Notes under the pieces: model-generated
Told to the model about the DNA's origin: nothing
The model's database searches: none
What the model saw: the letters and a program-made list of their open reading frames with translations, nothing else
Assembly: GCF_041346945.1 (NCBI RefSeq)
Contig: NZ_CP166850.1
Coordinates: 8,602,501 to 8,666,500, forward strand
DNA: 64,000 nt
Reading direction: 5' to 3'
Source: Amycolatopsis sp. cg9
GTDB lineage: Bacteria > Actinomycetota > Actinomycetes > Mycobacteriales > Pseudonocardiaceae
Part shown: positions 1-64,000 of the stretch, one piece after another
How positions within the stretch are numbered: the stretch's first letter is position 1
Layout of the letters: each line of letters opens with the position of its first letter
Program-made: the position numbers and the translations under genes

Positions 1-16
1 GCCGCCGGTCTGCGGC

Positions 17-1378
17 TCACCAGCCGACCGCGACCACCAGCCACTGCGGGTCACCGTGGGACACGAACGACGACTGGGCCGCCACGTCGTCGTACGGGAA
101 GCCGTACGCCAGGCGGTTGATGCCGTGGTCGTGCCAGAACTTGGCGTAGTAGTTCGCCGGTGCCGCCTGGTAGTACCGCGCCGGGTCCTGCCACTGGGAC
201 TGCGGGAGGTGCGCCGTGTGCCGGTTGAGCGCCGCGCACATGTCGGGGTTGCCGGCCAGCGACCCGGCGCAGCCGGTGATGTTCGACGTGGGTTCGTTGA
301 CGCCGACCGACTGCGCGTAGGCGGTGAAGTAGTTCGCGTACCGGCCGCCGGCGCGGAAGTCCGGCGCGCTGCCCGGCGCCGGGATCCGGTACGGCGCGTT
401 CACCGTCGCCAGGCCCTTGAACTCGGTCGGCACCTCGGCCTGGAACCGGGCGAAAGTGGCCGAGCGGTCCTCCTGGAACAACCCGTAGTCGTCGCCGACC
501 TGCACGTCGTAGCCGTCGTGCGCGTGCAGCCGCATGGCCAGCTTCAGCGCGAACGCGTCGACCCGGGTGGTGTTGCCGTTGAACACGTCCGGCCCGACGG
601 TGAACTCGATGAAGTCGGCGTACTGGCCGTTCGGGGTGCCGAGGTAGAAGTACATCCGCCCGGCGGAGTTCGCCGGCATGTCGATGTAGGGCTGCTCGGC
701 GATCGAATGGGTCTGGCCGCCGAAGTTCCAGTACACCTGGCTGTCCGGGTACTTGCCGTTGGTGCGGTTGAGCACCTTCACGGTGAGCACGTTCCGCGCG
801 GCGGGGATGCTGCCGGTGTCGCCCCAGAACGAGTCCGGCGGGGTGCCGGGCTGCGTCGGGACGGTGCCGCCGCCGGTGCCGTAGACCTGGAACTCCCAGA
901 GCGAGACGCCGTAAGGGGTCGCCCGCGCGGTGGTGTTCAGGCGCACGTACCGCCCGGCCCCGGTCACGTTCAGCGTCTGCGTGCCGCCGGTACCGGTGGT
1001 CGTCTGGTACACAGTGGACCAGGTGGATCCGTTGTCGGACACCTGGATCTGGTACGCCGTGGCGTAGGCGGCCTCCCAGCGCAGCACGACCTGGCTCACG
1101 GTCGCGGCCCCGCCGAGGTCGATCCGGATCCACTGTGGATCGCTGAACTGCGACGACCACCGGGTGGCGGTGTTCCCGTCCACGGCGGCGGTCGCGGGTG
1201 TCCCCGCGTTCTCCACCGAAGACGCCGTCACGGCTTTGCCTTGGGATATCAGGGGGTCGGCCGCGTTCGCGGCGGGGGCGACGAGCCCCAGCGCGGTGAC
1301 CGCGAGAGCGGCGGCCGCGGCCGCCAGGCGGGTGGTGGGTCCGCGACGGCGAAGCCGCGGCGGGGCGTTCGTGGGCAT
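17..1378 (-). CDS. Secreted GH64 beta-1,3-glucanase with N-terminal F5/8 type C (CBM32-like) domain
   Basis: The protein has 453 aa. An Arg-rich n-region and an Ala/Leu stretch end at a likely signal peptidase site (ANA|AD, about residue 40). Residues ~45-168 form a discoidin/F5-8C fold (WSSQFSDPQWIRIDLG, ending in WEFQVYG). A Gly/Pro/Thr linker follows, then a thaumatin-like GH64 catalytic domain (~185-453). In GH64 the catalytic acids are a Glu and an Asp; the candidates here are in DFIEFTV and TRVDAF. Such enzymes release laminari-oligosaccharides from beta-1,3-glucan, for example fungal wall. The stop is very near the window edge. It has no evident link to the NRPS cluster and may be fungal-wall or polymer nutrition. 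Confidence 0.88.
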   Translation of the reverse strand: MPTNAPPRLRRRGPTTRLAAAAAALAVTALGLVAPAANAADPLISQGKAVTASSVENAGTPATAAVDGNTATRWSSQFSDPQWIRIDLGGAATVSQVVLRWEAAYATAYQIQVSDNGSTWSTVYQTTTGTGGTQTLNVTGAGRYVRLNTTARATPYGVSLWEFQVYGTGGGTVPTQPGTPPDSFWGDTGSIPAARNVLTVKVLNRTNGKYPDSQVYWNFGGQTHSIAEQPYIDMPANSAGRMYFYLGTPNGQYADFIEFTVGPDVFNGNTTRVDAFALKLAMRLHAHDGYDVQVGDDYGLFQEDRSATFARFQAEVPTEFKGLATVNAPYRIPAPGSAPDFRAGGRYANYFTAYAQSVGVNEPTSNITGCAGSLAGNPDMCAALNRHTAHLPQSQWQDPARYYQAAPANYYAKFWHDHGINRLAYGFPYDDVAAQSSFVSHGDPQWLVVAVGW

Positions 1379-1500
1379 GGTTCCTCCCTGGCCGGGGAAG
1401 TGGTCGGACCCGCCGCCGGTCAGGGGACGGCGTCGTCCGGCTCGCCCCTGAGCGCCGGGCGGATGCCCACGGGGGCCGGCGGGGACGATCGGTAGAAAGG

Positions 1501-1537
1501 TTCATACCACCGGCACCGGCCTGTCAAGCCTTGACAG
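1501..1537 (-). promoter_or_regulatory. Promoter with overlapping dyad upstream of the GH64 gene
   Basis: On the minus strand TTGACA (1527-1522) is followed after 15 nt by TATGAA (1506-1501), a sigma70-like pair with a short spacer. The -35 box lies inside the perfect dyad CTGTCAAG-C-CTTGACAG (1521-1537), a plausible repressor site. The leader to the start codon would be about 120 nt. Confidence 0.45.
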
Positions 1538-1560
1538 TTCGGCGCCGCGGAGCGATCCTC

Positions 1561-1605
1561 GGAACCGGTTCCACCTCGGCGGTCGCCGGCGATAGCCCGC
1601 CGATA
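1561..1605. promoter_or_regulatory. Palindrome and 11-bp-spaced GATA/TATC repeat between GH64 and the SARP operon
   Basis: The 330-base stretch 1379-1708 has no gene. It contains the perfect 12-bp palindrome GGAACCGGTTCC (1561-1572), which resembles a LacI-family operator. It also has two GATAG words exactly 11 bp apart (1591 and 1602; on the other strand TATC-N7-TATC). The same spaced TATC pair recurs at 5375-5435. Eleven-bp spacing of short repeats is typical of SARP-type binding sites. Assignment to any regulator is inference. Confidence 0.35.
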
Positions 1606-1708
1606 GCGGCTTGGAAGCCGGCCCCGCGAGACTGGGCGCACCCGCCGGCCCCGGCGGCGGCCCACCCCGGGAACCCCGGCCCGGGACGACCCAGTGGAGG
1701 ACGCCGAA

Positions 1709-2119
1709 ATGGCGCCTGCGGGAGCAGGGGAACACACCCGGCCGAGCGCCGGAACCGTTTCCGTCGGAATCGAACACGTGCGGCTCAGCTACCACTACCT
1801 CGATATCGGGGACATCGACGGATACGGTTCGCTTTTCACATCAGACGCCGTTCTGCACTATCCGGGAATGGCACCGATCCGCGGGCGCCGCGCCATTGAA
1901 TCATTCCGCGCGTCCCGGCCGGTCCGGCGGCACACCCTGCACACACTGACGGTGACGCACGGTGAGGTGGTGACGGTCGGCGACATTGCCGTGGCTGGGC
2001 CGAACGGCGGCAGTACAAATACCGCCTTCGTCGACAGCTTCACGCTTTCGGACTATGGGCTTATCCGCACCCAGAAGACAGACTTCGGTTCCAGGGGCAT
2101 TCCACGAACGGCCGGGTGA
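1709..2119 (+). CDS. SnoaL-like (NTF2-fold) protein
   Basis: The protein has 136 aa. ATG 1709 is chosen because GGAGG lies 8 nt upstream; an in-frame GTG at 1694 is possible. The sequence has the SnoaL/NTF2-like pattern: a helix with YHYLDIGDIDGYGSLFTSD, then HYPGMAPIRGRRAIESF and curved beta strands (DSFTLSDYGLIRTQKTDFG). Members are small cone-shaped hydrolases, cyclases, isomerases or simple ligand-binding proteins. The DIDGYGSLF...DAV segment is characteristic of the polyketide-cyclase-like branch, but catalysis cannot be assigned. It ends 15 nt before the SARP gene, so the two are probably cotranscribed. It may bind a small ligand relevant to that regulator, or only share its promoter. 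Confidence 0.7.
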   Translation: MAPAGAGEHTRPSAGTVSVGIEHVRLSYHYLDIGDIDGYGSLFTSDAVLHYPGMAPIRGRRAIESFRASRPVRRHTLHTLTVTHGEVVTVGDIAVAGPNGGSTNTAFVDSFTLSDYGLIRTQKTDFGSRGIPRTAG

Positions 2120-2134
2120 GCGCGGGGCAGCGCG

Positions 2135-5023
2135 GTGCCCGGCCACGGATCGGCAATGAGGAACAGCGTGAGTTCGACGAGCGGGCTTTCCGGCGATCAG
2201 CCCGTCTACCGCATCCTCGGCCCCCTCGAGATCCGGGACACCGACGGCGGGGAACTGCGCATCCCGCCCGGGCGCCAGCAGATCGTCCTCGCCGCGCTGC
2301 TGGTCGAGGCGAACCGGGTGGTGAGCCTGGACCAGCTGATCGAAGCGATCTGGTACACCAGTCCCCCGGCGACGGCGCGGACGCAGGTGCAGATCTGCGT
2401 CTCCCGGCTGCGCCGCGCGCTGGCGGCCGCCGTCGGTCCCGATACGCTCGTGACGCGCGGCCCGGGCTACGAACTGCAGGTCGCCGACGGGCAGCTCGAC
2501 GCCCGCACCTTCACCGACCTGGTCGCCGGGGCCGCTGAGAAGACGCGCGCGGGCGAGCTCGAAGAGGCGTCCCGGACGCTCGACACGGCGCTCGCCCTCT
2601 GGCGCGGCCCCGCGCTGAGCGGCGTCGGGAGCAGGCTCTTGGAGGCCAGGGCCAACCGCCTCGACGAACAGCGGCTCAACGCCGTCGAAGCCCACTTCGA
2701 CCTCGGGCTGCGGCTCGGCAGGCACCACCAGCTGATCGGCGAGCTGGCCGGCCGGGTGAGCGAGAACCCGCTGCGGGAACGCCTGCGCGGCCAGCTGATG
2801 CTCGCCCTCTTCCGGTCCGGGCGGCAGGCCGAGGCGCTGGAGACCTACCGGGCGGGTCGGGAACTGCTGGTCGAGCAGCTCGGGCTCGAGCCGGGCGACG
2901 AGCTGCGCCGGCTCGAGTCCGCGATCCTCTCCGACGACGCCGGGCTCCGGCGGAACCCCGGTCCCGAGGCGGCCGCGGCGCCGGCGCACCCGCCCGTCGT
3001 GCCGTTCCAGCTGCCGGCCGACATCGCCGACTTCAGCGCGCGCGATGACCTGATCGAGCACACCGAGCGGCTGCTGCTGGGCGGCCCGGCCCGCCGCGCG
3101 ACCCCGGTCGTGGTGCTCGCGGGCAAGCCCGGCGTCGGCAAGACCGTGCTCGCGGTGCACGTCGCGCACCGGATCGCCGACGACCACTGCCCCGACGGCC
3201 AGCTCTACTGCGACCTCGGCGGGACCCGGGCGCACCCGGCCGAGCCGCTCGACGTCCTCGGCCGGTTCCTGCGCGCCCTCGGCGTCCCCGGCCCGGCGGT
3301 GCCCGCTTCGGTCGACGAACGCGCGGAGCTGTACCGGCAGCGGCTGGCGGGCAAGCGGATGCTCGTGGTGCTGGACGACGCCGAGTCGGAGCGCCAGGTC
3401 CGCGACCTGCTGCCGGGCCGGTCCAGCTGCGTCGTGCTGGTGACCAGCCGCGTCCGGCTCACCGGGCTGGCCGGGGCCGGTGTGCTGGACGTCGACGTGC
3501 TCGACCCGGACCGGGCGACCGGGCTGCTCGCCACGATGATCGGGGCGGAGCGGGTGGCCGCCGAGCCGGTCGCCGCCACCGCGCTGGTCCGGCTCGTCGG
3601 CGGGCTGCCGCTCGCGCTGCGGATCGTCGCCGCCCGGCTCGCCGCGCGGCCCAGCTGGTCACTCGCGTGGATGCTGGAACGGCTTTCGGACGAACGGCGC
3701 CGGCTCGACGAGCTCGCGCACGGCGAGCTGATGGTGCGGGCCAGCCTCGCCCTCACCTACGACGGGCTGGCCGGCGACGCCCGGCGCCTGCTGCGGCTGC
3801 TCAGCTGCCTGGACCGGCTCAGCTTCCCGGTCTGGGTGGCCGCGGTGCTGCTGGAGACCGACCCGGTGCGGGCGGCCGACCTGCTCGAACGGCTCGTCGA
3901 CGCGCAGATGCTGGAGATCTCGGCCGTCGAGCGGGACGGCAGCCCGCGCTACCGCTTCCACGACCTGATCCGGCTGTTCGCCCGCGAGCAGCTCGACGAG
4001 CACGAGCAGCCGGCCGGCCGGCACGCGGCGCTCGCCCGGGTCGCGAGCGGCTGGCTGGGCCTGGCGCGCGAGGCGCACCACCGCATCTACGGCGGCGACT
4101 TCACCGTGCTGCACGGCTCGGCGCCGCGGCTGCACCCGCCCGACAGCGCCGTCGACCGGATCCTGACCGACCCGCTGGTGTGGTTCGAAGACGAGCAGGA
4201 CAACCTGTGCTCGACCGTCGCGCTGGCCGCCGAGGCCGGCCTGGACGAGTGGGCGTGGGACCTGGCGGTCACGCTGGTCGCGTTGTTCGAAAACCGCTGC
4301 TACTACGACGATTGGGAACGCACGCACCGGCTGGCGCTGGCGGCGGTCCGCGCGTCGGCCAACCGCCGGGGCGAGGCCGCCCTGCTGTGCTCGCTGGGTT
4401 CGCTGCACCTGAGCCGCGCCCGGCCGGACGCCGCGGCCGAGCCGCTCGCCCGCGCGCTCGCGACGTTCGAAGAACTGGGCGACGCGCACGGGAAGGCGAT
4501 GGCGCACCGGAACCTGGCCCTGCTGGACGAGGCCCGCGGGGCGGAGGCGCAGGCCCAGGCCCGGTTCGAGTGCGCGCTCATCGAGTTCCGGCTGGCCGGC
4601 GACCCGGTCGGCGAGGCGTACGTCCTGGGCAGGCTGGCGCAGACGGAGCTCGACGCGGGCCGCGAGGAGCGCGCCGGGGCGTACCTGGCCGAGGCGCTGC
4701 GGATCTGCGACCGGACGGCGACGCCCCGCGTCGAGGTCCAGCTCCGCTACCGGCTCGGCGGGCTGCTGATGAGGCAGGGCCGGCACGAGGAAGCGGCGGA
4801 GCTGCTGGCGGGACTGCTGACCCGCGCCCGCGCGGCCCGCGACCTGGCCGGCGAAGCCCGCATCCTGCACCGGCTCGGGCTGGCCCACGCCGGCTTGGGC
4901 CGCCGTGACAGCGCGGAACGGCTGTTGCGGGAGGCGCTCGAGCTGCAGACCCGCATCACCGGGGGTGCCCCGGACAACGGGGTCCGCGCCGACCTCGCGG
5001 CGCTGGAGGCCCTGCCGGGCTGA
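2135..5023 (+). CDS. Large SARP-family transcriptional activator (OmpR-type DNA-binding, BTAD, NB-ARC, TPR)
   Basis: The protein has 962 aa. Residues ~24-115 are a winged-helix Trans_reg_C domain starting at VYRILGPLEI, and ~120-265 are the bacterial transcriptional activation domain. An NB-ARC ATPase follows, with Walker A GKPGVGKT at 330-337 and Walker B RMLVVLDDAE near 407. TPR-like helices fill ~700-950. This is the AfsR-type architecture of pathway regulators of antibiotic clusters. The start is uncertain: GTG 2135, ATG 2156 and GTG 2172 are all in frame. It lies at the left border of the NRPS cluster and is the best candidate activator for it. Heptamer repeats spaced 11 bp in the divergent 35.3-35.4 kb promoter are candidate targets. 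Confidence 0.88.
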   Translation: MPGHGSAMRNSVSSTSGLSGDQPVYRILGPLEIRDTDGGELRIPPGRQQIVLAALLVEANRVVSLDQLIEAIWYTSPPATARTQVQICVSRLRRALAAAVGPDTLVTRGPGYELQVADGQLDARTFTDLVAGAAEKTRAGELEEASRTLDTALALWRGPALSGVGSRLLEARANRLDEQRLNAVEAHFDLGLRLGRHHQLIGELAGRVSENPLRERLRGQLMLALFRSGRQAEALETYRAGRELLVEQLGLEPGDELRRLESAILSDDAGLRRNPGPEAAAAPAHPPVVPFQLPADIADFSARDDLIEHTERLLLGGPARRATPVVVLAGKPGVGKTVLAVHVAHRIADDHCPDGQLYCDLGGTRAHPAEPLDVLGRFLRALGVPGPAVPASVDERAELYRQRLAGKRMLVVLDDAESERQVRDLLPGRSSCVVLVTSRVRLTGLAGAGVLDVDVLDPDRATGLLATMIGAERVAAEPVAATALVRLVGGLPLALRIVAARLAARPSWSLAWMLERLSDERRRLDELAHGELMVRASLALTYDGLAGDARRLLRLLSCLDRLSFPVWVAAVLLETDPVRAADLLERLVDAQMLEISAVERDGSPRYRFHDLIRLFAREQLDEHEQPAGRHAALARVASGWLGLAREAHHRIYGGDFTVLHGSAPRLHPPDSAVDRILTDPLVWFEDEQDNLCSTVALAAEAGLDEWAWDLAVTLVALFENRCYYDDWERTHRLALAAVRASANRRGEAALLCSLGSLHLSRARPDAAAEPLARALATFEELGDAHGKAMAHRNLALLDEARGAEAQAQARFECALIEFRLAGDPVGEAYVLGRLAQTELDAGREERAGAYLAEALRICDRTATPRVEVQLRYRLGGLLMRQGRHEEAAELLAGLLTRARAARDLAGEARILHRLGLAHAGLGRRDSAERLLREALELQTRITGGAPDNGVRADLAALEALPG

Positions 5024-5053
5024 GCTGAAGGGGAGGTTCCGCGCATCTGGTGC

Positions 5054-5102
5054 GCTGAAGGGGACTTTCCTCCCGTCACACGCGGGGAAAGTCCCCTTCA
5101 GC
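5054..5102. terminator. Perfect 17-bp hairpin between convergent genes
   Basis: GCTGAAGGGGACTTTCC (5054-5070) pairs perfectly with its complement at 5086-5102 around a 15-nt loop. A partial third copy (GCTGAAGGGGA) starts at 5024. It follows the SARP stop and lies before the stop of the convergent DTPW-peptide gene, so it probably terminates transcription in both directions. The sequence looks like a dispersed genomic repeat family. Confidence 0.6.
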
Positions 5103-5134
5103 CCGCGCGGCCACGGTGTTCCGGGCGTCCGGCT

Positions 5135-5314
5135 TCACCAGGGGGTGTCGGCCGAGGTGCCGCCGCTCCAGGGCGTGTCCTGCGGAGCGGCCCACGGCGT
5201 GTCCGCCGTCGTCGACCACGGGGTGTCCGCCGGGTCCGCCTGGGCCGTCGTGGCGCCGGGGAGCGGGAGGAGGACCATCGCGGCGATCGCGGTGAGGGCC
5301 GGGAGAATACGCAC
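5135..5314 (-). CDS. Small secreted peptide with four DTPW repeats
   Basis: The protein has 59 aa and starts at GTG 5314, with a purine-rich stretch (AAAAGAGA) upstream. It has a short basic start (VRILPAL), a hydrophobic segment, and a signal-peptidase-like AQA|D site near residue 26. The predicted mature part is only about 33 aa and contains four DTPW units separated by 4-8 residues (ADPADTPW, ADTPW, QDTPW, ADTPW at the very C-terminus). There is no Cys. It is read divergently from the XRE-STAND regulator. The repeat, signal peptide and clean start context argue for a real gene. I recognise no named family. It could be a precursor of repeated tetrapeptide-like signals, a wall-bound peptide, or a modified peptide substrate. 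Confidence 0.6.
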   Translation of the reverse strand: MRILPALTAIAAMVLLPLPGATTAQADPADTPWSTTADTPWAAPQDTPWSGGTSADTPW

Positions 5315-5374
5315 CGTCGTCTCTTTTCGTCCGGGGGCCGTGCTATTTGCCCCACCGACGTTAGGAAAGCCCGG

Positions 5375-5435
5375 TATCCCGCCGCTATCGTCCGGGTTAT
5401 CGCCCTCGCGGTGGCTGCGTGATACCGCCGGGATA
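5375..5435. promoter_or_regulatory. Opposed TATC-N7-TATC repeats in the divergent DTPW/XRE promoter
   Basis: Plus-strand TATC words occur at 5375, 5386 and 5398 (spacing 11 and 12). On the minus strand TATC words occur at 5435 and 5424 (GATA at 5432 and 5421, spacing 11), so two arrays face each other. The block CTATCG...GG.TATCGCC closely matches the reverse strand of 1589-1608 upstream of the SARP operon. This suggests a shared regulator of the two promoters, either the SARP or the XRE protein. Confidence 0.4.
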
Positions 5436-5528
5436 GCCGCGCTCACGATGCTCGGCACGTGGTGGAAACCGCATCCGGACCTGCCGGGCCCCGCGATCGG
5501 GAACGGCGCTGACGAGAACGGACGATTC

Positions 5529-6737
5529 GTGCAGCGGAATTTCGGTGAACTGCTGAAGGCCCATCGCGCAAAACGCGGTGCCACCCAGCGGCAATTGGCG
5601 GACCTGTCCACGGTGAGCATTCGCGCCATCCGCGACCTGGAGTCCGGGCGGGCGCACCGGCCGCGCCGGGACACCGTGCGGCTGATCGCCGACGGGCTCG
5701 GCCTGCGCGGCCGCGAACGCGCGGACTTCGAGGCGGCCGGCTCCCACCCGGCGGCCGGCGACTTCCGGCTCCGGTGCGCCGATCCGGCCCCACCGCCGGC
5801 GCCGCTGGACGCGCTGCTCGGCCGGGACGAAGAGGCCGCGGCCGTCCACGAGCTGCTGGCCGCGGGCAGCCACCGGCTGGTGACCATCACCGGCCTCGGC
5901 GGCGTCGGCAAGAGCCGGCTGGCCCAGGAAGTGGCCGTCGGGGCGCACGAGTCGGGTGGTGTGCTCGTGCTGTGGTCGTCCGCGACGAGCCACCGGGACC
6001 TGCTGAGAACGACCGACCTCGGTGAACTCGCCGTCCTCGTCGGCGATCGCCCGGCCCTGCTGGTCCTCGACGGGCACCCGGCCGACCGCGTCCGGCTCGA
6101 CGACCTGGCCGTCCTGCTGCGCGAGTGCCGCGGGCTGCGGGTCCTCGCCACCGCCCCGGCACCGTTCGGCCTGCCCGGCGAGCGCGTCTTCCCGCTGACG
6201 CCGCTCGCCGTGCCCGAACCCGGCGTCGACGGCCCCGCCGCGCTCATGGCCGTGCCGTCGGTCCGGCTGCTGGTCCGCGAGGCCCGCCAGGTCCGGCCCG
6301 GCTTCTCCCTCGACCGGACCACGGCCGCCGACGTCGCCGCGCTCTGCCGCCGCCTCGACGGCATCCCGGCCGCGCTCGAGGCGGCCGCCTGCTGGTTCCT
6401 GGTCTACGAACCGGCGGACGTCCTCGAGCACGTGCGGACCGACCCGTTCGCGCTGACCGCGGACCACCGGCCGGGGCTGCGCGACACCCTCGACTCGGCG
6501 GTGCGCGGCCTCGACGACGCCGAAGTCTCCCTCCTGGCGCGCCTGACGGGACTCGACGCTGGCTGGTCGATCGGCGACGTCGCCGTCCTGACCGGCATCC
6601 CGGCGGCGGCCGGCGCCCGGTTCGTCCGCCGCCTCGTCGTGCACGGCCTGGTCCGCCCGGCGGGCCCGGACCGCACCCGGTTCCGCACCCTGGACCTGGT
6701 GAGCGCCCTGGGCCTGGACCACCGGGTGGCGGTCTGA
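5529..6737 (+). CDS. XRE-type HTH regulator with NB-ARC/STAND ATPase domain
   Basis: The protein has 402 aa from GTG 5529; an in-frame ATG at 5448 would add 27 residues. I prefer 5529 because VQRNFGELLKAHR is the usual beginning of an XRE domain. Residues ~1-65 are the HTH (TQRQLADLSTVSIRAIRDLESG). A STAND ATPase follows, with Walker A GLGGVGKS (122-129) and Walker B PALLVLDG. Helical ARC/winged-helix remnants end the protein; no TPR or LuxR output domain follows. STAND proteins switch on ligand binding and ATP exchange, so the DNA-binding head is probably ligand-controlled. Its divergent partner encodes the DTPW peptide, a possible cognate ligand or target (inference). Confidence 0.75.
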   Translation: MQRNFGELLKAHRAKRGATQRQLADLSTVSIRAIRDLESGRAHRPRRDTVRLIADGLGLRGRERADFEAAGSHPAAGDFRLRCADPAPPPAPLDALLGRDEEAAAVHELLAAGSHRLVTITGLGGVGKSRLAQEVAVGAHESGGVLVLWSSATSHRDLLRTTDLGELAVLVGDRPALLVLDGHPADRVRLDDLAVLLRECRGLRVLATAPAPFGLPGERVFPLTPLAVPEPGVDGPAALMAVPSVRLLVREARQVRPGFSLDRTTAADVAALCRRLDGIPAALEAAACWFLVYEPADVLEHVRTDPFALTADHRPGLRDTLDSAVRGLDDAEVSLLARLTGLDAGWSIGDVAVLTGIPAAAGARFVRRLVVHGLVRPAGPDRTRFRTLDLVSALGLDHRVAV

Positions 6738-6758
6738 CCCGGCGCCCGGCAACGGTCT

Positions 6759-6803
6759 TGAATGACTCATTCAGGTCTTCGGAGGTCCTGAATGAGTCAT
6801 TCA
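6759..6803. repeat. Two TGAATGA(G/C)TCATTCA palindromes in tandem
   Basis: The 15-mer TGAATGACTCATTCA (6759-6773) and its reverse complement (6789-6803) are each near-perfect palindromes. Together with flanking GGTCTTGAATG/CATTCAAGACC they form one larger inverted repeat. They lie between the convergent ends of the XRE-STAND gene and NRPS A, so a bidirectional terminator role is plausible. Further copies are at 7010 and 21010-21054. Confidence 0.7.
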
Positions 6804-6873
6804 AGACCTTCGAGCCGTCGGGGCGGCCAGGTCGGGAGGGCGGCTCCGGTCCAGAACCACCGGCCGGCGACGT

Positions 6874-7002
6874 CATGAACGACCCGTTCACCTCGACCAA
6901 CGGCATGAACGACCCGTTCATGCCGTCCGCGCCCGCCCGACGGCAGACCGGCAGACCGGCAGGCCGGCAGACCGAGCAGGCCGGCAGACCGGCGGACCGG
7001 CG
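6874..7002. repeat. CATGAACG hairpins and a short CGGCAGACC tandem array
   Basis: CATGAACGACCCGTTCA occurs at 6874-6890 and again at 6904-6922, where it extends to the perfect hairpin CATGAACG-ACC-CGTTCATG. From about 6938 to 7002 a degenerate 8-9 bp unit (GGCAGACC/GGCAGGCC) is repeated about seven times. No gene is supported in 6738-7017; the whole interval is repeats. Confidence 0.6.
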
Positions 7003-7004
7003 AA

Positions 7005-7029
7005 GGTCTTGAATGAGTCATTCGAGACC
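7005..7029. repeat. TGAATGAGTCATTC palindrome overlapping the NRPS A stop codon
   Basis: GGTCTTGAATGAGTCATTCGAGACC is a 25-bp imperfect palindrome. The NRPS A stop codon (7020-7018, TGA) lies in its centre. The repeat therefore supplies the end of the gene and probably the transcript's terminal hairpin. Confidence 0.65.
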
Positions 7030-10000
7030 TCCGAGCCGGCGCGCCACCTCCGGGCCGATCTGCGCCAGCGCCGCCGGTGTCGTCAGCTCGCCGTGCCGGA
7101 CCGCGACATCGTGCACGGTCAGACGGCCCGCCACGTACGGCTCCCACGACGACGGCCGGGGCGAATCGGCGTGCTTCCCTTCCGTGGCCCGGAAGAACAA
7201 GACGTCACCCGGGAACCCGTCCGGCCGGTGCCCCCGGGCCAGCGCGCTGTTGTGGGCGAACACCCCCGGCAGCGCGTCCACCACCGCCGGCGCGAGCGCC
7301 GCCAGCGGGCTGTCCTCCGCCAGGAGGATCGACCGGACCCTGGCCGCGTCCACGTCGTCGGGTACGTCGTGGCCGAGCGAAGCCAGCAGCGCGGCGAGCG
7401 GGTCGGCCGGGGCCGTTGCCGGGCCGGACGGCGGGTAGCCGTCCAGCATCGCCAGCAGTCCGACCTCCTCCCCCTGCTCCCGCAGCTGCGCGGCCATCGC
7501 GTGCGCCACCTGCGCGCCGAACGACCAGCCGAGCAGGTGGTACGGCCCGCGCGGGCGCACCCGGCGAAGCTGCTCCAGGTAGTCCTTGACCAGCTCGTCG
7601 ACCGTGGACGGCTGGCGATCCGGCTGGGTGAGGCCGCGCGATTGCAGTGCGTAGACCGGCCGGTCGACGTGCGCGAGCAGGCCCGAGTACACCCAGCCGA
7701 GGCCGGCGGCCGGGTGGACGCAGAACAGCGGCGCGCCGGAACCCGCCGGGCGCAGCGGCAGCAGGACCGCCAGTTCGTCGCGGTCGGTGCCGGTCGCGGT
7801 GCCCGTCCCCAGCCGCCGCGCCAGCCCGGCGACGGTCGGGGTCTCGAACAGCACCCGGATGCCCAGCTCGGCGCCGAGCTCCCGGCGGATCAGGCTGATC
7901 AGCCGCGCGGCGATCAGCGAATGCCCGCCGAGGTCGAAGAAGCCGTCGTCGATCGACACCTCCGGCACGTCGAGGACCTCGGTGAAGAGGCCGCACAAGG
8001 CCCGTTCGAGGGCCGTGCGCGGGGCCCGGCCCACCACCGCGGCCGTGACCGGGGCGGGGAGCGCGGTGCGGTCGAGTTTCCCGTTCGGGGTGAGCGGGAG
8101 GTCTTCGAGCACCACGAACGCCGAAGGCACCATGTGCCCGGGCAGGAACGCCTCGCAGTGGGCCTTCGCCGGGACGTCGGACCCGGCGGCGAGGTAGGCG
8201 ACGAGCCGGTCTTCGCGCAGCACGGTCACCGCCTGCCGGACGCCGGGGCAGCGGCCGAGCACGGCGTCGATCTCGCCGAGCTCGATCCGCACGCCGCGGA
8301 CCTTCACCTGGTGGTCGGCCCGGCCGAGGAAGTCGAGCCGGCCGTCGCGCCGCCACCGCACGACGTCGCCGGTGCGGTACAGCCGCTCCCCAGGGCCGCC
8401 GAACGGGTCCGCGACGAAGGACGCGGCGGTCAGGCCGGGCCGGCCGAGGTAGCCGCGGGCGAGCCCCGCCCCGGCCAGGTACAGCTCCCCCGGCACGCCC
8501 GCGGGCACCGGGTTCAGCCGCCGGTCGAGGACGTGGACGCGCGTGTTCGGCACCGGGCCGCCGATGTCGGGCGGGCCGTCGCCGTCCGGGGTGACGTCCC
8601 CGCCGGTGGCCATCACGCTGCACTCGGTCGGCCCGTAGCCGTTGACCAGCCGGAAGCCGGCCCCGGCGGGCGGACGGCGGCGCAGCCGGTCCCCGCCGGC
8701 GACGACGACCCGCAGGTCCGGGCCCGGGAAGCCGGGTTCGTCGAGCATCAGCTCCAGCCGCGGTGTCGGCAGGAACGCCACTGTGATCCCGGTGAGCCAG
8801 TCGGCGAGCGCGCCGGTGTCGTCGAGCACGCGCTGGGCGGGCAGGTGCACCGACGCGCCCGCGGTGAGCAGCGGCCAGGTCTCGAAGACGGCGGCGTCGA
8901 ACCCCAGCGCGGCCACGTGCCCGCCCCGGTCTTCGGCCGTGACGCCGAATTCGCGGTGGTACCAGGCGCAGAGGTGGGCGAGCCCGCCGTGGTCGAGCAC
9001 CACGCCCTTCGGCCGCCCGGTCGACCCCGACGTGTAGATGACGTAGGCGGCGTCACGCGGGGCCGGGGCGACCGGTGGCGCCGACGGCGGCCGGGCGGCG
9101 ATCGCGGCGGCTTCGGTGTCGAGGCACAGCACCCGCGCGGTCCCTTCGACCCGCGGGGCGAGATCGGTGGTGGTGACCACGACCGGCGCGGCGGCGTCGG
9201 CGAGCATGAACGCCAGCCGGTCGGCCGGGTAACCGGGGTCGAGCGGCACGTACGCGCCGCCGGCCCGCAGCACGGCGAGCTGGGCGACGAGCAGTTCCGG
9301 CCCGCGCGGCAGGCAGACGCCGACCAGCGTGCCGCGGGTGATCCCGAGGTGGTGGGCCAGCCGGTTGGCCCGCCGGTTCAGCTCCGCGTAGCCGAGTTCC
9401 CCGGCTTCGCTGACGACGGCGACGCCGTCGGTGCGGTCGGCGATCTGCGCCGGAACCGCGCGCCACGGGCCGAAGTCCACCGGGTCCGGCGCGGTGAGCA
9501 ACCGGCGCCGTTCCGCCGGAGCCAGCACGTCGAGCCGGTCGATCGGGGTGTCCGGCGACGCGATCGCCGCGGCGAGGACCCGGCGCAGCCGCGTGACGAA
9601 GCCGGTGACGGTCTCGCGGTCGAACAGGTCGGTGCGGTAGGCGAGCCCGCCGCCGATCCCGCTCGCGCGGCCGGGCTCGAGCTCGTGCAGCGACAGCGCC
9701 AGGTCGAAGGCCGCGGTCCGCACGGCGACCGGCTCGCCGCTCACCCGCAGGCCGGGCAGCTCGAGGTCGGCGTCGTCGGCGTTCTGCAGCACGAACAGCA
9801 CCTGGAACAGCGGGTGCCGCGCCAGCGACCGGGCCGGGTTGAGCTCGTGCACCAGCCGCTCGAACGGGACGTCCTGGTGGGCGAAGGCGCCCAGGTCGGT
9901 TTCGCGGACGCGGGCGAGCAGCTCCCGGAACGTCGGCGCGCCCGCGGTGTCGACGCGCAGGACCAGCGTGTTGACGAAGAACCCGACGAGGTCGTCGAGG

Positions 10001-13000
10001 GCTTCGTCGGTGCGGCCGGCGACCGGGGTGCCGATCGGGATGTCGTCCCCGGCACCCAGCCGGCTCAGCAGCACGGCGAACGCGGCCTGCAGCACCATGA
10101 ACAGCGTGACTCCGCCTTCGCGGGCCAGATCCCGGAGCCCGGCGTGCAGGACGGCGTCGAGCTCGACCGGGACCGAGGCACCGCCGTGCCCGGCCACCGC
10201 CGGCCGCGGCCGGTCGGCCGGCAGTGCCAGCTCCTCCGGGAGACCGGCCAGCCGCTCGCGCCAGTACGCCAGCTCCGCGCCCAGAATCGAGCCGTCGTCG
10301 TCCGGGTCGCCCAGGACTTCGTGCTGCCACAGGGCGTAGTCGCGGTACTGGACCGGCAGCTGTGTCCACTGTGGACTCGTTCCGGCGCAGCGGGCGGTGT
10401 AGGCCGTGGAGAGGTCGCGCACGAGCGGGCCCATCGACCAGCCGTCGCTGACGATGTGGTGCTGCACCAGGACGAGGACGTGGTCGGTTTCGCCGAGGAC
10501 GAGCAACCCGGGCCGGAACGGCCGGTCCGTGGTGAGGTCGAAGGTCGCCGCCGAGGCCGCGTCGAGGGCTTCGGCCAGCCCGGACTCGTCGATCGTCCGG
10601 ACGTCGAGCACGCCGTCGGCAGGCAGGACCTGCTGGCACGGGCTGCCGTCCACCTCCGGGAAGATCGTGCGCAGGGCCTCGTGGCGGCCGGTGACGTCGG
10701 CCAGCGCGGCGGTCAGCGCGGCCCGGTCGAGGCGGCCGGTGAGCCGCAGCGCGCAGACCACGGCGTACCCGGCGTCCCGGCCGTGCAGCTGGTTGAGGAA
10801 CCAGAGCCGGTGCTGGGCGTGGGACAGCGGGATCCGGTCCGGGACCGGCCGCGGGCGCAGCGCGGGCCGGACGGGCCTGCCGTGGTCGATCCGGGCGGCG
10901 AGCCCGGCGACGGTCGGGGCCTGGAACAGGTCGCGGATCCCCAGTTCGACGCCGAGCGCGGACCGCGCCCGGCTGATCAGGCGCGTCGCCAGCAGCGAGT
11001 GGCCGCCGAGGTCGAAGAAGCCGTCGTCGATCCCGACCCGGCCGGCGCCGAGCAGCTCGGCGTACAGTCCACAGAGGATTTCCTCGGCCGGGTTCCGCGG
11101 TGCGCGGGAGGAAGCGGACTCGACCGCCGGGATCGGTAGCGCGCGGCGGTCGATCTTCCCGTTGGGGGTCAAGGGAAGCCGGGGCAGCACCAGGACGGCG
11201 GCCGGCACCATGTACTCGGGCAGGACGGCGGCCAGGTGGCCCCGCACCTCGGCCGGTCCGGCGGTGCCGGTGCAGTACAGGACGAGCCGCCGGTCCCCCG
11301 GGACGTCCTCGCGCACGACAGCGACGGCCTGCGTGACGCCCGGGTGCCGGGTCGCCGCACCGGAGACCTCACCGAGCTCCAGCCGCTGGCCGCGCAGCTT
11401 GACCTGGTCGTCGGTGCGGCCGAGGTAGTCCAGCTCGCCCGTGTGGGTCCAGCGCACGAGGTCGCCGGTGCGGTACATCCGCTCCCCCGGCGTGCCGGGA
11501 TCGGGCACGAACCGCTCCGCCGTCAGGCCGGGCCGGTGCAGGTAACCGTCGGCGAGCTGGATCCCGGCGAGCCAGAGTTCGCCGGGCACGCCGGGCGGCA
11601 CCGGGGAAAGCCGCTCGTCGAGGACGTACGCGCGGGTGTTCCACACCGGACGTCCGATGGGGACGGTGGACTCGCCCGGGGTGTACGGGTGGTGGCTGGC
11701 CTCGACGGCGAACTCGGTGGGACCGTAGAAATTGGACAGTCGCGCGGGCAGCGCCGCCGCGCACCGCCCGGCCAGCGCCGGGGTGAGCGCTTCGCCACCG
11801 CAGAACACCTGCCGCAGCGACGTCACGGCACCGGGTTCGGCGAGGAAGGCTTCGAGCATCGCCGGGACGAAGTGCGCCACCGTGACCCGCTCGGCGCGGA
11901 CCAGTTCGCGCAGGTACGCGGGATCGCGGTGCCCGTCGGGCCGCGCGACGACCAGGGCCGCCCCGGCGATCAGCGGCCAGAACAGCTCCCACACCGAGAC
12001 GTCGAACCCGGTCGGCGTCTTCTGCAGCACCCGGTCGCCGTCGCCGAGCGCGTAGTCGGCCTGCATCCACGCCAGGTGGTTGACGATCCCGGCGTGCGAC
12101 ATCAGCACGCCCTTCGGCCGCCCGGTCGACCCGGACGTGTAGAGCACGTAGGCCGGGTGGGCGGCGGTGATCCCGGGCAGCGGCGCGTCGCCGTCCAGCC
12201 GGGTCTCCGGGGTGAGCACCAGCGACGGGCGCGCGTCTTCGAGGAGGAACTCGATGCGCTCGGCCGGGTAGCCGGGGTCGACCGGCAGGTAGGCCGCACC
12301 GGCGCGGTGGACGGCGTGCACCGCCACGACCAGGTCGGGTGAGCGCGGCAGCCGCACCGCGACGACGTCGCCGGGCCGGACTCCGTGGGCGCTCAAGGCG
12401 CGCGCCAGCCGCTCGACCCGGGCATCCAGCTCGGCGTAGCTCAGCGACTCGCCTTCGAAGACCACCGCCGTCGCGTCCGGCGTGCGGGCCGCCTGGCGGG
12501 AGAACAACGCGGGTAGCGTCTCCGCGGAGATCGGCGCCTCCGTCGCCGTCCACCCGGCGAGCGACCGGCGGTCCGCCTCGGACAGGAGGTCGATGCGGTC
12601 CACCGGGGTGTCCGGGTCGGCCGCGACCGCGCCGAGGAGCCGGACCAGGCGGCCGGCGAGCGCTTCGGCGGTGGTGCGGTCGAACAGGTCGGCGGCGTAG
12701 GACAGCGAGCCGCGGATCCCGTCGTCGTGCTCGGCGAGGTTCAGGCCGAGGTCGAACTTCACCGCGTCGGAGTCCAGGACCTCCGGGGTGACGTCGAGGC
12801 CCGGCAGCGCCAGCTCGGCGTCGCCGGTGTTCTGCAGCACCAGGAACACCTGGAACAGCGGGTGCCGCGCGAGGGACCGGGCCGGGTTGAGCTCGTGCAC
12901 CAGCCGCTCGAACGGGACGTCTTGGCGGGCGTAGGCCGCGAGGTCGGTTTCGCGGACGCGGGCGAGCAGCTCGCGGAAGGTCGGGGCGCCGCTGGTGTCG

Positions 13001-16000
13001 GTCCGCAGGACGAGGGTGTTGACGAAGAAGCCGATCAGCCCGTCGAGGGCTTCGTCGGTGCGGCCGGCGATCGCCGTGCCGATCGGGACGTCCTCCCCCG
13101 CGCCCGAGCGGGTCAGCACCGTGGCGAGGGCCGCCTGCAGCACCATGAACAGGGTCGCCTGCGCGGACCCGGCCAGTGCCCGGAGCCGGCTGGCCAGGTC
13201 CGCGCCGATCTCGACCGGCACCGAGTCGCCCCGGTGCGAGGACACCGCCGGGCGGGGCCGGTCGAGCGGCAGCGGCAGTTCGTCCGGGAGACCGGCGAGC
13301 CGCTCCCGCCAGAAAGCCAGCTGAGCGGCCAGCAGCGAGTCCGGATCGGCCGCGTCGCCGAGCAGATCCCGTTGCCAGAGCGTGTAATCGGCGTACTGCA
13401 CCGGCAACGGTGTCCAGTCCGGCGCCCGGCCGTCCCGGCGCGCGGTGTACGCCTCGGCGAGGTCGGCGACCAGCGGGCCCATGGACCAGCCGTCGGCGGC
13501 GATGTGGTGCAGCGTCAGCCGGAGCACGTGGTCGTCCGGCGCCTCGGCGACGAGCGACGCGCGGAACGGCGGCTCGCGCGTCAGGTCGAACGGCCGTGCG
13601 CCGGGTGCCGTCAGCTCGGGCCGCCAGCCGTCCAGGACCACCTGGCGGGGCTCGCCGTCGGCGGCCGGGAAGATCGTGCGCAGGACCTCGTGCCGTTCGA
13701 CGACGTCGCCGAGGGCGGCGCTCAGCGCGTCCCGGTCCAGCTCGCCGCGCAGCCGCAGGGCGAGCGGCATGTCGTACGCGCCGGTGTCGTCGCCGAACTG
13801 CAGGAGGAACCAGAGCCGGTGCTGGGCCGGGGAAAGCGGCATCGGCTCGGGCCGCGGCACCGGCCGCAGCGCCGGGCGGGCCGCGCCGGCTCCGGCGAGC
13901 CGGGGGGCCAGCTCCGCGACGGTCGGGGCGTCGAACAGGTCGCCGATGCCGAGCTCCGCGCCGAACGCGGCGCGGATCCGGCTGACCAGCTTGGTGGCGA
14001 GCAGCGAGTGGCCGCCGAGGTCGAAGAAGCCGTCGTCGATCCCGACCCGCCCGGCCCCGAGGACGTCGGCGAAGAGCCCGCACAGGATCTCTTCGCGGGC
14101 GTCGCGGGGCGCCCGGGACACGCCGGCGGTGAAGTCCGGTGCCGGGAGCGCGCCGCGATCGAGCTTGCCGTTCGGGGTCCGCGGCAGGGCGGGGAGCACG
14201 ACGAACGCCGACGGGACGAGGTGCCGCGGAACGAACGCGCCGACGTGACCCGCCAGCTCGGCCGGGTCCGCGTCGCCCACGAAGTAGGCGACGAGCCGCT
14301 CCTCACGCAGGATGACGGCCGCCTCGCGCACCTCCGGGTGCTCCGCGGCGACGGCCGCGATCTCCCCCGGTTCGACGCGCAGGCCGCGCAGCTTGACCTG
14401 CTCGTCGGTCCGGCCGAGGTAGTCCAGCTCGCCCCCTGCGGTCCAGCGGACGAGGTCGCCGGTGCGGTACATCCGCTCGCCGGGCCCGCCGAACGGGTCG
14501 GCGAGGAACCGGTCGGCGGTCAGGCCGCCGCGGTGCAGGTAGCCGTCCGCGAGCTGGGCCCCGGCGAGGTACAGCTCGCCCGGCACGCCCGGCGGCACGG
14601 GGCTCAGCCGGCCGTCCAGCACGTACGCGCGGGTGTTCCACACCGGCGCGCCGATCGGGATCGGTGGTCCGGTGACGACGTGAGCGGTGGCGTCGACCGC
14701 GACCTCGGTCGGGCCGTAGAGGTTGATCAGCTCGGCGCTCAGCGTCTTCGCGCAGCGCTCGGCCAGCGCGGCGGTCAGCACTTCCCCGCCGCAGAACACC
14801 TGCCGCAGGGCCGGGGAGTCCACTTCGGACAGGCTCAGGATCCCGTCGAGGATGCCGGGCACCACGTACAGCACGGTGATCCGCTCGCGCCGGATCGTAT
14901 CCAGCAGGTACGCGGGATCGCGGTGGCCGTCCGGTTTCGCGACGACCAAGGCCGCTCCGGCGATCAGCGGGCGGAAGAACTCGAGCACCGAGACGTCGAA
15001 GCTGGACGGTGTCTTCTGCAGCACCCGGTCCCCGGTGGTGAGCGGGTGTTCGGCCTGCATCCACGCCAGGTGGTTGACGATCCCGGCGTGCGACATCAGC
15101 ACGCCCTTGGGCCGCCCGGTCGACCCGGACGTGTAGATCACGTAGGCGGGGTGGTCCGGGCCGACCGCGGGCAGCGGGACGTCGGAGACCGGTTCGCCTA
15201 GGTCCGATTCGGGCGTGAGCACCAGGGCGGGCCGGGCGTCGGCGAGCATGAACGCCACCCGGTCGGCCGGGTAGCCGGGATCCACCGGCAGGTAGGCGGC
15301 ACCGGCGCGGTGCACCGCGTACACCGCGGTGACCAGGTCGATCGAGCGCGGCAGCTGCACCGCGACGACGTCACCCGGCTGGACACCCCGAGCACGCAGG
15401 ACCCGGGCGAGCCGGTCCACCCGGGCGTCGAATTCCGCATACGCCAGCGACTCGCCCTCGAACACGACCGCGGTCGCGTCCGGGGTCAGCGCGGCTTGCC
15501 GGGCGAACAGCTCCGGCAGCGTCGCCGCCGGGACCGGGGCCGCGGTGTCGTTCCAGCTCGCCAGGTTTCGATGCTCCACTTCGGACAGCAGCTCGACGCC
15601 GTCCACCCGGGACCCGGGGTCGGCGGCCACGACGGCGAGGAGCCGGACCAGGCGGTCGGCGACGTCCTGCGCGGTGGCCCGGTCGAACCGGTCGGTGGCG
15701 TATTCGAGGCTGCAGCCGAGCCCGGCGCCGCGGTCCTCGACCGTGAGGCTCAGGTCGAACTTGGCGGTACCCGACACGGTGTCGCCGGCGGTCACGGTCA
15801 GCCCGGGCAGCGTCCAGCCGCCGCCCGCGGTCCCCGCGTCGAGGAAGGAGAGCAGCACCTGGAACAGCGGGTGCCGGGCGAGCACGCGGGGCGGGTTGAG
15901 CTCCTCGACGACCCGCTCGAAGGGCAGGTCCTGGTGGGCGAAGGCGCCGAGGCCGGCGTCGCGGACCCGGGTGAGCAGCTCGCGGAACGACGGCGCGCCG

Positions 16001-18504
16001 CTGGTGTCGGTGCGCAGCACGAGCGTGTTGACGAAGAACCCGACGAGGCCGTCGAGGGCTTCGTCGGCGCGGCCGGCGACCGGCGTGCCGATCGGCACGT
16101 CCTCCCCCGCGCCGAGCCGGGTGAGCAGCAGCGCGAACGCCGCTTGGACGACCATGAACAGCGTCGCTTGGCTCTCCCGGGCCAGCGCCACCAGCGCCGC
16201 GTGGGTGGCGGCGTCGACCTCGGCCGAGACGACGTCCTTGCGGTGGGTCGGCACCGCGGGCCGGGGGCGGTCGGCCGGCAGGGCGATCTCGTCGGGCAGG
16301 CCGGCCAGCGCCCCGGTCCAGTGGCTCAGCTGGCGGGCCGCCAGGCTCGCCGGGTCGCGCTCGTCGCCGAGCAGCCCGGCCTGCCACAGCGCGTAGTCCG
16401 CGTACTGGACCGGCAGCGCCGGCCACGCCGGGGCCTCGCCCTGGAGGCGGGCGCCGTAGGCGGTGGCCAGGTCGGCCAGCAACGGGCCGGTCGACCAGCC
16501 GTCCGCGGCGATGTGGTGCAGGCAGAGGACGAGGACGGACTCGCCGCCCGCGCGGAACAGGCGGGCGCGCAGCGGGATCTCGCGGGCCAGGTCGAACGGC
16601 GCGCTCCCGGCGGCTTCGACCGCGGCCGGCGTGAACTCGGCGACTTCCAGCACGTCGGCGGGGACCGGCAGGACGTGCTGCCACGGCTCGCCCCCCTCGA
16701 CCGGGAACACCGTCCGCAGGGTCTCGTGCCGGGCGACGACGTCCCGGCAGGCGGCCGCCAGTGCCGGGACGTCCACCGGCCCGGCGAGGCCGAGGGTGAG
16801 CGGGATGTTGTACGCGCGGTCCTGCCCGTCGATCCCGGCGAGGAACCACAGCCGCCGCTGGGCCGGGGACAGCGGGACGCGGTCCGGGCGGGGCAGCCGG
16901 GTGAGGGCCGGGCGGACCGGGCCGGGTGCCTGTGCGTCGAGGGTGGCCAGGATGCCGGCGACGGTCGGCGCCCGGAACAGCGCGCGGACGCCGAGTTCGG
17001 CGTGCAGCGCCGTGCGGATCCGGCTGATCAGCTGGGTGGCGAGCAGCGAATGGCCGCCCAGCGCGAAGAAGCCGTCGTCGAGGCCGACGGTGTCGAGCCC
17101 GAGCACGTCGGCGAAAAGTCCGCAGAGGATCTCTTCGCGCGCGGTGCGGGCCGCGCGGAACGCGACCGGCTCGTCCTCGGGCGCGGCCGGCGCGGCGACG
17201 GCCTCGACGCGCGCGAGTTCGAGCGTCCCGAGTGGACGGTCCGGGTCCGCCAGCGCCAGTTCGAGCAACCGCACCAGCATCGCGGCCATTTCGTCCACAG
17301 TGGACCTGTCGAACAGGTCGGCGGCGTACTCGAACTGGCACGACACGCCGTTCGCGTGCTCGGCGAAGACGACGCTGAGGTCGAGCTTGGCCGTCGCCAG
17401 GTCCAGCGGCACCGGCTCGACGTCGAGGCCGGGCAAGGTGAGCGCCGTTCCGTCGTCGTGCTGGAGCACGACCATGACCTGGAACAGCGGGTGCGCGGCG
17501 GCGGACCGGCCGGCGCCGAGGCGCTCGACGAGCCGGTCGAAGGGGACGTCCTGGTGGGCGTAGGCGTCGAGGCCGGTGTCGCGGACCCGCGCCAGCAGCT
17601 CGGTGAAGCCGGGGTCGCCGCTCAGGTCGGTGCGCAGCACGAGCGTGTTGACGAAGAACCCGACGAGGTCGGCCAGCGCGGCTTCGCTCCGGCCGGAGAC
17701 CGGAGTGCCGAGGACGACGTCGTCGCCCGCGCCCCAGCGGTGCAGCAGTGCGGCCAGCGCCGCCTGCAGGCCCATGAACGGGGTGCAGCGCGCGGCCCGC
17801 GTGACCGCGACGAGCCGGGCGTGCAGGTCCGCCGGGAGCTCGATCTCGACGAGCCCCGCGGCGCCGGTCGTGCCGCCGGTGCGGTGCGCGGGCAGGACCA
17901 TCCGCCCCGGCAGGTCCGCGAGCCGCTCGGTCCAGTACGCGAGCTGGGCGCTCAACACGCTGTCCGGGTCGTCCTCGGTGCCGAGCACCTCCCGCTGCCA
18001 CTCGCTGAAGTCCAGGTACTGCACGGGAAGCGGCGCCCAGTCCGGCGCGTGGCCGTCGAGCCGCGCGGTGTAGGCGGCCGCCAGGTCGCTACCCAGCGGG
18101 CCGAGCGACCAGCCGTCGCAGGCGATGTGGTGCAGCACGAGGAGCAGGATGTGGTCGTCCGGCGCGAGCTCGAACAGCGTGACCCGCAGCGGCAGGTCTT
18201 CGGCGAGGTCGAACGGCCGCGCGATGGCGGCGGCGAGGTCGTCACCGGCCCGGACGTCGAACACGAGCCGCTCCGCCGCCGCCTCGAGCGGGAGCACCCG
18301 CTGGCCGGGCACGCCGCCGTCGACCGGGATGACCGTGCGCAGCACCTCGTGCCGGCCGAGCACGTCGGCGACGGCGGCCCGCAGCGCGCGGCGGTCGAGG
18401 TGGCCGCGCAGCCGCAGCGGGAAGGGGACGTTGTAGGTCGCGGCGGGACCTTCCAGCTGGTCGAGGAACCACAGGCGCTGCTGGCCGAACGACAACGGAC
18501 GCAC
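7018..18504 (-). CDS. NRPS A: C-PCP-C-A-PCP-C-A-PCP-C-A-PCP-TE, terminal synthetase
   Basis: The protein has 3828 aa from GTG 18504, 13 nt after the MFS gene. The order read is: C1 ~1-430 (HHIACDGWS), PCP1 (Ser 486) with no A domain, C2 ~535-960, A2 ~985-1465, PCP2 (Ser 1500), C3, A3, PCP3 (Ser 2503), C4, A4, PCP4 (Ser 3529), then a thioesterase from ~3560 with GWSFG (Ser 3661). All four C domains keep HHxxxDG. By hand alignment to PheA the specificity residues are roughly DVLYFGLVD for A2, DVWHFGFVE for A3 (closest to Ser-type DVWHFSLVD) and DAFFVGGVM for A4 (aliphatic-like). No epimerisation or methylation domain is seen. PCP1 must be loaded in trans. The TE should release or cyclise the product. 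Confidence 0.95.
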
Positions 18505-18517
18505 GGGAGGGATCCCT

Positions 18518-19729
18518 TCACTCGGGCAGGCGCAGGGCCCGGGCCGCGGCCACCGGCCCGCCGAAGGCGAGCAGGGCGCTGCAGATCCAGGCGACGACGG
18601 GGGTGGTGAAACTGGCGATGGCGCCGGAAACCGCGTAGGCCAGTGGCGCGCAGCCGATGCCGGACAGCGAAACCATCGACATGGCGACGCCGAGCCGGTC
18701 GCTGGGCGCGGCCTGCTGGTAGAGCGTCACGGCGGCCGGGCCGTTCTGGCCGGAGCACACACCGAGCGCGACGGCCATCGCGGCCATCGCGGGCAGCGAC
18801 GTCACCAGGACCATGCCCAGGAGCAGGACGGCGATGCCGATCCCGCTGCCGACGAGCCGCACCGAGATCGGCACCCGCTCGCCGAGCAGCGCGCCGAGCC
18901 CGGCGGACACCAGCGCGCCGGCGGCCCAGCAGGCGATGAGGAGACCGACGGCGGAGACCGCCCAGCCGCGTTCGATGACCACTTCGGGCAGGCCCGGGTT
19001 CATCGGCCAGGCGAACGCGAAGTCCAGGCACAGCCCGGAAAGGAACAGCAGCCGCAGCCGCCGGTCGGCGCGCAGGAGCTTGAGGCCGTCGCCCGAACGC
19101 CGCCACAGCGGGACGTTCGACACCGTCCTCGGCGCGTCGATCGCCTTCGTCGCCGGGGCCAGGCACGCGAGGGAGACCACGCAGCCCCCGCAGACGACGG
19201 CCAGCGCGACGCCGAGGTGCCCGGTCGCGACCAGCCAGGCCCCGAACGGCGAGCCGAGGATCGGGGCGAACCGCGCCACCATGGTGCGGACCGAGTTCGC
19301 CGTGCTGAGCCGTTCCTTCGGGACCATGCGCGGCATGAGCGTGCCGAAGGACGGCGAGCCGAGGCCCAGCATCGCGCCTTCCAGCGCGGCCACGACGACC
19401 AGCAGCGGCACCGACTGCGCGGACAGCGCGACGACGACCGAGACGGCCAGCACGGCGATGCGCACCGACGTCGTCCGCAGCAGGACCGAGCGCGGGCCGA
19501 AGGCGTCGCAGATCACCCCGCCGAAGATCATCGCCAGCGCCCGGGGAACCGACTCGGCCAGCGTCACCCAGGTGACCGCGGCCGTCCCGCCGAGCTGGGC
19601 GGCGGCCCAGACGGCGGCGATGAAGAACACCTGGTCGCCGATCAGGGAGACGCCCTGACCGGTGAGCAGCAGCCCGACCCGGCCCCAGGGCGCGGTCGGC
19701 CGGGCTTCGTGCACCGGAGCTTGTGTCAT
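18518..19729 (-). CDS. MFS transporter, probable peptide exporter
   Basis: The protein has 403 aa and about 12 hydrophobic segments typical of the major facilitator superfamily. The N-terminal half has [18 protein letters not shown] and [15 protein letters not shown] (the loop 2-3 region). The overall look is that of the EntS-like MFS_3 drug/siderophore exporter group. It starts 19 nt after the P450 stop and ends 13 nt before NRPS A, so it belongs to the biosynthetic operon. It probably exports the finished peptide and gives self-protection. The substrate is inferred from context only. Confidence 0.88.
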
Positions 19730-19748
19730 GACTGGTGTCCGTTCGCGC

Positions 19749-20918
19749 TCAGCGGGCCCGCAGGCGCACCGGGAGGTGGTCGAAGCCGAAGTTGATGATC
19801 GACCGGTTGTGCACCGGTTCGCCGTCGAGCTCGAGCTCGGCGACCTGGTCGAGCAGGGCGGCGTAGACGGCCTTGAGCTCGGCCTTCGCCAGCGGCGCGC
19901 CGACGCAGTAGTGCGCGCCCACCCCGAGGGCGAGGTGCCGGTTCGGCGACCGGTCGAGCACGAGCTCGCGGGGCCGGTCGAAGACGTCGGGGTCGTGGTC
20001 GGCCGACCACGTCCAGACGGCGACCTTGTCCCCGGCGTCGATGACGTGCCCGCCCAGCTCGGTCCTCGTCGTGGCGGTGCGCAGGACGTGGAGGCCGACG
20101 GAGGTGTAGCGGAGCAGTTCGTCGGTGGCGAGGTCGAGATCGGCGGTCTTGAGCCGGTGCCAGGCGCCGGAGTGGTTCAGCAGCGCCCAGACGCTCATGG
20201 CGGCGGTGTGGCGCACGGTCTGCACCCCGCCGACGACGATGTTGTCGAGGTTGAGGACGACGTCCTCGATGGGCAGGAGCCGGTTCTTGATCCGGTGGGT
20301 GGCGAGGGTGCTGATGAGGTCGTCGCCCGGGTTCTTGCGCCGCTGCGCGACCTTTTCGACGAGGTAGGGCAGCAGCTTCTGGTGCCCGGCCCGCCGCGCG
20401 TCCGGCGTCTGCGCGAGGAAGGCTTCGTCGCAGACGGCGACGACGAGGTCGCGGTCGTCGCCGGGGATGCCGAGCAGGTCGCACATGACGACGAGCGGGA
20501 CAGTGGCCAGAACGTCCACCAGGTCGACTTTTTCCTGCTCGACCGCGGATTTGATGACGTCCGCGGCGAGTTCGGTGATGCGTTCGGCGGTGCCGCGGAC
20601 GCCCTTGGGCGAGAAGTACGGGAGGACGGGCGCGCGGAGTTCGCGGTGGCGGGGACCGTCGGAGAGCGCCATCATCTTGCCGGCGCCGGCCGGGGTGCCG
20701 CCGGTACCGAGGAGCGAGCCGCCGGTGGAGCTGAAGGTGACGGCGTCGGTGAGCACGCGGGAGCCGAGGTGGTAGCCGAGAACGGACCAGACGGGACCGT
20801 CGAGCGCGGTTTCGGTCCGGTGGACGGGAGTGCGGGCCCGGAGGTCGGCGACGATCTCGTCGACATCGGGCCGGGCCCACAGGTCGGGGTCGGTGAGATC
20901 GACGGTGGCGGTGGACAC
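19749..20918 (-). CDS. Cytochrome P450 of the NRPS cluster
   Basis: The protein has 389 aa from GTG 20918, with a strong GAGGAGG site. The heme loop is LGVGAHYCVGAP with the ligand at Cys338, and the ExxR motif is DELLRY. The I-helix reads GGVQTVRHT. P450s that hydroxylate PCP-bound amino acids (OxyD, NovI, NikQ type) usually carry a similar GGNETTRH sequence, so the relationship is suggestive, but here the acidic residue before Thr is Gln. Function is probably beta-hydroxylation or oxidation of a carrier-bound residue or of the peptide. No ferredoxin gene is adjacent. It begins a sub-operon with the exporter and NRPS A. Confidence 0.9.
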   Translation of the reverse strand: MSTATVDLTDPDLWARPDVDEIVADLRARTPVHRTETALDGPVWSVLGYHLGSRVLTDAVTFSSTGGSLLGTGGTPAGAGKMMALSDGPRHRELRAPVLPYFSPKGVRGTAERITELAADVIKSAVEQEKVDLVDVLATVPLVVMCDLLGIPGDDRDLVVAVCDEAFLAQTPDARRAGHQKLLPYLVEKVAQRRKNPGDDLISTLATHRIKNRLLPIEDVVLNLDNIVVGGVQTVRHTAAMSVWALLNHSGAWHRLKTADLDLATDELLRYTSVGLHVLRTATTRTELGGHVIDAGDKVAVWTWSADHDPDVFDRPRELVLDRSPNRHLALGVGAHYCVGAPLAKAELKAVYAALLDQVAELELDGEPVHNRSIINFGFDHLPVRLRAR

Positions 20919-21004
20919 GGTTGCCTCCTCGGGCGGGTGAGCGGTGGCCTCTCGGCGCGGGGTTTCGCGTGGGGTCCGGCGTAGGGTGGTCCTGGCCGCC
21001 GAAA

Positions 21005-21057
21005 GGTCTTGAATGAGTCATTCAGGACCCCCGGTGACCTGAATGACTCATTCAGGA
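21005..21057. repeat. Paired TGAATGA(G/C)TCATTCA palindromes inside the NRPS operon
   Basis: Copies at 21010-21024 (G-centred) and 21040-21054 (C-centred) have GGTC/GACC flanks and match those at 6759-6803 and 7005-7029. They occupy the 180-bp gap (20919-21098) between the thioesterase and the P450, the largest gap in the minus-strand run. They could attenuate or separate the two halves of the operon. Confidence 0.65.
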
Positions 21058-21098
21058 CACCGCGAGCCGGGCGGGTGGGCGGCTTGCGGTGGTGCACG

Positions 21099-21860
21099 TC
21101 AGGCCCGGGCCGGCCCACCCGCGTGCAAGGCGCGCAGCAGCGTCGCCGGGCCGGTCGTCAGCGGAGTGGCCAGCAGGTGGCCGCCCGGCTCGGTCGACGT
21201 CGTGAAGGGGCCCGTCGTCGCGGCCGCCCACCCCGCCGTCACCGACGGCGGGAGAGCTTCGTCCCGCTCGCCGGTCACCGCGTGGATCGCGAACGTCGCC
21301 GGCTCCCCGTGGGGGCGGTAGCTGCGGCAGACCGCCAGGTCCGTCCGGATCGTCGCCACCGCCAGTTCGCGGATCGCGGGGTCGTCCGGCAGCGCCCCGG
21401 CCAGGCCGCACCGCTCCAGCAGTTCCGACGCACGTTGCCCGGTCGGCGGGATCGAGCCCGGCCACGCGGCGGGCGGGGGTGCGCACGCCGGGACCACGAT
21501 CCTCGGCCGGTGCCCGGCGGGCAGGGCGCGGGCGACCTCGTACGCCAGCAGCCCGCCGAAGCTCTGGCCGTAGAACAGCGATCCCGGCCGCAAGTGCGGG
21601 AGGAGCCCTTCGACGACCGACGTCACCAGCGCGGCGAAGCTCCCCGGCATCACGTCGGTGAAGCGGCCGCCGCGCGCGGGGAGGCGGATCGCCCGGACCT
21701 CCAGGGCCGGGGCCAGTGCCGCCGCCAAGCCGGCGAACGCCGTGACGTCGCCGCCCGCGTGCGGGAAGCACACCGCCTGCGGGGTCCCGGCGGCCAGCGG
21801 GTACGGGCGGTAGCACCAGTCCCCCGCGATCGCCGGTCGCGGGCCGGCCGCCACGGTCAC
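21099..21860 (-). CDS. Type II thioesterase
   Basis: The protein has 253 aa, and GTG 21860 overlaps the PCP stop (GTGA). The alpha/beta-hydrolase motifs are FPHAGGD near the N-terminus (oxyanion loop), nucleophile elbow FYGQSFGG (Ser100) and a late GGHLLATP His. This is the standard editing thioesterase, which removes wrong or stalled acyl groups from carriers. Tight coupling to the free carrier protein suggests that carrier as its main partner. The nucleophile is Ser, not the Cys of SyrC/CmaE-type aminoacyl shuttles, so shuttling is less likely. Confidence 0.88.
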   Translation of the reverse strand: MTVAAGPRPAIAGDWCYRPYPLAAGTPQAVCFPHAGGDVTAFAGLAAALAPALEVRAIRLPARGGRFTDVMPGSFAALVTSVVEGLLPHLRPGSLFYGQSFGGLLAYEVARALPAGHRPRIVVPACAPPPAAWPGSIPPTGQRASELLERCGLAGALPDDPAIRELAVATIRTDLAVCRSYRPHGEPATFAIHAVTGERDEALPPSVTAGWAAATTGPFTTSTEPGGHLLATPLTTGPATLLRALHAGGPARA

Positions 21861-22123
21861 CGGGTCCCCCGGCGGCCGATCAGCGCGACCGCCGGGCGGG
21901 ACGGCGCCTCCCGGGCCGCCGCGACCGTCTCGACGAACTCGGCCAACGTCGCCGACGCCATCAGATCGCGCAGCGACAGATCGACCGAAAATTCGTCCCG
22001 CACGCGGTACACCACCCGCAACGCGGTCAGCGAATGCCCGCCCAGCTCGAAAAACCCGTCTTCCGGGCCGACCCGGTCGACGCCCAGCTCCTCGGCCCAG
22101 ACCGCCGCTATCGTCGCCAGCAC
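21857..22123 (-). CDS. Stand-alone peptidyl carrier protein
   Basis: The protein has 88 aa, starts at GTG 22123 directly after MbtH and overlaps the thioesterase start. It has the complete carrier motif FFELGGHSLTALRV, with Ser31 as the phosphopantetheine site. There is no adenylation domain. NRPS C ends in a C domain with no acceptor carrier, and NRPS A begins with a C domain that needs an upstream donor. This protein fits exactly between them as carrier 4. Its amino acid must be supplied by a trans enzyme, either the free A-T didomain at 36517-38169 or the AsnRS-like domain at 32612-33607. Confidence 0.85.
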   Translation of the reverse strand: MLATIAAVWAEELGVDRVGPEDGFFELGGHSLTALRVVYRVRDEFSVDLSLRDLMASATLAEFVETVAAAREAPSRPAVALIGRRGTR

Positions 22124-22124
22124 C

Positions 22125-22319
22125 TCAGACCCCGAGCGCGACGCGCAGGCTCTTCGGGCGGATGTCGGTCCACGTCTCGTCGACCCACGCCACGCACTCC
22201 TCGCGGCTGCCGCTCTTGCCCGCCGGCTGCCAGCCCGCCGGTACCGGCAGCTCGGCCGGCCAGATCGAATACTGCTCCTCGTCGTTGACGACGACCGTGA
22301 AGTCCTTGAACGCGTCCAC
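22125..22319 (-). CDS. MbtH-like protein
   Basis: The protein has 64 aa from GTG 22319, with GGAAAGGAA upstream. It carries the family signature: [45 protein letters not shown] with the conserved Trp residues and S.EEC segment. MbtH proteins bind the A-domain N-terminal subdomain and are needed for its solubility or activity. It lies between NRPS C and the free carrier and probably serves the A domains of NRPS A, B and C. Confidence 0.95.
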
Positions 22320-22334
22320 AGTGGATTCCTTTCC

Positions 22335-25300
22335 TCAGATCAGCTGACGGTGTCCCGCGACCAGCGCGGCGAGTTCTTCGGCATAAGCGGTCACGTAGGC
22401 CTCGGCGACGTCGTCCGGGACCAGCGACCGGAGGTGGTCCACGGCCAGCAGGATCCGGCCCGACGCCGGGTCCTGCACCAGGGCGACGCCGAGGGCGAAG
22501 TTGGTCGGCTCGTAGCGCATGTCCGGCTCGCAGCCGATCCGGTCGTCGACGATGCTCGTCGCCGAGCCCGCGAGCCGGCCCAGTGCGTGGAACCGCAGGA
22601 ACGCGAAACACGCTTCGAGCCGCGGGCCGGCCATCATCCGGGCCAGCCGGGCGAACGGGACCCGGCGGTGCGGCAGCAGCTCGACCTCGGCCTCGTGCAC
22701 CGCGCGCACGAGATCCGGCTCCGACGCGGTCACCACCAGCGGGACCGTGTTGAGGAACAGCCCGTACGCCTCCGTGCCGCTGCGTTCCTCCAGCCGGCCG
22801 TTCACCGAGAGCCCCGTGGTGACCCGGTCGCGGCCGGTGATCCGGGACAGCGCCCGGACGTGCGCGGCCAGCGCGGCCGCCTTCACCGGGACGCCTGCCG
22901 CGGCCGCGATCGCCTCGAGCTGGGCCGGGGCCTCCGGCAGGACCCGCTCCAGCGTGCGCGGGATCTCCGCCGTCGCCGCCTCGGAGCCGGCACCGGACGA
23001 CCAGAGCGCGCCGTCCGCGTCGCGAAGCCGGGAACGCCAGAACCGCTCGCTCTCCGGCGAAGCCGACGCGGCTCGCTCGGCGGCCACGAAGTCGCGGAAC
23101 GTCGACGCGGGCGGCGGCGCGAGCGGGGTGTCCGGCGACGCGTGCCGCTCCAGGATCTCGGTGAGCAACGAGGTGAAGCTCCAGCCGTCCAGGATCGAGT
23201 GGTGCTCCGCGATGGTCAGCTGGAAGGCGTCGTCGGCGAGCCGTTGCGCGACGACGCGGAACAGCGGCGCGGAACGCAAGTCGAAGCGCATCGCACAGCA
23301 GGCGTCGAAGACCGAAGCGACGGCCGAACGCTGCTCGGCGAAGGGAAGACCGCGCAGGTCCGCAGTGGACACCGGCGCCGGTGCCGAGGCGTGCACGAGC
23401 TGCATGGGCTCGCGGTGGCCGATCACGTCGAACGTCGTCCGCAGCACGGGGTGCCGGGAGATGACGCCGGCGACCGCCGCGTGCAGGGCGTCCTCGTCGA
23501 GGCGCCCGGCGACCCGGTAGCTGTTGACGTTGTGGTAGCCACCGGCGTCGCCGGACAGCTCCATGTGGTAGATCATCCCGAGCTGCATCGCGGCCATCGG
23601 GTAGGCGTCGACGACGTCCGCGGGCAGCTTCGCCAGGTCCTCTTCGGACAGTCCGGCGAACGGCCGCGCGGCCGGGACGTCGACGGCACCCGGCTTCAGC
23701 AGCGGCGCCAGGGCCGCCGGGGTGGGCGCCGCGAACAGGTCCGGCAGCGTGAGCGTCCAGCCGCGGTCCCGCAGCTTGCCCGCCAGGTGCACCGCGCGGA
23801 TGGAGTCGCCGCCGAGGTGGAAGAAGTTGTCGTGCGCGCCCGCCCCGGTGACACCGAGGACGTCGGCGTACAGCTCGGTGAGCAGCCGCTCCCCCGGGGT
23901 GCGCGGCTCGGCGTGCTGCCGCGTCGGGCGGGGCGCGGCGGGTGCCGGCAGGGCCGCCCGGTCCAGCTTGCCGTTCACCGTCACGGGCAGCCGGTCGAGG
24001 ACGGTCACCGTCGCCGGGATCATGTGCTCCGGCAACGACGTGGCCAGGAACGACCGCGCGTCGGCGTACTCCAGGGTTCCGACGACGTAGGCCGCCAGCC
24101 GGTCGTCGTGCACGGTGACCGCGCACGCGCCGACCGCGGGGTGCGTCCCCAGCGCGTGCTCGATCTCGCCGAGCTCGATGCGGAAGCCGCGGACCTTGAC
24201 CTGGCTGTCGCACCGGCCGACGTACTCCAGGCCACCGCCGGCGAGCCGCCGGGCGACGTCGCCGGTGCGGTAGAGCCTCGCTCCCGGGGAAGCCGAGAAC
24301 GGGTCCGGCAGGAACCGCCGCGCGGTGAGCCCCGCTCGCCCCCAGTAGCCGTGGGCGAGCGCGCCGCCGCCGATGTACAGCTCGCCCGGCACGCCCACCG
24401 GGCACGGCCGCAGCCACTCGTCGAGCACGTGGGCGCTCAGGTGCGGCAGCGGCGCGCCGATCAGGCTCCGCTCGAACCCCGCCGGTCCGGTGACGTCGTG
24501 CGTGGTGACGTGCACGGTGGTCTCGGTGATGCCGTACAGGTTGCACAGCGGCGCGGACAGCCCGAGCGCGAACCACCGGCGCACGACCGCCGGGTCCAGC
24601 GCCTCACCGCCGAGCATGACCTGCCGCAGGGCGGGCAACGCGGGCCCGGTGCGGAGGGCGGCTTCGAGCTGGCGCAGCGCCGACGGCGTCTGGCACAGCT
24701 GCGTGACACCCTCCGCCGCGAGCAGCGCGGCGAAGGCCTCCGGCGACCGGCTGGTCAGGTAGGGCACGACGACCAGGCGGCCGCCGTGGTGCAGCGGCCC
24801 CCACAGCTCCCAGACCGTCCAGTCGAAGGCGTAGCTGTGGAACAGCGTCCACACGTCGGTCTCGCGGAACGCGAAGTGCGCGCGCCCGGATTCCATCAGC
24901 CGCCCGGCGTGCTCGTGGGCCACGGCGACGCCCTTGGGCCGGCCCGTCGAGCCGGAGGTGAAGATCAGGTAGGCCAGGTCACCGGGGCGGACCGGTACGC
25001 GCGGCCGGTCCGCGGGGTAGGCCGAGACGTCCTGCCCGACGTCGAACACCGGCCCCGCGGTGTCCTGGTCGGTGACGACCAGCCGCACCCCGGTGTCGCC
25101 GAAGACGAACGCCGCACGGTCGTCCGGGGCGGCCGGGTCCACCGGCACGTAGGCGGCGCCGGCCTTCAGGACGGCCAGGATCGCGGTGACGATCGCCTCG
25201 CTCCGGTCCAGCAGCAGGCCGACCCGGTCGCCGGGGCGGACCCCGGCCGCGATCAGGGCGTGTGCGAGCCGGTTGGCCCGCCGGTCCAGCTCGGCGTAGG

Positions 25301-26654
25301 TCACGCTCTCGCCGTCGAAGGTCACGGCGGGCCGGCCGGGGAACCGGTCCACGGCGTCTTCGAAGGACTCGTGCAGGCACCGGGGCTCGGCGGTGGTGAC
25401 GGAAGCGGGCCACGCCGGCTCCAGCTCGACTCTCCACAGTAGACCGTCCGGTTCGGACAGCACGGCGGCCAGCAGGGTGCGCCACTGCCCGGTCAGCCGG
25501 TCGATCGTCGCGGCGTCGAACAGGCTGGTGCGGTACTCGACCTCCCCGCGCAGCTCGCCGTCGTCGAAGGTCGACCAGGTGAGGTCGAACTTGCTGGTGC
25601 CGTTGTGGTGCACCCGCCGGGTCGCGGTGAGCGGCCCGAACCGCAGCGGCTCGGCCTCCTCCGCGTGCGCCCCGAACACGACCTGCACCAGCGGCGCGTG
25701 CCGGGCCGAGCGCTCGAGGCCCAGCGCGTCGACCACGACGTCGAACGGCACGTCCAGGCAGGCGTAGGCGTCGAACGCGGTGTCGCGCACGTGCGCCACG
25801 AGGTCGCGGAAGCTCGCCGCGCGGTCGACGCGCAGCCGCAGCGGCAGGATGTTGACGAAGTAGCCGATCAGGTCGGCCAGCTCCGGCCGGTCCCGCGTGG
25901 TCACCGGGGTGCCGACGACCAGGTCGGCCGCGCCGGTGCAGCGGTTCAGCAGCGCGGCGAACGCGGCCAGCTGCACGACGAACGGCGTCGCGTCCAGTTC
26001 GGCGGCCAGCGCACCGATCCGCGCGGCCAGGCCGGCCGGGAGCGCGAACTCGCGGGTGTCGCCGTCGAAGTCCTGCCGTGCGGGCGCCTCCCGGTCGGCC
26101 GGCACCTCGAGGCGCGTGGGCGCACCGGCCAGCTGCTCCCGCCAGTACGCCAGCGGTTCGTCGCAGGGCTCGGCTCCGGTCGCGTAGTCGGCGTACTGGG
26201 TGGTCAGCTCGGGCAGCACGGGCGCCCGGCCTTCGACGGCCGCGGTGTAGAGCTCCGCCAGCTCCCGCTCGAACACCCCGGACGACCAGCCGTCCCAGAC
26301 GATGTGGTGCACGACGAGGACCAGTGTCACCGGATCCACCAGGGCCGCCCGCAGCACCGGGCCGGTTTCGAGGTCGAACCCGGTGGTGAGGTCGGGAGCG
26401 CCGCGGTGCAGCGGGATCCGGACGTGGTCGTGGACCGTCTGCAGTGGACCGTCCGGGCCCGCCGAGAACGTCGTGCGCAGGACTTCGTGCCGCCGGACGA
26501 TCCCGTCGATGGCGCCTTCGAGCACGTCCGGGTCGACCGGCCCGTCGAAGGTGAACACCCACGGCACGGTGTAGGCGGCGGAGCCGGGGTTCCAGCGGTC
26601 GAGGAACCACAACCCGCACTGGAGCCCGGAAACCGGGGCGGTGCGGCCGGTCAT
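22335..26654 (-). CDS. NRPS C: C-A-PCP-C
   Basis: The protein has 1439 aa, and ATG 26654 overlaps the NRPS B stop (ATGA). Domains are C1 ~1-425 (HHIVWDGWS), A ~445-900, PCP (LGGDS, Ser951) and a C-terminal condensation domain from ~1010 (DAYPMAAMQLGMIYH, HHSILDGWS). The A domain has YGITETTVHV and hand-read residues DWWCMGLVH. That places it in the Thr-type group (DFWNIGMVH), which also includes related beta-hydroxy or beta-amino residues, but with two unusual positions. The terminal C has no carrier of its own. By gene order it should condense the chain onto the free PCP at 21857-22123. Confidence 0.92.
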   Translation of the reverse strand: MTGRTAPVSGLQCGLWFLDRWNPGSAAYTVPWVFTFDGPVDPDVLEGAIDGIVRRHEVLRTTFSAGPDGPLQTVHDHVRIPLHRGAPDLTTGFDLETGPVLRAALVDPVTLVLVVHHIVWDGWSSGVFERELAELYTAAVEGRAPVLPELTTQYADYATGAEPCDEPLAYWREQLAGAPTRLEVPADREAPARQDFDGDTREFALPAGLAARIGALAAELDATPFVVQLAAFAALLNRCTGAADLVVGTPVTTRDRPELADLIGYFVNILPLRLRVDRAASFRDLVAHVRDTAFDAYACLDVPFDVVVDALGLERSARHAPLVQVVFGAHAEEAEPLRFGPLTATRRVHHNGTSKFDLTWSTFDDGELRGEVEYRTSLFDAATIDRLTGQWRTLLAAVLSEPDGLLWRVELEPAWPASVTTAEPRCLHESFEDAVDRFPGRPAVTFDGESVTYAELDRRANRLAHALIAAGVRPGDRVGLLLDRSEAIVTAILAVLKAGAAYVPVDPAAPDDRAAFVFGDTGVRLVVTDQDTAGPVFDVGQDVSAYPADRPRVPVRPGDLAYLIFTSGSTGRPKGVAVAHEHAGRLMESGRAHFAFRETDVWTLFHSYAFDWTVWELWGPLHHGGRLVVVPYLTSRSPEAFAALLAAEGVTQLCQTPSALRQLEAALRTGPALPALRQVMLGGEALDPAVVRRWFALGLSAPLCNLYGITETTVHVTTHDVTGPAGFERSLIGAPLPHLSAHVLDEWLRPCPVGVPGELYIGGGALAHGYWGRAGLTARRFLPDPFSASPGARLYRTGDVARRLAGGGLEYVGRCDSQVKVRGFRIELGEIEHALGTHPAVGACAVTVHDDRLAAYVVGTLEYADARSFLATSLPEHMIPATVTVLDRLPVTVNGKLDRAALPAPAAPRPTRQHAEPRTPGERLLTELYADVLGVTGAGAHDNFFHLGGDSIRAVHLAGKLRDRGWTLTLPDLFAAPTPAALAPLLKPGAVDVPAARPFAGLSEEDLAKLPADVVDAYPMAAMQLGMIYHMELSGDAGGYHNVNSYRVAGRLDEDALHAAVAGVISRHPVLRTTFDVIGHREPMQLVHASAPAPVSTADLRGLPFAEQRSAVASVFDACCAMRFDLRSAPLFRVVAQRLADDAFQLTIAEHHSILDGWSFTSLLTEILERHASPDTPLAPPPASTFRDFVAAERAASASPESERFWRSRLRDADGALWSSGAGSEAATAEIPRTLERVLPEAPAQLEAIAAAAGVPVKAAALAAHVRALSRITGRDRVTTGLSVNGRLEERSGTEAYGLFLNTVPLVVTASEPDLVRAVHEAEVELLPHRRVPFARLARMMAGPRLEACFAFLRFHALGRLAGSATSIVDDRIGCEPDMRYEPTNFALGVALVQDPASGRILLAVDHLRSLVPDDVAEAYVTAYAEELAALVAGHRQLI

Positions 26655-29600
26655 GCCCGCACCTCCAGCCGCCGGGCCAGCGCACGGACGGTCCGGGAGG
26701 CGAACACCAGCCGCGGCGCGACCCGGGTGCCGGTCTCGGTGGACAGGCGCAGTGCCACGCGGACCGCGGCCAGCGAGTTGCCGCCGAGCCGGAAGAAGCT
26801 GTCGTCGACGCCCACCGCGTCGATCCCGAGCACCTCGGCCCACACGGCCGACACCAGCCGTTCGGCCTCGGTGGCGGCGGGGTCCGCCGGCACCGCGGCC
26901 ACGACGCCGTCCGGGTCGGGCAGCCCGGACCGGTCGAGCTTCCCGTTGGCGGTCAGCGGAAGCGCGTCGAGGGCGGTGACGCTCGCCGGGATCATGTAGT
27001 CCGGCAGCAGCGTGGCGAGGTGGTCGCAGACGTCCTGGTAACCGGGGGCGGCGGCGCGGGCGACGACGTAGGCCGCGAGCCCGTCGCCGTGCGCGACCAC
27101 GGCGCAGTCCCTGACCCCGGCGTGCCGCGCCAGCGCGGCGGCGACTTCGCCGGGCTCGACCCGGAAGCCGCGGATCTTCACCTGGTCGTCGGCGCGGCCG
27201 GTGATGGTGAGCAGGCCGTCCGGGGTGCGGCCGCCGACGTCGCCCGTGCGGTACATCCGCGAGCCCGGCGGGCCGAGCGGGTCGGGCAGGAACCGGTCGG
27301 CGGTCAGGCCCGGCTGCCCGACGTAGCCGAGGGCCAGCCCGGCCCCGGTCGCGTAGAGCTCGCCTTCGGCCGACGGCCGGAAGTGGTCGTCGAGCACCCG
27401 GACGTCCTTGTGCGCGACCGGCACGCCGATGGGGATGGCGGCCGCGGTCACGTCCGCGGCGCCGACGACGTGGCAGGTGGTGAAGCCCATGCTCTCGACC
27501 GGGCCGTAGCCGTTGACGATCCGCACGTGCGGGTAGCGCTCGCGCAGCCGGGCCACGTGGGCGACCGAGGCGCGCTCGCCGCCGGTGAACACCACGCGCA
27601 GGCCGGCGAAGATCGCCGGGAACTCGTCGACGAGGAAGTTGAACAGGGTGGCCGACAGCTGCAGCTGCGTGACGCCGTGCCGGGCGACGAGCGCGGTCAT
27701 CGTCTCCGGGTCCGGGCGCTGGCCGGGGTGCAGCACGCAGGTGCCGCCGAAGAGCAGCGGGCCGTAGACCTCCAGGCCGAAGGCGTCCCAGGACACCGGC
27801 GAGCACTGCAACCACACCTCACCGGGCGCGAAGAGCGCGTAGTCCTGGTCCAGGTAGGTCCCGGCGAGGGCGCGGTGCGACGCCGCCACGCCCTTCGGCC
27901 GGCCGGTGGAGCCGGACGTGAACATCACGCACGCCACCGCGTCGACCTCGACGGCGACGCCGAGGTCGTCCCCGGGGCCGTCGGCGGCCGCGACGAACGC
28001 GCGGTCCACGACCAGCCTCGCCCCGGACGCCGCGATCGCGTCCGCCCGCCGGGCTTCGGGCAGCTCCGGGTCCAGCAGCGTGTAGCCCGCGCCCGCCTTG
28101 AGGACGCCGAGCAGGGCCACGACCAGGTCGGTGTCCCGCTCGATCAGCACGGCGGCGACCGCGCCTTCGGTCACGCCGTGGGCGCGCAGGCGGCGGGCGA
28201 CGCGGTTGGCCCGCGCGTTCAGCTCCGCGTAGCTCAGCTCGTCGTCGCCGGAGACGAGGGCGACGGCGTCCGGGCTCAGCGCGGCCTGCCGCTCGAACAG
28301 CTCGTGCACGGGGAGGACGGCGGTCTCGGTCGCTTCGGGCCGCACGAACTCGTCCGGCTCGGTGACCAGCTCGGTCACCGCCGTCAGCCAGGCTTCGCCC
28401 AGCGCGGTCAGCGTCGCGGCCTCGAACAGGTCGGTGTCGTACTCGATCCGGCCGCCGAAGCCGGTGCCGTCGTCCTCGACCGACCACGACAGGTCGAACC
28501 GGGACAGCTCGTTGACGTGCAGCCGCCGCGAGAGCCGGGCTTCGCCGTAGGGCAGCGGGTCCGGGTCGGCGGTGTGCATCTCGAAGACCAGCTGGAACAA
28601 CGGGTTCCGGTCGCCGGAGCGCTCCCCCAGCACCCGGCCGGTGATCTCCTCCAGCGGTACGTCCTGGTGGCGGTAGCCGTCGAGGGCGACGCCGCGGACG
28701 TGGTCGAGCACGTCCCGCCGGGTCGCCCCGGCCTCGACGCGGAACCGCAGCGGGAGGAGCGTGATGAAGTAGCCGATGAGGGCGTCGAGCTCCGGCCGTT
28801 CGCGGACGCTGACCGGAGTGCCGACGACGAGGTCGGCGGCGCCGCCGGTCCGGTGCACCGCGAGCACCAGCCCGGCCAGCAGCACCATGAACGGAGTCGC
28901 GTCGGCTTCCTGCGCGAATTCGCGGACCGCGGCGGCGAGACCGGCGTCGAGCGCGAAGCGGTGGTAGCCGCACAGGTGCGCGGGTTCGGCGGGCCGCGGG
29001 TGGTCGGGAACGACGGCCGGGCGGTCCGGCAAGCCGCGCAGGTGCTCGGCCCAGAAGCCGAGCTGCCGCTCGGCGATCCCGGTGTCCTGCAACCAGTTCG
29101 CGTAATCGGCGTACTGGACGGCGAGGCCGGGCAGCCGCGGCTCGCGGCCTTCGACGAGCGCGGTGTAGCACTCGCGCAGCTCCCGGTCGAGCACGGCGAG
29201 GGAGCCTTCGTCCCAGACGATGTGGTGGAAGACGAGGACGAGGGTCGCGGTCGCCGCCGACGTCCGGACCAGCCGGGCGCGCAGCAGCGGCCCGGTCGTG
29301 AGGTCGAACGGCGTGCGGGCGTCGGCCGCGATCAGGCCGGCCGGGTCAGCCGCCTCGGTGACCTTGAACGGGACGTCGAGGTGCGGGTGGATCACCTGGC
29401 GCGGCAGGGTTCCGGTGACCTCGAACGTCGTGCGCAGCGCCTCGTGGCGATCGACGACCCGCTGCAGCGCGGCGCCCAGGAGACCGGCGTCGAGCGGGCC
29501 GTCGAGGTCGAACACCCACGGCACGTTGTAGGTCGGCGTGCCCGGCTGCCAGGCGTCCAGCAGCCACAGCCCGCGCTGGAACCGGGAAAGCGGCGCGTCG

Positions 29601-31288
29601 GACGCCGGGGCGCGGACCGGGCCGGGGCGCTCGGCGCCGGCGTTGTCCTGCGTCGCGGCGGCGAAGCGCTCCAGGGTCGGCGCGTCGAAGATCTGGTACG
29701 GCGACACGGGTCCGAACACTTCGAGCACGCGGCCGGCCACCCGGACGGCGGTGAGCGAGTCCCCGCCGAGGTGGAAGAAGTTGTCGTCGAGGCCGACGCG
29801 CTCGACCCCCAGGACGTCCGCCCAGATCGCGGCGAGCAGCTGCTCGGCCGGGGTGCGCGGGGCGCGGTAGCCGGTTCCGGCGTGGGCCGGCTCCGGCAGG
29901 GCGGCGCGGTCGACCTTGCCCGCGGCGGTCAGCGGCAGCTGCGCCAGCGAAGTCAGGCTCGCCGGGATCAGGTGCTCCGGCAGGGACTTCGCCAGGAAGT
30001 CGCGGACTTCCGGGTACTCGAGCGGTTCGGCGGCGACGACGTACGCCGCCAGCCGGGTGCCGTTCGCGGCCTCGTGCGGCACGACCGCGCACGCGGTGAC
30101 CGCGGGGTGCGCGGCCAGCGCGTTCTCGACCTCGCCGGGCTCGACGCGGAAGCCGCGGATCTTCACCTGGTCGTCGGCGCGGCCGAGGAACTCCAGCTCG
30201 CCGCCGCGAGTGCGGCGGGCACGGTCGCCGGTGCGGTACATCCGGGCTCCGGGCTCGGCCGAGAACGGGTCCGCGACGAACCGGGCGGCGGTGCGGCCGC
30301 CGTCGCCGAGGTACCCGGCGGCGAGGAGGGACCCGCCGAGGTACAGCTCGCCCTCGTCGACCGGCCGCAGGTGGTCGTCGAGCAGGTGCGCGACCCGGTC
30401 GCCGACCGGGGTGCCGACGGTGACCGGCCGCCCGGGCCGGACCTCGTGCACGGTCGAGGTGATCACCGTTTCGGTCGGGCCGTAGGCGTTGAACAGCCGG
30501 ACGCCGGTCCGCTCGAGCCAGGTGGCGGCCGCGGCCGGGGAGAGCCGGTCGCTGCCGGAGATCATGGTCCGCAGCGTGGGCGGCACGGCCCGGCCGGCGG
30601 CCACCGACGCGACGAGGTCGTGGAAGTACCCGGCGGCGACGTTGGCGACGGTGACGTGCTCGGCTTCGAGCAGCTGCCAGAACTCTTCGGCGGACCGGAG
30701 CTTGGCTTCGGGGACAACCAGGCAGGCGCCGGCGGTCAGCGCGGTGGTGATCTGCTCGACGGCGACGTCCACAGTGGACCGCGCGAAGTGGAGGACGACG
30801 TCGTCGGAGCGGAGGTCGAAGCGAGCGGAGACGGCTTCGACGTGCGCGGCCAAGGCGCGGTGCCCGACGGCGACGGCCTTCGGCTCGCCCGTGGTGCCCG
30901 AGGTGTGGATGAGGTAGGCGAGCGGTTCGCCGTCGGCCGGTGCCGCGGGCTCACCGCCGCCGGGCCGCACCGCCCCGCCGTCCAGGACGAACCGCGCGCC
31001 GGCCCCCGTCAGCAGGCGCTCGGTGCGTTCGGCCGGCGCCGCCGGGTCCAGGGGCAGGTGCACCCCGCCCGCCCGCCAGACCGCGAGCAGGCCGGTGACC
31101 TGGTCGAACCGGTCTTCACTGCGTACCGCGACCACGTCACCCGGCCGGGCGCCCGCCGCCGTCAGCCTCTCGGCCGTGGTCGCGACCAGCTCCTCGAGCT
31201 CGCCGTAGGTGAGCGTCCGGGCCCCGCACCGCAAGGCCGGGCGGGTGGAATCGATCGTCACGGCCGGTTTTTCGTCCTGCACCGACAT
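26651..31288 (-). CDS. NRPS B: A-PCP-C-A-PCP, initiating synthetase
   Basis: The protein has 1545 aa from ATG 31288, chosen because the protein then opens directly into A-domain core A1. It begins with an A domain and has no starter C domain, so the first residue is not N-acylated by this enzyme. Domains are A1 ~10-480, PCP1 (LGGDS, Ser511), C ~545-970, A2 ~985-1460, PCP2 (LGGNS, Ser1505). Hand-read codes are DVENMSAIT for A1 and DALQFGGGF for A2; neither matches a code I can name safely. The C domain active site reads HHIVWDEGS, so the usual Gly after Asp is Glu. Core A3 of A1 is TSGTTGEPKA. It is translationally coupled to NRPS C. Confidence 0.92.
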   Translation of the reverse strand: MSVQDEKPAVTIDSTRPALRCGARTLTYGELEELVATTAERLTAAGARPGDVVAVRSEDRFDQVTGLLAVWRAGGVHLPLDPAAPAERTERLLTGAGARFVLDGGAVRPGGGEPAAPADGEPLAYLIHTSGTTGEPKAVAVGHRALAAHVEAVSARFDLRSDDVVLHFARSTVDVAVEQITTALTAGACLVVPEAKLRSAEEFWQLLEAEHVTVANVAAGYFHDLVASVAAGRAVPPTLRTMISGSDRLSPAAAATWLERTGVRLFNAYGPTETVITSTVHEVRPGRPVTVGTPVGDRVAHLLDDHLRPVDEGELYLGGSLLAAGYLGDGGRTAARFVADPFSAEPGARMYRTGDRARRTRGGELEFLGRADDQVKIRGFRVEPGEVENALAAHPAVTACAVVPHEAANGTRLAAYVVAAEPLEYPEVRDFLAKSLPEHLIPASLTSLAQLPLTAAGKVDRAALPEPAHAGTGYRAPRTPAEQLLAAIWADVLGVERVGLDDNFFHLGGDSLTAVRVAGRVLEVFGPVSPYQIFDAPTLERFAAATQDNAGAERPGPVRAPASDAPLSRFQRGLWLLDAWQPGTPTYNVPWVFDLDGPLDAGLLGAALQRVVDRHEALRTTFEVTGTLPRQVIHPHLDVPFKVTEAADPAGLIAADARTPFDLTTGPLLRARLVRTSAATATLVLVFHHIVWDEGSLAVLDRELRECYTALVEGREPRLPGLAVQYADYANWLQDTGIAERQLGFWAEHLRGLPDRPAVVPDHPRPAEPAHLCGYHRFALDAGLAAAVREFAQEADATPFMVLLAGLVLAVHRTGGAADLVVGTPVSVRERPELDALIGYFITLLPLRFRVEAGATRRDVLDHVRGVALDGYRHQDVPLEEITGRVLGERSGDRNPLFQLVFEMHTADPDPLPYGEARLSRRLHVNELSRFDLSWSVEDDGTGFGGRIEYDTDLFEAATLTALGEAWLTAVTELVTEPDEFVRPEATETAVLPVHELFERQAALSPDAVALVSGDDELSYAELNARANRVARRLRAHGVTEGAVAAVLIERDTDLVVALLGVLKAGAGYTLLDPELPEARRADAIAASGARLVVDRAFVAAADGPGDDLGVAVEVDAVACVMFTSGSTGRPKGVAASHRALAGTYLDQDYALFAPGEVWLQCSPVSWDAFGLEVYGPLLFGGTCVLHPGQRPDPETMTALVARHGVTQLQLSATLFNFLVDEFPAIFAGLRVVFTGGERASVAHVARLRERYPHVRIVNGYGPVESMGFTTCHVVGAADVTAAAIPIGVPVAHKDVRVLDDHFRPSAEGELYATGAGLALGYVGQPGLTADRFLPDPLGPPGSRMYRTGDVGGRTPDGLLTITGRADDQVKIRGFRVEPGEVAAALARHAGVRDCAVVAHGDGLAAYVVARAAAPGYQDVCDHLATLLPDYMIPASVTALDALPLTANGKLDRSGLPDPDGVVAAVPADPAATEAERLVSAVWAEVLGIDAVGVDDSFFRLGGNSLAAVRVALRLSTETGTRVAPRLVFASRTVRALARRLEVRA

Positions 31289-31367
31289 GCTGGGCTCACC
31301 CCGAACTGACCACAAAGGACGGACACGGAACCTGCTCGGGCGCGGGGACCGCGCCACTGGGGAAAAA

Positions 31368-32615
31368 CTAAGCGGTGGGAACGGCTCCGACCGGCAGGTC
31401 GAGCGGCAGTTCCGCGGCGGCAGGAGCGGCAGGCCAGACGTCGTCGGCGGCGACGGCGTCCGGCCGGTACTTGCCCAGCGCGCTGATCAGCAGCCGCGTC
31501 TCCAGCGCCAGCGCCTCGACCAGCCGCACCAGTCCTCCGGCACGGTCTTCGTCGACGGCGACCAGCGCCGCCCGGCCGAGCGCTGCCGCGCGGACGCCGT
31601 GGGCCAGCGCCTTCACCACCCGGGTGCCCTCCCACATGCGCCCGCCCGCCAGCAGGCAGCCGTCCGGGCGGCCGATCCGGCGCAGGCACTCGGCGAGCGG
31701 GAGGCCGACGTGGCCGAGGAAGGCCGTGGGCGCCCAGCCCGTGCCGCCCTCGGCGCCGTCGACGGTGACCGCGTCCGCCCCGGCCGCCCACGCGACCCGG
31801 GCGGCTTCGGCGACGTCCCGGCCCGGCGGCAGCTTCACCCAGACCCGGGCCCGCGGGAAGTTGTTGCGCATCAGGCGGATCTGCTGCCGAAGGATCTCGG
31901 CGGTGAACGTGCCGGGACTGCCCGACCGCAGCTTCCGCTCCCCGCGGCCGAGCGCGGTGAGCGCGTACTGCCCGTCGACCCGGGCCGCCGCGGCCGCGTC
32001 GAGCAGGGTCATCCCGCCGAGTCCGGGCTTGGCGCCCTGCCCCACCTTCAGCTCGAACCCGAGCCGGCCGCCGTCGAGCAGCGCCGACGCGGCCGGGTCG
32101 CTGTAGACGAGGTTCCAGACTTCGGCGTCGGCGTCTTCGGTGCTCTGCTGCACCACGACACCGCCGAGCCCGTCCGGCACCTCCCCGGCGTACGCCCGGA
32201 CGCGGGTGAGCAGGGCGTTCGCGTACCCGTTGACCGGTACGACGTTCTCGCCGAGCACCATCGGGATCCCGAGCCGCCCGGCTTGGCGTGACGCCGCCAT
32301 CGCGAGCTCACCGCCGCCGAGCTGCGTCGACCCGAACGCCGAGAGGAACACCGGCAGCGGCGAGGCGAACCCGCCGATCGCGGTCGCCAGGTCGACGTCG
32401 GAGAACAGCGGTTCGCGGCCCAGCTCGATCAGCTTCTCCAGCCGCAGCGGCACGAACACCGGCGGCACCAGCCGCGCGCGGTCCAGTTCGTCGCCGTCCG
32501 GCGCGACCGCGCCGAACACCTCGCTGCCGTAGGCGGATTCGTCGGGGAACACCGCGGCGGCGCCCCGCGCGGCCCGGTCCCGGACCGCCGCCTCGGGGAA
32601 GCCGGCGGCCTTCAC
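31368..32615 (-). CDS. FMN-dependent glutamate-synthase-like (GltB central/FMN domain) protein
   Basis: The protein has 415 aa. GTG 32615 overlaps the upstream stop (GTGA). It matches the FMN-binding barrel of glutamate synthase: KVGQGAKPGLGG, VWVKLPPGRDVAEAA and VDGAEGGTGWAP correspond to the GltB segments around FMN. It lacks the N-terminal amidotransferase domain with its catalytic Cys, and the 3Fe-4S cysteines are not visible. It is therefore a free FMN oxidoreductase domain. Position in the mutase operon suggests work on the 3-methylaspartate/glutamate branch, perhaps a reductive amination or desaturation. The actual reaction is unknown. Confidence 0.8.
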   Translation of the reverse strand: MKAAGFPEAAVRDRAARGAAAVFPDESAYGSEVFGAVAPDGDELDRARLVPPVFVPLRLEKLIELGREPLFSDVDLATAIGGFASPLPVFLSAFGSTQLGGGELAMAASRQAGRLGIPMVLGENVVPVNGYANALLTRVRAYAGEVPDGLGGVVVQQSTEDADAEVWNLVYSDPAASALLDGGRLGFELKVGQGAKPGLGGMTLLDAAAAARVDGQYALTALGRGERKLRSGSPGTFTAEILRQQIRLMRNNFPRARVWVKLPPGRDVAEAARVAWAAGADAVTVDGAEGGTGWAPTAFLGHVGLPLAECLRRIGRPDGCLLAGGRMWEGTRVVKALAHGVRAAALGRAALVAVDEDRAGGLVRLVEALALETRLLISALGKYRPDAVAADDVWPAAPAAAELPLDLPVGAVPTA

Positions 32616-34870
32616 GGCGCCACCAGCCCGGGGACCTTCGGGTAGGCGTTGACCCGCCACACCGCGTCGAGGCCGGTGAGGAACCGGACCAGCCGTTCCA
32701 GCCCCAGCCCGAAGCCCGCGCTGGCCGGGATGCCGTCGCGGACCATGTCGAGGTACCAGCCGTACTTGGCCGGGTTCTCCCCGGTTTCGCGCATCCGCGT
32801 GACGATCCGCGCGTAGTCGGACTCGCGTTCACTGCCGCTGGCCAGCTCACCGAACCCGCCGGGCGCGAGGAGGTCGAAGTTGCGCAGGACCCCGGGCTCG
32901 CTGGTCGCTTCGCGGTCGTAGAAGCCGCGGGAGCCCTTGGGGTAGTCGTCGACGAAGAACGGCCGCTCGGCGGTCCGGGACAGCAGTTCCTCGCCTGCCC
33001 AGTCGATCTCCGCGTCCGGGCTCTGCGGGTGGCCGAGCTCGTGCAGCCGGGCGACGGCGGCGGCGTGCGTGGTGCGGCCGAACGCCCCGGACAGGACGCC
33101 GGCGAGGTCCGCGAGGTCCCGGCCGAGCCCGGTCAGCTCGCCGGGGACCGTCGCGAGGACGTGCTTCACGACGTGCGTCAGCAGCCGTTCGGCGACGTCC
33201 TGGGCCTGTGCCCGGCTCGCGCCCGCGACCTCGACGTCGATCTGGTGGAACTCGGCGAGGTGCCGCCGCGTCGAGCAGGTTTCCACCGGTTCCGCGCGGA
33301 CGTTCGGCGCGATGTAGAAGATCTTGCCGAAGCCGAGCAGCGACGCCTGCTTGTACAGGATCCCGCTGGTCATCAGCTTGTAGCGGTGGCCGTAGTAGTC
33401 GACGTCGAGCTGCTTCGAGCCGCGGACGCCGGGGTCGGTGACCGGGCCGATCACCGGGGGCAGCAGCTCGGTGAACCCTTCGCCGCCCAGGAATTCCCGC
33501 ACGGCGGCCAGCACCTGGTGCTGGACGCGCAGCGCGGCCCGGGTGACGGGTGAGGCGAGGTGCACGGGCAGCGGCGGTGGCAGCTGCCCATCGGGGGTGT
33601 CGGTCATGGCGCTCCTGTCGGCTCCGGCCCCGGCCCGGCCGGGCGGGGGCGTGTCGAACTTCCGTTCCACGTGCGAAAGCGCGGCCAGCAGCCCGGCCGA
33701 GCCGGTCCGGTGCGGCCGGGTACCGCGCGGCGGCGGGCCGATCGGCAGCCCGCCGGTGTCCGCCCACTGCAGGCGGCCGTCGCCGTCGAGGTAGCTGCGC
33801 ACCCGGCCGGCGTTGTCCGGGTGCAGGCAGTACGGGATGTCGAGCAGGCCGCGGGCGAACGCCTCCGGCAGCGAACCGGTCGGGTCCTCGTCCAGGTCCA
33901 GCACGGCTTCGACCAGCGCGGCCGCCTCGGCGTGGATGCCGGTGTCCTCGGCGCCGGTCGCGGCCGGGGCCGCGGCGGCGGCGCGCGCGGCGAGTTCGAG
34001 CGCCTCGACGTTCTCCGCGACGGTCGGGATCCGGTGGGCTTCCGCGGCCGTCTTGACGATCAGCCGGGCCGCGCCGGAGCGCACCGCGAGCCGCGCCGCG
34101 GAGGTCAGCAGCCGGGCGGCCCCGGCGCGCGTCCGCGGGAAGACACCCATGTAGGCGTAGACCACGACGTGCCACTCGACGCCGGGCAGGTACCGCGCGG
34201 CCAGCAGCCGCAACGCCCGGACGGCTTCCTCGTCCTGCGCCGGGTCCGTCTGCTGCGCGTAGCTCAGCGAGACGCTGCGGATGCCCTGCCGGGCGAAGAA
34301 GATCGCTTCGAGGACGCTGATCGCGACCAGCATCCCCGGCGGGCAGAGCTGCCCGAGCATGCAGCCGCCGAAGGTTTCCACGTGCGCCGAGCCGCTCGCC
34401 GCGGTCAGCCGGGCGCAGGCGTCGGTCCAGTGCCGCACCGCCGTCCGCAACGGGGTGCGGCTGTAGGGCAGGCAGTAGGACACCGGCCCGCCCTCGGTCG
34501 CGTCCAGCCCGGCGGCGACCAGGGTGGCGACGATGTCCTGCGGGCGCGCCGAACCGTGCCGCACCTGGACCGGGAAGTCCGGCCCGAGCACGCCGTCCAG
34601 GACCCCGCGGGTCACCTCCGGGCCGTGCGTGACGAGCGGGAAGCCGTTGAGCGGCGCGCCTTCGGCCAGGGCACGGGCCGCCGTGACGAGGTCGCCGACG
34701 CGGGTGTAGCTGTCGATGGTCAGGGTGCCCACCGTGGTGGCCGCGGCGTCGCGGGTGCGGCGCAGGCCGGCCCGCATGTCCGCCGGCGCCGGGAAGCCCA
34801 TCCGCGGCTGGACGACCAGCCGGCCCGCCGCGTGCTGCCGGGCGACGAACGTCCCGAACGGCACGCTCAC
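32612..34870 (-). CDS. glmE: Fusion: glutamate (methylaspartate) mutase large subunit + AsnRS-like synthetase core
   Basis: The protein has 752 aa, and GTG 34870 overlaps the small-subunit stop. Residues ~1-415 are methylaspartate mutase E: TLTIDSYTRVGD, LNGFPLVTHGPE, QVRHGSARP, GGPVSYCLPYSRTPLR. Residues ~422-752 are a class II aminoacyl-tRNA-synthetase core of the AspRS/AsnRS type, with motif 2 region VRAEP...RRHLAEFHQIDVEV, FFVDDYPKGSRGFYDR, and motif 3 AGFGLGLERLVRFL. No OB-fold anticodon domain is present, so it is not a tRNA synthetase. It resembles archaeal AsnA-like asparagine synthetase. No stop separates the two parts, though an internal ATG (33607) has an AGGAG upstream and could also yield the synthetase alone. 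Proposed role: glutamate to 3-methylaspartate, then amidation to 3-methylasparagine or loading onto a carrier. Confidence 0.88.
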   Translation of the reverse strand: MSVPFGTFVARQHAAGRLVVQPRMGFPAPADMRAGLRRTRDAAATTVGTLTIDSYTRVGDLVTAARALAEGAPLNGFPLVTHGPEVTRGVLDGVLGPDFPVQVRHGSARPQDIVATLVAAGLDATEGGPVSYCLPYSRTPLRTAVRHWTDACARLTAASGSAHVETFGGCMLGQLCPPGMLVAISVLEAIFFARQGIRSVSLSYAQQTDPAQDEEAVRALRLLAARYLPGVEWHVVVYAYMGVFPRTRAGAARLLTSAARLAVRSGAARLIVKTAAEAHRIPTVAENVEALELAARAAAAAPAATGAEDTGIHAEAAALVEAVLDLDEDPTGSLPEAFARGLLDIPYCLHPDNAGRVRSYLDGDGRLQWADTGGLPIGPPPRGTRPHRTGSAGLLAALSHVERKFDTPPPGRAGAGADRSAMTDTPDGQLPPPLPVHLASPVTRAALRVQHQVLAAVREFLGGEGFTELLPPVIGPVTDPGVRGSKQLDVDYYGHRYKLMTSGILYKQASLLGFGKIFYIAPNVRAEPVETCSTRRHLAEFHQIDVEVAGASRAQAQDVAERLLTHVVKHVLATVPGELTGLGRDLADLAGVLSGAFGRTTHAAAVARLHELGHPQSPDAEIDWAGEELLSRTAERPFFVDDYPKGSRGFYDREATSEPGVLRNFDLLAPGGFGELASGSERESDYARIVTRMRETGENPAKYGWYLDMVRDGIPASAGFGLGLERLVRFLTGLDAVWRVNAYPKVPGLVAP

Positions 34871-35289
34871 GACGCCACCCGCACCGGCAGCCCGGCCAGG
34901 TAGCGGCGGAAGGCGGTGAGGTCGCCGTCGCCGAAGACGCGGTCGAAGCCCGCCGCCCGCAGCCGGGTCTCCGCCTCGGCGCCGCGGCTGCCGTCGACGC
35001 CCAGTTTGCCGCCGATCACCAGCGCCGCGCCCGGGAGCGCGGCACGCAGGCGCGGGGCCAGGCGGAGGCCGTCGGTGGCGCCGTGGCCGTTGACCGTGCT
35101 GAGCACCACCAGGTCCGGGTCGAGCCGCCGGCATTCGGCGACGGCGAGCTCGTCCGGCACGCACGCGCCGAGGTTCGTCACCGCGAAGCCGAGCTCTTCC
35201 AGCAGCAGCTGCAGGTAGACGAGGTTCCAGGTGTGCGCGTCGGAGGCCGTGCTGCTGACCACCGCGACCGGGCGAAGTTCCGAAGTCAC
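34867..35289 (-). CDS. glmS: Glutamate mutase small, B12-binding subunit
   Basis: The protein has 140 aa. It has the cobalamin-binding Rossmann-like fold with SDAHTWN (His19 as the lower axial ligand), then STVNGHG and GGKLG in the later loops. The family motif is DxHxxG; here the last position is Asn. It forms the adenosylcobalamin enzyme with the mutase large subunit encoded next, interconverting L-glutamate and (2S,3S)-3-methylaspartate. In actinomycete clusters (friulimicin, malacidin, vicenistatin types) this pair supplies 3-methylaspartate. GTG 35289 lies 6 nt after a -10-like TAGGTT, so the mRNA is probably leaderless. Confidence 0.9.
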   Translation of the reverse strand: MTSELRPVAVVSSTASDAHTWNLVYLQLLLEELGFAVTNLGACVPDELAVAECRRLDPDLVVLSTVNGHGATDGLRLAPRLRAALPGAALVIGGKLGVDGSRGAEAETRLRAAGFDRVFGDGDLTAFRRYLAGLPVRVAS

Positions 35290-35295
35290 GCCCCG

Positions 35296-35426
35296 AACCT
35301 AGGCGGGGCACCCCGCCCCGACCGGCAGTTGCGGCGGCAGGACGGCGGCGAGAACCCGGCGGCGCGGAAACTGCCGCCGCACTGCCGCACCGGCTGCCGC
35401 CGCCCGCGCCCGCCGCCGCCTAGCGT
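35296..35426. promoter_or_regulatory. Divergent promoter of the mutase/NRPS and hydroxylase operons with CTGCCGC repeats
   Basis: The 205-bp gap 35290-35494 separates the divergent operons. On the plus strand CTGCCGC occurs at 35371, 35382 (exactly 11 bp later) and 35394. On the minus strand CTGCCGC and CTGCCGG lie within the 35320-35340 block, giving an inverted array. Minus-strand -10 candidate TAGGTT is 35301-35296, leading to a leaderless glmS start. Plus-strand -10 candidate TAGCGT is 35421-35426. Heptamers spaced 11 bp beside promoters are typical SARP targets. Confidence 0.5.
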
Positions 35427-35494
35427 CGGGGCACGAGCGAACCCGGGTGGCTCCACTGTGGACGCCCGCGGCGGGTGCGGCGAAAGGACAAACG

Positions 35495-36517
35495 ATGGGT
35501 TCCCTGGGCGTCAAAGAGTTCCTGCCGCTCGACTGGGTGGTCGAGCCCGGCGAGCCGGCGAGCGCCGAAGTGCGCGAGCTGACCGACCTCGACGCCGCCG
35601 TGGCGTGGCTCGCCGAGGCGGCGCCGTCGCTGCGGGCGGCGTTGCACCGCCACGGTGCGGTGCACCTGCGCGGCCTGCCGATCGGATGCGTCGAGGACTT
35701 CGGGCGCGTGCGCGACACGCTGATGCCGGCCCGCACGCCGTACCGCGAGAAGGCGACCCCGCGCAGCGACTTCGGCAACGGCGTCTTCTCCTCCACCGAC
35801 CTCCCGGCCGCGCAGCGGATCCGGATGCACAACGAGAACAGCTACACGCTCACCTTCCCCGGGCTGCTGATGTTCTCCTGCCTGATCGCGCCGGCCGAGG
35901 GCGGGGCCACACCGGTCGCCGACGTCCGGAAGGTGCTGCGCGCGCTGCCGGCGGAGCTCGTGGCGAAGGTCCGCGCGCACGGCTGGCTGCTCGACCGCAG
36001 CTACTCCGAGCACATCTCGACCGACTGGCGGACCGCGTTCGCCGCGGCCACCCGCGAGGACGTCGAACGCTACTGCGCCGAGAACCTGATCTCGGCCCGC
36101 TGGCAGGCGGACGGGCACCTGCGGACCAGCCAGCTGCGGCCCGGGATCATCAGCCACCCGGTCACCGGCGAGGAGGTCTGGTTCAACCACCTGGCCTTCT
36201 GGAACGAGTGGTCGCTCGACGAAGAGCTGCGCGAGACGCTGATCGACGAGTTCGGCCGCGACGACCTCCCGTTCAACACCGCCATCGGCGACGGCAGCCC
36301 GCTGACCCGCGAGGAGATGGCCGCGCTCGACGCCGCCTACGACGCCGCGACCGTGCGCAAGCAGTGGCGGCCGGGCGACCTGCTGCTCGTCGACAACATC
36401 CTGAACACCCACGGCCGCGACCCGTTCCGCGGGGACCGCAAGATCGTCGTCGCGATGGGCGAACCCGTCGACGTGGCCGGCTGCGCGCCGACCGTCGCGC
36501 CGGCCGGAGCCCGCTGA
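35495..36517 (+). CDS. SyrP-like Fe(II)/2-oxoglutarate-dependent amino acid beta-hydroxylase (TauD/TfdA family)
   Basis: The protein has 340 aa. ATG 35495 has AAAGGA 7 nt upstream. The iron triad is HNE (His112, Glu114) and His306 in THGRDPF, with a 2-oxoglutarate-binding Arg just after (GDRKI). Segments TPYREKATPRS, MHNENSYTLTFP and APAEGGATPVADVR match the SyrP/KtzO/KtzP group, which hydroxylates carrier-bound Asp or Glu at the beta carbon. The stop overlaps the next start (TGATG), and the next gene is an A-T didomain with a Gln-like code. The likely substrate is therefore Gln or Glu bound to that carrier. Confidence 0.87.
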   Translation: MGSLGVKEFLPLDWVVEPGEPASAEVRELTDLDAAVAWLAEAAPSLRAALHRHGAVHLRGLPIGCVEDFGRVRDTLMPARTPYREKATPRSDFGNGVFSSTDLPAAQRIRMHNENSYTLTFPGLLMFSCLIAPAEGGATPVADVRKVLRALPAELVAKVRAHGWLLDRSYSEHISTDWRTAFAAATREDVERYCAENLISARWQADGHLRTSQLRPGIISHPVTGEEVWFNHLAFWNEWSLDEELRETLIDEFGRDDLPFNTAIGDGSPLTREEMAALDAAYDAATVRKQWRPGDLLLVDNILNTHGRDPFRGDRKIVVAMGEPVDVAGCAPTVAPAGAR

Positions 36518-38169
36518 TGGCCGGCCTGCTCCCCCGCTTCCGAGACGCGGTCCGCCGCGCGCCCGAGCGGATCGCCGTGCGGGACACCGCGTCGGCGCTG
36601 ACCTTCGCCGAGCTCGACCGCCGGACCGCGGCGCTGGCCGGCGCCCTGCGCGCGCACGGCGTCGGCCGCGGCGACCGCGTCGGGGTCGCCCTCGGCCGGG
36701 GTACCGACCTGGTGGTGGCCCTGCTCGCCGTCTGGCGCACCGGCGCCGCCTACGTCCCCCTCGACCCGGCCTACCCGGCCGACCGGCTGGCTTTCATGGC
36801 CGGTGACGCGGCGATCCGGGCCCTGGTGTCGGCGACGACGCCGGGCTGGCTCCCGGCGGGCGCGGTCGTCGTCGCGCCCGATGCCGACGGGCCTTCGGCA
36901 GCCGACACCGCCGGATCGGACCTCGATCCCGCCTACGTGATCTACACGTCCGGCTCGACCGGCCGTCCCAAGGGCGTCCCGGCGCACCACGGCGCGGTGG
37001 CCGCGCTCGTCGCCGCGCTGGAGCAGGCGGGCATGTACGCGGGCGAACCCCGGGTCGTCGCGTGGAACGCCAGCGTGTCCTTCGACGCCTCCGTGCAGCA
37101 GTGGGCCCGCGTCTGCCGCGGCGACACCGTCGTGGTCCTGGACGACGCGCACCGCACCGACCCGGCCGCGCTCGTCGCGTGGCTGGCCGACTGCGGGGTC
37201 ACCGACCTCGACCTGACGCCGTCGCACTGGACGGCGCTGCGGGAGCACCTGCTCGACCGGCCGCTGCGGCTGTTCGTCGGCGGGGAGCCGATCCCGGAAC
37301 CGATGTGGCGGGAACTGGCCGAAAGCCGGCTGGAGGCGCTGAACCTCTACGGCCCGACCGAGTCCACTGTGGACGCGACGGCGACGTGGATCACCGGCCC
37401 GGGCGGACCGCACATCGGCGTGCCGCTGGCCGGGATCCGGGCGCACGTCCTCGACGACGCCCTGCGGCCCGCGCCGTCGGGCGAGCTCTACCTGTCCGGG
37501 CCGCGGCTTTCGGCCGGCTACCTCGGCCGGCCGGGCCTGACCGCCGAGCGGTTCGTCCCCGACCCCTTCGGCCCGCCGGGTTCGCGGCGGTACCGGACCG
37601 GGGACGAAGTCCGCTGGAGCGACGGCGGCACGCTGGAGTTCACCGGGCGGCTCGACCGCCAGGTGAAGCTGCGCGGCCACCGGATCGAGCTCGGCGAGAT
37701 CGAGGCGGTGCTGCGCGAGGCACCCGGCGTCGCCGCCGCGGCGGTCGTGGTGCGCGACGACCGGCTGATCGCCTACCACGTCGGCGGCGAGGACCCGCGC
37801 GCGACGGCGGAAAGGAAACTGCCGGAACACATGGTCCCGGCCGCGTTCGTCCGGCTCGAGTCGCTCCCGCGCACGCCGAACGGCAAGCTCGACACCGCCG
37901 CGCTGCCCGAACCGGAAACCGCGGGCGGCCCGGCCCCGAGCGGCCCGGTCGAGGAGCTGATCGCGGACGTCTGGGCGGAGGTCCTGGGCCGCGACGGCGT
38001 CGGCGCCGACGACGACTTCTTCGCCCTCGGCGGGCATTCCCTGGTCGCCCTGCGCGTGGTCGCCCGGCTGAAGAAGAACTTCGGCGTCCCGGTGTCCACC
38101 AAGGACGTCTACCGGCACCCCCGGCTGGCCGACCTCGCCAAGCACGTCTCGGCGCTCGCCACGAGCTGA
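36517..38169 (+). CDS. Stand-alone A-PCP didomain, predicted glutamine-activating
   Basis: The protein has 550 aa. The A domain (~1-455) has [26 protein letters not shown] and NGKLDT; the PCP has LGGHS with Ser508. By hand alignment to PheA the pocket reads DAQDFGLVD, close to the known Gln code DAQDLGVVD (Glu: DAKDLGVVD). It is coupled to the hydroxylase upstream and lies 13 nt before a thioesterase. This A-T/oxygenase/TE trio parallels NikP1-NikQ-NikP2-type off-line amino acid modification. The hydroxylated residue could be freed, or passed to one of the two A-less carriers of the main line. No C domain is present. Confidence 0.9.
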   Translation: MAGLLPRFRDAVRRAPERIAVRDTASALTFAELDRRTAALAGALRAHGVGRGDRVGVALGRGTDLVVALLAVWRTGAAYVPLDPAYPADRLAFMAGDAAIRALVSATTPGWLPAGAVVVAPDADGPSAADTAGSDLDPAYVIYTSGSTGRPKGVPAHHGAVAALVAALEQAGMYAGEPRVVAWNASVSFDASVQQWARVCRGDTVVVLDDAHRTDPAALVAWLADCGVTDLDLTPSHWTALREHLLDRPLRLFVGGEPIPEPMWRELAESRLEALNLYGPTESTVDATATWITGPGGPHIGVPLAGIRAHVLDDALRPAPSGELYLSGPRLSAGYLGRPGLTAERFVPDPFGPPGSRRYRTGDEVRWSDGGTLEFTGRLDRQVKLRGHRIELGEIEAVLREAPGVAAAAVVVRDDRLIAYHVGGEDPRATAERKLPEHMVPAAFVRLESLPRTPNGKLDTAALPEPETAGGPAPSGPVEELIADVWAEVLGRDGVGADDDFFALGGHSLVALRVVARLKKNFGVPVSTKDVYRHPRLADLAKHVSALATS

Positions 38170-38182
38170 AAGGAGCACGGCG

Positions 38183-38950
38183 ATGGACAACCTCCGCAAC
38201 ACCGTGGTGCGCGCCAAACCCAACCCGGGGGCGGCGAAGACGCTGGTGTGCCTCGGCTTCTGCGGCGGCGGCTCCGGCCCGTACCTGCCGTGGGCCGACG
38301 TGCTGCCGCCGGACGTCGAGCTGGTGACGATCTGCTACCCCGGCCGCGACGGCCGGTTCCTCGACGACTTCGCCCCGGACTGGGACGCGCTCGCCGAAGA
38401 CGCGACCGACGCGGTGGCGGCGGCCGCGCGGCCGCGGCCGTACCTGTTGTTCGGGCACAGCATGGGCGGCTGGATGGCGTTCGAGGTGGCGCACCGGCTG
38501 CGCCTGCGGGGCGGCCCGCTGCCGGAGACGCTGATCGTGTCGTCGGCGAACGCGCCGAGCCGCGGGCTCACCCCGCGGGACATGTTCCCGGCCCAGCAGG
38601 ACACCGACGAGCAGCTGGTGACGTGGATGCGCACCAACGGCCTGCTGCCCGGCTACGTGCTCGACGACCCGGAGCTCAGCGAGATGGCCCTGGAGCTCAT
38701 GCGGGCCGACATCCGGGTCCGCGACACGTTCACGGCCCCCGAAGGCGCGACGGCGAGCGTCCCGCTGGAGGTGCTGACCGGCGCCGACGACGACGTGATC
38801 GTCCCGGACGCGGCCGAGCAGTGGCGGGCGCTGGCCGGGAACGGCTACCGGCACGTCGAACTCCCGGGCGGGCACTTCTACACCCCGGAGATCTGGCGCA
38901 CCCTGCCGGCCCGGATCCCGGCCCTGGCCCCGCTCCCGGCGGCCGGCTGA
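38183..38950 (+). CDS. Type II thioesterase of the A-PCP/hydroxylase operon
   Basis: The protein has 255 aa. ATG 38183 follows AAAGGAG. It shows the thioesterase II pattern: FCGGGSGPY oxyanion loop, LLFGHSMGGWMAFE (Ser93), TGADDDVIV for the acid, and GGHFYTPE (His231). It is the last gene of the plus-strand operon and is followed by a perfect hairpin. It probably hydrolyses the modified aminoacyl group off the A-PCP didomain, or edits that carrier. A transfer role to another carrier cannot be excluded. Confidence 0.88.
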   Translation: MDNLRNTVVRAKPNPGAAKTLVCLGFCGGGSGPYLPWADVLPPDVELVTICYPGRDGRFLDDFAPDWDALAEDATDAVAAAARPRPYLLFGHSMGGWMAFEVAHRLRLRGGPLPETLIVSSANAPSRGLTPRDMFPAQQDTDEQLVTWMRTNGLLPGYVLDDPELSEMALELMRADIRVRDTFTAPEGATASVPLEVLTGADDDVIVPDAAEQWRALAGNGYRHVELPGGHFYTPEIWRTLPARIPALAPLPAAG

Positions 38951-38953
38951 GCC

Positions 38954-38990
38954 GAGCTCCTCCCGGCCGGGGTCCGGCCGGGAGGAGCTC
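38954..38990. terminator. 17-bp perfect GC hairpin after the hydroxylase operon
   Basis: GAGCTCCTCCCGGCCGG (38954-38970) pairs with its exact complement (38974-38990) across a 3-nt loop, 3 nt after the thioesterase stop. A second hairpin (GAGCGT/ACGCTC, about 39017-39036) follows. They separate convergent genes and mark the right border of the NRPS cluster. Confidence 0.75.
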
Positions 38991-39040
38991 GCCGGGGGCA
39001 TCGCACCCGGCCGGTCGAGCGTCCGCGGACACGCTCCGGC

Positions 39041-39739
39041 CTACGGGAGCAAAGCCCGGACCGCGGCCGGTTCCGGGCCGTCCGGCGCGATCAGCACGAC
39101 GGCGTCGTCGAACCCCGCTTCCGCGTACCGGTGCAACACCTCGCCGGTCGGTCCGAGGTCGGCCGCCACCGGGACGGCGCACACGATCGCGCGCCGTCCC
39201 CCGGCGGCTCGGTAGCGTTCGTGCGCCGCGATGATCTGCTCGGGGGTGCGGCGGTAGGCGGACGCCAGCCAGCCGTCGAACTCCCGGGCGGCTCGCTCGA
39301 CCTTGGCTCCCCACGAGCCGAGGAGCACCGGTGGCCCGCCGGGGAGCGACTCGCGCACCTCGGGCAGGTTCTCGTCGAAGGTCCGGAAGCGCGCGCCGTA
39401 GTCCCGCCCGAAAGCGGCGTAGTCGAGGTCGGTCGAGCCGGGGCTGACGCCGAGGGTCAGGCGGTCGCCGCACACCGACAGCAGCGACCGGATCCGGTGC
39501 GCGAGGTCGGCGGGGTGGTGCAGCGGGACCTGCACGGTGGCCGTGCCGACTTCGACGCGCTCGGTGGCCGTGGCCGCCACCGCCAAGGCGACGAACGGGT
39601 CCGGGACCTCGAGCCCCCGCCCGATGATCTCGGGCGTCCAGAGGCTCTCGAACCCTTCGCCCACCAGCCGTCGCGCCCACTCCGCGACCGCGATCGGCGG
39701 TCCGGGGGCCAGCCGGGCGAGCGTCGCGCCCAGGCGCAC
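39041..39739 (-). CDS. Luciferase-like monooxygenase family oxidoreductase, probably F420-dependent
   Basis: The protein has 232 aa and is shorter than typical (~290-330). The barrel motifs of the LLM family are present: an early acidic-loop SLWTPEIIGRG, VGTATVQVPLHHPADLAHR, LTLGVSPGS, and RAAREFDGWLAS. The F420 or FMN choice cannot be fixed from the sequence. It starts 1 nt after the acetoacetyl-CoA synthetase stop, so the two are cotranscribed. The substrate is unknown. Confidence 0.75.
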   Translation of the reverse strand: MRLGATLARLAPGPPIAVAEWARRLVGEGFESLWTPEIIGRGLEVPDPFVALAVAATATERVEVGTATVQVPLHHPADLAHRIRSLLSVCGDRLTLGVSPGSTDLDYAAFGRDYGARFRTFDENLPEVRESLPGGPPVLLGSWGAKVERAAREFDGWLASAYRRTPEQIIAAHERYRAAGGRRAIVCAVPVAADLGPTGEVLHRYAEAGFDDAVVLIAPDGPEPAAVRALLP

Positions 39740-39740
39740 C

Positions 39741-41684
39741 TCAACGAGCCCGGTCCGCCGCGAACCGCGCGTACCAGCGCAGCGCGTCCGGGTCGTCGAC
39801 GGAGGCGAGGTTCGCGGCCTTCGCCAGTTCCTTGCCGGACAACAGCTTCTTGATCGGCACCTCCAGCCGCTTGCCGCTCAAGGTGTGCGGGACGGCGGGC
39901 GCTTCGACGATCTCGTCCGGGACGTGCCGCGGGGTCAGGCGCGTCCGCAGCGTGGTGACGATCTTCGCCTTGAGCGCGTCGTCGAGGTCGTGGCCGGGCG
40001 CCGGGACCACGAACAGCCCGAGCCAGTACTCGTCGCCGGGCAGGTCGATCCCGATCACCAGGGTTTCGCTGATCTCGTCCAGCGTTTCCAGCACGTCGTA
40101 GAAGTCGCTGCTGCCCAGCCGGACGCCCTGGCGGTTGAGCGTCGAGTCCGACCGGCCGTGGATGGAAACGCTGCCGTCGGCGTGCAGCGTCACCCAGTCG
40201 CCGTGCCGCCACACCCCGGGCCAGGTGCCGAAGTAGGACTCGGTGTAGCGGACGGCGCCGGGGTCGTTCCACAGCGACACCGGCATCGACGGCATCGGCT
40301 GGGTGATGACCAGGTCCCCGACCGCGTCCACCACCGGTTCGCCGTCGTCGTCCCAGGCCGCGCAGTCGACGCCGGCCAGCCGGCCGCCGATGCGGCCCAC
40401 CCGGACGGGGTCGTACTCGCTCGCGCCGACGAACGAGCCGGAGATGTCGGTGCCGCCGCTGGTCGAGTCGATCCGCAGGTCGGCGCGGACGTGCTCGGCG
40501 ATCCAGTGGTAGCCCGCCGCGGGCAGCGCCGAGCCGCTGACCATGACGTGCCGCAGCCGGCCGAAGTCGTGCTGCCGCCGCGGCGAAGCCCCGGTGCCGG
40601 CGGTGACGACCGCCGCGCCGAGCAGCACGACGTCCGCCCCGGTCCGGGCCGCGACCTCCCAGACCGCGCCCGTGGGGTGGTGCGGGGCGCCTTCGTACAG
40701 CGTGATCGCCGCGCCCTGGGTGAGCGCGCCCAGCTGCATGTTCCACAGCGCCCAGCCGGTCGACGTGCAGGCGAACATCCGCTCGCCGGCGCGCAGCCCG
40801 CAGTACAGCCCGGACCACTTCAGCCCTTCCAGTGTGATGCCGCCGTGGCCGTGCACCAGGCCCTTGGGCAGCCCGGTGGTCCCGGACGTGAAGAGCACCC
40901 ACAGCGGGTGGGAGAACTCGACCTGCTCGAACGCCAGGGGTTCGTCCTGGGCGAGCAGCTCGGCCCACGGCGTCGAGCCGCCGGGGTCCGGCCGGTCGAA
41001 CGCGTACGGGACGTGGACGAAGTGGCGCAGCGCCGGGAGCTCCTCGCGAAGCCGCGCGACGATGTCGGCGCGGTCGATCTCCTTGCCGTTCCAGTGGTAG
41101 CCGTCCGCCGCGATGAGCACGGTGGGCTCGAGCTGCGCGAGGCGGCCCAGGGTGCCGTCGGCGCCGAAGTCCGGGGAGCAGCACGCCCACACCGCGCCGA
41201 CGGCGGCGGTCGCGAGGCAGGCGATCACGGCGTGCTCGGTGTTGGGCAGGTAGGCGCCGACCCGGTCGCCGGGGCGGACCCCCGCCCGGCGCAGCCAGCC
41301 GGCCGCGGCCGCCACCGACCGGCGCAGCGCGGCGAAGGTGATCTCGCGCGCGGGCCGGCCGCCCTCCCGGACGCACACCAGCGCGGTGGCGTCGCCGGCG
41401 CCGCGGCGCAGCGCGTGCTGCGCCCAGTTCAGCCGCCCGCCCGGGAACCAGCGGGTGTGCGGCATCGGGTCCGCGGTGCGCACGCGCGTCCACGGCGTGG
41501 CGAAGGCGACGTCGTAGTAGTCGACGATGGAGGTCCAGAACCGGTCCAGGTCCGCGACCGACCAGGCCCAGAGCGCGTCGTGGCCGGGGAACGGCCGTCC
41601 TTCGCGCTGCTCCAGCCAGTTCAGGTACGCGCGCAGCGCCGAGTTCTCGATGCGGTCCGCGGAAGGGCTCCAGAGCACGTCCAT
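39741..41684 (-). CDS. Acetoacetyl-CoA synthetase
   Basis: The protein has 647 aa from ATG 41684. This start gives the typical N-terminus (MDVLWSPSADRIENSALRAY) of acetoacetate-CoA ligases; no strong ribosome site is visible. It is an ANL-family enzyme with FTSGTTGLPKGLVH, STSGGTDISGSF, YTESYFGTWPGVWRHGDW and SGKRLEVPIKKLL carrying the catalytic Lys. It activates acetoacetate with ATP and CoA, linking ketone-body use to thiolase chemistry; a thiolase and 3-hydroxyacyl-CoA dehydrogenase lie 13 kb away. It is not an NRPS adenylation domain: no carrier is attached, and the length and C-terminus fit AacS. Confidence 0.9.
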   Translation of the reverse strand: MDVLWSPSADRIENSALRAYLNWLEQREGRPFPGHDALWAWSVADLDRFWTSIVDYYDVAFATPWTRVRTADPMPHTRWFPGGRLNWAQHALRRGAGDATALVCVREGGRPAREITFAALRRSVAAAAGWLRRAGVRPGDRVGAYLPNTEHAVIACLATAAVGAVWACCSPDFGADGTLGRLAQLEPTVLIAADGYHWNGKEIDRADIVARLREELPALRHFVHVPYAFDRPDPGGSTPWAELLAQDEPLAFEQVEFSHPLWVLFTSGTTGLPKGLVHGHGGITLEGLKWSGLYCGLRAGERMFACTSTGWALWNMQLGALTQGAAITLYEGAPHHPTGAVWEVAARTGADVVLLGAAVVTAGTGASPRRQHDFGRLRHVMVSGSALPAAGYHWIAEHVRADLRIDSTSGGTDISGSFVGASEYDPVRVGRIGGRLAGVDCAAWDDDGEPVVDAVGDLVITQPMPSMPVSLWNDPGAVRYTESYFGTWPGVWRHGDWVTLHADGSVSIHGRSDSTLNRQGVRLGSSDFYDVLETLDEISETLVIGIDLPGDEYWLGLFVVPAPGHDLDDALKAKIVTTLRTRLTPRHVPDEIVEAPAVPHTLSGKRLEVPIKKLLSGKELAKAANLASVDDPDALRWYARFAADRAR

Positions 41685-41814
41685 ACCGGGAAGGTAGCGG
41701 CAGGCCGCGCCGCTCGTCGGCGCTGTTGTCGGGGATTTGAGAATCACGTGTGATCGAGTTGAGCCGGCCGGCGCACGATCCGCTTGACGACGACGTCTCG
41801 AGGAGGCCGGACGC
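41685..41814. promoter_or_regulatory. Divergent promoter region with ATCAC/GTGAT dyad
   Basis: This gap separates the acetoacetyl-CoA synthetase and the LLM oxidoreductase. ATCAC-GT-GTGAT (41743-41754) is a 5-bp inverted repeat, flanked by TTGAG words at 41737 and 41759. It could be an operator for a GntR- or TetR-type repressor controlling both genes. Confidence 0.3.
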
Positions 41815-42801
41815 ATGAAGCTCGCTCTCTACCTGCCCAACTTCCGCGACGAGGTGACGATCAAGGAGCTCGAAGACCTCACCGCGCTGGCCGAGGACCT
41901 CGACTTCGACTCCGTCTGGACGCTCGACCGGATCGTCGTCCCGGAGAGCTCCGACCGCGCCGAACTGCAGTACCCGTTCGGCATGATGACCGACCTGCCC
42001 AACGCCCTGCCGGTCATCTCGCGCGGCAAGTGGTTCCAGGGCATGACGCTGATCCCGTGGCTCGCGGCGAAGACCACGAAGGTGCGCATCGGGATGAGCA
42101 TCATCGACACCCCGTACCGCTCCCCCGGCGTGCTCGCGGCCGAGCTCGCCACCCAGGACCACCTCTCGGGCGGCCGGCTCAACGTCGGCGTCGGCTCCGG
42201 CTGGATGCCCGAGGAGTTCGCCGCCGCCAGCGTCCCGCACCTGTTCCCGCGCCGGCACGGCCACGTGCGCGAGACGATCGAAATCCTGCAGGGCATCTGG
42301 TCCAACGAGCTGTTCGAGTACCACGGCGAGTTCGCGGACTTCGAGCTGTCGGGCTTCGGCCACAAGCCGATCCAGCAGCCGCCGCCGATCTTCTTCTCCG
42401 GCCTGAAGGACCCGAAGCGCTCCGCCAAGCGCATCGCGAAGTACGGCCTGCAGGGCTGGATCGGCATCCAGGACAGCCCGGAGGACATCCGGCGCTGGAA
42501 GGGCGAGATGGAGCGCGAGCTGGGCGAGCTCGGCCGCGGCTTCCCCGACGGCTTCGAGATGTGCAGCATGATCTGGTTCGTCATCACCGACGAGCCGATG
42601 GACCAGACCCCGGCGGGCAAGGGCACGAACCTGCTCGCCGGCAGCGCCCAGCAGATCGAGGACATCCTCAAGCGCTACCAGGACGCCGGCCTGACGATGC
42701 CGCTGCTGTGGCCGCCGTTCCGCGACGTGCCGACGTCGAAGACGCTCGACGACCTCAAGCGGCTGACCGAGGAGATCATGCCGAAGGTCGAGGCCGCGTG
42801 A
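41815..42801 (+). CDS. F420-type luciferase-like oxidoreductase
   Basis: The protein has 328 aa. ATG 41815 is preceded by GAGGAGG-like purines (CGAGGAGGCCGG). Motifs are MKLALYLPNF, FDSVWTLDR, RIGMSIIDTPYRSPGVLAAELATQDHLSGGRLNVGVGSGW, RFRHGHVRE-like RRHGHVRETIEILQGIW, then a C-terminal helical part. The GGRLNVGVGSGW segment is typical of F420-dependent members of this superfamily. Substrate unknown; it is divergent from acetoacetyl-CoA synthetase and may share its control. Confidence 0.82.
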   Translation: MKLALYLPNFRDEVTIKELEDLTALAEDLDFDSVWTLDRIVVPESSDRAELQYPFGMMTDLPNALPVISRGKWFQGMTLIPWLAAKTTKVRIGMSIIDTPYRSPGVLAAELATQDHLSGGRLNVGVGSGWMPEEFAAASVPHLFPRRHGHVRETIEILQGIWSNELFEYHGEFADFELSGFGHKPIQQPPPIFFSGLKDPKRSAKRIAKYGLQGWIGIQDSPEDIRRWKGEMERELGELGRGFPDGFEMCSMIWFVITDEPMDQTPAGKGTNLLAGSAQQIEDILKRYQDAGLTMPLLWPPFRDVPTSKTLDDLKRLTEEIMPKVEAA

Positions 42802-42906
42802 CGCCGTCCCCCGCGGCCGCTCGCTGATCTGGCCGCCGCGCCGCAGGTGAGGCACCATGGGTGCGGGCCGCGGCGTGGCGGCCGGACGGTGGCGAAGGAG
42901 CCCGCG

Positions 42907-43593
42907 ATGGACGCCCATGCGACGCTGCCGGACAGCCGGCAGGTCCTCGTCGTCGACGACGACCCCCGGGTGCGGACCGTCGTCACCTGGCAGCTGGAAG
43001 CCGAAGGGTTCCGGGTCACCGAAGCGGCCGACGGCCGGCGGGCGCTCGAGGCCATCGAGCGCGACCGGCTGGACCTCGTCATCCTCGACCTCGCCCTGCC
43101 CGGCGTCGGCGGCCTCGACGTCCTGCGGCGGCTGCGCGACGGCGAGCACGCCGCCCTGCCCGTGATCGTGCTGTCGGGCCGCAGCGGCGAGACCGACCGG
43201 ATCGTCGGGCTCGACCTGGGCGCCGACGACTACCTCGTGAAACCCTTCTCCCCCGGCGAACTCGCCGCCCGCGTGCGCTCGGTGCTGCGGCGGGCCGCGC
43301 CCGCCCCGCCGGTGGCCGCGGCCGGGCTGCGGATCGACCGGGGCGCGCGGGAGGTGTTCCTCGACGGCCGCGAGCTGACCGTGACCGCGAAGGAGTTCGA
43401 CCTGCTCACCTTCCTGTCCGCGCACCCCCGGCAGGTGTTCACCCGCGCCCAGCTGCTCGAACGCGTCTGGGCGAGCGCCGCGGAATGGCAGGGCGAAGCG
43501 ACCGTCACCGAGCACGTGCACCGCCTGCGCCAGAAGATCGGGCCGGAGCGGGTGCGGACCGTCCGCGGGGTCGGCTACCGGTTCGAGCCGTGA
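42907..43593 (+). CDS. OmpR/PhoB-type response regulator
   Basis: The protein has 228 aa. ATG 42907 has AAGGAG 6 nt upstream. The receiver domain holds VDDDPRVR, the phosphoacceptor Asp61 in VILDLALPG, and a conserved Lys in YLVKPFSPGE. A winged-helix output domain (~130-228) ends with EHVHRLRQKIGPERVRTVRGVGYRF. The stop overlaps the start of the histidine kinase (GTGA), so they form a two-component pair. Targets are unknown. Confidence 0.93.
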   Translation: MDAHATLPDSRQVLVVDDDPRVRTVVTWQLEAEGFRVTEAADGRRALEAIERDRLDLVILDLALPGVGGLDVLRRLRDGEHAALPVIVLSGRSGETDRIVGLDLGADDYLVKPFSPGELAARVRSVLRRAAPAPPVAAAGLRIDRGAREVFLDGRELTVTAKEFDLLTFLSAHPRQVFTRAQLLERVWASAAEWQGEATVTEHVHRLRQKIGPERVRTVRGVGYRFEP

Positions 43594-45176
43594 CCCGCAC
43601 GCACGAAGCCGCCACCGACACCGAAGCGCTGCTCCAGGCGCAGTCCGGGGTCCTCGAACGCATCGCCGGCGGCGTCCCGCTGCCCGACGTGCTGACCGAG
43701 GTCGCGACCACCCTGGAACGGCTCATGCCGGGCTGCCACTGCTCGATCCTGCTGCTCGACCGCGAGTCGTCGACGCTCCGCCACGGCGCCGCGCCCTCCC
43801 TGCCGTGGACCTACTCCTCCCGCATCGACGGGCTCGCCATCGGCCGCGACGAGGGGTCCTGCGGCGCGGCCGCGTACCTGGGGACACCGGTCGTCGCCGA
43901 GGACGTCACCACCGACCCGCGCTGGGTCCGCTTCCGCGACCTCGCGGGCGCGCACGGCCTGCGGTCCTGCTGGTCGACGCCGATCCGCGGCCGGGCCGGG
44001 GTGGTCGGCACCTTCGCCGTCTACCACGAGCGGACGCACCAGCCAGCTTCCCGCGAGCGCGACCTGGTCGACCGGCTCACCCACCTGGCGTCGGTGGCGA
44101 TCGACCACCACGCGCTCTTCGGCGCGCTCGCCGACAGCGAGGAGCGGTTCCGGCGGGCGTTCGACGACAACGCGATCGGCATGGCGATCACCGCCGCCGA
44201 CGGGGCCGTGACCAGGACGAACGAGGCCCTGCGCGACCTGCTCGGGAGGTCGGAGCACGAGCTGACCGGCGTCCGGCTGGCCGAGCTGTTCACCCCGGTG
44301 ACCGCGCCGGAGGCGCCTTACGAGGCGACCCTGCGCCACCCCGACGGCCGGACGCTCGACGTGGTCGTCTCGGTCTCACCGGTCGCCGGGCCGGACGGCG
44401 TGCCGGTCCGGCTGATCGCCAACGTCCTGGACGTCACCCAGCGGCGCGCCGCCGAACGCGAACGCCAGGCCCGGCACGAGGCCGACGTCGCCCGCCAGGC
44501 CGCCGAGCGGGCGAGCCGCGCCAAGACCGACTTCGTCGCCGCGCTCGGCCACGAGCTGCGCACGCCGCTGCAGGCCGTCACCGGGTTCACCGAGCTGCTC
44601 GGGTCGCTCGACCTGCCCCCGGAACGCCGTAAGGCGGCGCTGGAACACATCAACGGCGCGGCCGGGCATATCCTCGCCATGGTGGACGACGTCCTCGACG
44701 TGGCCCGGATCGAGGCCAGGGCGCTGCCGCTGCACCCGGTGGAGATCGACGTGCCGGCGGTGGTCGCCGAGGTGCTGAGCCTGCTGGAGCCGCTCGCCGA
44801 CGCGGAAGGCGTGCGCCTGCGCGACGAGAGCGGGCCGGCCGCGCTGCACGCCGACGAGCGGCGGCTCAAGCAGATCCTGCTCAACCTCGCGGGGAACGCC
44901 GTCCGCTACAACCGGACGGGCGGGACCGTCGCGCTCACCACCCGCACCGAGGCGGCCGCGGTGGTGATCACCGTCGCGGACAGCGGCCGCGGCATCGCAC
45001 CGGAGCACCTCGACCGGCTGTTCACCCCGTTCGACCGGCTCGGCGCCGACTCCGGCGAGGGCGTCGGCCTCGGCCTCCCCCTGGCCAAGGGCCTCGCCGA
45101 AGCGATGGGCGGCGGGCTCGCGGTCACGAGCACCCCCGGCCGGGGCACGGTCGTCGAAGTGACGCTGCCGCGCTGA
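43590..45176 (+). CDS. Soluble GAF-PAS sensor histidine kinase
   Basis: The protein has 528 aa from GTG 43590. There is no membrane segment. The GAF domain (~20-170) includes EGSCGAAAYLGTPV-like EDVTTDPRW and LRSCWSTPI. PAS follows (~185-300; RAFDDNAIGMAI). HisKA has HELRTPLQ with phosphoacceptor His321. The HATPase has NLAGNAVRYNRTGG, DSGRGIAPE and GEGVGLGLPLAKGL. It senses a cytoplasmic cue through GAF or PAS and phosphorylates the adjacent response regulator. The GAF subtype resembles stress or redox sensors with no visible cofactor ligand. Confidence 0.9.
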   Translation: MTRTHEAATDTEALLQAQSGVLERIAGGVPLPDVLTEVATTLERLMPGCHCSILLLDRESSTLRHGAAPSLPWTYSSRIDGLAIGRDEGSCGAAAYLGTPVVAEDVTTDPRWVRFRDLAGAHGLRSCWSTPIRGRAGVVGTFAVYHERTHQPASRERDLVDRLTHLASVAIDHHALFGALADSEERFRRAFDDNAIGMAITAADGAVTRTNEALRDLLGRSEHELTGVRLAELFTPVTAPEAPYEATLRHPDGRTLDVVVSVSPVAGPDGVPVRLIANVLDVTQRRAAERERQARHEADVARQAAERASRAKTDFVAALGHELRTPLQAVTGFTELLGSLDLPPERRKAALEHINGAAGHILAMVDDVLDVARIEARALPLHPVEIDVPAVVAEVLSLLEPLADAEGVRLRDESGPAALHADERRLKQILLNLAGNAVRYNRTGGTVALTTRTEAAAVVITVADSGRGIAPEHLDRLFTPFDRLGADSGEGVGLGLPLAKGLAEAMGGGLAVTSTPGRGTVVEVTLPR

Positions 45177-45243
45177 TCTTCCCGGTTCGGCCGTTCCGGA
45201 GCGGGGAACCCGGGGACCTCCCACGCCGACCACGGAGGTACCG

Positions 45244-45843
45244 ATGCGCGTCCTGGCCCTCGTCTGCACCCTCAAGCCGTCGCCGGCGAAGTCGAGCAGC
45301 GACCTGATCGCTTCTCAGCTGCTCGAGCTGTTCGCCGCGGAGGGCGTCACCGGCGAGACGGTGCGCGTGGTCGACCACGACGTCCGGCCCGGCGTCGAAG
45401 CCGACATGGGCGACGGCGACGCGTGGCCGGGGATCCGCGCCAAGCTCCAGGCGGCCGACATCCTGCTCGTGGCCACGCCGACGTGGGTCGGGCACATGTC
45501 CAGCGTCGCCCAGCGCGTGCTGGAACGCCTCGACGCCGAACTGTCCGAAACGGACGCCGAAGGCCGCCCGGCGATGTTCGGCAAGGTCGCCGTGGCCGCG
45601 GCGGTCGGCAACGAGGACGGCGCCCACAAGATCATCGCCGACCTCTTCCAGGCCCTCAACGACACCGGGTTTTCCATCCCGGCCCAGGGCGGCACCTACT
45701 GGAACGGCGAAGCCATGCGGGGCGGCGACTACAACGACCTCGACGAAACACCCGCAGCCGTGGCCTCGACCAACGCCACGCTGGTGCGCAACGCCGTCCA
45801 CCTGGCCCGCCTCCTCGGGGAGACGCAGTACCCGGCCGCTTGA
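45244..45843 (+). CDS. NADPH-dependent FMN reductase/flavodoxin-fold protein
   Basis: The protein has 199 aa. ATG 45244 has CGGAGG upstream. It shows the flavodoxin-like fold: N-terminal VLALVCTLKPSPAKSSSDLIA (phosphate-binding loop), then LLVATPTWVGHMSSVAQRVLERLD and a final AQGGTYWNGEAMRGGDYND segment. These motifs match the NADPH:FMN reductase family. It could supply reduced flavin or act as a quinone reductase. It follows the kinase by 67 nt; co-transcription is possible. Confidence 0.8.
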   Translation: MRVLALVCTLKPSPAKSSSDLIASQLLELFAAEGVTGETVRVVDHDVRPGVEADMGDGDAWPGIRAKLQAADILLVATPTWVGHMSSVAQRVLERLDAELSETDAEGRPAMFGKVAVAAAVGNEDGAHKIIADLFQALNDTGFSIPAQGGTYWNGEAMRGGDYNDLDETPAAVASTNATLVRNAVHLARLLGETQYPAA

Positions 45844-45884
45844 ACCGCGCGGGTTCTGGGTAAGAGCACCAGTACCCGCGGTTC
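45841..45884 (+). terminator. Hairpin after the flavin reductase gene
   Basis: TGAACCGCGCGGG (45841-45853) pairs with CCCGCGGTTCA (45874-45884) with a 2-nt bulge and a 20-nt loop. The stem begins with the stop codon itself. Confidence 0.5.
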
Positions 45885-45957
45885 AGCCAGCAGCCGTGAC
45901 GCTCTTCGCGTCGGCCCGGCTCCGCGGCGCCGCCGTCACACCGGAGGTGGCAGCACC

Positions 45958-46368
45958 ATGCGCACTGACGACCCGGTAGCCCGGTTCCACCGGCGCACCA
46001 CGACCGTCACGGTCACCGCGACCGGCGAGTCCACCGTGCTGGCCGCCGTCGGGGACCTCGACCAGGACATCGCCGACCGCCTGTTCGCGCACCTGGACGC
46101 CGAGTTGCTCAAGCGCCCGCGCGCCCTGCTCGTCGACCTCACCCGCGTCGGCTTCTGCTCGGCCGGCGCCCTGCGGGTCCTGCTGCTGACCACGGCCGAA
46201 GCGCACGCCGCCGGCATCCCGTGCGTCATCGCGAGCGACCAGCACTCCGTCCGGCGGCCGATCGCCGCCCTGCACCTCGAACACCAGCTGCCGGTCTGCC
46301 CGACCCTGGCCGACGCCCGCGATCGGCTGGCGCTCTGCGCGGCGTCGACGGCAGCACGAAGGTGGTGA
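45958..46368 (+). CDS. STAS-domain anti-sigma factor antagonist-like protein
   Basis: The protein has 136 aa. ATG 45958 follows CCGGAGGTGG. The STAS fold is recognisable: STVLAAVGDLDQDIADRLFAHLDAELLKRPRALLVDLTRVGFCSAGALRVLLLTTAEAHAAG, with the usual phospho-acceptor Ser in FCSAGAL. Such proteins bind anti-sigma factors in stress partner-switching; none is encoded beside it. The C-terminal 47 codons are antisense to the end of the convergent membrane protein gene, an overlap of 143 bp. Confidence 0.75.
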   Translation: MRTDDPVARFHRRTTTVTVTATGESTVLAAVGDLDQDIADRLFAHLDAELLKRPRALLVDLTRVGFCSAGALRVLLLTTAEAHAAGIPCVIASDQHSVRRPIAALHLEHQLPVCPTLADARDRLALCAASTAARRW

Positions 46369-47065
46369 CGCCGTCGGGCCCGGTGACGGTGATGTGGAAG
46401 GTGAACGTCTCCGTCGTGCCCGACTCGGTGGTCGACGTCTCCGTCGTGGTGGACTCGGGCTGCTCATCCCCGGGACCGAACAGCTCCACCCGGAACAGTC
46501 CCAGTACGACGGCCGCGCCGAGCAGCAGGCCCGCGAACGCGGCCGCGGCGACCGCGCCGCCCTCCGGTGGCGGGGCGACCACCGCGGACTGAGGCGCCGG
46601 CTCGAGCACCGTCTCGTCCGCCCGGCGCCGCCACTCCGCCGTCGGGTTCGGCACGACCTCGGCTCGCCAGGGCCGGTCCGGTGGGTACTCGACCACGAGG
46701 ACGTCGCCCGCCGGGAAGCCGGGCAGGTCGGCCAGGTTGACGTGGTGGGTGGTCTCGACGCGGAACGGCGGCGCGCCGTCGGGGGCGACGGTGAGGACGA
46801 GGGTCAGCGGGACGTCGCCCGTTTCCGTACCGCCGGCACGCCGGCTTTCGATCCTCGCCAGCGCGACCCGGGGTACGACCGCCGCCTCGCGGGCCCGCCG
46901 TGGCAGGCCGGCGACGAACAGCAGGAAGCCGTACGCGACGGGCAGGCCCAGACCGGTCAGGACGAGCGGGAGCCGTTCGAGCACGGTCCCGGTGACGAAG
47001 GCGCTCAGCGCCGCCCCGGCGACGCCGCCGCCGAGGAAGCCGCGGACGAGAGCGGCAGGGGACAT
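46226..47065 (-). CDS. Membrane protein with DUF3592-like beta domain
   Basis: The protein has 279 aa. Two N-terminal hydrophobic segments (~8-55) and one near 175-200 (AAFAGLLLGAAVVLGLF) frame a cytoplasmic-type beta domain (RVALARIESRR...VLVVEYPPDRPWRAEVV). A Ser/Thr-rich stretch follows, and the last ~45 residues are Arg/Gly/Pro-rich and antisense to the STAS gene, so the true end is suspicious. The beta domain resembles those in the next two genes upstream. It is the last gene of the CHAT operon and starts 9 nt after its neighbour. Function unknown. Confidence 0.6.
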   Translation of the reverse strand: MSPAALVRGFLGGGVAGAALSAFVTGTVLERLPLVLTGLGLPVAYGFLLFVAGLPRRAREAAVVPRVALARIESRRAGGTETGDVPLTLVLTVAPDGAPPFRVETTHHVNLADLPGFPAGDVLVVEYPPDRPWRAEVVPNPTAEWRRRADETVLEPAPQSAVVAPPPEGGAVAAAAFAGLLLGAAVVLGLFRVELFGPGDEQPESTTTETSTTESGTTETFTFHITVTGPDGVTTFVLPSTPRRAPADRGRRPGSGRPAAGVRGAGRRSAAGRSAGRSR

Positions 47066-47074
47066 GGGAACTCC

Positions 47075-47890
47075 TCAGCAGAAGGGCGATCCGGCCGGAT
47101 CCGGTTCCACCAGCACGGCTTCCGGGTGCTGCGGGTCGTAGCGGACGCGGACGGCCGAGCCGCGGGACGGGGCCTGGAGGAAGGGCGTGGTCATCGTCGT
47201 CACCACCGTGCGCTCCCCCGTCTCCGCCGGGAACCGGACGTGGACGACGAACCGCGGGTTCCCCAGCACCCAGACGTTGGTGAACTCGACGTGCGTGACG
47301 TGACCGGTCACCTCGCGGCCGTACCGGCGCAGGGCTTCGGCGCGGTCGTCGGCCTCCGCTTCGGTGAGGAACGCCCGCAGCAGCACCGCGATCAGCACCA
47401 GCGCCACCAGCCCGGACACCGCCGGCACCAGGTAGGGCTCGTAGTAGACGACCCAGTCCACTTCGGACCACGGCTCGGCGTCGCCGTCGAGGAACGGCAG
47501 CCGGCGCCCCACCGCCTCCGGCGGCGTCCACGAGGGGATCGCCGCGCCGCTGCCCAGCGCCACGCCCAGGGCCGCGGTGAGCGAGCCCGCCCGGAACCGG
47601 ACGGCCATCCGGTCCAGCGACAGGCCCGCCGTCCACAGCATCGCGAAGCCGAGCGAGGACGCCACCGTGATCGCGAGGCTGAAGAACAGCACGAGCGAAG
47701 CCACCGGGCCCGCGTCGGCCCCCCACGCGTCGACGCGGTTCAGCGACATCAGCCGGAAGCCGTCCAGCAGCCCGAGCGAGCCGGACCAGCCCACCGCCGC
47801 CCAGGCGAGCGTCGTGGGCACGCCGAGCAGCCACAGCCGCCGCCCGGGACGGTCCGGCCGCGGGTCTCCCGGCAATCCGAAGGCGAACAC
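47075..47890 (-). CDS. Membrane protein with DUF3592-like beta domain
   Basis: The protein has 271 aa. GTG 47890 has a strong AAAGGAGG. Four hydrophobic segments are likely (around 20-40, 60-85, 95-115, 150-170), followed by a beta domain (GHVTHVEFTNVWV...FVVHVRFP...VRVRYDPQHPEAVLVEPD). The final YDP.HPE.A pattern is typical of DUF3592-like domains. It lies downstream of the repeat cluster at 47941-48015 and just before a related membrane protein gene. Possibly a membrane sensor or anchor for the CHAT operon; no enzyme motif is seen. Confidence 0.65.
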   Translation of the reverse strand: MFAFGLPGDPRPDRPGRRLWLLGVPTTLAWAAVGWSGSLGLLDGFRLMSLNRVDAWGADAGPVASLVLFFSLAITVASSLGFAMLWTAGLSLDRMAVRFRAGSLTAALGVALGSGAAIPSWTPPEAVGRRLPFLDGDAEPWSEVDWVVYYEPYLVPAVSGLVALVLIAVLLRAFLTEAEADDRAEALRRYGREVTGHVTHVEFTNVWVLGNPRFVVHVRFPAETGERTVVTTMTTPFLQAPSRGSAVRVRYDPQHPEAVLVEPDPAGSPFC

Positions 47891-47940
47891 GGCGCCTCCT
47901 TTCGGTCTTGGGGTTCAGGTACTGCCGGGTCCGGATGCCC

Positions 47941-48015
47941 CCAATGTGGCGTTCGGTGCGTCCAGCGCACCCAATGTGGCGTTCGGTGCGTCGGACGCAA
48001 CCAACGCCACATTGG
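47941..48015. repeat. CCAATGTGGCGTTCGGTGCGTC direct and inverted repeats
   Basis: A 22-bp unit beginning CCAATGTGGCGTT occurs at 47941-47962 and 47971-47992. An inverted 15-bp copy (CCAACGCCACATTGG) is at 48001-48015, so either direct copy can pair with it. The block fills the gap between two genes of the CHAT operon, resembling a REP-like element or attenuator. Confidence 0.7.
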
Positions 48016-48040
48016 GGCGCGGCCGCTGGGTGCCACGCCA

Positions 48041-48568
48041 CTAGGCGATCGGCCCGAACACCGCGACCTTCGCCGGGTCGGCCGGGTCGACGCGGGCCTC
48101 GTGGCGGGTGCCGGGCGCGTACTGCTGGATCGTCGCCAGCGGCGTGATCAGCGGGGTGACCGTCCGGTAGGTGGTGCCGTCGGCGCGGGTGACCTCCAGC
48201 GTCGCGGTGTACCGGGCCTGCCCGGCGACCGTCCGGTCGGTCGGCTCGAGGGCGCGGACGACCAGGGTGGCCGGCTCGCCGGTGTCGTAGAGCCGGCGCA
48301 GCTCCGTGCCGTAGGCCTGCAGTTCCTGCTGCTGGCGCAGCTGTTCGTCGGCGGGCAGCGCCAGGAACGCCGCCGTGGCCGGGTCGGCGTTCACCGCCCG
48401 GACCGCCTGCGCGGCCAGCTGCGGCGTCGGCAGCTGCGGGGTGATGTCGTACCCCTGGGCGGCGGCCGCCCGCCGGAACTGCTCCGCGTGCTGCTGGAAC
48501 TGCTGCGCGCCGCGGGCGGCGCCCTGCTGGGTGGCCTCGTCGACCTGACGGCGGATCTTCTTGAACAT
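48041..48568 (-). CDS. Small protein with N-terminal helix and DUF3592-like domain
   Basis: The protein has 175 aa from ATG 48568, with AGGCAGGA upstream. The N-terminus (~1-45) is a Gln/Ala-rich amphipathic helix (KKIRRQVDEATQQGAARGAQQFQQHAEQF). The C-terminal ~75 residues form a predicted beta domain (TATLEVTRADGTTYRTVTPLI...HEARVDPADPAKVAVFG) similar to those in the two membrane proteins downstream. No membrane segment. It follows the CHAT gene by 50 nt. Function unknown. Confidence 0.65.
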   Translation of the reverse strand: MFKKIRRQVDEATQQGAARGAQQFQQHAEQFRRAAAAQGYDITPQLPTPQLAAQAVRAVNADPATAAFLALPADEQLRQQQELQAYGTELRRLYDTGEPATLVVRALEPTDRTVAGQARYTATLEVTRADGTTYRTVTPLITPLATIQQYAPGTRHEARVDPADPAKVAVFGPIA

Positions 48569-48618
48569 CGTGGTCCTGCCTCTCTGTGCGGTGTGCACAG
48601 CTTCGGCGGGCCGCGGTG

Positions 48619-51600
48619 CTACCGAACCCAGGTTTGCCCGTCGCCGGTGGCGTCGAGGCAGGTCAGCGCCGCCCAGAAGACGGGCGAGCGGGCCGGCTCC
48701 GGCTGTTCGCGCCACCGCGCGAGCCGGGTGCGCTGCCACGCGCACAGCTCGGTCACGGGGTCGTCGCCGTCGAGGGCGGTGTCGACGGCGATCACCAGTT
48801 CGGCCATCGGGTCCGCGCCGGGCACCGCGGCCGACGTCGGCAGCGCCCACACCGTCGCGGCCACCAGGCGCGCCCCGGCCGCCACGGCGGCGAGCAGCAC
48901 GCCGAACGGCTCGGGCAGGCCGAAGTCGCTCGCGCTGGCGCAGCCGATGAGCGCCACCCGCGCCGGCATCGCGTCCACATCGGACAGTGCGAGGTCCGCG
49001 GCGGTGAACGGCCGGTGCGCCCCGATCGGCTCGGCGGTGCCGGGCAGCTCGGCCGGGCAGGACAGGTGCAGCGCGGTCTGCGCGCCGTGTTCGTCGCGGA
49101 CCTGGCTGACGTGCCCGGCGAACACCAGCCGCGAACACGGTTCGGCCAGCAGCCGGGCGAGCAGCCGCCGGTCGGTGTCGGTGCGGCGGACCAGGTCGAG
49201 CCCGCGCGCGGCGGACGGCCGGACCGGGCCGACGGCGAGCCGCGCGTCCAGGTGGCGGATCAGCGGCGACGCCGGTTCCTGCTTGCCGAGCACCGAACCC
49301 AGCTCGCCGAACGCGCTCCGGCCGGGGATCCGCGGGTCGAGCAGGTACACCGGCGGTCCGCCGGCGGCGCGCGGCGGCCGGCGCGGGATCCCGGCGGGTG
49401 CGAGCAGGGAGACGTCGGCGACGTCGAGGACGCGCTCGTCGCCGTCGAAGCAGGTGCTTTCCCCGCCGGGTTCGAGCGCGTGGTCCGGCCGCCGGTCGGG
49501 CAGGGCGAGCAGGCCCCACGGCACCGCGGCGAGGCTGGGCGAGGGCTGCACGCGCAGGAGCGGGCGCCGGCCACCGGCGGCGGCCGCCCGCAGCCGCGCG
49601 ACGAGGTCGGCGGGCAGGAGGTTGAGGGCGAGCACCCGGGCCAGGCGCTGTTCGCCGGCGAAGCCGCCGAAGGCGTCCTCACCCAGGGAGCGCCGGACGG
49701 CGTCCGCGGCGCTCTCCCCTTCACGCGGCGTCGGCGAGGCGCCGGACAGGACCTCGCGGGCCGTCGCCACCAGGACGGCGTCGACCGGGTGGACGTGGAC
49801 GGTGCCGAGGTCCCCGGTGCTGCGCCAGCTGAGGTAGGTGTGGCCGGCGTCGGCGTAGCGCAGGAGGAACGTCTCGCGCCCGGGCTCGGCGGTGGGCCAC
49901 GTCGTGACGGGATCGCCGGCCGGCCGGGGCGAGCCGTACCGCTCGGCGGCGACGTCGAGCCAGTGGTCGAGTTCCATCGGCGAGTCCGGCGACCAGCGCA
50001 GGGCGGGCGGCGGGGCGAGCCGCAGCGGCAGCGACGCGGTCACGGAACCCAGTGCGGCCGGCGGGAACCCGGCGCCGGGCGGCGCGGCTTCGAGAACGGG
50101 CAGCGCGCCGGTCAGGTCCACCGCGGGCGCCCCGGCCCCGGTGTACGCGCCGACCGCGCAGGTCCGCTCGATCAGCTCGGCGGCCAGCCTCGGCTCCTCC
50201 AGGCGGGCCAGCAGCGTCATCAGCAGTCCGGTCGCCGGGCCCGCGACGTCGCGGGCCCAGGCCGTGCGCGCTCGCGGCGACGCGAATTCGAACCGGTAGT
50301 CCGCCGCCGCCAGCGCCACCGGGAGCAGCAGGTCCAGCACGGCTCGCAGGTCATCGTCGCGGGCGAAGCCGATCGTGGCCGCCACGAAGTCCGTGTGCAG
50401 GCGCTGGAGCCAGTCCCCGGACGCCCGCGCCGACTCCCGCGCGCGCGTCACGTGCGCCTCCGCCGCCGCCCAGTCCCCCTCCGCCGCGGCGCACCGGGCC
50501 AGCGCGACGGCCAGCCGGCGCAGGCCCGGCGTGTCGCCGTTGGCCGTCCAGAGCTCCCCGGCGTGCCCGAACTGCTCGCGGGCCTGCCGGGGGTCCCCCG
50601 CGAGCAGCAGGAGCGTGCCCAGCGCGTGGCTCGCTTCCGCGACGTCCCCGGTCGCGCCGGCCGCCGCGAGGTCGTCCCGGGCGGCGATCAGCGCCGCGAG
50701 CGCGCCCGGGAAGTCGCCGCCCAGCGCCCGGTCCGCGGCGAGGTCGATGGCGAACTTCGCGGCCGCCGGCCCGCCTTCGTGCTGGGCGTCGAGCCGGACC
50801 AGGTCGGCCCGCGCGGCCGCGTCCTCGCCGCCGGCCTGGCGGAGGCGGGCGCGTTCGGCGCGCGCCACCCCCTGCAGCGCCACCGCTTGGTCGCGGGCTT
50901 CACCGACATCGGTGAGGGTTTCCAGCGCGGCGAGGATCTTCTCGAGCGCGGCCAGCGCGCCGGCCGGGTCGCCGGCCGCCGCCTGGACGCGCACTTCGAG
51001 GATCCGCAATTCCAGCTCCTCGGCGCCGTGCGGGTCGAGCAGCTCGGGCGGGTACTGCCCCGGCCCGGCCGCCCGGCGCTGCGCCGCCCGGTGCCGCTGT
51101 CCCGCGATCAGTTCGCGGGCCCGGCCGACGTCACCTTCCTCAGTGGACAGTGAGATCAGCACGCGATCGGCCACCTCGCGGGATCCTTCGACCATCCGCA
51201 GCTCGGCGTACTGTCCGAAGTGGACGGCCGCGGCAGCGCTCACGGGGAAGGCGGCCAGCACGGCCTCGGCGCACTGCCGCGCGGTGCGCAGGTCGCCCGC
51301 CGCGTACCGGAGAGCGGCCAGATCGCTGACGGCGGCCAGTTCCAGGTCGGTCCGGTCGAGCCGCCGCGCGAACTGCCGCAGCCGGCCGTACTCCCGGTGC
51401 GCGCCCGCGAAGTCCCGCGCGGCCGCGAGCCGCTTGGCCGCCTGCTGGGTCTCGACGGCGTCGCCGAGCAGCCGCCGGTACTCGGCGTCGGTGAGCGAGC
51501 ACGCCGGCAGTTCGCCGTACGGTGCCGGGTCGAGGCCGAAGTGCCGCGCCACACAGCGGCAGTTGTAGCCGTGCGAACTCGCCCCCGCCAGTTCGGCGGG

Positions 51601-51648
51601 CAGCGGCCGGTCCGGCGGGGTGAGCGGCGGCGGCAGGCCGGCGAGCAC
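48619..51648 (-). CDS. TPR-CHAT protein (caspase-like protease domain)
   Basis: The protein has 1009 aa. Residues ~60-560 are repeated helical hairpins of TPR type (AGDLRTARQCAEAVLAAF, GDWAAAEAHVTRARESA). The C-terminal ~300 residues are a CHAT domain with LVFAGHVSQ (catalytic His846) and ALIGCASASDFG (catalytic Cys903). CHAT proteases belong to clan CD with caspases and act in programmed death and anti-phage systems such as the Craspase TPR-CHAT, as well as in undefined actinobacterial operons. It starts 1 nt after its upstream neighbour. No nuclease or gasdermin gene is adjacent, so a defence role is only a possibility. The substrate may be one of its operon partners. Confidence 0.85.
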   Translation of the reverse strand: MLAGLPPPLTPPDRPLPAELAGASSHGYNCRCVARHFGLDPAPYGELPACSLTDAEYRRLLGDAVETQQAAKRLAAARDFAGAHREYGRLRQFARRLDRTDLELAAVSDLAALRYAAGDLRTARQCAEAVLAAFPVSAAAAVHFGQYAELRMVEGSREVADRVLISLSTEEGDVGRARELIAGQRHRAAQRRAAGPGQYPPELLDPHGAEELELRILEVRVQAAAGDPAGALAALEKILAALETLTDVGEARDQAVALQGVARAERARLRQAGGEDAAARADLVRLDAQHEGGPAAAKFAIDLAADRALGGDFPGALAALIAARDDLAAAGATGDVAEASHALGTLLLLAGDPRQAREQFGHAGELWTANGDTPGLRRLAVALARCAAAEGDWAAAEAHVTRARESARASGDWLQRLHTDFVAATIGFARDDDLRAVLDLLLPVALAAADYRFEFASPRARTAWARDVAGPATGLLMTLLARLEEPRLAAELIERTCAVGAYTGAGAPAVDLTGALPVLEAAPPGAGFPPAALGSVTASLPLRLAPPPALRWSPDSPMELDHWLDVAAERYGSPRPAGDPVTTWPTAEPGRETFLLRYADAGHTYLSWRSTGDLGTVHVHPVDAVLVATAREVLSGASPTPREGESAADAVRRSLGEDAFGGFAGEQRLARVLALNLLPADLVARLRAAAAGGRRPLLRVQPSPSLAAVPWGLLALPDRRPDHALEPGGESTCFDGDERVLDVADVSLLAPAGIPRRPPRAAGGPPVYLLDPRIPGRSAFGELGSVLGKQEPASPLIRHLDARLAVGPVRPSAARGLDLVRRTDTDRRLLARLLAEPCSRLVFAGHVSQVRDEHGAQTALHLSCPAELPGTAEPIGAHRPFTAADLALSDVDAMPARVALIGCASASDFGLPEPFGVLLAAVAAGARLVAATVWALPTSAAVPGADPMAELVIAVDTALDGDDPVTELCAWQRTRLARWREQPEPARSPVFWAALTCLDATGDGQTWVR

Positions 51649-51649
51649 G

Positions 51650-52654
51650 TCAGAACTCCTCGTCGCGGGCCGCGGCCGCCGCCCGCTCGGCCAGCGTCCG
51701 GGCTTCCGGCGGTAGTGCCTGGCGGGCCCGGACGAGCGCCACCACGTCGGCGCGGTCTTCGCGCGTCGTCCCGGCGAGGTGCTCCGCCGTCACCCCGACG
51801 ACGAGTCCGATGTGGACTCCGCCGGTCAGGTCCGCCGCACCGGAGAACCGCCCGGCGCCCAGGTGCAGGGGAACCTCCGCGACCACCTCGCCGTCGCGGG
51901 TGGCGAACGCGGTGAGGGCCGCGTCGGCGAAGGCGCCGGCGACCTCGACCTCGAGCCGGGTGCCGGCCGGCGCGGCGACGATCCGCCAGGTCACGGTGTC
52001 TTCCGCGGCGTCGAGGACACCCGGGGGCACCCGGGCCCAGTCGACGCTCGCCCGGCCGGCGGCCACGATCCCGTCCCCGGCCGCCGTCCCGTCGGCACCC
52101 GCGGCCAGCGTGTACGCCCGCTGCCCCGGCGAGACGGCGGCCGCCAGCCCGGCCGCGGCTTCGGCGCGCCCGAGGTCGTCCCGATCGTCGAACCAGGCGG
52201 ACAACCGCAGGCACAGGTCCCGGACTTCGCCGGCGACTGCGGCCGCGCCGATCCCGGCGGCGGCGGCGTCGAACAGCTCCCCCGGCGTGGCTTCGAACCC
52301 GTCCAGCACGCCCTCCGCCACGGCGGCCGTCGCGACGGCGGCTTCGAGGTCCAGCAGCGCGGGGTCCAGCACCGGGATCCCGAGGAGCGGACTCGCGGGC
52401 CACCACCGGCGCGCCCACAGCAGCAGCGCGAGCGCGGCCAGTTCCGGCCGGGCGGGCACCTCGACGTACCCGCCGGTGAGCGCCGCCAGCGCGGGTTCTT
52501 CACCGACGAGCCGCGTCAGCCACGGTTCCGCGGCCGCGGCGTCGCTCAGCTCGACGCGCATCGTCGCGGGCCCACCGGCGAGCAGCTCGGCGAGCGCGAA
52601 CCGGACGAGCCCGCCGTCCGCCGCGACGACGGGGGTGTGCACCGGATGCGTCAC
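51650..52654 (-). CDS. Unknown protein of the CHAT operon
   Basis: The protein has 334 aa, and GTG 52654 overlaps the upstream stop (GTGA). Ala/Leu-rich and mostly helical in the first 200 residues, then beta-rich (VDWARVPPGVLDAAEDTVTWRIVAAPAGTRLEVEVAG...EVPLHLGAGRFSGAADL...HIGLVVGVTAEHLAG). I recognise no family and no catalytic motif. The beta-rich part resembles the carboxy-terminal evaluative region of adaptor-like proteins, which is speculative. Coupling to the CHAT protease gene suggests an adaptor or substrate. Confidence 0.65.
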   Translation of the reverse strand: MTHPVHTPVVAADGGLVRFALAELLAGGPATMRVELSDAAAAEPWLTRLVGEEPALAALTGGYVEVPARPELAALALLLWARRWWPASPLLGIPVLDPALLDLEAAVATAAVAEGVLDGFEATPGELFDAAAAGIGAAAVAGEVRDLCLRLSAWFDDRDDLGRAEAAAGLAAAVSPGQRAYTLAAGADGTAAGDGIVAAGRASVDWARVPPGVLDAAEDTVTWRIVAAPAGTRLEVEVAGAFADAALTAFATRDGEVVAEVPLHLGAGRFSGAADLTGGVHIGLVVGVTAEHLAGTTREDRADVVALVRARQALPPEARTLAERAAAAARDEEF

Positions 52655-53952
52655 GACACGGCCTCCAGGTCCGGCAGCCGGGCCGCGAGGGCGCGGCGCA
52701 CCTTCGTCCGCAGGTCCAGCGAGGTGGAGCGGACGACGCCGGTGACCAGGTCGCGGACGTCGGTGGCGCCGGTCGGGAGGTCGCCGCGGACGTCGAAGCC
52801 GTGCAGGCGGATCCACAGGCGGCCGAGGAACTGCTTGGCGAACTCCCGCAGGTCGCGGACGAGTTCGGGGTCGGGCCGCGCGGTGAGGGGCGTGGTGCCG
52901 GCCAGTGCCCGGCGGGCGTGCAGCACGTACCCCTCGCGCGCGACCTGGGCGTTGAGCTGCCGGGCGAACTCGGGTGCCGCGCCGGGTGCGCCGCCGTCGA
53001 GTGGGCGGAGGGCGGGCGCGAGGACGACGCCGAGCGCGAAGCAGGTGGCCAGGGCGGGCAGGCCGAGCCCGAACCCGGCGGCGACCCGGGCGAGCTCGTC
53101 GTCGACGAGGTCGGCCACCGGACCCCGCTCGTCGGCGGGAAGCCGCCGCAGGGTGGCGCGGACCCGCCGTTCGACACTGCGTTCGAGCAGCTCGGGCCCG
53201 GTTTCGTCGCCGCGCCGCAGCGGGGGCACGGCGGTGCGTTCCCCGCGTTGCAGTCCGAGCTCCGGCGCACCGGGGACGGCTCCGGCACCGCCCGGCCGGC
53301 GGAGGGCGAGTCCCAGCGAGTGCCCGGCGGCGGACGCGGCGAGCGCGCGCCAGGCGTCGTCGTCGAGATCGTCGGCGAAGACGCCGAGCAACGCGACGGC
53401 GTCCCCGGGCGCGAGCGCGGGGACGGGCCCGGTCCGCCAGCGCCGGTGCAGCTCCGCGGTGAGATCGGCCGCCACCCGGGGCTCGGCCAGGTACGCGGCC
53501 AGCCGCGCGACCCCCGCTTCCTCGCCGTCCCCGTGCAGCTCGCGCAGCGCCGCCGCAGCGGTCTCCGGCGCGTCCGGGCCGGGCGCACCGGACCCGGTGG
53601 CCAGCTCGTACGCCAAGGGGAAGCAGACGTCCTGGACGTCACCGGCGGTGATGCGCAGCGCCCTCCGCTGCCGCTTGAGGTGGGTGAACCACGCGGCGGT
53701 CGCCCGCAACCGGGCGGCGTCGGCGACCAGCAGCGCGGTCAGCTCCGCCGCCTCGGCGGGTTCGAGCAGCGGCCGCCCCAGCCGCGGCCGCGCGGCGGTG
53801 CGCACGACCAGCGGGTCGATGATCTTCTTGACGGTGCGGGTCAGGGGACCGCCGTCCGCCGCCGACAGCACTTCGACCCCGGAGATCCGCGTCCACGCGG
53901 CGGCGAGCACGGCCGAACGCGGCCGAGCCCGCCCCGATCCGGCCACCGCCAC
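52651..53952 (-). CDS. Unknown helical protein, first gene of the CHAT operon
   Basis: The protein has 433 aa from GTG 53952, chosen because GGGGAGG lies about 9 nt upstream; GTG 53946 is an alternative. It is Ala/Leu/Arg-rich and predicted helical, with two fairly hydrophobic stretches (VADLVDDELARVAAGFGLG and LATCFALGVVLAPAL). No known motif is visible. It begins 20 nt after the 3-hydroxyacyl-CoA dehydrogenase stop on the same strand, so the CHAT genes may partly be read from the thiolase promoter. Confidence 0.6.
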   Translation of the reverse strand: MAVAGSGRARPRSAVLAAAWTRISGVEVLSAADGGPLTRTVKKIIDPLVVRTAARPRLGRPLLEPAEAAELTALLVADAARLRATAAWFTHLKRQRRALRITAGDVQDVCFPLAYELATGSGAPGPDAPETAAAALRELHGDGEEAGVARLAAYLAEPRVAADLTAELHRRWRTGPVPALAPGDAVALLGVFADDLDDDAWRALAASAAGHSLGLALRRPGGAGAVPGAPELGLQRGERTAVPPLRRGDETGPELLERSVERRVRATLRRLPADERGPVADLVDDELARVAAGFGLGLPALATCFALGVVLAPALRPLDGGAPGAAPEFARQLNAQVAREGYVLHARRALAGTTPLTARPDPELVRDLREFAKQFLGRLWIRLHGFDVRGDLPTGATDVRDLVTGVVRSTSLDLRTKVRRALAARLPDLEAVS

Positions 53953-53972
53953 CCCCTCGTCCTCCCCGTACT

Positions 53973-54850
53973 TTACGACGGCCAGCTGTGGAAACCCCGC
54001 CCCGTCTTGCGGCCCAGCTCCCCCGCCGCCACCTTGTCGCGCAGCAGCCGCGGGGGTGCGAAGCGTTCGCCGAGCGTTTTGTGCAGGTATTCGGCGATGG
54101 CCAGCCGGACGTCCAGGCCGACGAGGTCGGTGGAGCGCAGCGGGCCCATCGGGTGGCGGTACCCCAGCTCCATGGCGTCGTCGATCGCTTCCGCGTCGGC
54201 GACGCCCTCCTCGAGCATGCGGATCGCCTCCAGGCCGAGCAGGACGCCCAGGCGGCTGGTGGCGAAGCCGGGCGAGTCGCGCACGAGCACGTCGGTCTTG
54301 CCGAGGTCGCGGACCCACTCGCGGACGCGGTGCACGACTCCGTCCGCGGTGCCGGGCGCGTGGACCACTTCGACCAGCTTCGACGCCGGGACCGGGTTGA
54401 AGAAGTGCATGCCGACGAACCGGGCGGGGACGCGTAGCGCCGCGCCCAGCTCGGCGATCGACAGCGAGCTCGTGTTGCTCGCCAGCACCGTGCGGTCGCC
54501 GACCACGGCCTCGGCACGGGTCAGGACGTCGATCTTCAGGTCCGCGCGCTCGGGCACGGCCTCGACGACCAGGTCCGCGTCCGCGGGCAGCCGGTCGACG
54601 CCGTCGACGACGTCCAGCCGCGCGAGCACCGCGGCCGGGTCGGTGGTGAGCTTCCCGCGGCCGGCGGCTTTGGCCAGGCCGTCGGCCAGCCGCGCGCGAG
54701 CGGCTTCGGCGGCCTCCGCGCCGCTTTCGACCACCGAGACGCGGGCGCCGCGGGTGGCGAAGACCTGGGCGATCCCGGCGCCCATCCGGCCGCCGCCGAT
54801 CACCCCGACCGTGGCCGGGGCCTGCTGGTCGGCCTGCACCGTTTCCGCCT

Positions 54851-54854
<4 letters not shown>
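53973..54854 (-). CDS. 3-hydroxyacyl-CoA (3-hydroxybutyryl-CoA) dehydrogenase
   Basis: The protein has 293 aa, and GTG 54854 overlaps the thiolase stop. It has the NAD-binding [14 protein letters not shown] near the start, [12 protein letters not shown], and GMHFFNPVP with the catalytic His, followed by the C-terminal helical domain ([34 protein letters not shown]). It oxidises (S)-3-hydroxyacyl-CoA to 3-oxoacyl-CoA, and is paired with the thiolase for short-chain beta-oxidation or the reverse. Confidence 0.93.
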
Positions 54855-56071
<1,217 letters not shown>

Positions 56072-56125
56072 CTGCGCTCCTCTTGACCTCCGGCAGGCGG
56101 CACCCTTGCCCGGCTGACATTGTTT

Positions 56126-56139
56126 ACCGTCCATTCGGT
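56126..56139. promoter_or_regulatory. Likely TetR operator (ACCG-N6-CGGT)
   Basis: ACCG TCCATT CGGT is an inverted repeat between the thiolase start (56071) and the TetR start (56247). Extended half-sites TTTACCG/CGGTCAG resemble operators of fatty-acid-type TetR repressors. Probably autoregulatory and controlling the thiolase operon. Confidence 0.55.
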
Positions 56140-56246
56140 CAGTTAGCAAGGGTGCGGAGTCCCGGATCCCGACCCGTGCGCAGCGGAGTGCCGGGCACCG
56201 GGCGTCTCGGCATCGACCGGCGGTGACCCCTTGCGACAATGTCGGC

Positions 56247-56858
56247 ATGGCCGACACAGCGACGAACCGGACCGCCCGGCGCGGGCGACCCGGGTACGAC
56301 CTGGAATCCCTGCTGCGCGTGGCGGTTTCGGCGTTCACCGAGCGCGGCTTCGACGGCACCAGCATGGAAGACCTCTCCCGCAAGCTCGGCATCTCGAAGT
56401 CGGCGATCTACCACCACGTGCCGAGCAAGGACGAACTGCTGCGGCTGGCGGTGAACCGCGCGCTGGACGGGCTGTTCGCCGAAGCGGCGGCACTGGCGGA
56501 GTTCGACGGCCGGGCGGTCGACCGGCTCGAGCACCTCGTGCGCGCGAGCGTCGGCGTCCTGATCGGCCAGCTGCCGTTCGTGACCCTGCTGCTGCGCATC
56601 CGCGGCAACACCAAGGTGGAACGCGCGGCGCTGGCCCGGCGCAAGGAGTTCGACCGGATCGTCGCGGACCTCGTGCGCGAGGCCGCCGCCGACGGCGACC
56701 TGCGCCCCGACATCGACCCGGACGTTTCCGCGCGCCTGCTGTTCGGCCTGGTCAACTCGGTGACGGAGTGGTACCGGCCCCGTGGCGGCACCTCGGCCGC
56801 GGCGATCGCGGACGCGGTCACCGCGGTGGCGTTCGACGGCCTGCGCCGGCACCCCTGA
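56247..56858 (+). CDS. TetR-family repressor
   Basis: The protein has 203 aa. ATG 56247 is preferred; a GTG at 56223 is in frame. The N-terminal HTH is [32 protein letters not shown], followed by an all-helical ligand domain. It is similar in type to PaaR- or FadR-like acyl-CoA-responsive repressors. It is divergent from thiolase and dehydrogenase genes, with an ACCG-N6-CGGT dyad in the gap. The effector is probably an acyl-CoA (inference). Confidence 0.9.
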
Positions 56859-56955
56859 GCGCGCAGCGCGCCGGCCGGGGGAAAACCGGTGGCGGGCCAC
56901 CACGGCCGCTGCTACCTTCCCGGGAGCCGTGCGAGAGACCGAGGAGGTGGTACCC

Positions 56956-57006
56956 GTGGACCAGACGACGTGGGTGCTCCCCTCCGGGGTCACGGTCGGG
57001 CGATAG
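56956..57006 (+). CDS. Possible 16-codon leader peptide
   Basis: A very strong ribosome site (GAGGAGG, 56941-56947) precedes GTG 56956, which opens a 16-residue frame (VDQTTWVLPSGVTVGR) ending at TAG 57006. It stops 45 nt before the hydrolase ATG. No other use for that ribosome site is seen in the 193-bp gap 56859-57051. It may couple translation or act as an attenuator; or it could be chance. Confidence 0.35.
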   Translation: MDQTTWVLPSGVTVGR

Positions 57007-57051
57007 GTCGCCCGGGAGCGCCGTTCACCAGCACTCCCGGAAGGCACGACC

Positions 57052-57783
57052 ATGCACTTCACTTCCGAACAACGCCTCGGCGACGGTGTCCTCGAGCGCG
57101 CGTTCACCCTCGGCGAGGTCCCCGGCATCCTGTGGACGCCCGAGCCCGCGACCGGGCCGGTTCCCCTGATCCTGCTCGGCCACCCCGGCGGCCTGCCGAA
57201 GATGTACCCCCGGCTGGCGGCCCGGGCCCGGCACTCCGTGGCGGACGGCTACGCCGCGGCCACCATCGAGCTGCCCGGCAGCGGCGACCGGCCCCGGCTC
57301 CCCGCCGTCGACGCGGCCCGCGCCGACCTGCGCCGGGCACTGGCGGCCGGTGAGCCGGTCGGCGACGACGTCGTCGACCGGCTCGTCCTGCCGCTGGTCG
57401 ACCAGGCGGTCCCGGAGTGGCGGGCCACGCTGGACGCCCTCCTGGAACTCCCCGGGATCGACGGCCCGGTCGGGTTCGCGGGCGGGGTGATCGCCGTCGC
57501 CGTGCGGCTCGCGGTGGTCGAGCCGCGCATCTCGGCCGCGGTCCTGTTCGCCGGGAGTTACGTGCCGCGGAGCATCATCGAGGAGGCCCGGCAGGTCACC
57601 ACCCCGCTGCTGGTCCTGCTGCAGTGGGACGACGAAGGCAACGACCGGCAGCTCGCCCTGGACCTGTTCGACGCCTTCGGGACCGGGGAAAAGACGTTGC
57701 ACGCCAACACGGGCGGGCACACGGGCGTCCCGGCGTTCGAGGGGGATGACGGGAGCCGGTTCTTCGCCCGGCACCTGAAGTGA
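57052..57783 (+). CDS. Alpha/beta-hydrolase-fold protein lacking the nucleophilic serine
   Basis: The protein has 243 aa. The fold is recognisable from ILLGHPGG (oxyanion strand), a nucleophile-elbow position, LVLLQWDDEGNDRQLALDLF (acid) and the late TGGHTGVP (His). At the elbow GFAGG replaces GxSxG, so no Ser or Cys nucleophile is present. It may be a degenerate enzyme, a non-hydrolytic member or a binding protein. The short frame upstream may control it. It converges with the DinB-like gene across a strong hairpin. Confidence 0.72.
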   Translation: MHFTSEQRLGDGVLERAFTLGEVPGILWTPEPATGPVPLILLGHPGGLPKMYPRLAARARHSVADGYAAATIELPGSGDRPRLPAVDAARADLRRALAAGEPVGDDVVDRLVLPLVDQAVPEWRATLDALLELPGIDGPVGFAGGVIAVAVRLAVVEPRISAAVLFAGSYVPRSIIEEARQVTTPLLVLLQWDDEGNDRQLALDLFDAFGTGEKTLHANTGGHTGVPAFEGDDGSRFFARHLK

Positions 57784-57790
57784 GGCGGGG

Positions 57791-57828
57791 CCGCCAGGCC
57801 GGCCCGGCCGGCCCGGCCGGCCTGGCGG
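57791..57828. terminator. Palindromic GC-rich bidirectional terminator
   Basis: CCGCCAGGCCGGCC at 57791-57804 pairs with GGCCGGCCTGGCGG at 57815-57828 (14-bp stem; the loop itself is GGCCGG-rich). It lies between the convergent stops at 57783 and 57835. Confidence 0.65.
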
Positions 57829-57834
57829 TTCCCG

Positions 57835-58608
57835 TCAGAAACCGGGGAACACCCGGCGCAGGTCGTCGAGCGTGACACTCCCCCCGACGCTGACCCCCTG
57901 GTCGTACGGCGCCTTGAGCCGGCCGCTGAGCAACCGGACGAACGCTTCCGCCGGCCCGTCGAACGTCGCGGATGGCGCCTCCAGGTGGTCGACCACGGTG
58001 ACCGCGTCATCGATCACCAATCCCCCGCCGGGAACCGCGACGGAAACCGGGTTCGCCAGCTCGGCGGGCTTCGCCAGGAAGCTCAGCATGAAGCCGACCG
58101 GCCCGGCAAGGAGATCGAGGAGCACCTCGGCCGAGCCGGCGTCCACGCCGGCGTCCGGGTCGACGGCCACGCGCACGTCCCACGAGTGGTTGGCCACCTC
58201 GCTGAGCCGCATGCCCAGCGCCGTCACCAGCGGCACCGGCTCCGGCAGGAAGCCCAGGTCCACCGTCAGCGACGAACGCTGCTCGGGCGTGAGCGCCTCG
58301 ACCGTTTCGAGCCAGCGGCCGTTGTGCTCCAGGAAGCCCTCGGCCTGCGCGCGCGGCGTGGCCGAGTCCCAGCGGGCCCAGATCGTCTGGTTGTCTTCGA
58401 CGGCCACGGTCTCCCCGGCGGCCCGGAGGATCGGCGCGCGGCCGATTTCGGCACCGCTGCCGAGGTGGGAAAGCGCCTGCGCGACCGTCCATTCCGCGGC
58501 ACCGCTGGTCTTGGTGAGCTGCTCGTCGGTGAGGGTCCGGGCGAGGCCGGCGAGCACGTCGTGCTCGGCCCGGAGGGCGGCGATCGTGCGATCCACGAGT
58601 TGGTCCAT
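57835..58608 (-). CDS. DinB/mycothiol-dependent maleylpyruvate-isomerase-like protein
   Basis: The protein has 257 aa. ATG 58608 gives the normal start (MDQLVDRTIAALRAEHDVLAGLARTL). It has a four-helix bundle with candidate metal ligands in ALSHLGSG and EVANHSWDVRVA, as in the actinobacterial MDMPI/DinB_2 superfamily, then a C-terminal domain (FVRLLSGRLKAPYD). Family members are thiol-dependent transferases or isomerases using mycothiol. Substrate unknown. Confidence 0.8.
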   Translation of the reverse strand: MDQLVDRTIAALRAEHDVLAGLARTLTDEQLTKTSGAAEWTVAQALSHLGSGAEIGRAPILRAAGETVAVEDNQTIWARWDSATPRAQAEGFLEHNGRWLETVEALTPEQRSSLTVDLGFLPEPVPLVTALGMRLSEVANHSWDVRVAVDPDAGVDAGSAEVLLDLLAGPVGFMLSFLAKPAELANPVSVAVPGGGLVIDDAVTVVDHLEAPSATFDGPAEAFVRLLSGRLKAPYDQGVSVGGSVTLDDLRRVFPGF

Positions 58609-58684
58609 GCCCAGCTCAACTCCCGGACCGCCGCGTGTGTTCCACCGATCACCGCGCGCGATGTGCCGACCGCCACCTTTCCAG

Positions 58685-58713
58685 TTAGGTAAGCCTGACC
58701 TTATTGTTCTCGC
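58685..58713 (+). promoter_or_regulatory. Iron box (IdeR/DmdR1-type) overlapping a leaderless promoter
   Basis: TTAGGTAAGCCTGACCTTA (58685-58703) matches the consensus TTAGGTTAGGCTAACCTAA at 15 of 19 positions. The -10-like TATTGT (58702-58707) ends 6 nt before the GTG start at 58714, so the transcript is probably leaderless. With iron, the repressor should cover the promoter and shut off the uptake operon. Confidence 0.82.
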
Positions 58714-59553
58714 GTGTCCCACGTCCCCCACCTCGCCGGCACCGGTGTCGACGCCCGCGAGATCGACGTCGCCTACGGCAGCGACGTCGTCGTGCGCGCC
58801 GCGTCCGTCTCCCTGCACGCGGGCAGCGTGACCGCGCTGATCGGCCCGAACGGCAGCGGCAAGTCGACGCTGCTGCGCGCGCTGGCGCGGCTGCACCCCC
58901 CGGTCGCCGGCTCGGTCACCTTCGCCGACGGGGCGGACTTGCGGGCACTGTCCGGAAAGGACATCGCCAAGCGGATCACCTTGCTGTCGCAGCAGCGGAC
59001 GGCGCCGGGCGGCGTGTGCGTCCGCGAGCTCGTCGAGTTCGGCAGGCACCCGCACCGGTCCCGCTGGGGCGGCCGCGACCCCGAAGGCCCCGCCGCCGTC
59101 GAGCGCGCGCTGGAGCTGACCGGCCTGACCGCGCTCGCCGACCGGCCGGTGCAAGCGCTCTCCGGCGGCCAGGCGCAGCGCGTGTGGCTCGCGAGCTGCC
59201 TGGCGCAGGACACCGCGCTGCTGCTGCTCGACGAACCCACGACCTTCCTCGACCTGCGCTACCAGGTGGAGATCCTCGACGTCGTCCGCGACCTCGCCGA
59301 CCACCACGGCGTCGGGGTCGGCGTGGTGCTGCACGACCTCGACCAAGCCGCGGCGGTCGCCGACCGGGTGCTGCTGCTCGAGGACGGCCGGGTCACCGCC
59401 GAGGGCGCCCCCGCCGAAGTGCTGACCGCGGCGAACCTCAGCCGGGCCTACGGCATCCGCGTCGACGTCGCGCTCGACCCGGCCGACGGGCGGATCCACG
59501 CCCGCGCGGTGGGCCGCTTCAACGACACAGCACCGCGTACCGCGTCGGTCTGA
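58714..59553 (+). CDS. ABC transporter ATPase for ferric siderophore uptake
   Basis: The protein has 279 aa. Walker A is GPNGSGKST, the signature is LSGGQAQRVW, Walker B is LLLLDEPTTFLDL, and the switch His is in LHDLDQA. It is the FepC/FhuC type. GTG 58714 follows an iron box directly. With the lipoprotein and fused permease downstream it forms a complete importer. The cognate siderophore is unknown; the NRPS cluster is 20 kb away and shows no iron box or obvious iron ligands. Confidence 0.92.
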   Translation: MSHVPHLAGTGVDAREIDVAYGSDVVVRAASVSLHAGSVTALIGPNGSGKSTLLRALARLHPPVAGSVTFADGADLRALSGKDIAKRITLLSQQRTAPGGVCVRELVEFGRHPHRSRWGGRDPEGPAAVERALELTGLTALADRPVQALSGGQAQRVWLASCLAQDTALLLLDEPTTFLDLRYQVEILDVVRDLADHHGVGVGVVLHDLDQAAAVADRVLLLEDGRVTAEGAPAEVLTAANLSRAYGIRVDVALDPADGRIHARAVGRFNDTAPRTASV

Positions 59554-59588
59554 CCGGTCCGCCGTCATCGGAAACACCTAGGAGAAAC

Positions 59589-60566
59589 ATGCGGATCACC
59601 CGGATGATCCTCGGGCTGTCCGCGGCCGCCACGTTCTTCGTGGCCGCCTGCGGCACCACCGAGGAACCGACGAGCGCCGCCGCCACGAGCGGCGCCGGCG
59701 GCCCGGTCACGGTCGTCGACTCGCGCGGCAAGGAGGTGAAGCTGCCCCACCCGGCCAAGCGCGTCGCGGCGACCGAGTGGAACGGCGTCGAGCACCTGGT
59801 CTCGCTCGGCGTCATGCCGGTCGGCGTGTCCGACATCAAGGGCTACGGCCAGTGGGTGAGCGCCGAGAAGCTCGACGGCACCCCGAAGGACATCGGCACC
59901 CGCGGCGAACCGAGCCTCGACACGCTCGGCTCGCTGGGGCTGGACCTCGTGGTCGTCACCGACAGCGTGACCGAAGGGGCGCTCGAACAGATCGAGGCGA
60001 AGGTCCCGGTCATCGTCATCAACGGCGGCTCCGCGAAGGACCCGATCGCCGGGATGTACGCCGGCTTGGACGTGATCGCGAAGGCCACCGGTACCGAAGC
60101 CGAGGCCGCGCAGCTCAAATCCGAGTTCGAGCGGAAGCTCACCGCCGGCCGGGCCGAAGTGGAGAAGCTGGGCGCGCTGGGCCAGCAGGTCGCCTTCTCC
60201 GACGCCTACGTCACCTCCGGCTCGGTGAGCATCCGGCCCTACACCAAGGGCGCGCTGGTGTCCGCGGTGTTCGGCGAGCTCGGCCTCGAGACCGCGTGGC
60301 CGATGGACGGCGACCCCGCCTACGGACTCGCGCAGGCCGACGTCGAGGGCCTGACGAAGCTGCCCGACGTCCGGTTCTGGTACATCGCCAACAACGCCGA
60401 CGGCGACCCGTACCGGCAGGAGCTGGCGAACAACGCGATCTGGCAGAACCTCCCGTTCGTCAAGAGCGGCAAGGTGCACCGCTTCCCGGACTCCCTCTGG
60501 ATGTTCGGCGGGCCGAAGTCCATGGAGCAGTTCGTCGACGCGGCCGTCGGCGCGCTGAAGAACTAG
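59589..60566 (+). CDS. Ferric siderophore-binding lipoprotein
   Basis: The protein has 325 aa. ATG 59589 follows GGAGAAAC. Signal peptide with lipobox VAAC (Cys21). The mature part is a class III periplasmic-binding fold: VVDSRGKEVKLPHPAKRVAATEWNGVEHLVSLGVMPVG, GEPSLDTLGSLGLDLVV, DSLWMFGGPKSMEQFVD. It captures the ferric siderophore outside the membrane and passes it to the permease encoded 3 nt further on. Confidence 0.92.
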   Translation: MRITRMILGLSAAATFFVAACGTTEEPTSAAATSGAGGPVTVVDSRGKEVKLPHPAKRVAATEWNGVEHLVSLGVMPVGVSDIKGYGQWVSAEKLDGTPKDIGTRGEPSLDTLGSLGLDLVVVTDSVTEGALEQIEAKVPVIVINGGSAKDPIAGMYAGLDVIAKATGTEAEAAQLKSEFERKLTAGRAEVEKLGALGQQVAFSDAYVTSGSVSIRPYTKGALVSAVFGELGLETAWPMDGDPAYGLAQADVEGLTKLPDVRFWYIANNADGDPYRQELANNAIWQNLPFVKSGKVHRFPDSLWMFGGPKSMEQFVDAAVGALKN

Positions 60567-60568
60567 CG

Positions 60569-62665
60569 GTGCTCACCCTGACCAAGCCCGGCCCGCCCGC
60601 GGTCCGTCGCCGCGGGCGGGCGGCGCTGCTCGGGACCGGGCTCGCCGCCCTGCTCCTGCTCGGTTCGGCCCTGCACCTGACGCAGGGCACCGCGAGCGTC
60701 GACGCCTTCGACGTGCTGCGCCTGGTGTTCGGCGACGCGACCGGCGACACGACCGCGGTGGTCGTCGAGTCGCGGTTGCCGCGGCTGCTCGCGGCGCTGC
60801 TCGTCGGGGCCGCGCTCGGCGTGGCCGGCGCGGTGCTGCAGTCGGTGTCCCGCAACACCTTGGCGTCGCCGGACACGCTGGCCGTCAACGCCGGGGCGCA
60901 CCTCGCCGTCGTCGCCGTCGCCGCGTTCGGTGTTTCGCTGCCCCTGCTCGGCGCGACCGGGGTGGCGTTCGCGGGCGGGCTGGCCGCGGCCGTGTTCGTG
61001 CTCGCGCTGTCGGGCACCGGCGGCACCGGGATCGTGCGGCTGGTGCTGGCCGGCACCGCGATCGCACTGGCGCTGGTCTCCGTGACCCAGGTGCTCCTGC
61101 TGCTGTACGCCCAGGAAACCCGCGGCCTGTTCGCGTGGGGCGAGGGATCGCTGGAGCAGAACGGGCTCCGCGGTGTCGGCACGCTCGGCCCGCTCGTCGG
61201 CCTGGCGCTGGCCGCGCTGCTCGGCATGGCCCGGCGGCTCGACCTGGTCCACGTCGGCGACGACCACGCCCGGACGCTCGGGGTCCACGTGGGACGGGTC
61301 CGCGTCGCCGCGATCGCGCTGGCCGTGCTGCTGGCCGCGGCGGCGGTGACCCTGGCGGGTCCCATCGGCTTCGTCGGCCTCGCCGCGCCGGCACTGGCCC
61401 GGCTGCTCGCGCCGGTGGTGCCGGGCCTGCACCGGCACGCCGCGCTGCTCCCGTTCTCCGCGGCGCTGGGCGCGGCGCTGCTGCTGGGCGCCGACGTGCT
61501 GCTCCGCGCGATCGTCAGCCCGCAGCGCGCCCTGGAGGTGCCGACCGGCGTCGTGACGACGATCCTCGGCGCGCTCTTCCTCGTCGTGCTGGCCCGCACC
61601 GCCCGGATCACCTCGGCGACCGCCGAACCCCCGGCGGCCGGCGCGCGCGGCGGCGTGAGCGCGCTCCGGTACCGCGTGGTCCTGACCGTGCTGGCGCTCG
61701 CGACGGTCGGCGCCGCCGTGGGCGCGGTCCTGCTCGGGGACGCGAAACTGCTGCTGGGCGACGTCGTCAACTGGCTGTCCGGCCAGGCCGGCCCGATCGT
61801 CACCGGCGTGCTCGACACCCGCGTGCCCCGCGTGGTGGCCGCGCTCCTGGCGGGCGCGGCACTGGCGCTGGGCGGCGCGCTCACCCAGGCGGTCGCCCGC
61901 AACCCGCTGGCCGAACCGGGGATGATCGGGGTCGTCGGCGGGGCCGGCCTCGGCGCGGTCACCGTGATCACCCTGGTTTCCGGCGTCGGGTTCTGGACCC
62001 TGACCGGCGCCGCCGGCCTGGGCGCCGCGCTGGCGATGGCCGTGGTCTTCGCCGTGGCGGCCCGGGGCGGCTTCACGAGCGAACGCCTGGTGCTGATCGG
62101 CTTCGGCGTGCACGCGGCGACACAGGCGCTGGTGACGTTGCTGATCACGCTGTCCGACCCGTGGAACGAGACCAAGGCGCTGACCTGGCTGGGCGGCTCG
62201 ACCTACGGCCGGACCCTGCCGCACCTCGTGCCGATGGCGCTGGTGCTGGTCCTGGCGGTGCCCGTGCTGATCCGCCTGCGCCGCGAGCTCGACCTGCTGG
62301 CGCTGGACGACGAGACCCCACGGGTGCTGGGCGTGCCCGTCGCCCGGTCGCGCCTGCTGCTGCTCTCGTGCGCGGTGCTGCTCACGGGCGCGGCCGTCGC
62401 CGGCATCGGCGTGCTCACGTTCGTCGGCCTGGTCGCCCCGCACGCGGCCCGCGCGATCGTCGGCAGCCGGCACGCCCGCCTGCTCCCCGCGGCGGCGTTG
62501 CTGGGCGCACTCCTGGTGTGTGCGGCGGACACGCTCGGCCGCACGGTCATCGCCCCCGGCCAGCTCCCGGCCGGCCTGATGACCGCGATCATCGGCGCGC
62601 CGTACTTCGTGTGGCTCCTGTACCGGCACCGCCGTCAGGGCTCGGGCGGTTCCCGGCCGCACTAA
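60569..62665 (+). CDS. Fused double FecCD-type siderophore permease
   Basis: The protein has 698 aa, twice the usual FecCD length. GTG 60569 lies 3 nt after the lipoprotein stop. The two homologous halves (~1-345 and ~360-698) each have about ten membrane segments; GAVLQSVSRNTLASPDTLAVNAGA in the first corresponds to GALTQAVARNPLAEPGMIGVVGGA in the second. The GPIGFVGLAAPALARL and LTFVGLVAPHAARAI ATPase-coupling loops are both present. It is organised like FhuB, so a single chain forms the whole channel. Confidence 0.92.
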   Translation: MLTLTKPGPPAVRRRGRAALLGTGLAALLLLGSALHLTQGTASVDAFDVLRLVFGDATGDTTAVVVESRLPRLLAALLVGAALGVAGAVLQSVSRNTLASPDTLAVNAGAHLAVVAVAAFGVSLPLLGATGVAFAGGLAAAVFVLALSGTGGTGIVRLVLAGTAIALALVSVTQVLLLLYAQETRGLFAWGEGSLEQNGLRGVGTLGPLVGLALAALLGMARRLDLVHVGDDHARTLGVHVGRVRVAAIALAVLLAAAAVTLAGPIGFVGLAAPALARLLAPVVPGLHRHAALLPFSAALGAALLLGADVLLRAIVSPQRALEVPTGVVTTILGALFLVVLARTARITSATAEPPAAGARGGVSALRYRVVLTVLALATVGAAVGAVLLGDAKLLLGDVVNWLSGQAGPIVTGVLDTRVPRVVAALLAGAALALGGALTQAVARNPLAEPGMIGVVGGAGLGAVTVITLVSGVGFWTLTGAAGLGAALAMAVVFAVAARGGFTSERLVLIGFGVHAATQALVTLLITLSDPWNETKALTWLGGSTYGRTLPHLVPMALVLVLAVPVLIRLRRELDLLALDDETPRVLGVPVARSRLLLLSCAVLLTGAAVAGIGVLTFVGLVAPHAARAIVGSRHARLLPAAALLGALLVCAADTLGRTVIAPGQLPAGLMTAIIGAPYFVWLLYRHRRQGSGGSRPH

Positions 62666-62738
62666 ACCGCGGGACCGGGAAGCGCGTGTGCGACACCGAA
62701 CCCCGGAACAGCCGGGGCCCGGCACGAGGAGCACCGCG

Positions 62739-63233
62739 ATGTCGTTCAGCCGACGAGCCAGGCGAACCGGGGCGGCGGCCGTGGGCCTGGCCCTCGCCTT
62801 GACGTTGTCGCCGGCCACCCCGGCCGGCGCGGCGAGCGGGGCCGGTGGCGCGCCGGCGTCGGCCACCGCCGCGTCGCCGGTGTGCTCCGGCACCGCGGGG
62901 TGGGGAAAGATCGCCTACCAGGTTTGCGTCCGGTACAACTGCGACAGCGACAGCTGCTTGTCCCGCGGCTACCTCGGCCTGGTCAACCGGGCCACCAGCG
63001 CCCGCACCGTCCACTGGGAACTGGACACTTCCCTCTACTTCGACGGCACCGAGCCCATTTTCGACGACGGCGGCAGCGTCACGCTGGCCGCGGGCGAGCA
63101 GCGGACGATCTTCTCCGACTTCACCTACCAGGAACCGTGCGGCTCCAGGACCCGGGAGTGGCTCCGCATCCGGTACGACAGCGCCGGCTGGAGCCCGACG
63201 ATCTCCGTCTCGACCCTGGTCCCCTGCGCCTGA
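62739..63233 (+). CDS. Secreted Cys-rich protein of unknown function
   Basis: The protein has 164 aa. ATG 62739 has GAGGAG upstream. The signal peptide ends near PAGAAS. The mature part has six Cys (PVCSG, QVCVRYNC, DSCLSRG, EPCGS, VPCA), suggesting three disulfides, and is predicted beta-rich. I recognise no family. It follows the iron transporter by 73 nt but is not clearly in that operon. Confidence 0.7.
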   Translation: MSFSRRARRTGAAAVGLALALTLSPATPAGAASGAGGAPASATAASPVCSGTAGWGKIAYQVCVRYNCDSDSCLSRGYLGLVNRATSARTVHWELDTSLYFDGTEPIFDDGGSVTLAAGEQRTIFSDFTYQEPCGSRTREWLRIRYDSAGWSPTISVSTLVPCA

Positions 63234-63260
63234 CCACCCGGCCGGCGCTCCGCGAGCGGT

Positions 63261-64000
63261 TCAGGAACCCACGATGCCCCGCACCGTGGCCAGCACTTCG
63301 CCGGGGTGGTCGAGGTGGACGCTGTGCGTCGCGCCCGGCCAGCTCACCAGCCGGGCGCCGAACGCGGTGGCGAGGCGTTCGTGGGCGCGGTGGACGGCGT
63401 GGTCCGGTTTGCGGTCCGCCGTCACCACCACGGACGGGAGGCGGGGCAGGTCGGGCTCCCGCACGGTGCGGGCGACGTCGGTGAGGCCCCGGACCGCGCG
63501 GGCCAGCGTCGGGATGTCGAGGTCCGCCGTGCGCTCGAGGGCGGCCGCGCAGTCCGGGCGCAGGTCGCGGCGGCGGGCAGTGCGCCGGGCCGACCGGCGG
63601 AGGGCTTCGGCGAGCACGCGGCGCAGCCCGGGCACGGCCGACAGCTTGGCGAGCACGGCCGTCATGCGCTCGATGCTCGCGCAGACCCGGGCGTCGTTGA
63701 TCGGGGTCGGGTCGAGCAGGACCAGGCCCGCGAGCAGGTCGGGGCGGTCGCGGGCGAGCAGGACGCCGACCGCGCCGCCGAGGCTCTGGCCGACCGCCAC
63801 GACCGGGCCGAGGGCGAGCCGTTCGACGAGCGAGGCCAGGTGGGCCACGGCACCGGCCACCGAGCCGTCCACAGTGGACGTTCCGGTGCCCGGGCGGTCG
63901 TGCACGACTACTCGCGCGCCGGGATCGGCCACCAGCCCCTCCACCAGGCCGGGGAAGAAGCCGTCACAGCTCTCGGCGCCACCGGGGAGCAGCAGGACCG
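63261..64000 (-). CDS. Alpha/beta hydrolase, cut by the window edge
   Basis: The frame is open to the window end, where the beginning of the fold is still readable (VLLLPGGAESCDGFFPGLVEG), so the N-terminus lies beyond 64000. Motifs are VVHDRPGTGTS, nucleophile elbow VGQSLGGAVG, and a late His in SWPGATHSVHLDHPGE. Typical serine hydrolase of the esterase/peroxidase-like group; substrate unknown. Confidence 0.85.
   Translation of the reverse strand, partial: VLLLPGGAESCDGFFPGLVEGLVADPGARVVVHDRPGTGTSTVDGSVAGAVAHLASLVERLALGPVVAVGQSLGGAVGVLLARDRPDLLAGLVLLDPTPINDARVCASIERMTAVLAKLSAVPGLRRVLAEALRRSARRTARRRDLRPDCAAALERTADLDIPTLARAVRGLTDVARTVREPDLPRLPSVVVTADRKPDHAVHRAHERLATAFGARLVSWPGATHSVHLDHPGEVLATVRGIVGS

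Follow-up and report, generated by a model that had tools for sequence, protein, structure and literature searches.

A glutamate-mutase and asparagine-synthetase-like ligase fusion in an Amycolatopsis gene cluster and its probable role in forming a 3-methylaspartate amide

Introduction

A glutamate-mutase large subunit that runs without a stop into an aminoacyl-tRNA-synthetase-like core raises the question of whether such a protein is real and peculiar to its locus, and of what reaction the second half could contribute. The gene lies in a 64,000-nt stretch of Amycolatopsis sp. cg9 (NZ_CP166850.1, positions 8,602,501-8,666,500), referred to here as the window. In the reading we favour, to which we give a probability of about 70%, the window holds an antibiotic-type gene cluster with a streptolydigin-type set for a 3-methylaspartate amide, in which two of the four enzymes are fused and the ligase would give 3-methylasparagine, the beta-amide.

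Results and Discussion

Architecture of the fusion gene

The fusion gene is read on the minus strand from a GTG at 34870 to a stop at 32612, encoding 752 amino acids with no internal stop (Table 1). In a Pfam scan of the protein (P0001, whose residue numbers include one additional leading residue relative to the 752-aa protein), Met_asp_mut_E (PF06368) was found at residues 6-378 (286.7 bits against a cut-off of 26.6) and tRNA-synt_2 (PF00152) at residues 438-747, with neither a third family nor an anticodon-binding domain at E 0.001. Both the in-frame fusion and the missing anticodon domain, proposed in an initial annotation, are thus borne out. The orthologue in genome G042, a single open match with 93% identity, is fused as well, so the fusion is real rather than a product of sequencing error or chance, and a stop hidden by an error near 33610-33660, named in that annotation as a possible refutation, is ruled out. 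In the predicted structure (pTM 0.59) both halves are confident, while the linker at 410-427 has pLDDT below 50.

Table 1. Features of the window discussed in the text, with positions counted within the window.
Feature	Position	Strand	Evidence
Free carrier	21857-22123		Pfam scan
MbtH-like protein	22125..22319	-	PF03621 E 2.4e-22
Next NRPS, A-domain code DWWCMGLVH	22335..26654	-	gene call; A-domain codes
NRPS, two A domains, codes DVENIGAIT and DALQFGGGF	26651..31288	-	gene call; A-domain codes
Stretch with SlgN1-like A domain, which probably loads the product of the set	26807..28486	-	best solved match 4gr5
Small FMN-barrel protein, glutamate-synthase type, probable SlgE3 counterpart	31368..32615	-	
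AsnRS/archaeal-AsnA-like ligase half without anticodon domain	32612..33607	-	PF00152 E 2.6e-52; NF005052 438.5 bits; motif TSGILYKQ
Internal ATG and AGGAG, probable start of free ligase	33605..33616	-	sequence; site kept in 15/15 fused loci
Mutase large-subunit (E) half, residues 1-415	33626..34870	-	PF06368 E 3.1e-85
Glutamate-mutase small (S) subunit, cobalamin-binding	34867..35289	-	PF02310 B12-binding E 7.9e-14
Stand-alone A domain gene	36517-38169		gene call; A-domain codes

The neighbouring genes are tightly packed, the stop of the mutase S gene overlapping the start of the fusion as GTGA and the start of the FMN-protein gene overlapping the ligase stop. At the junction itself, an internal ATG (33607-33605, minus strand) is preceded by AGGAG (33616-33612), as had been described before. 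A ligase start codon with a Shine-Dalgarno sequence was found at the junction in all 15 fused loci, located on 14 contigs, against 33 of 844 control windows. Since this start site is kept throughout, the free ligase is probably also produced, and such loci would then yield two products, the fused protein and the ligase alone.

Origin and spread of the fusion

Mutase-ligase pairs are two genes as a rule; across 80 genomes of this genus, 2 of the 37 pairs lie in one stop-free frame. In the closest split relatives (L038-L040), the mutase gene ends in an ATGA overlap, while in the window and in L037 the length before the ATG differs by one base, thus placing both parts in one frame. The fusion is probably of recent origin, formed from an ATGA gene overlap through this one-base change.

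Beyond the genus, both Pfam domains were present in one protein in 65 of the 120 protein-database matches listed (three of the 65 being fragments), and some of the fused database proteins already carry both enzyme names. The first impression of a unique fusion enzyme has to be corrected accordingly, and a unique architecture was rejected. The initial annotation knew of no described mutase-synthetase fusion in a peptide cluster; searches of open-access papers found none describing one, but in sequence databases fused proteins are common.

A single origin of the fusion was rejected as well. On a FastTree phylogeny of 191 ligase domains (72 fused and 119 split, with rows identical in both sequence and state removed, and with local supports only), the fused and split states require 23 changes, at least 12 of which are forced by starred branches. 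As judged from this tree, the fusion is real but has been gained and lost many times in evolution.

Comparison with streptolydigin and the mutase subunits

In regard to function, the closest comparison is streptolydigin, for which a paper, by its title, reportedly treats the tailoring of 3-methylaspartate. SlgE1-E3 are stated to supply 3-methylaspartate, and the AsnRS-like SlgZ and SlgM to act on the tetramic acid (PMC5357945). The set of four genes, for mutase S, mutase E, the ligase and the small FMN protein, is found repeatedly in actinomycetes, including at locus L190, where SlgN1 (97.6% identity over 206 residues) is found alongside homologues of the ligase, the FMN protein and the mutase. 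We infer that L190 is the streptolydigin locus of Streptomyces lydicus, and its gene names are assigned by the same inference. Best-stretch identities to the window set are 60% for mutase S, 62% for mutase E, 65% for the ligase and 63% for the FMN protein. Unlike in the window, mutase and ligase are separate in L190, the ligase-FMN pair being some 4-5 kb away from the mutase genes and in opposite orientation. By analogy, then, the function is close to a known one, the separate enzymes being already known from streptolydigin.

The mutase half shares the arginine-claw positions and E171, Y177 and Y181 with glutamate mutase epsilon (1cb7, 6h9e). In the alignment to 6h9e, chain residues R66, R100, R149, E171, Y177 and Y181, which we take to be substrate-binding, are all identical. 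It differs from that enzyme in being fused to a ligase and in falling below the TIGR01503 equivalog cut-off (160.2 against 390.1), and is therefore filed here only as PF06368 kin of SlgE2. The cobalamin motif of the glutamate-mutase S subunit is DxHxxG; the window protein reads DAHTWN, keeping D and H with G changed to N, and scores below the NCBIfam MutS equivalog cut-offs.

Family of the ligase half and its probable reaction

The ligase half passes the cut-off of the NCBIfam model NF005052, 'asparagine synthetase A' of the PRK06462 kind, with 438.5 against 368. A search with this model across the phylum gave two matches over the cut-off in 396 genomes, a sampling too sparse for this family. 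PF03590, presumably the E. coli-type AsnA family, was absent from the Pfam scan at E 0.001, and that type was rejected.

In solved-structure alignments, the class motif reads QSAQLYLE and QSGQLYAE in two AsnRS (1x54 and 5zg8), QSPQLYKE in AspRS (1wyd) and HSMILHKQ in archaeal AsnA (1nnh and 3p8t). The ligase family typically has TS(G/A)ILYKQ, with T81, I84, K87 and Q88 invariant in 35 of 35 sequences, and the window has TSGILYKQ; by this comparison, the family, like AsnA, lacks the first Gln of the tRNA synthetases and retains the Lys common to AspRS and AsnA. With archaeal AsnA the ligase further shares the class II core without an anticodon domain, as well as the K-Q, FYDRE and SG-ERE motifs. 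It differs from archaeal AsnA in its expected substrate, which would be 3-methylated, and in being equally near to AsnRS at class-specific positions. Among 48 positions separating the two AsnRS from the two archaeal AsnA, the window is AsnA-like at 15, AsnRS-like at 17 and neither at 16; 28 of the 48 are invariant in the ligase family, with 11 AsnA-like, 8 AsnRS-like and 9 neither. Owing to this split, the ligase appears overall as a third branch.

A paralogue of a tRNA synthetase, serving tRNA-dependent chemistry or self-resistance, would also have a class II AsnRS/AspRS core, and the best single solved match of the ligase by sequence is indeed AsnRS 1x54. We consider this highly improbable, however, given the absence of an anticodon domain in the Pfam scan, the loss of the QSxQ motif and the presence of the FMN protein alongside at all 38 places in the genus.

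The sequence of events that we favour would start with the S subunit and the mutase half converting L-glutamate, with adenosylcobalamin, into (2S,3S)-3-methylaspartate. The ligase half would bind this Asp-type substrate, the beta-carboxylate of which would be adenylated by ATP, and attack of ammonia on the adenylate would release 3-methylasparagine as a free amino acid. The FMN protein would act with the ligase step, and the SlgN1-like A domain would then load the unit onto the NRPS. For this A domain the best solved match is SlgN1 (4gr5, E 8.8e-156), and its pocket, DALQFGGGF, is of the SlgN1 type, differing from DALQIGGGF of L190 in one of nine positions. The A-domain codes occur in the same order in S. 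virginiae (L136) and others; a point against the favoured reading is that many Streptomyces sets adjoin A domains with a different code.

The listed substrate of SlgN1 is (2S,3S)-beta-methyl-L-Asp, i.e., 3-methylaspartate and not its amide. Because the pocket in the window is nearly identical, amidation could, by analogy, follow loading in NRPS clusters. That the ligase amidates 3-methylaspartate only once it is held on an NRPS carrier nevertheless seems unlikely, since archaeal AsnA-type enzymes use free aspartate and some sets stand apart from any carrier or A-domain motif: in 11 of the 18 loci examined, neither was present in the stretch covered.

The same loci argue against the other function suggested in the initial annotation, that of an amino acid:carrier-protein ligase which would adenylate the alpha-carboxylate and load 3-methylaspartate on a free carrier. 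The window does contain a free carrier and a stand-alone A domain gene, but the SlgN1-like A domain is already at hand, the Gln of QSxQ is lost and the family model matched is one for asparagine synthetase, which together make a carrier-loading role very unlikely. The alternative put forward beside it, a 3-methylasparagine synthetase, is the better supported of the two, through the NF005052 score and the streptolydigin counterpart with its AsnRS-like SlgZ. For plain asparagine, however, a dedicated ligase would not be required, and this leaves some scope for another product.

The FMN protein as a probable partner of the ligase

The FMN protein matches PF01645 in the Pfam scan. Across the genus, 33 of 80 genomes have the ligase and FMN-protein genes side by side; the FMN protein adjoins the ligase at every one of the 38 places and a lone mutase at none of 22 (mutases at E 1e-80), and the pair stands beside a mutase at 37 of the 38. 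Genome G059 retains the ligase and the FMN protein, yet a genome-wide search at E 1e-20 gave no mutase match, and the pair can thus work on a different substrate.

Ferredoxin-dependent glutamate synthase has a 3Fe-4S cysteine cluster and a glutaminase domain. The corresponding Cys pattern, C-x4-6-C-x3-5-C, was found in none of 34 FMN proteins (384-456 aa), and the window protein showed no glutaminase domain in the Pfam scan. Glutamate synthases were not among the 50 matches listed in either fold comparison of the FMN-protein model, an absence that excludes nothing.

The pairing with the ligase and the missing cysteines and glutaminase domain cast doubt on the published role in supplying glutamate. 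A glutamate synthase feeding the mutase is the role quoted for SlgE3 in PMC5357945, and such a protein, placed next to the ligase only by chance, would agree with the PF01645 match and with G720, where the FMN protein lies beside the mutase and the ligase is on a different contig. We regard it as unlikely in view of the constant pairing with the ligase in the genus, the absence of the FMN protein beside lone mutases, the missing Cys pattern and glutaminase domain, and the occurrence of the FMN protein in G059.

Alternatively, and only tentatively, the ligase and the FMN protein may form a mutase-independent amide-making unit, in which the FMN barrel would deliver ammonia or alter the ligase product, e.g., its C2/C3 stereochemistry, and proteins of the SlgE3 kind would not be glutamate synthases. 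Such a unit might have been recruited for 3-methylaspartate and, in G059, for another Asp-like substrate, and its repeated fusion with the mutase could mark channelling into the unit. An accepted assignment becomes testable in this way, namely whether an FMN protein of the SlgE3 kind is there to provide the mutase with glutamate or to assist the ligase. Adjacent ligase and FMN-protein genes could also be used as a portable marker of clusters incorporating a 3-methylaspartate-derived amide.

Vicenistatin-type macrolactam mutases, presumably of the VinH/VinI kind, likewise represent a MutS-MutE pair expected to yield 3-methylaspartate, but at the 22 places in the genus where a mutase stands alone, no ligase or FMN protein lies within 3 kb. 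Several of these places are macrolactam loci, as judged by eye.

The mutase-ligase fusion

The initial annotation described a single in-frame gene joining the large (E) subunit of glutamate mutase to an AsnRS-like synthetase, and this is confirmed, as 752 residues are encoded without a stop. In the translated protein as scanned (P0001), residues 6-378 match Pfam's mutase E chain family and residues 438-747 its class II (D, K and N) synthetase core; P0001 begins one codon too early, and true residue numbers are its numbers minus one. The predicted structure shows two confident halves with a linker of pLDDT below 50. On the same strand, a B12-binding small subunit lies upstream, while an FMN-type protein, whose start overlaps the ligase stop, and then NRPS genes lie downstream. 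The small subunit carries DAHTWN and not DxHxxG, which we take to be the cobalamin motif expected of mutase S.

Features and their coordinates in the window and in other loci
Locus	Feature	Position	Strand	Remark
Window	Three A-domain codes	22335-31288	minus	DVENIGAIT, DALQFGGGF, DWWCMGLVH
Window	Mutase-ligase fusion gene	34870 to 32612	minus
Window	Mutase small subunit	34867-35289	minus
Window	TauD oxygenase, stand-alone A domain gene, type II thioesterase (trio)	35447-38950	plus	A domain code DAQDFGLVD
L049 (G014)	Set without NRPS	1-19572
L056	Second aminoacyl-tRNA-ligase-related protein near the set	7095-8153		432 kb linear Streptomyces plasmid
L195 (G059)	Ligase and FMN protein	9281-18223

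Of 80 genomes searched in the genus of the window, 51 gave matches at E 1e-80 or better, and the 90 match rows correspond to 59 mutase places, 38 ligase places and 37 mutase-ligase pairs no more than 3 kb apart. Only the window and genome G042 (93% identity) hold the pair as a single open frame (2/37), the latter ruling out a sequencing error hiding a stop, which the annotation had raised. In five further pairs one frame is broken by a single stop, and one of these belongs to a second copy of the set in the genome that contains the window (L035, 60% identical), with an in-frame TGA between mutase and ligase and another NRPS beside it. In the closest relatives (G067, G062 and G008; 80-91% identical) mutase and ligase are two genes, with the mutase stop contained in an ATGA overlap, and ahead of the ATG the window and G042 are one base longer than these split relatives. 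This comparison shows the fusion of the window and G042 to be young.

Fused pairs were also found in 2 of 48 pairs from loci selected by the FMN protein (L144-L194) and in 11 of 79 from loci selected by the ligase (L057-L136), counts that overlap through common contigs (e.g. L070 and L167). In a FastTree phylogeny built from 191 ligase domains, 23 changes are needed to explain the fused label, at least 12 of them by the starred branches. The fusion is real and has evolved many times. The remark that none had been described in a peptide cluster agrees with our literature search, where no publication on such a mutase-ligase fusion was found among open papers, but the fusion recurs, and both of its enzymes and their pathway are already known.

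It was also proposed that an internal ATG with AGGAG could give a free synthetase. In all 15 fused loci (14 contigs, L070 and L167 being one) the junction carries an ATG in frame together with a GGAG-like site, compared with 33 of 844 equal-size windows elsewhere in the same frames. Among 63 fused proteins scanned, including the window, the junction pattern matched 47 (the other 16 were left out), and in 43 of these 47 a Met lies no more than 45 residues ahead of the junction. Since a young fusion would inherit the start site, its conservation shows an opportunity for a free ligase start and is not proof of its use.

Composition of the four-gene set

Loci were drawn from the genus of the window, from a ligase search (the best 80 of 224 confirmed stretches, plus two plasmids) and from an FMN-protein search, which gave 51 of the 343 genomes in the genus of G102. 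All four genes (mutase S and E, ligase, FMN protein) are present in 144 of 163 loci, window and repeats included; 12 hold the mutase pair alone and 4 ligase and FMN protein alone, while the small subunit is missing from 2 and the ligase from 1. As ligase or FMN protein served to select many of the other loci, the genus provides the fair test of linkage. There, each of the 38 ligases has an FMN protein within 3 kb and vice versa (38/38), and no FMN protein was found near the 22 lone mutases, a count covering mutases at E 1e-80 or better and omitting weaker ones such as the third mutase of the window's genome (L036), which is likewise without ligase and FMN protein. A counter-case is G720 (520 contigs), where the FMN protein adjoins the mutase with the ligase on another contig. 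Five loci have ligase and FMN protein 1.5-2.5 kb apart.

The lone pair in L036 is next to an A domain with the code DLTKMGHIG, presumably Asp-like. In G059, ligase and FMN protein are present with no mutase match genome-wide at E 1e-20, and they are found beside a nitric-oxide-synthase domain, a GntD/VioC-like hydroxylase, an MppQ/GntC-like PLP enzyme and NRPS.

Substrate and product of the ligase

The ligase typically carries TS(G/A)ILYKQ where AsnRS has QSAQLYLE or QSGQLYAE, AspRS QSPQLYKE and archaeal AsnA HSMILHKQ. In the synthetases, the alpha-amino group is bound by the first Gln of this motif, and the Lys binds the carboxylate of the side chain; the kept Lys thus favours an Asp-like substrate, and the lost Gln AsnA-like binding. 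According to PMC3532385, aspartate is held by two arginines in archaeal AsnA and AspRS. Of 48 class-specific positions, the ligase is AsnA-like at 15, AsnRS-like at 17 and neither at 16 (11, 8 and 9 among the 28 that are invariant). With so even a score, the family appears to form a branch apart from AsnA and AsnRS. It probably acts on the beta-carboxylate.

Besides a synthetase, the annotation considered a ligase loading a carrier protein. When carrier and A-domain motifs were sought in 18 seemingly NRPS-poor loci, 11 (L049, L064, L071, L076, L078, L093, L101, L153, L166, L170 and L178; 15-21 kb each) showed neither, two (L079, L099) just weak carrier-like strings, and five held NRPS. Sets lacking both motifs make carrier loading less likely and point to a free amino acid as the product. 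In L049, ATP-grasp ligases stand in place of NRPS, and the set also neighbours a NodU-like carbamoyltransferase, a MetRS-like protein, a histamine-N-monooxygenase-like enzyme and, judged by eye, a cupin; this single locus looks like a putative N-N bond (hydrazine) cluster.

In the NRPS that adjoins the set in the window, the second A domain has SlgN1 as its best match among solved structures, at 523 bits. The pockets differ at one of nine positions (DALQFGGGF versus DALQIGGGF, the latter from locus L190). In PMC11253843, SlgN1 is entered with beta-methyl-Asp. Such an A domain is not universal, as many Streptomyces sets adjoin other codes (DAYYWGSFA, DAFYWGSFA).

Comparison with streptolydigin and neighbouring genes

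According to PMC5357945, slgE1-slgE2-slgE3 supply 3-methylaspartate for streptolydigin. The paper describes SlgE3 as a ferredoxin-dependent glutamate synthase and assigns a role in the tetramic acid to the AsnRS-like SlgZ and to the methyltransferase SlgM. In L190, whose source G603 we infer to be S. lydicus 103, a SlgN1 piece matched at 97.6% over 206 residues. FMN protein and ligase directly adjoin this match in the presumed streptolydigin locus, with the mutase pair about 4-5 kb away on the opposite strand. The L190 homologues are probably SlgE3, SlgZ, SlgE1 and SlgE2, with SlgN1 the sole slg protein compared by named sequence.

The trio in the window, whose A domain code we take to be Gln-like, looks like a maker of a hydroxylated amino acid. 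It recurs beside the set in L037-L040, in Lentzea (L068, L073, L107, L111) and, judged by eye, in L183. As a shared peptide core, the three codes of the window recur almost unchanged, and in unaltered order, in S. virginiae (L136), Kitasatospora purpeofusca (L127), S. omiyaensis (L128), S. termitum (L135) and others.
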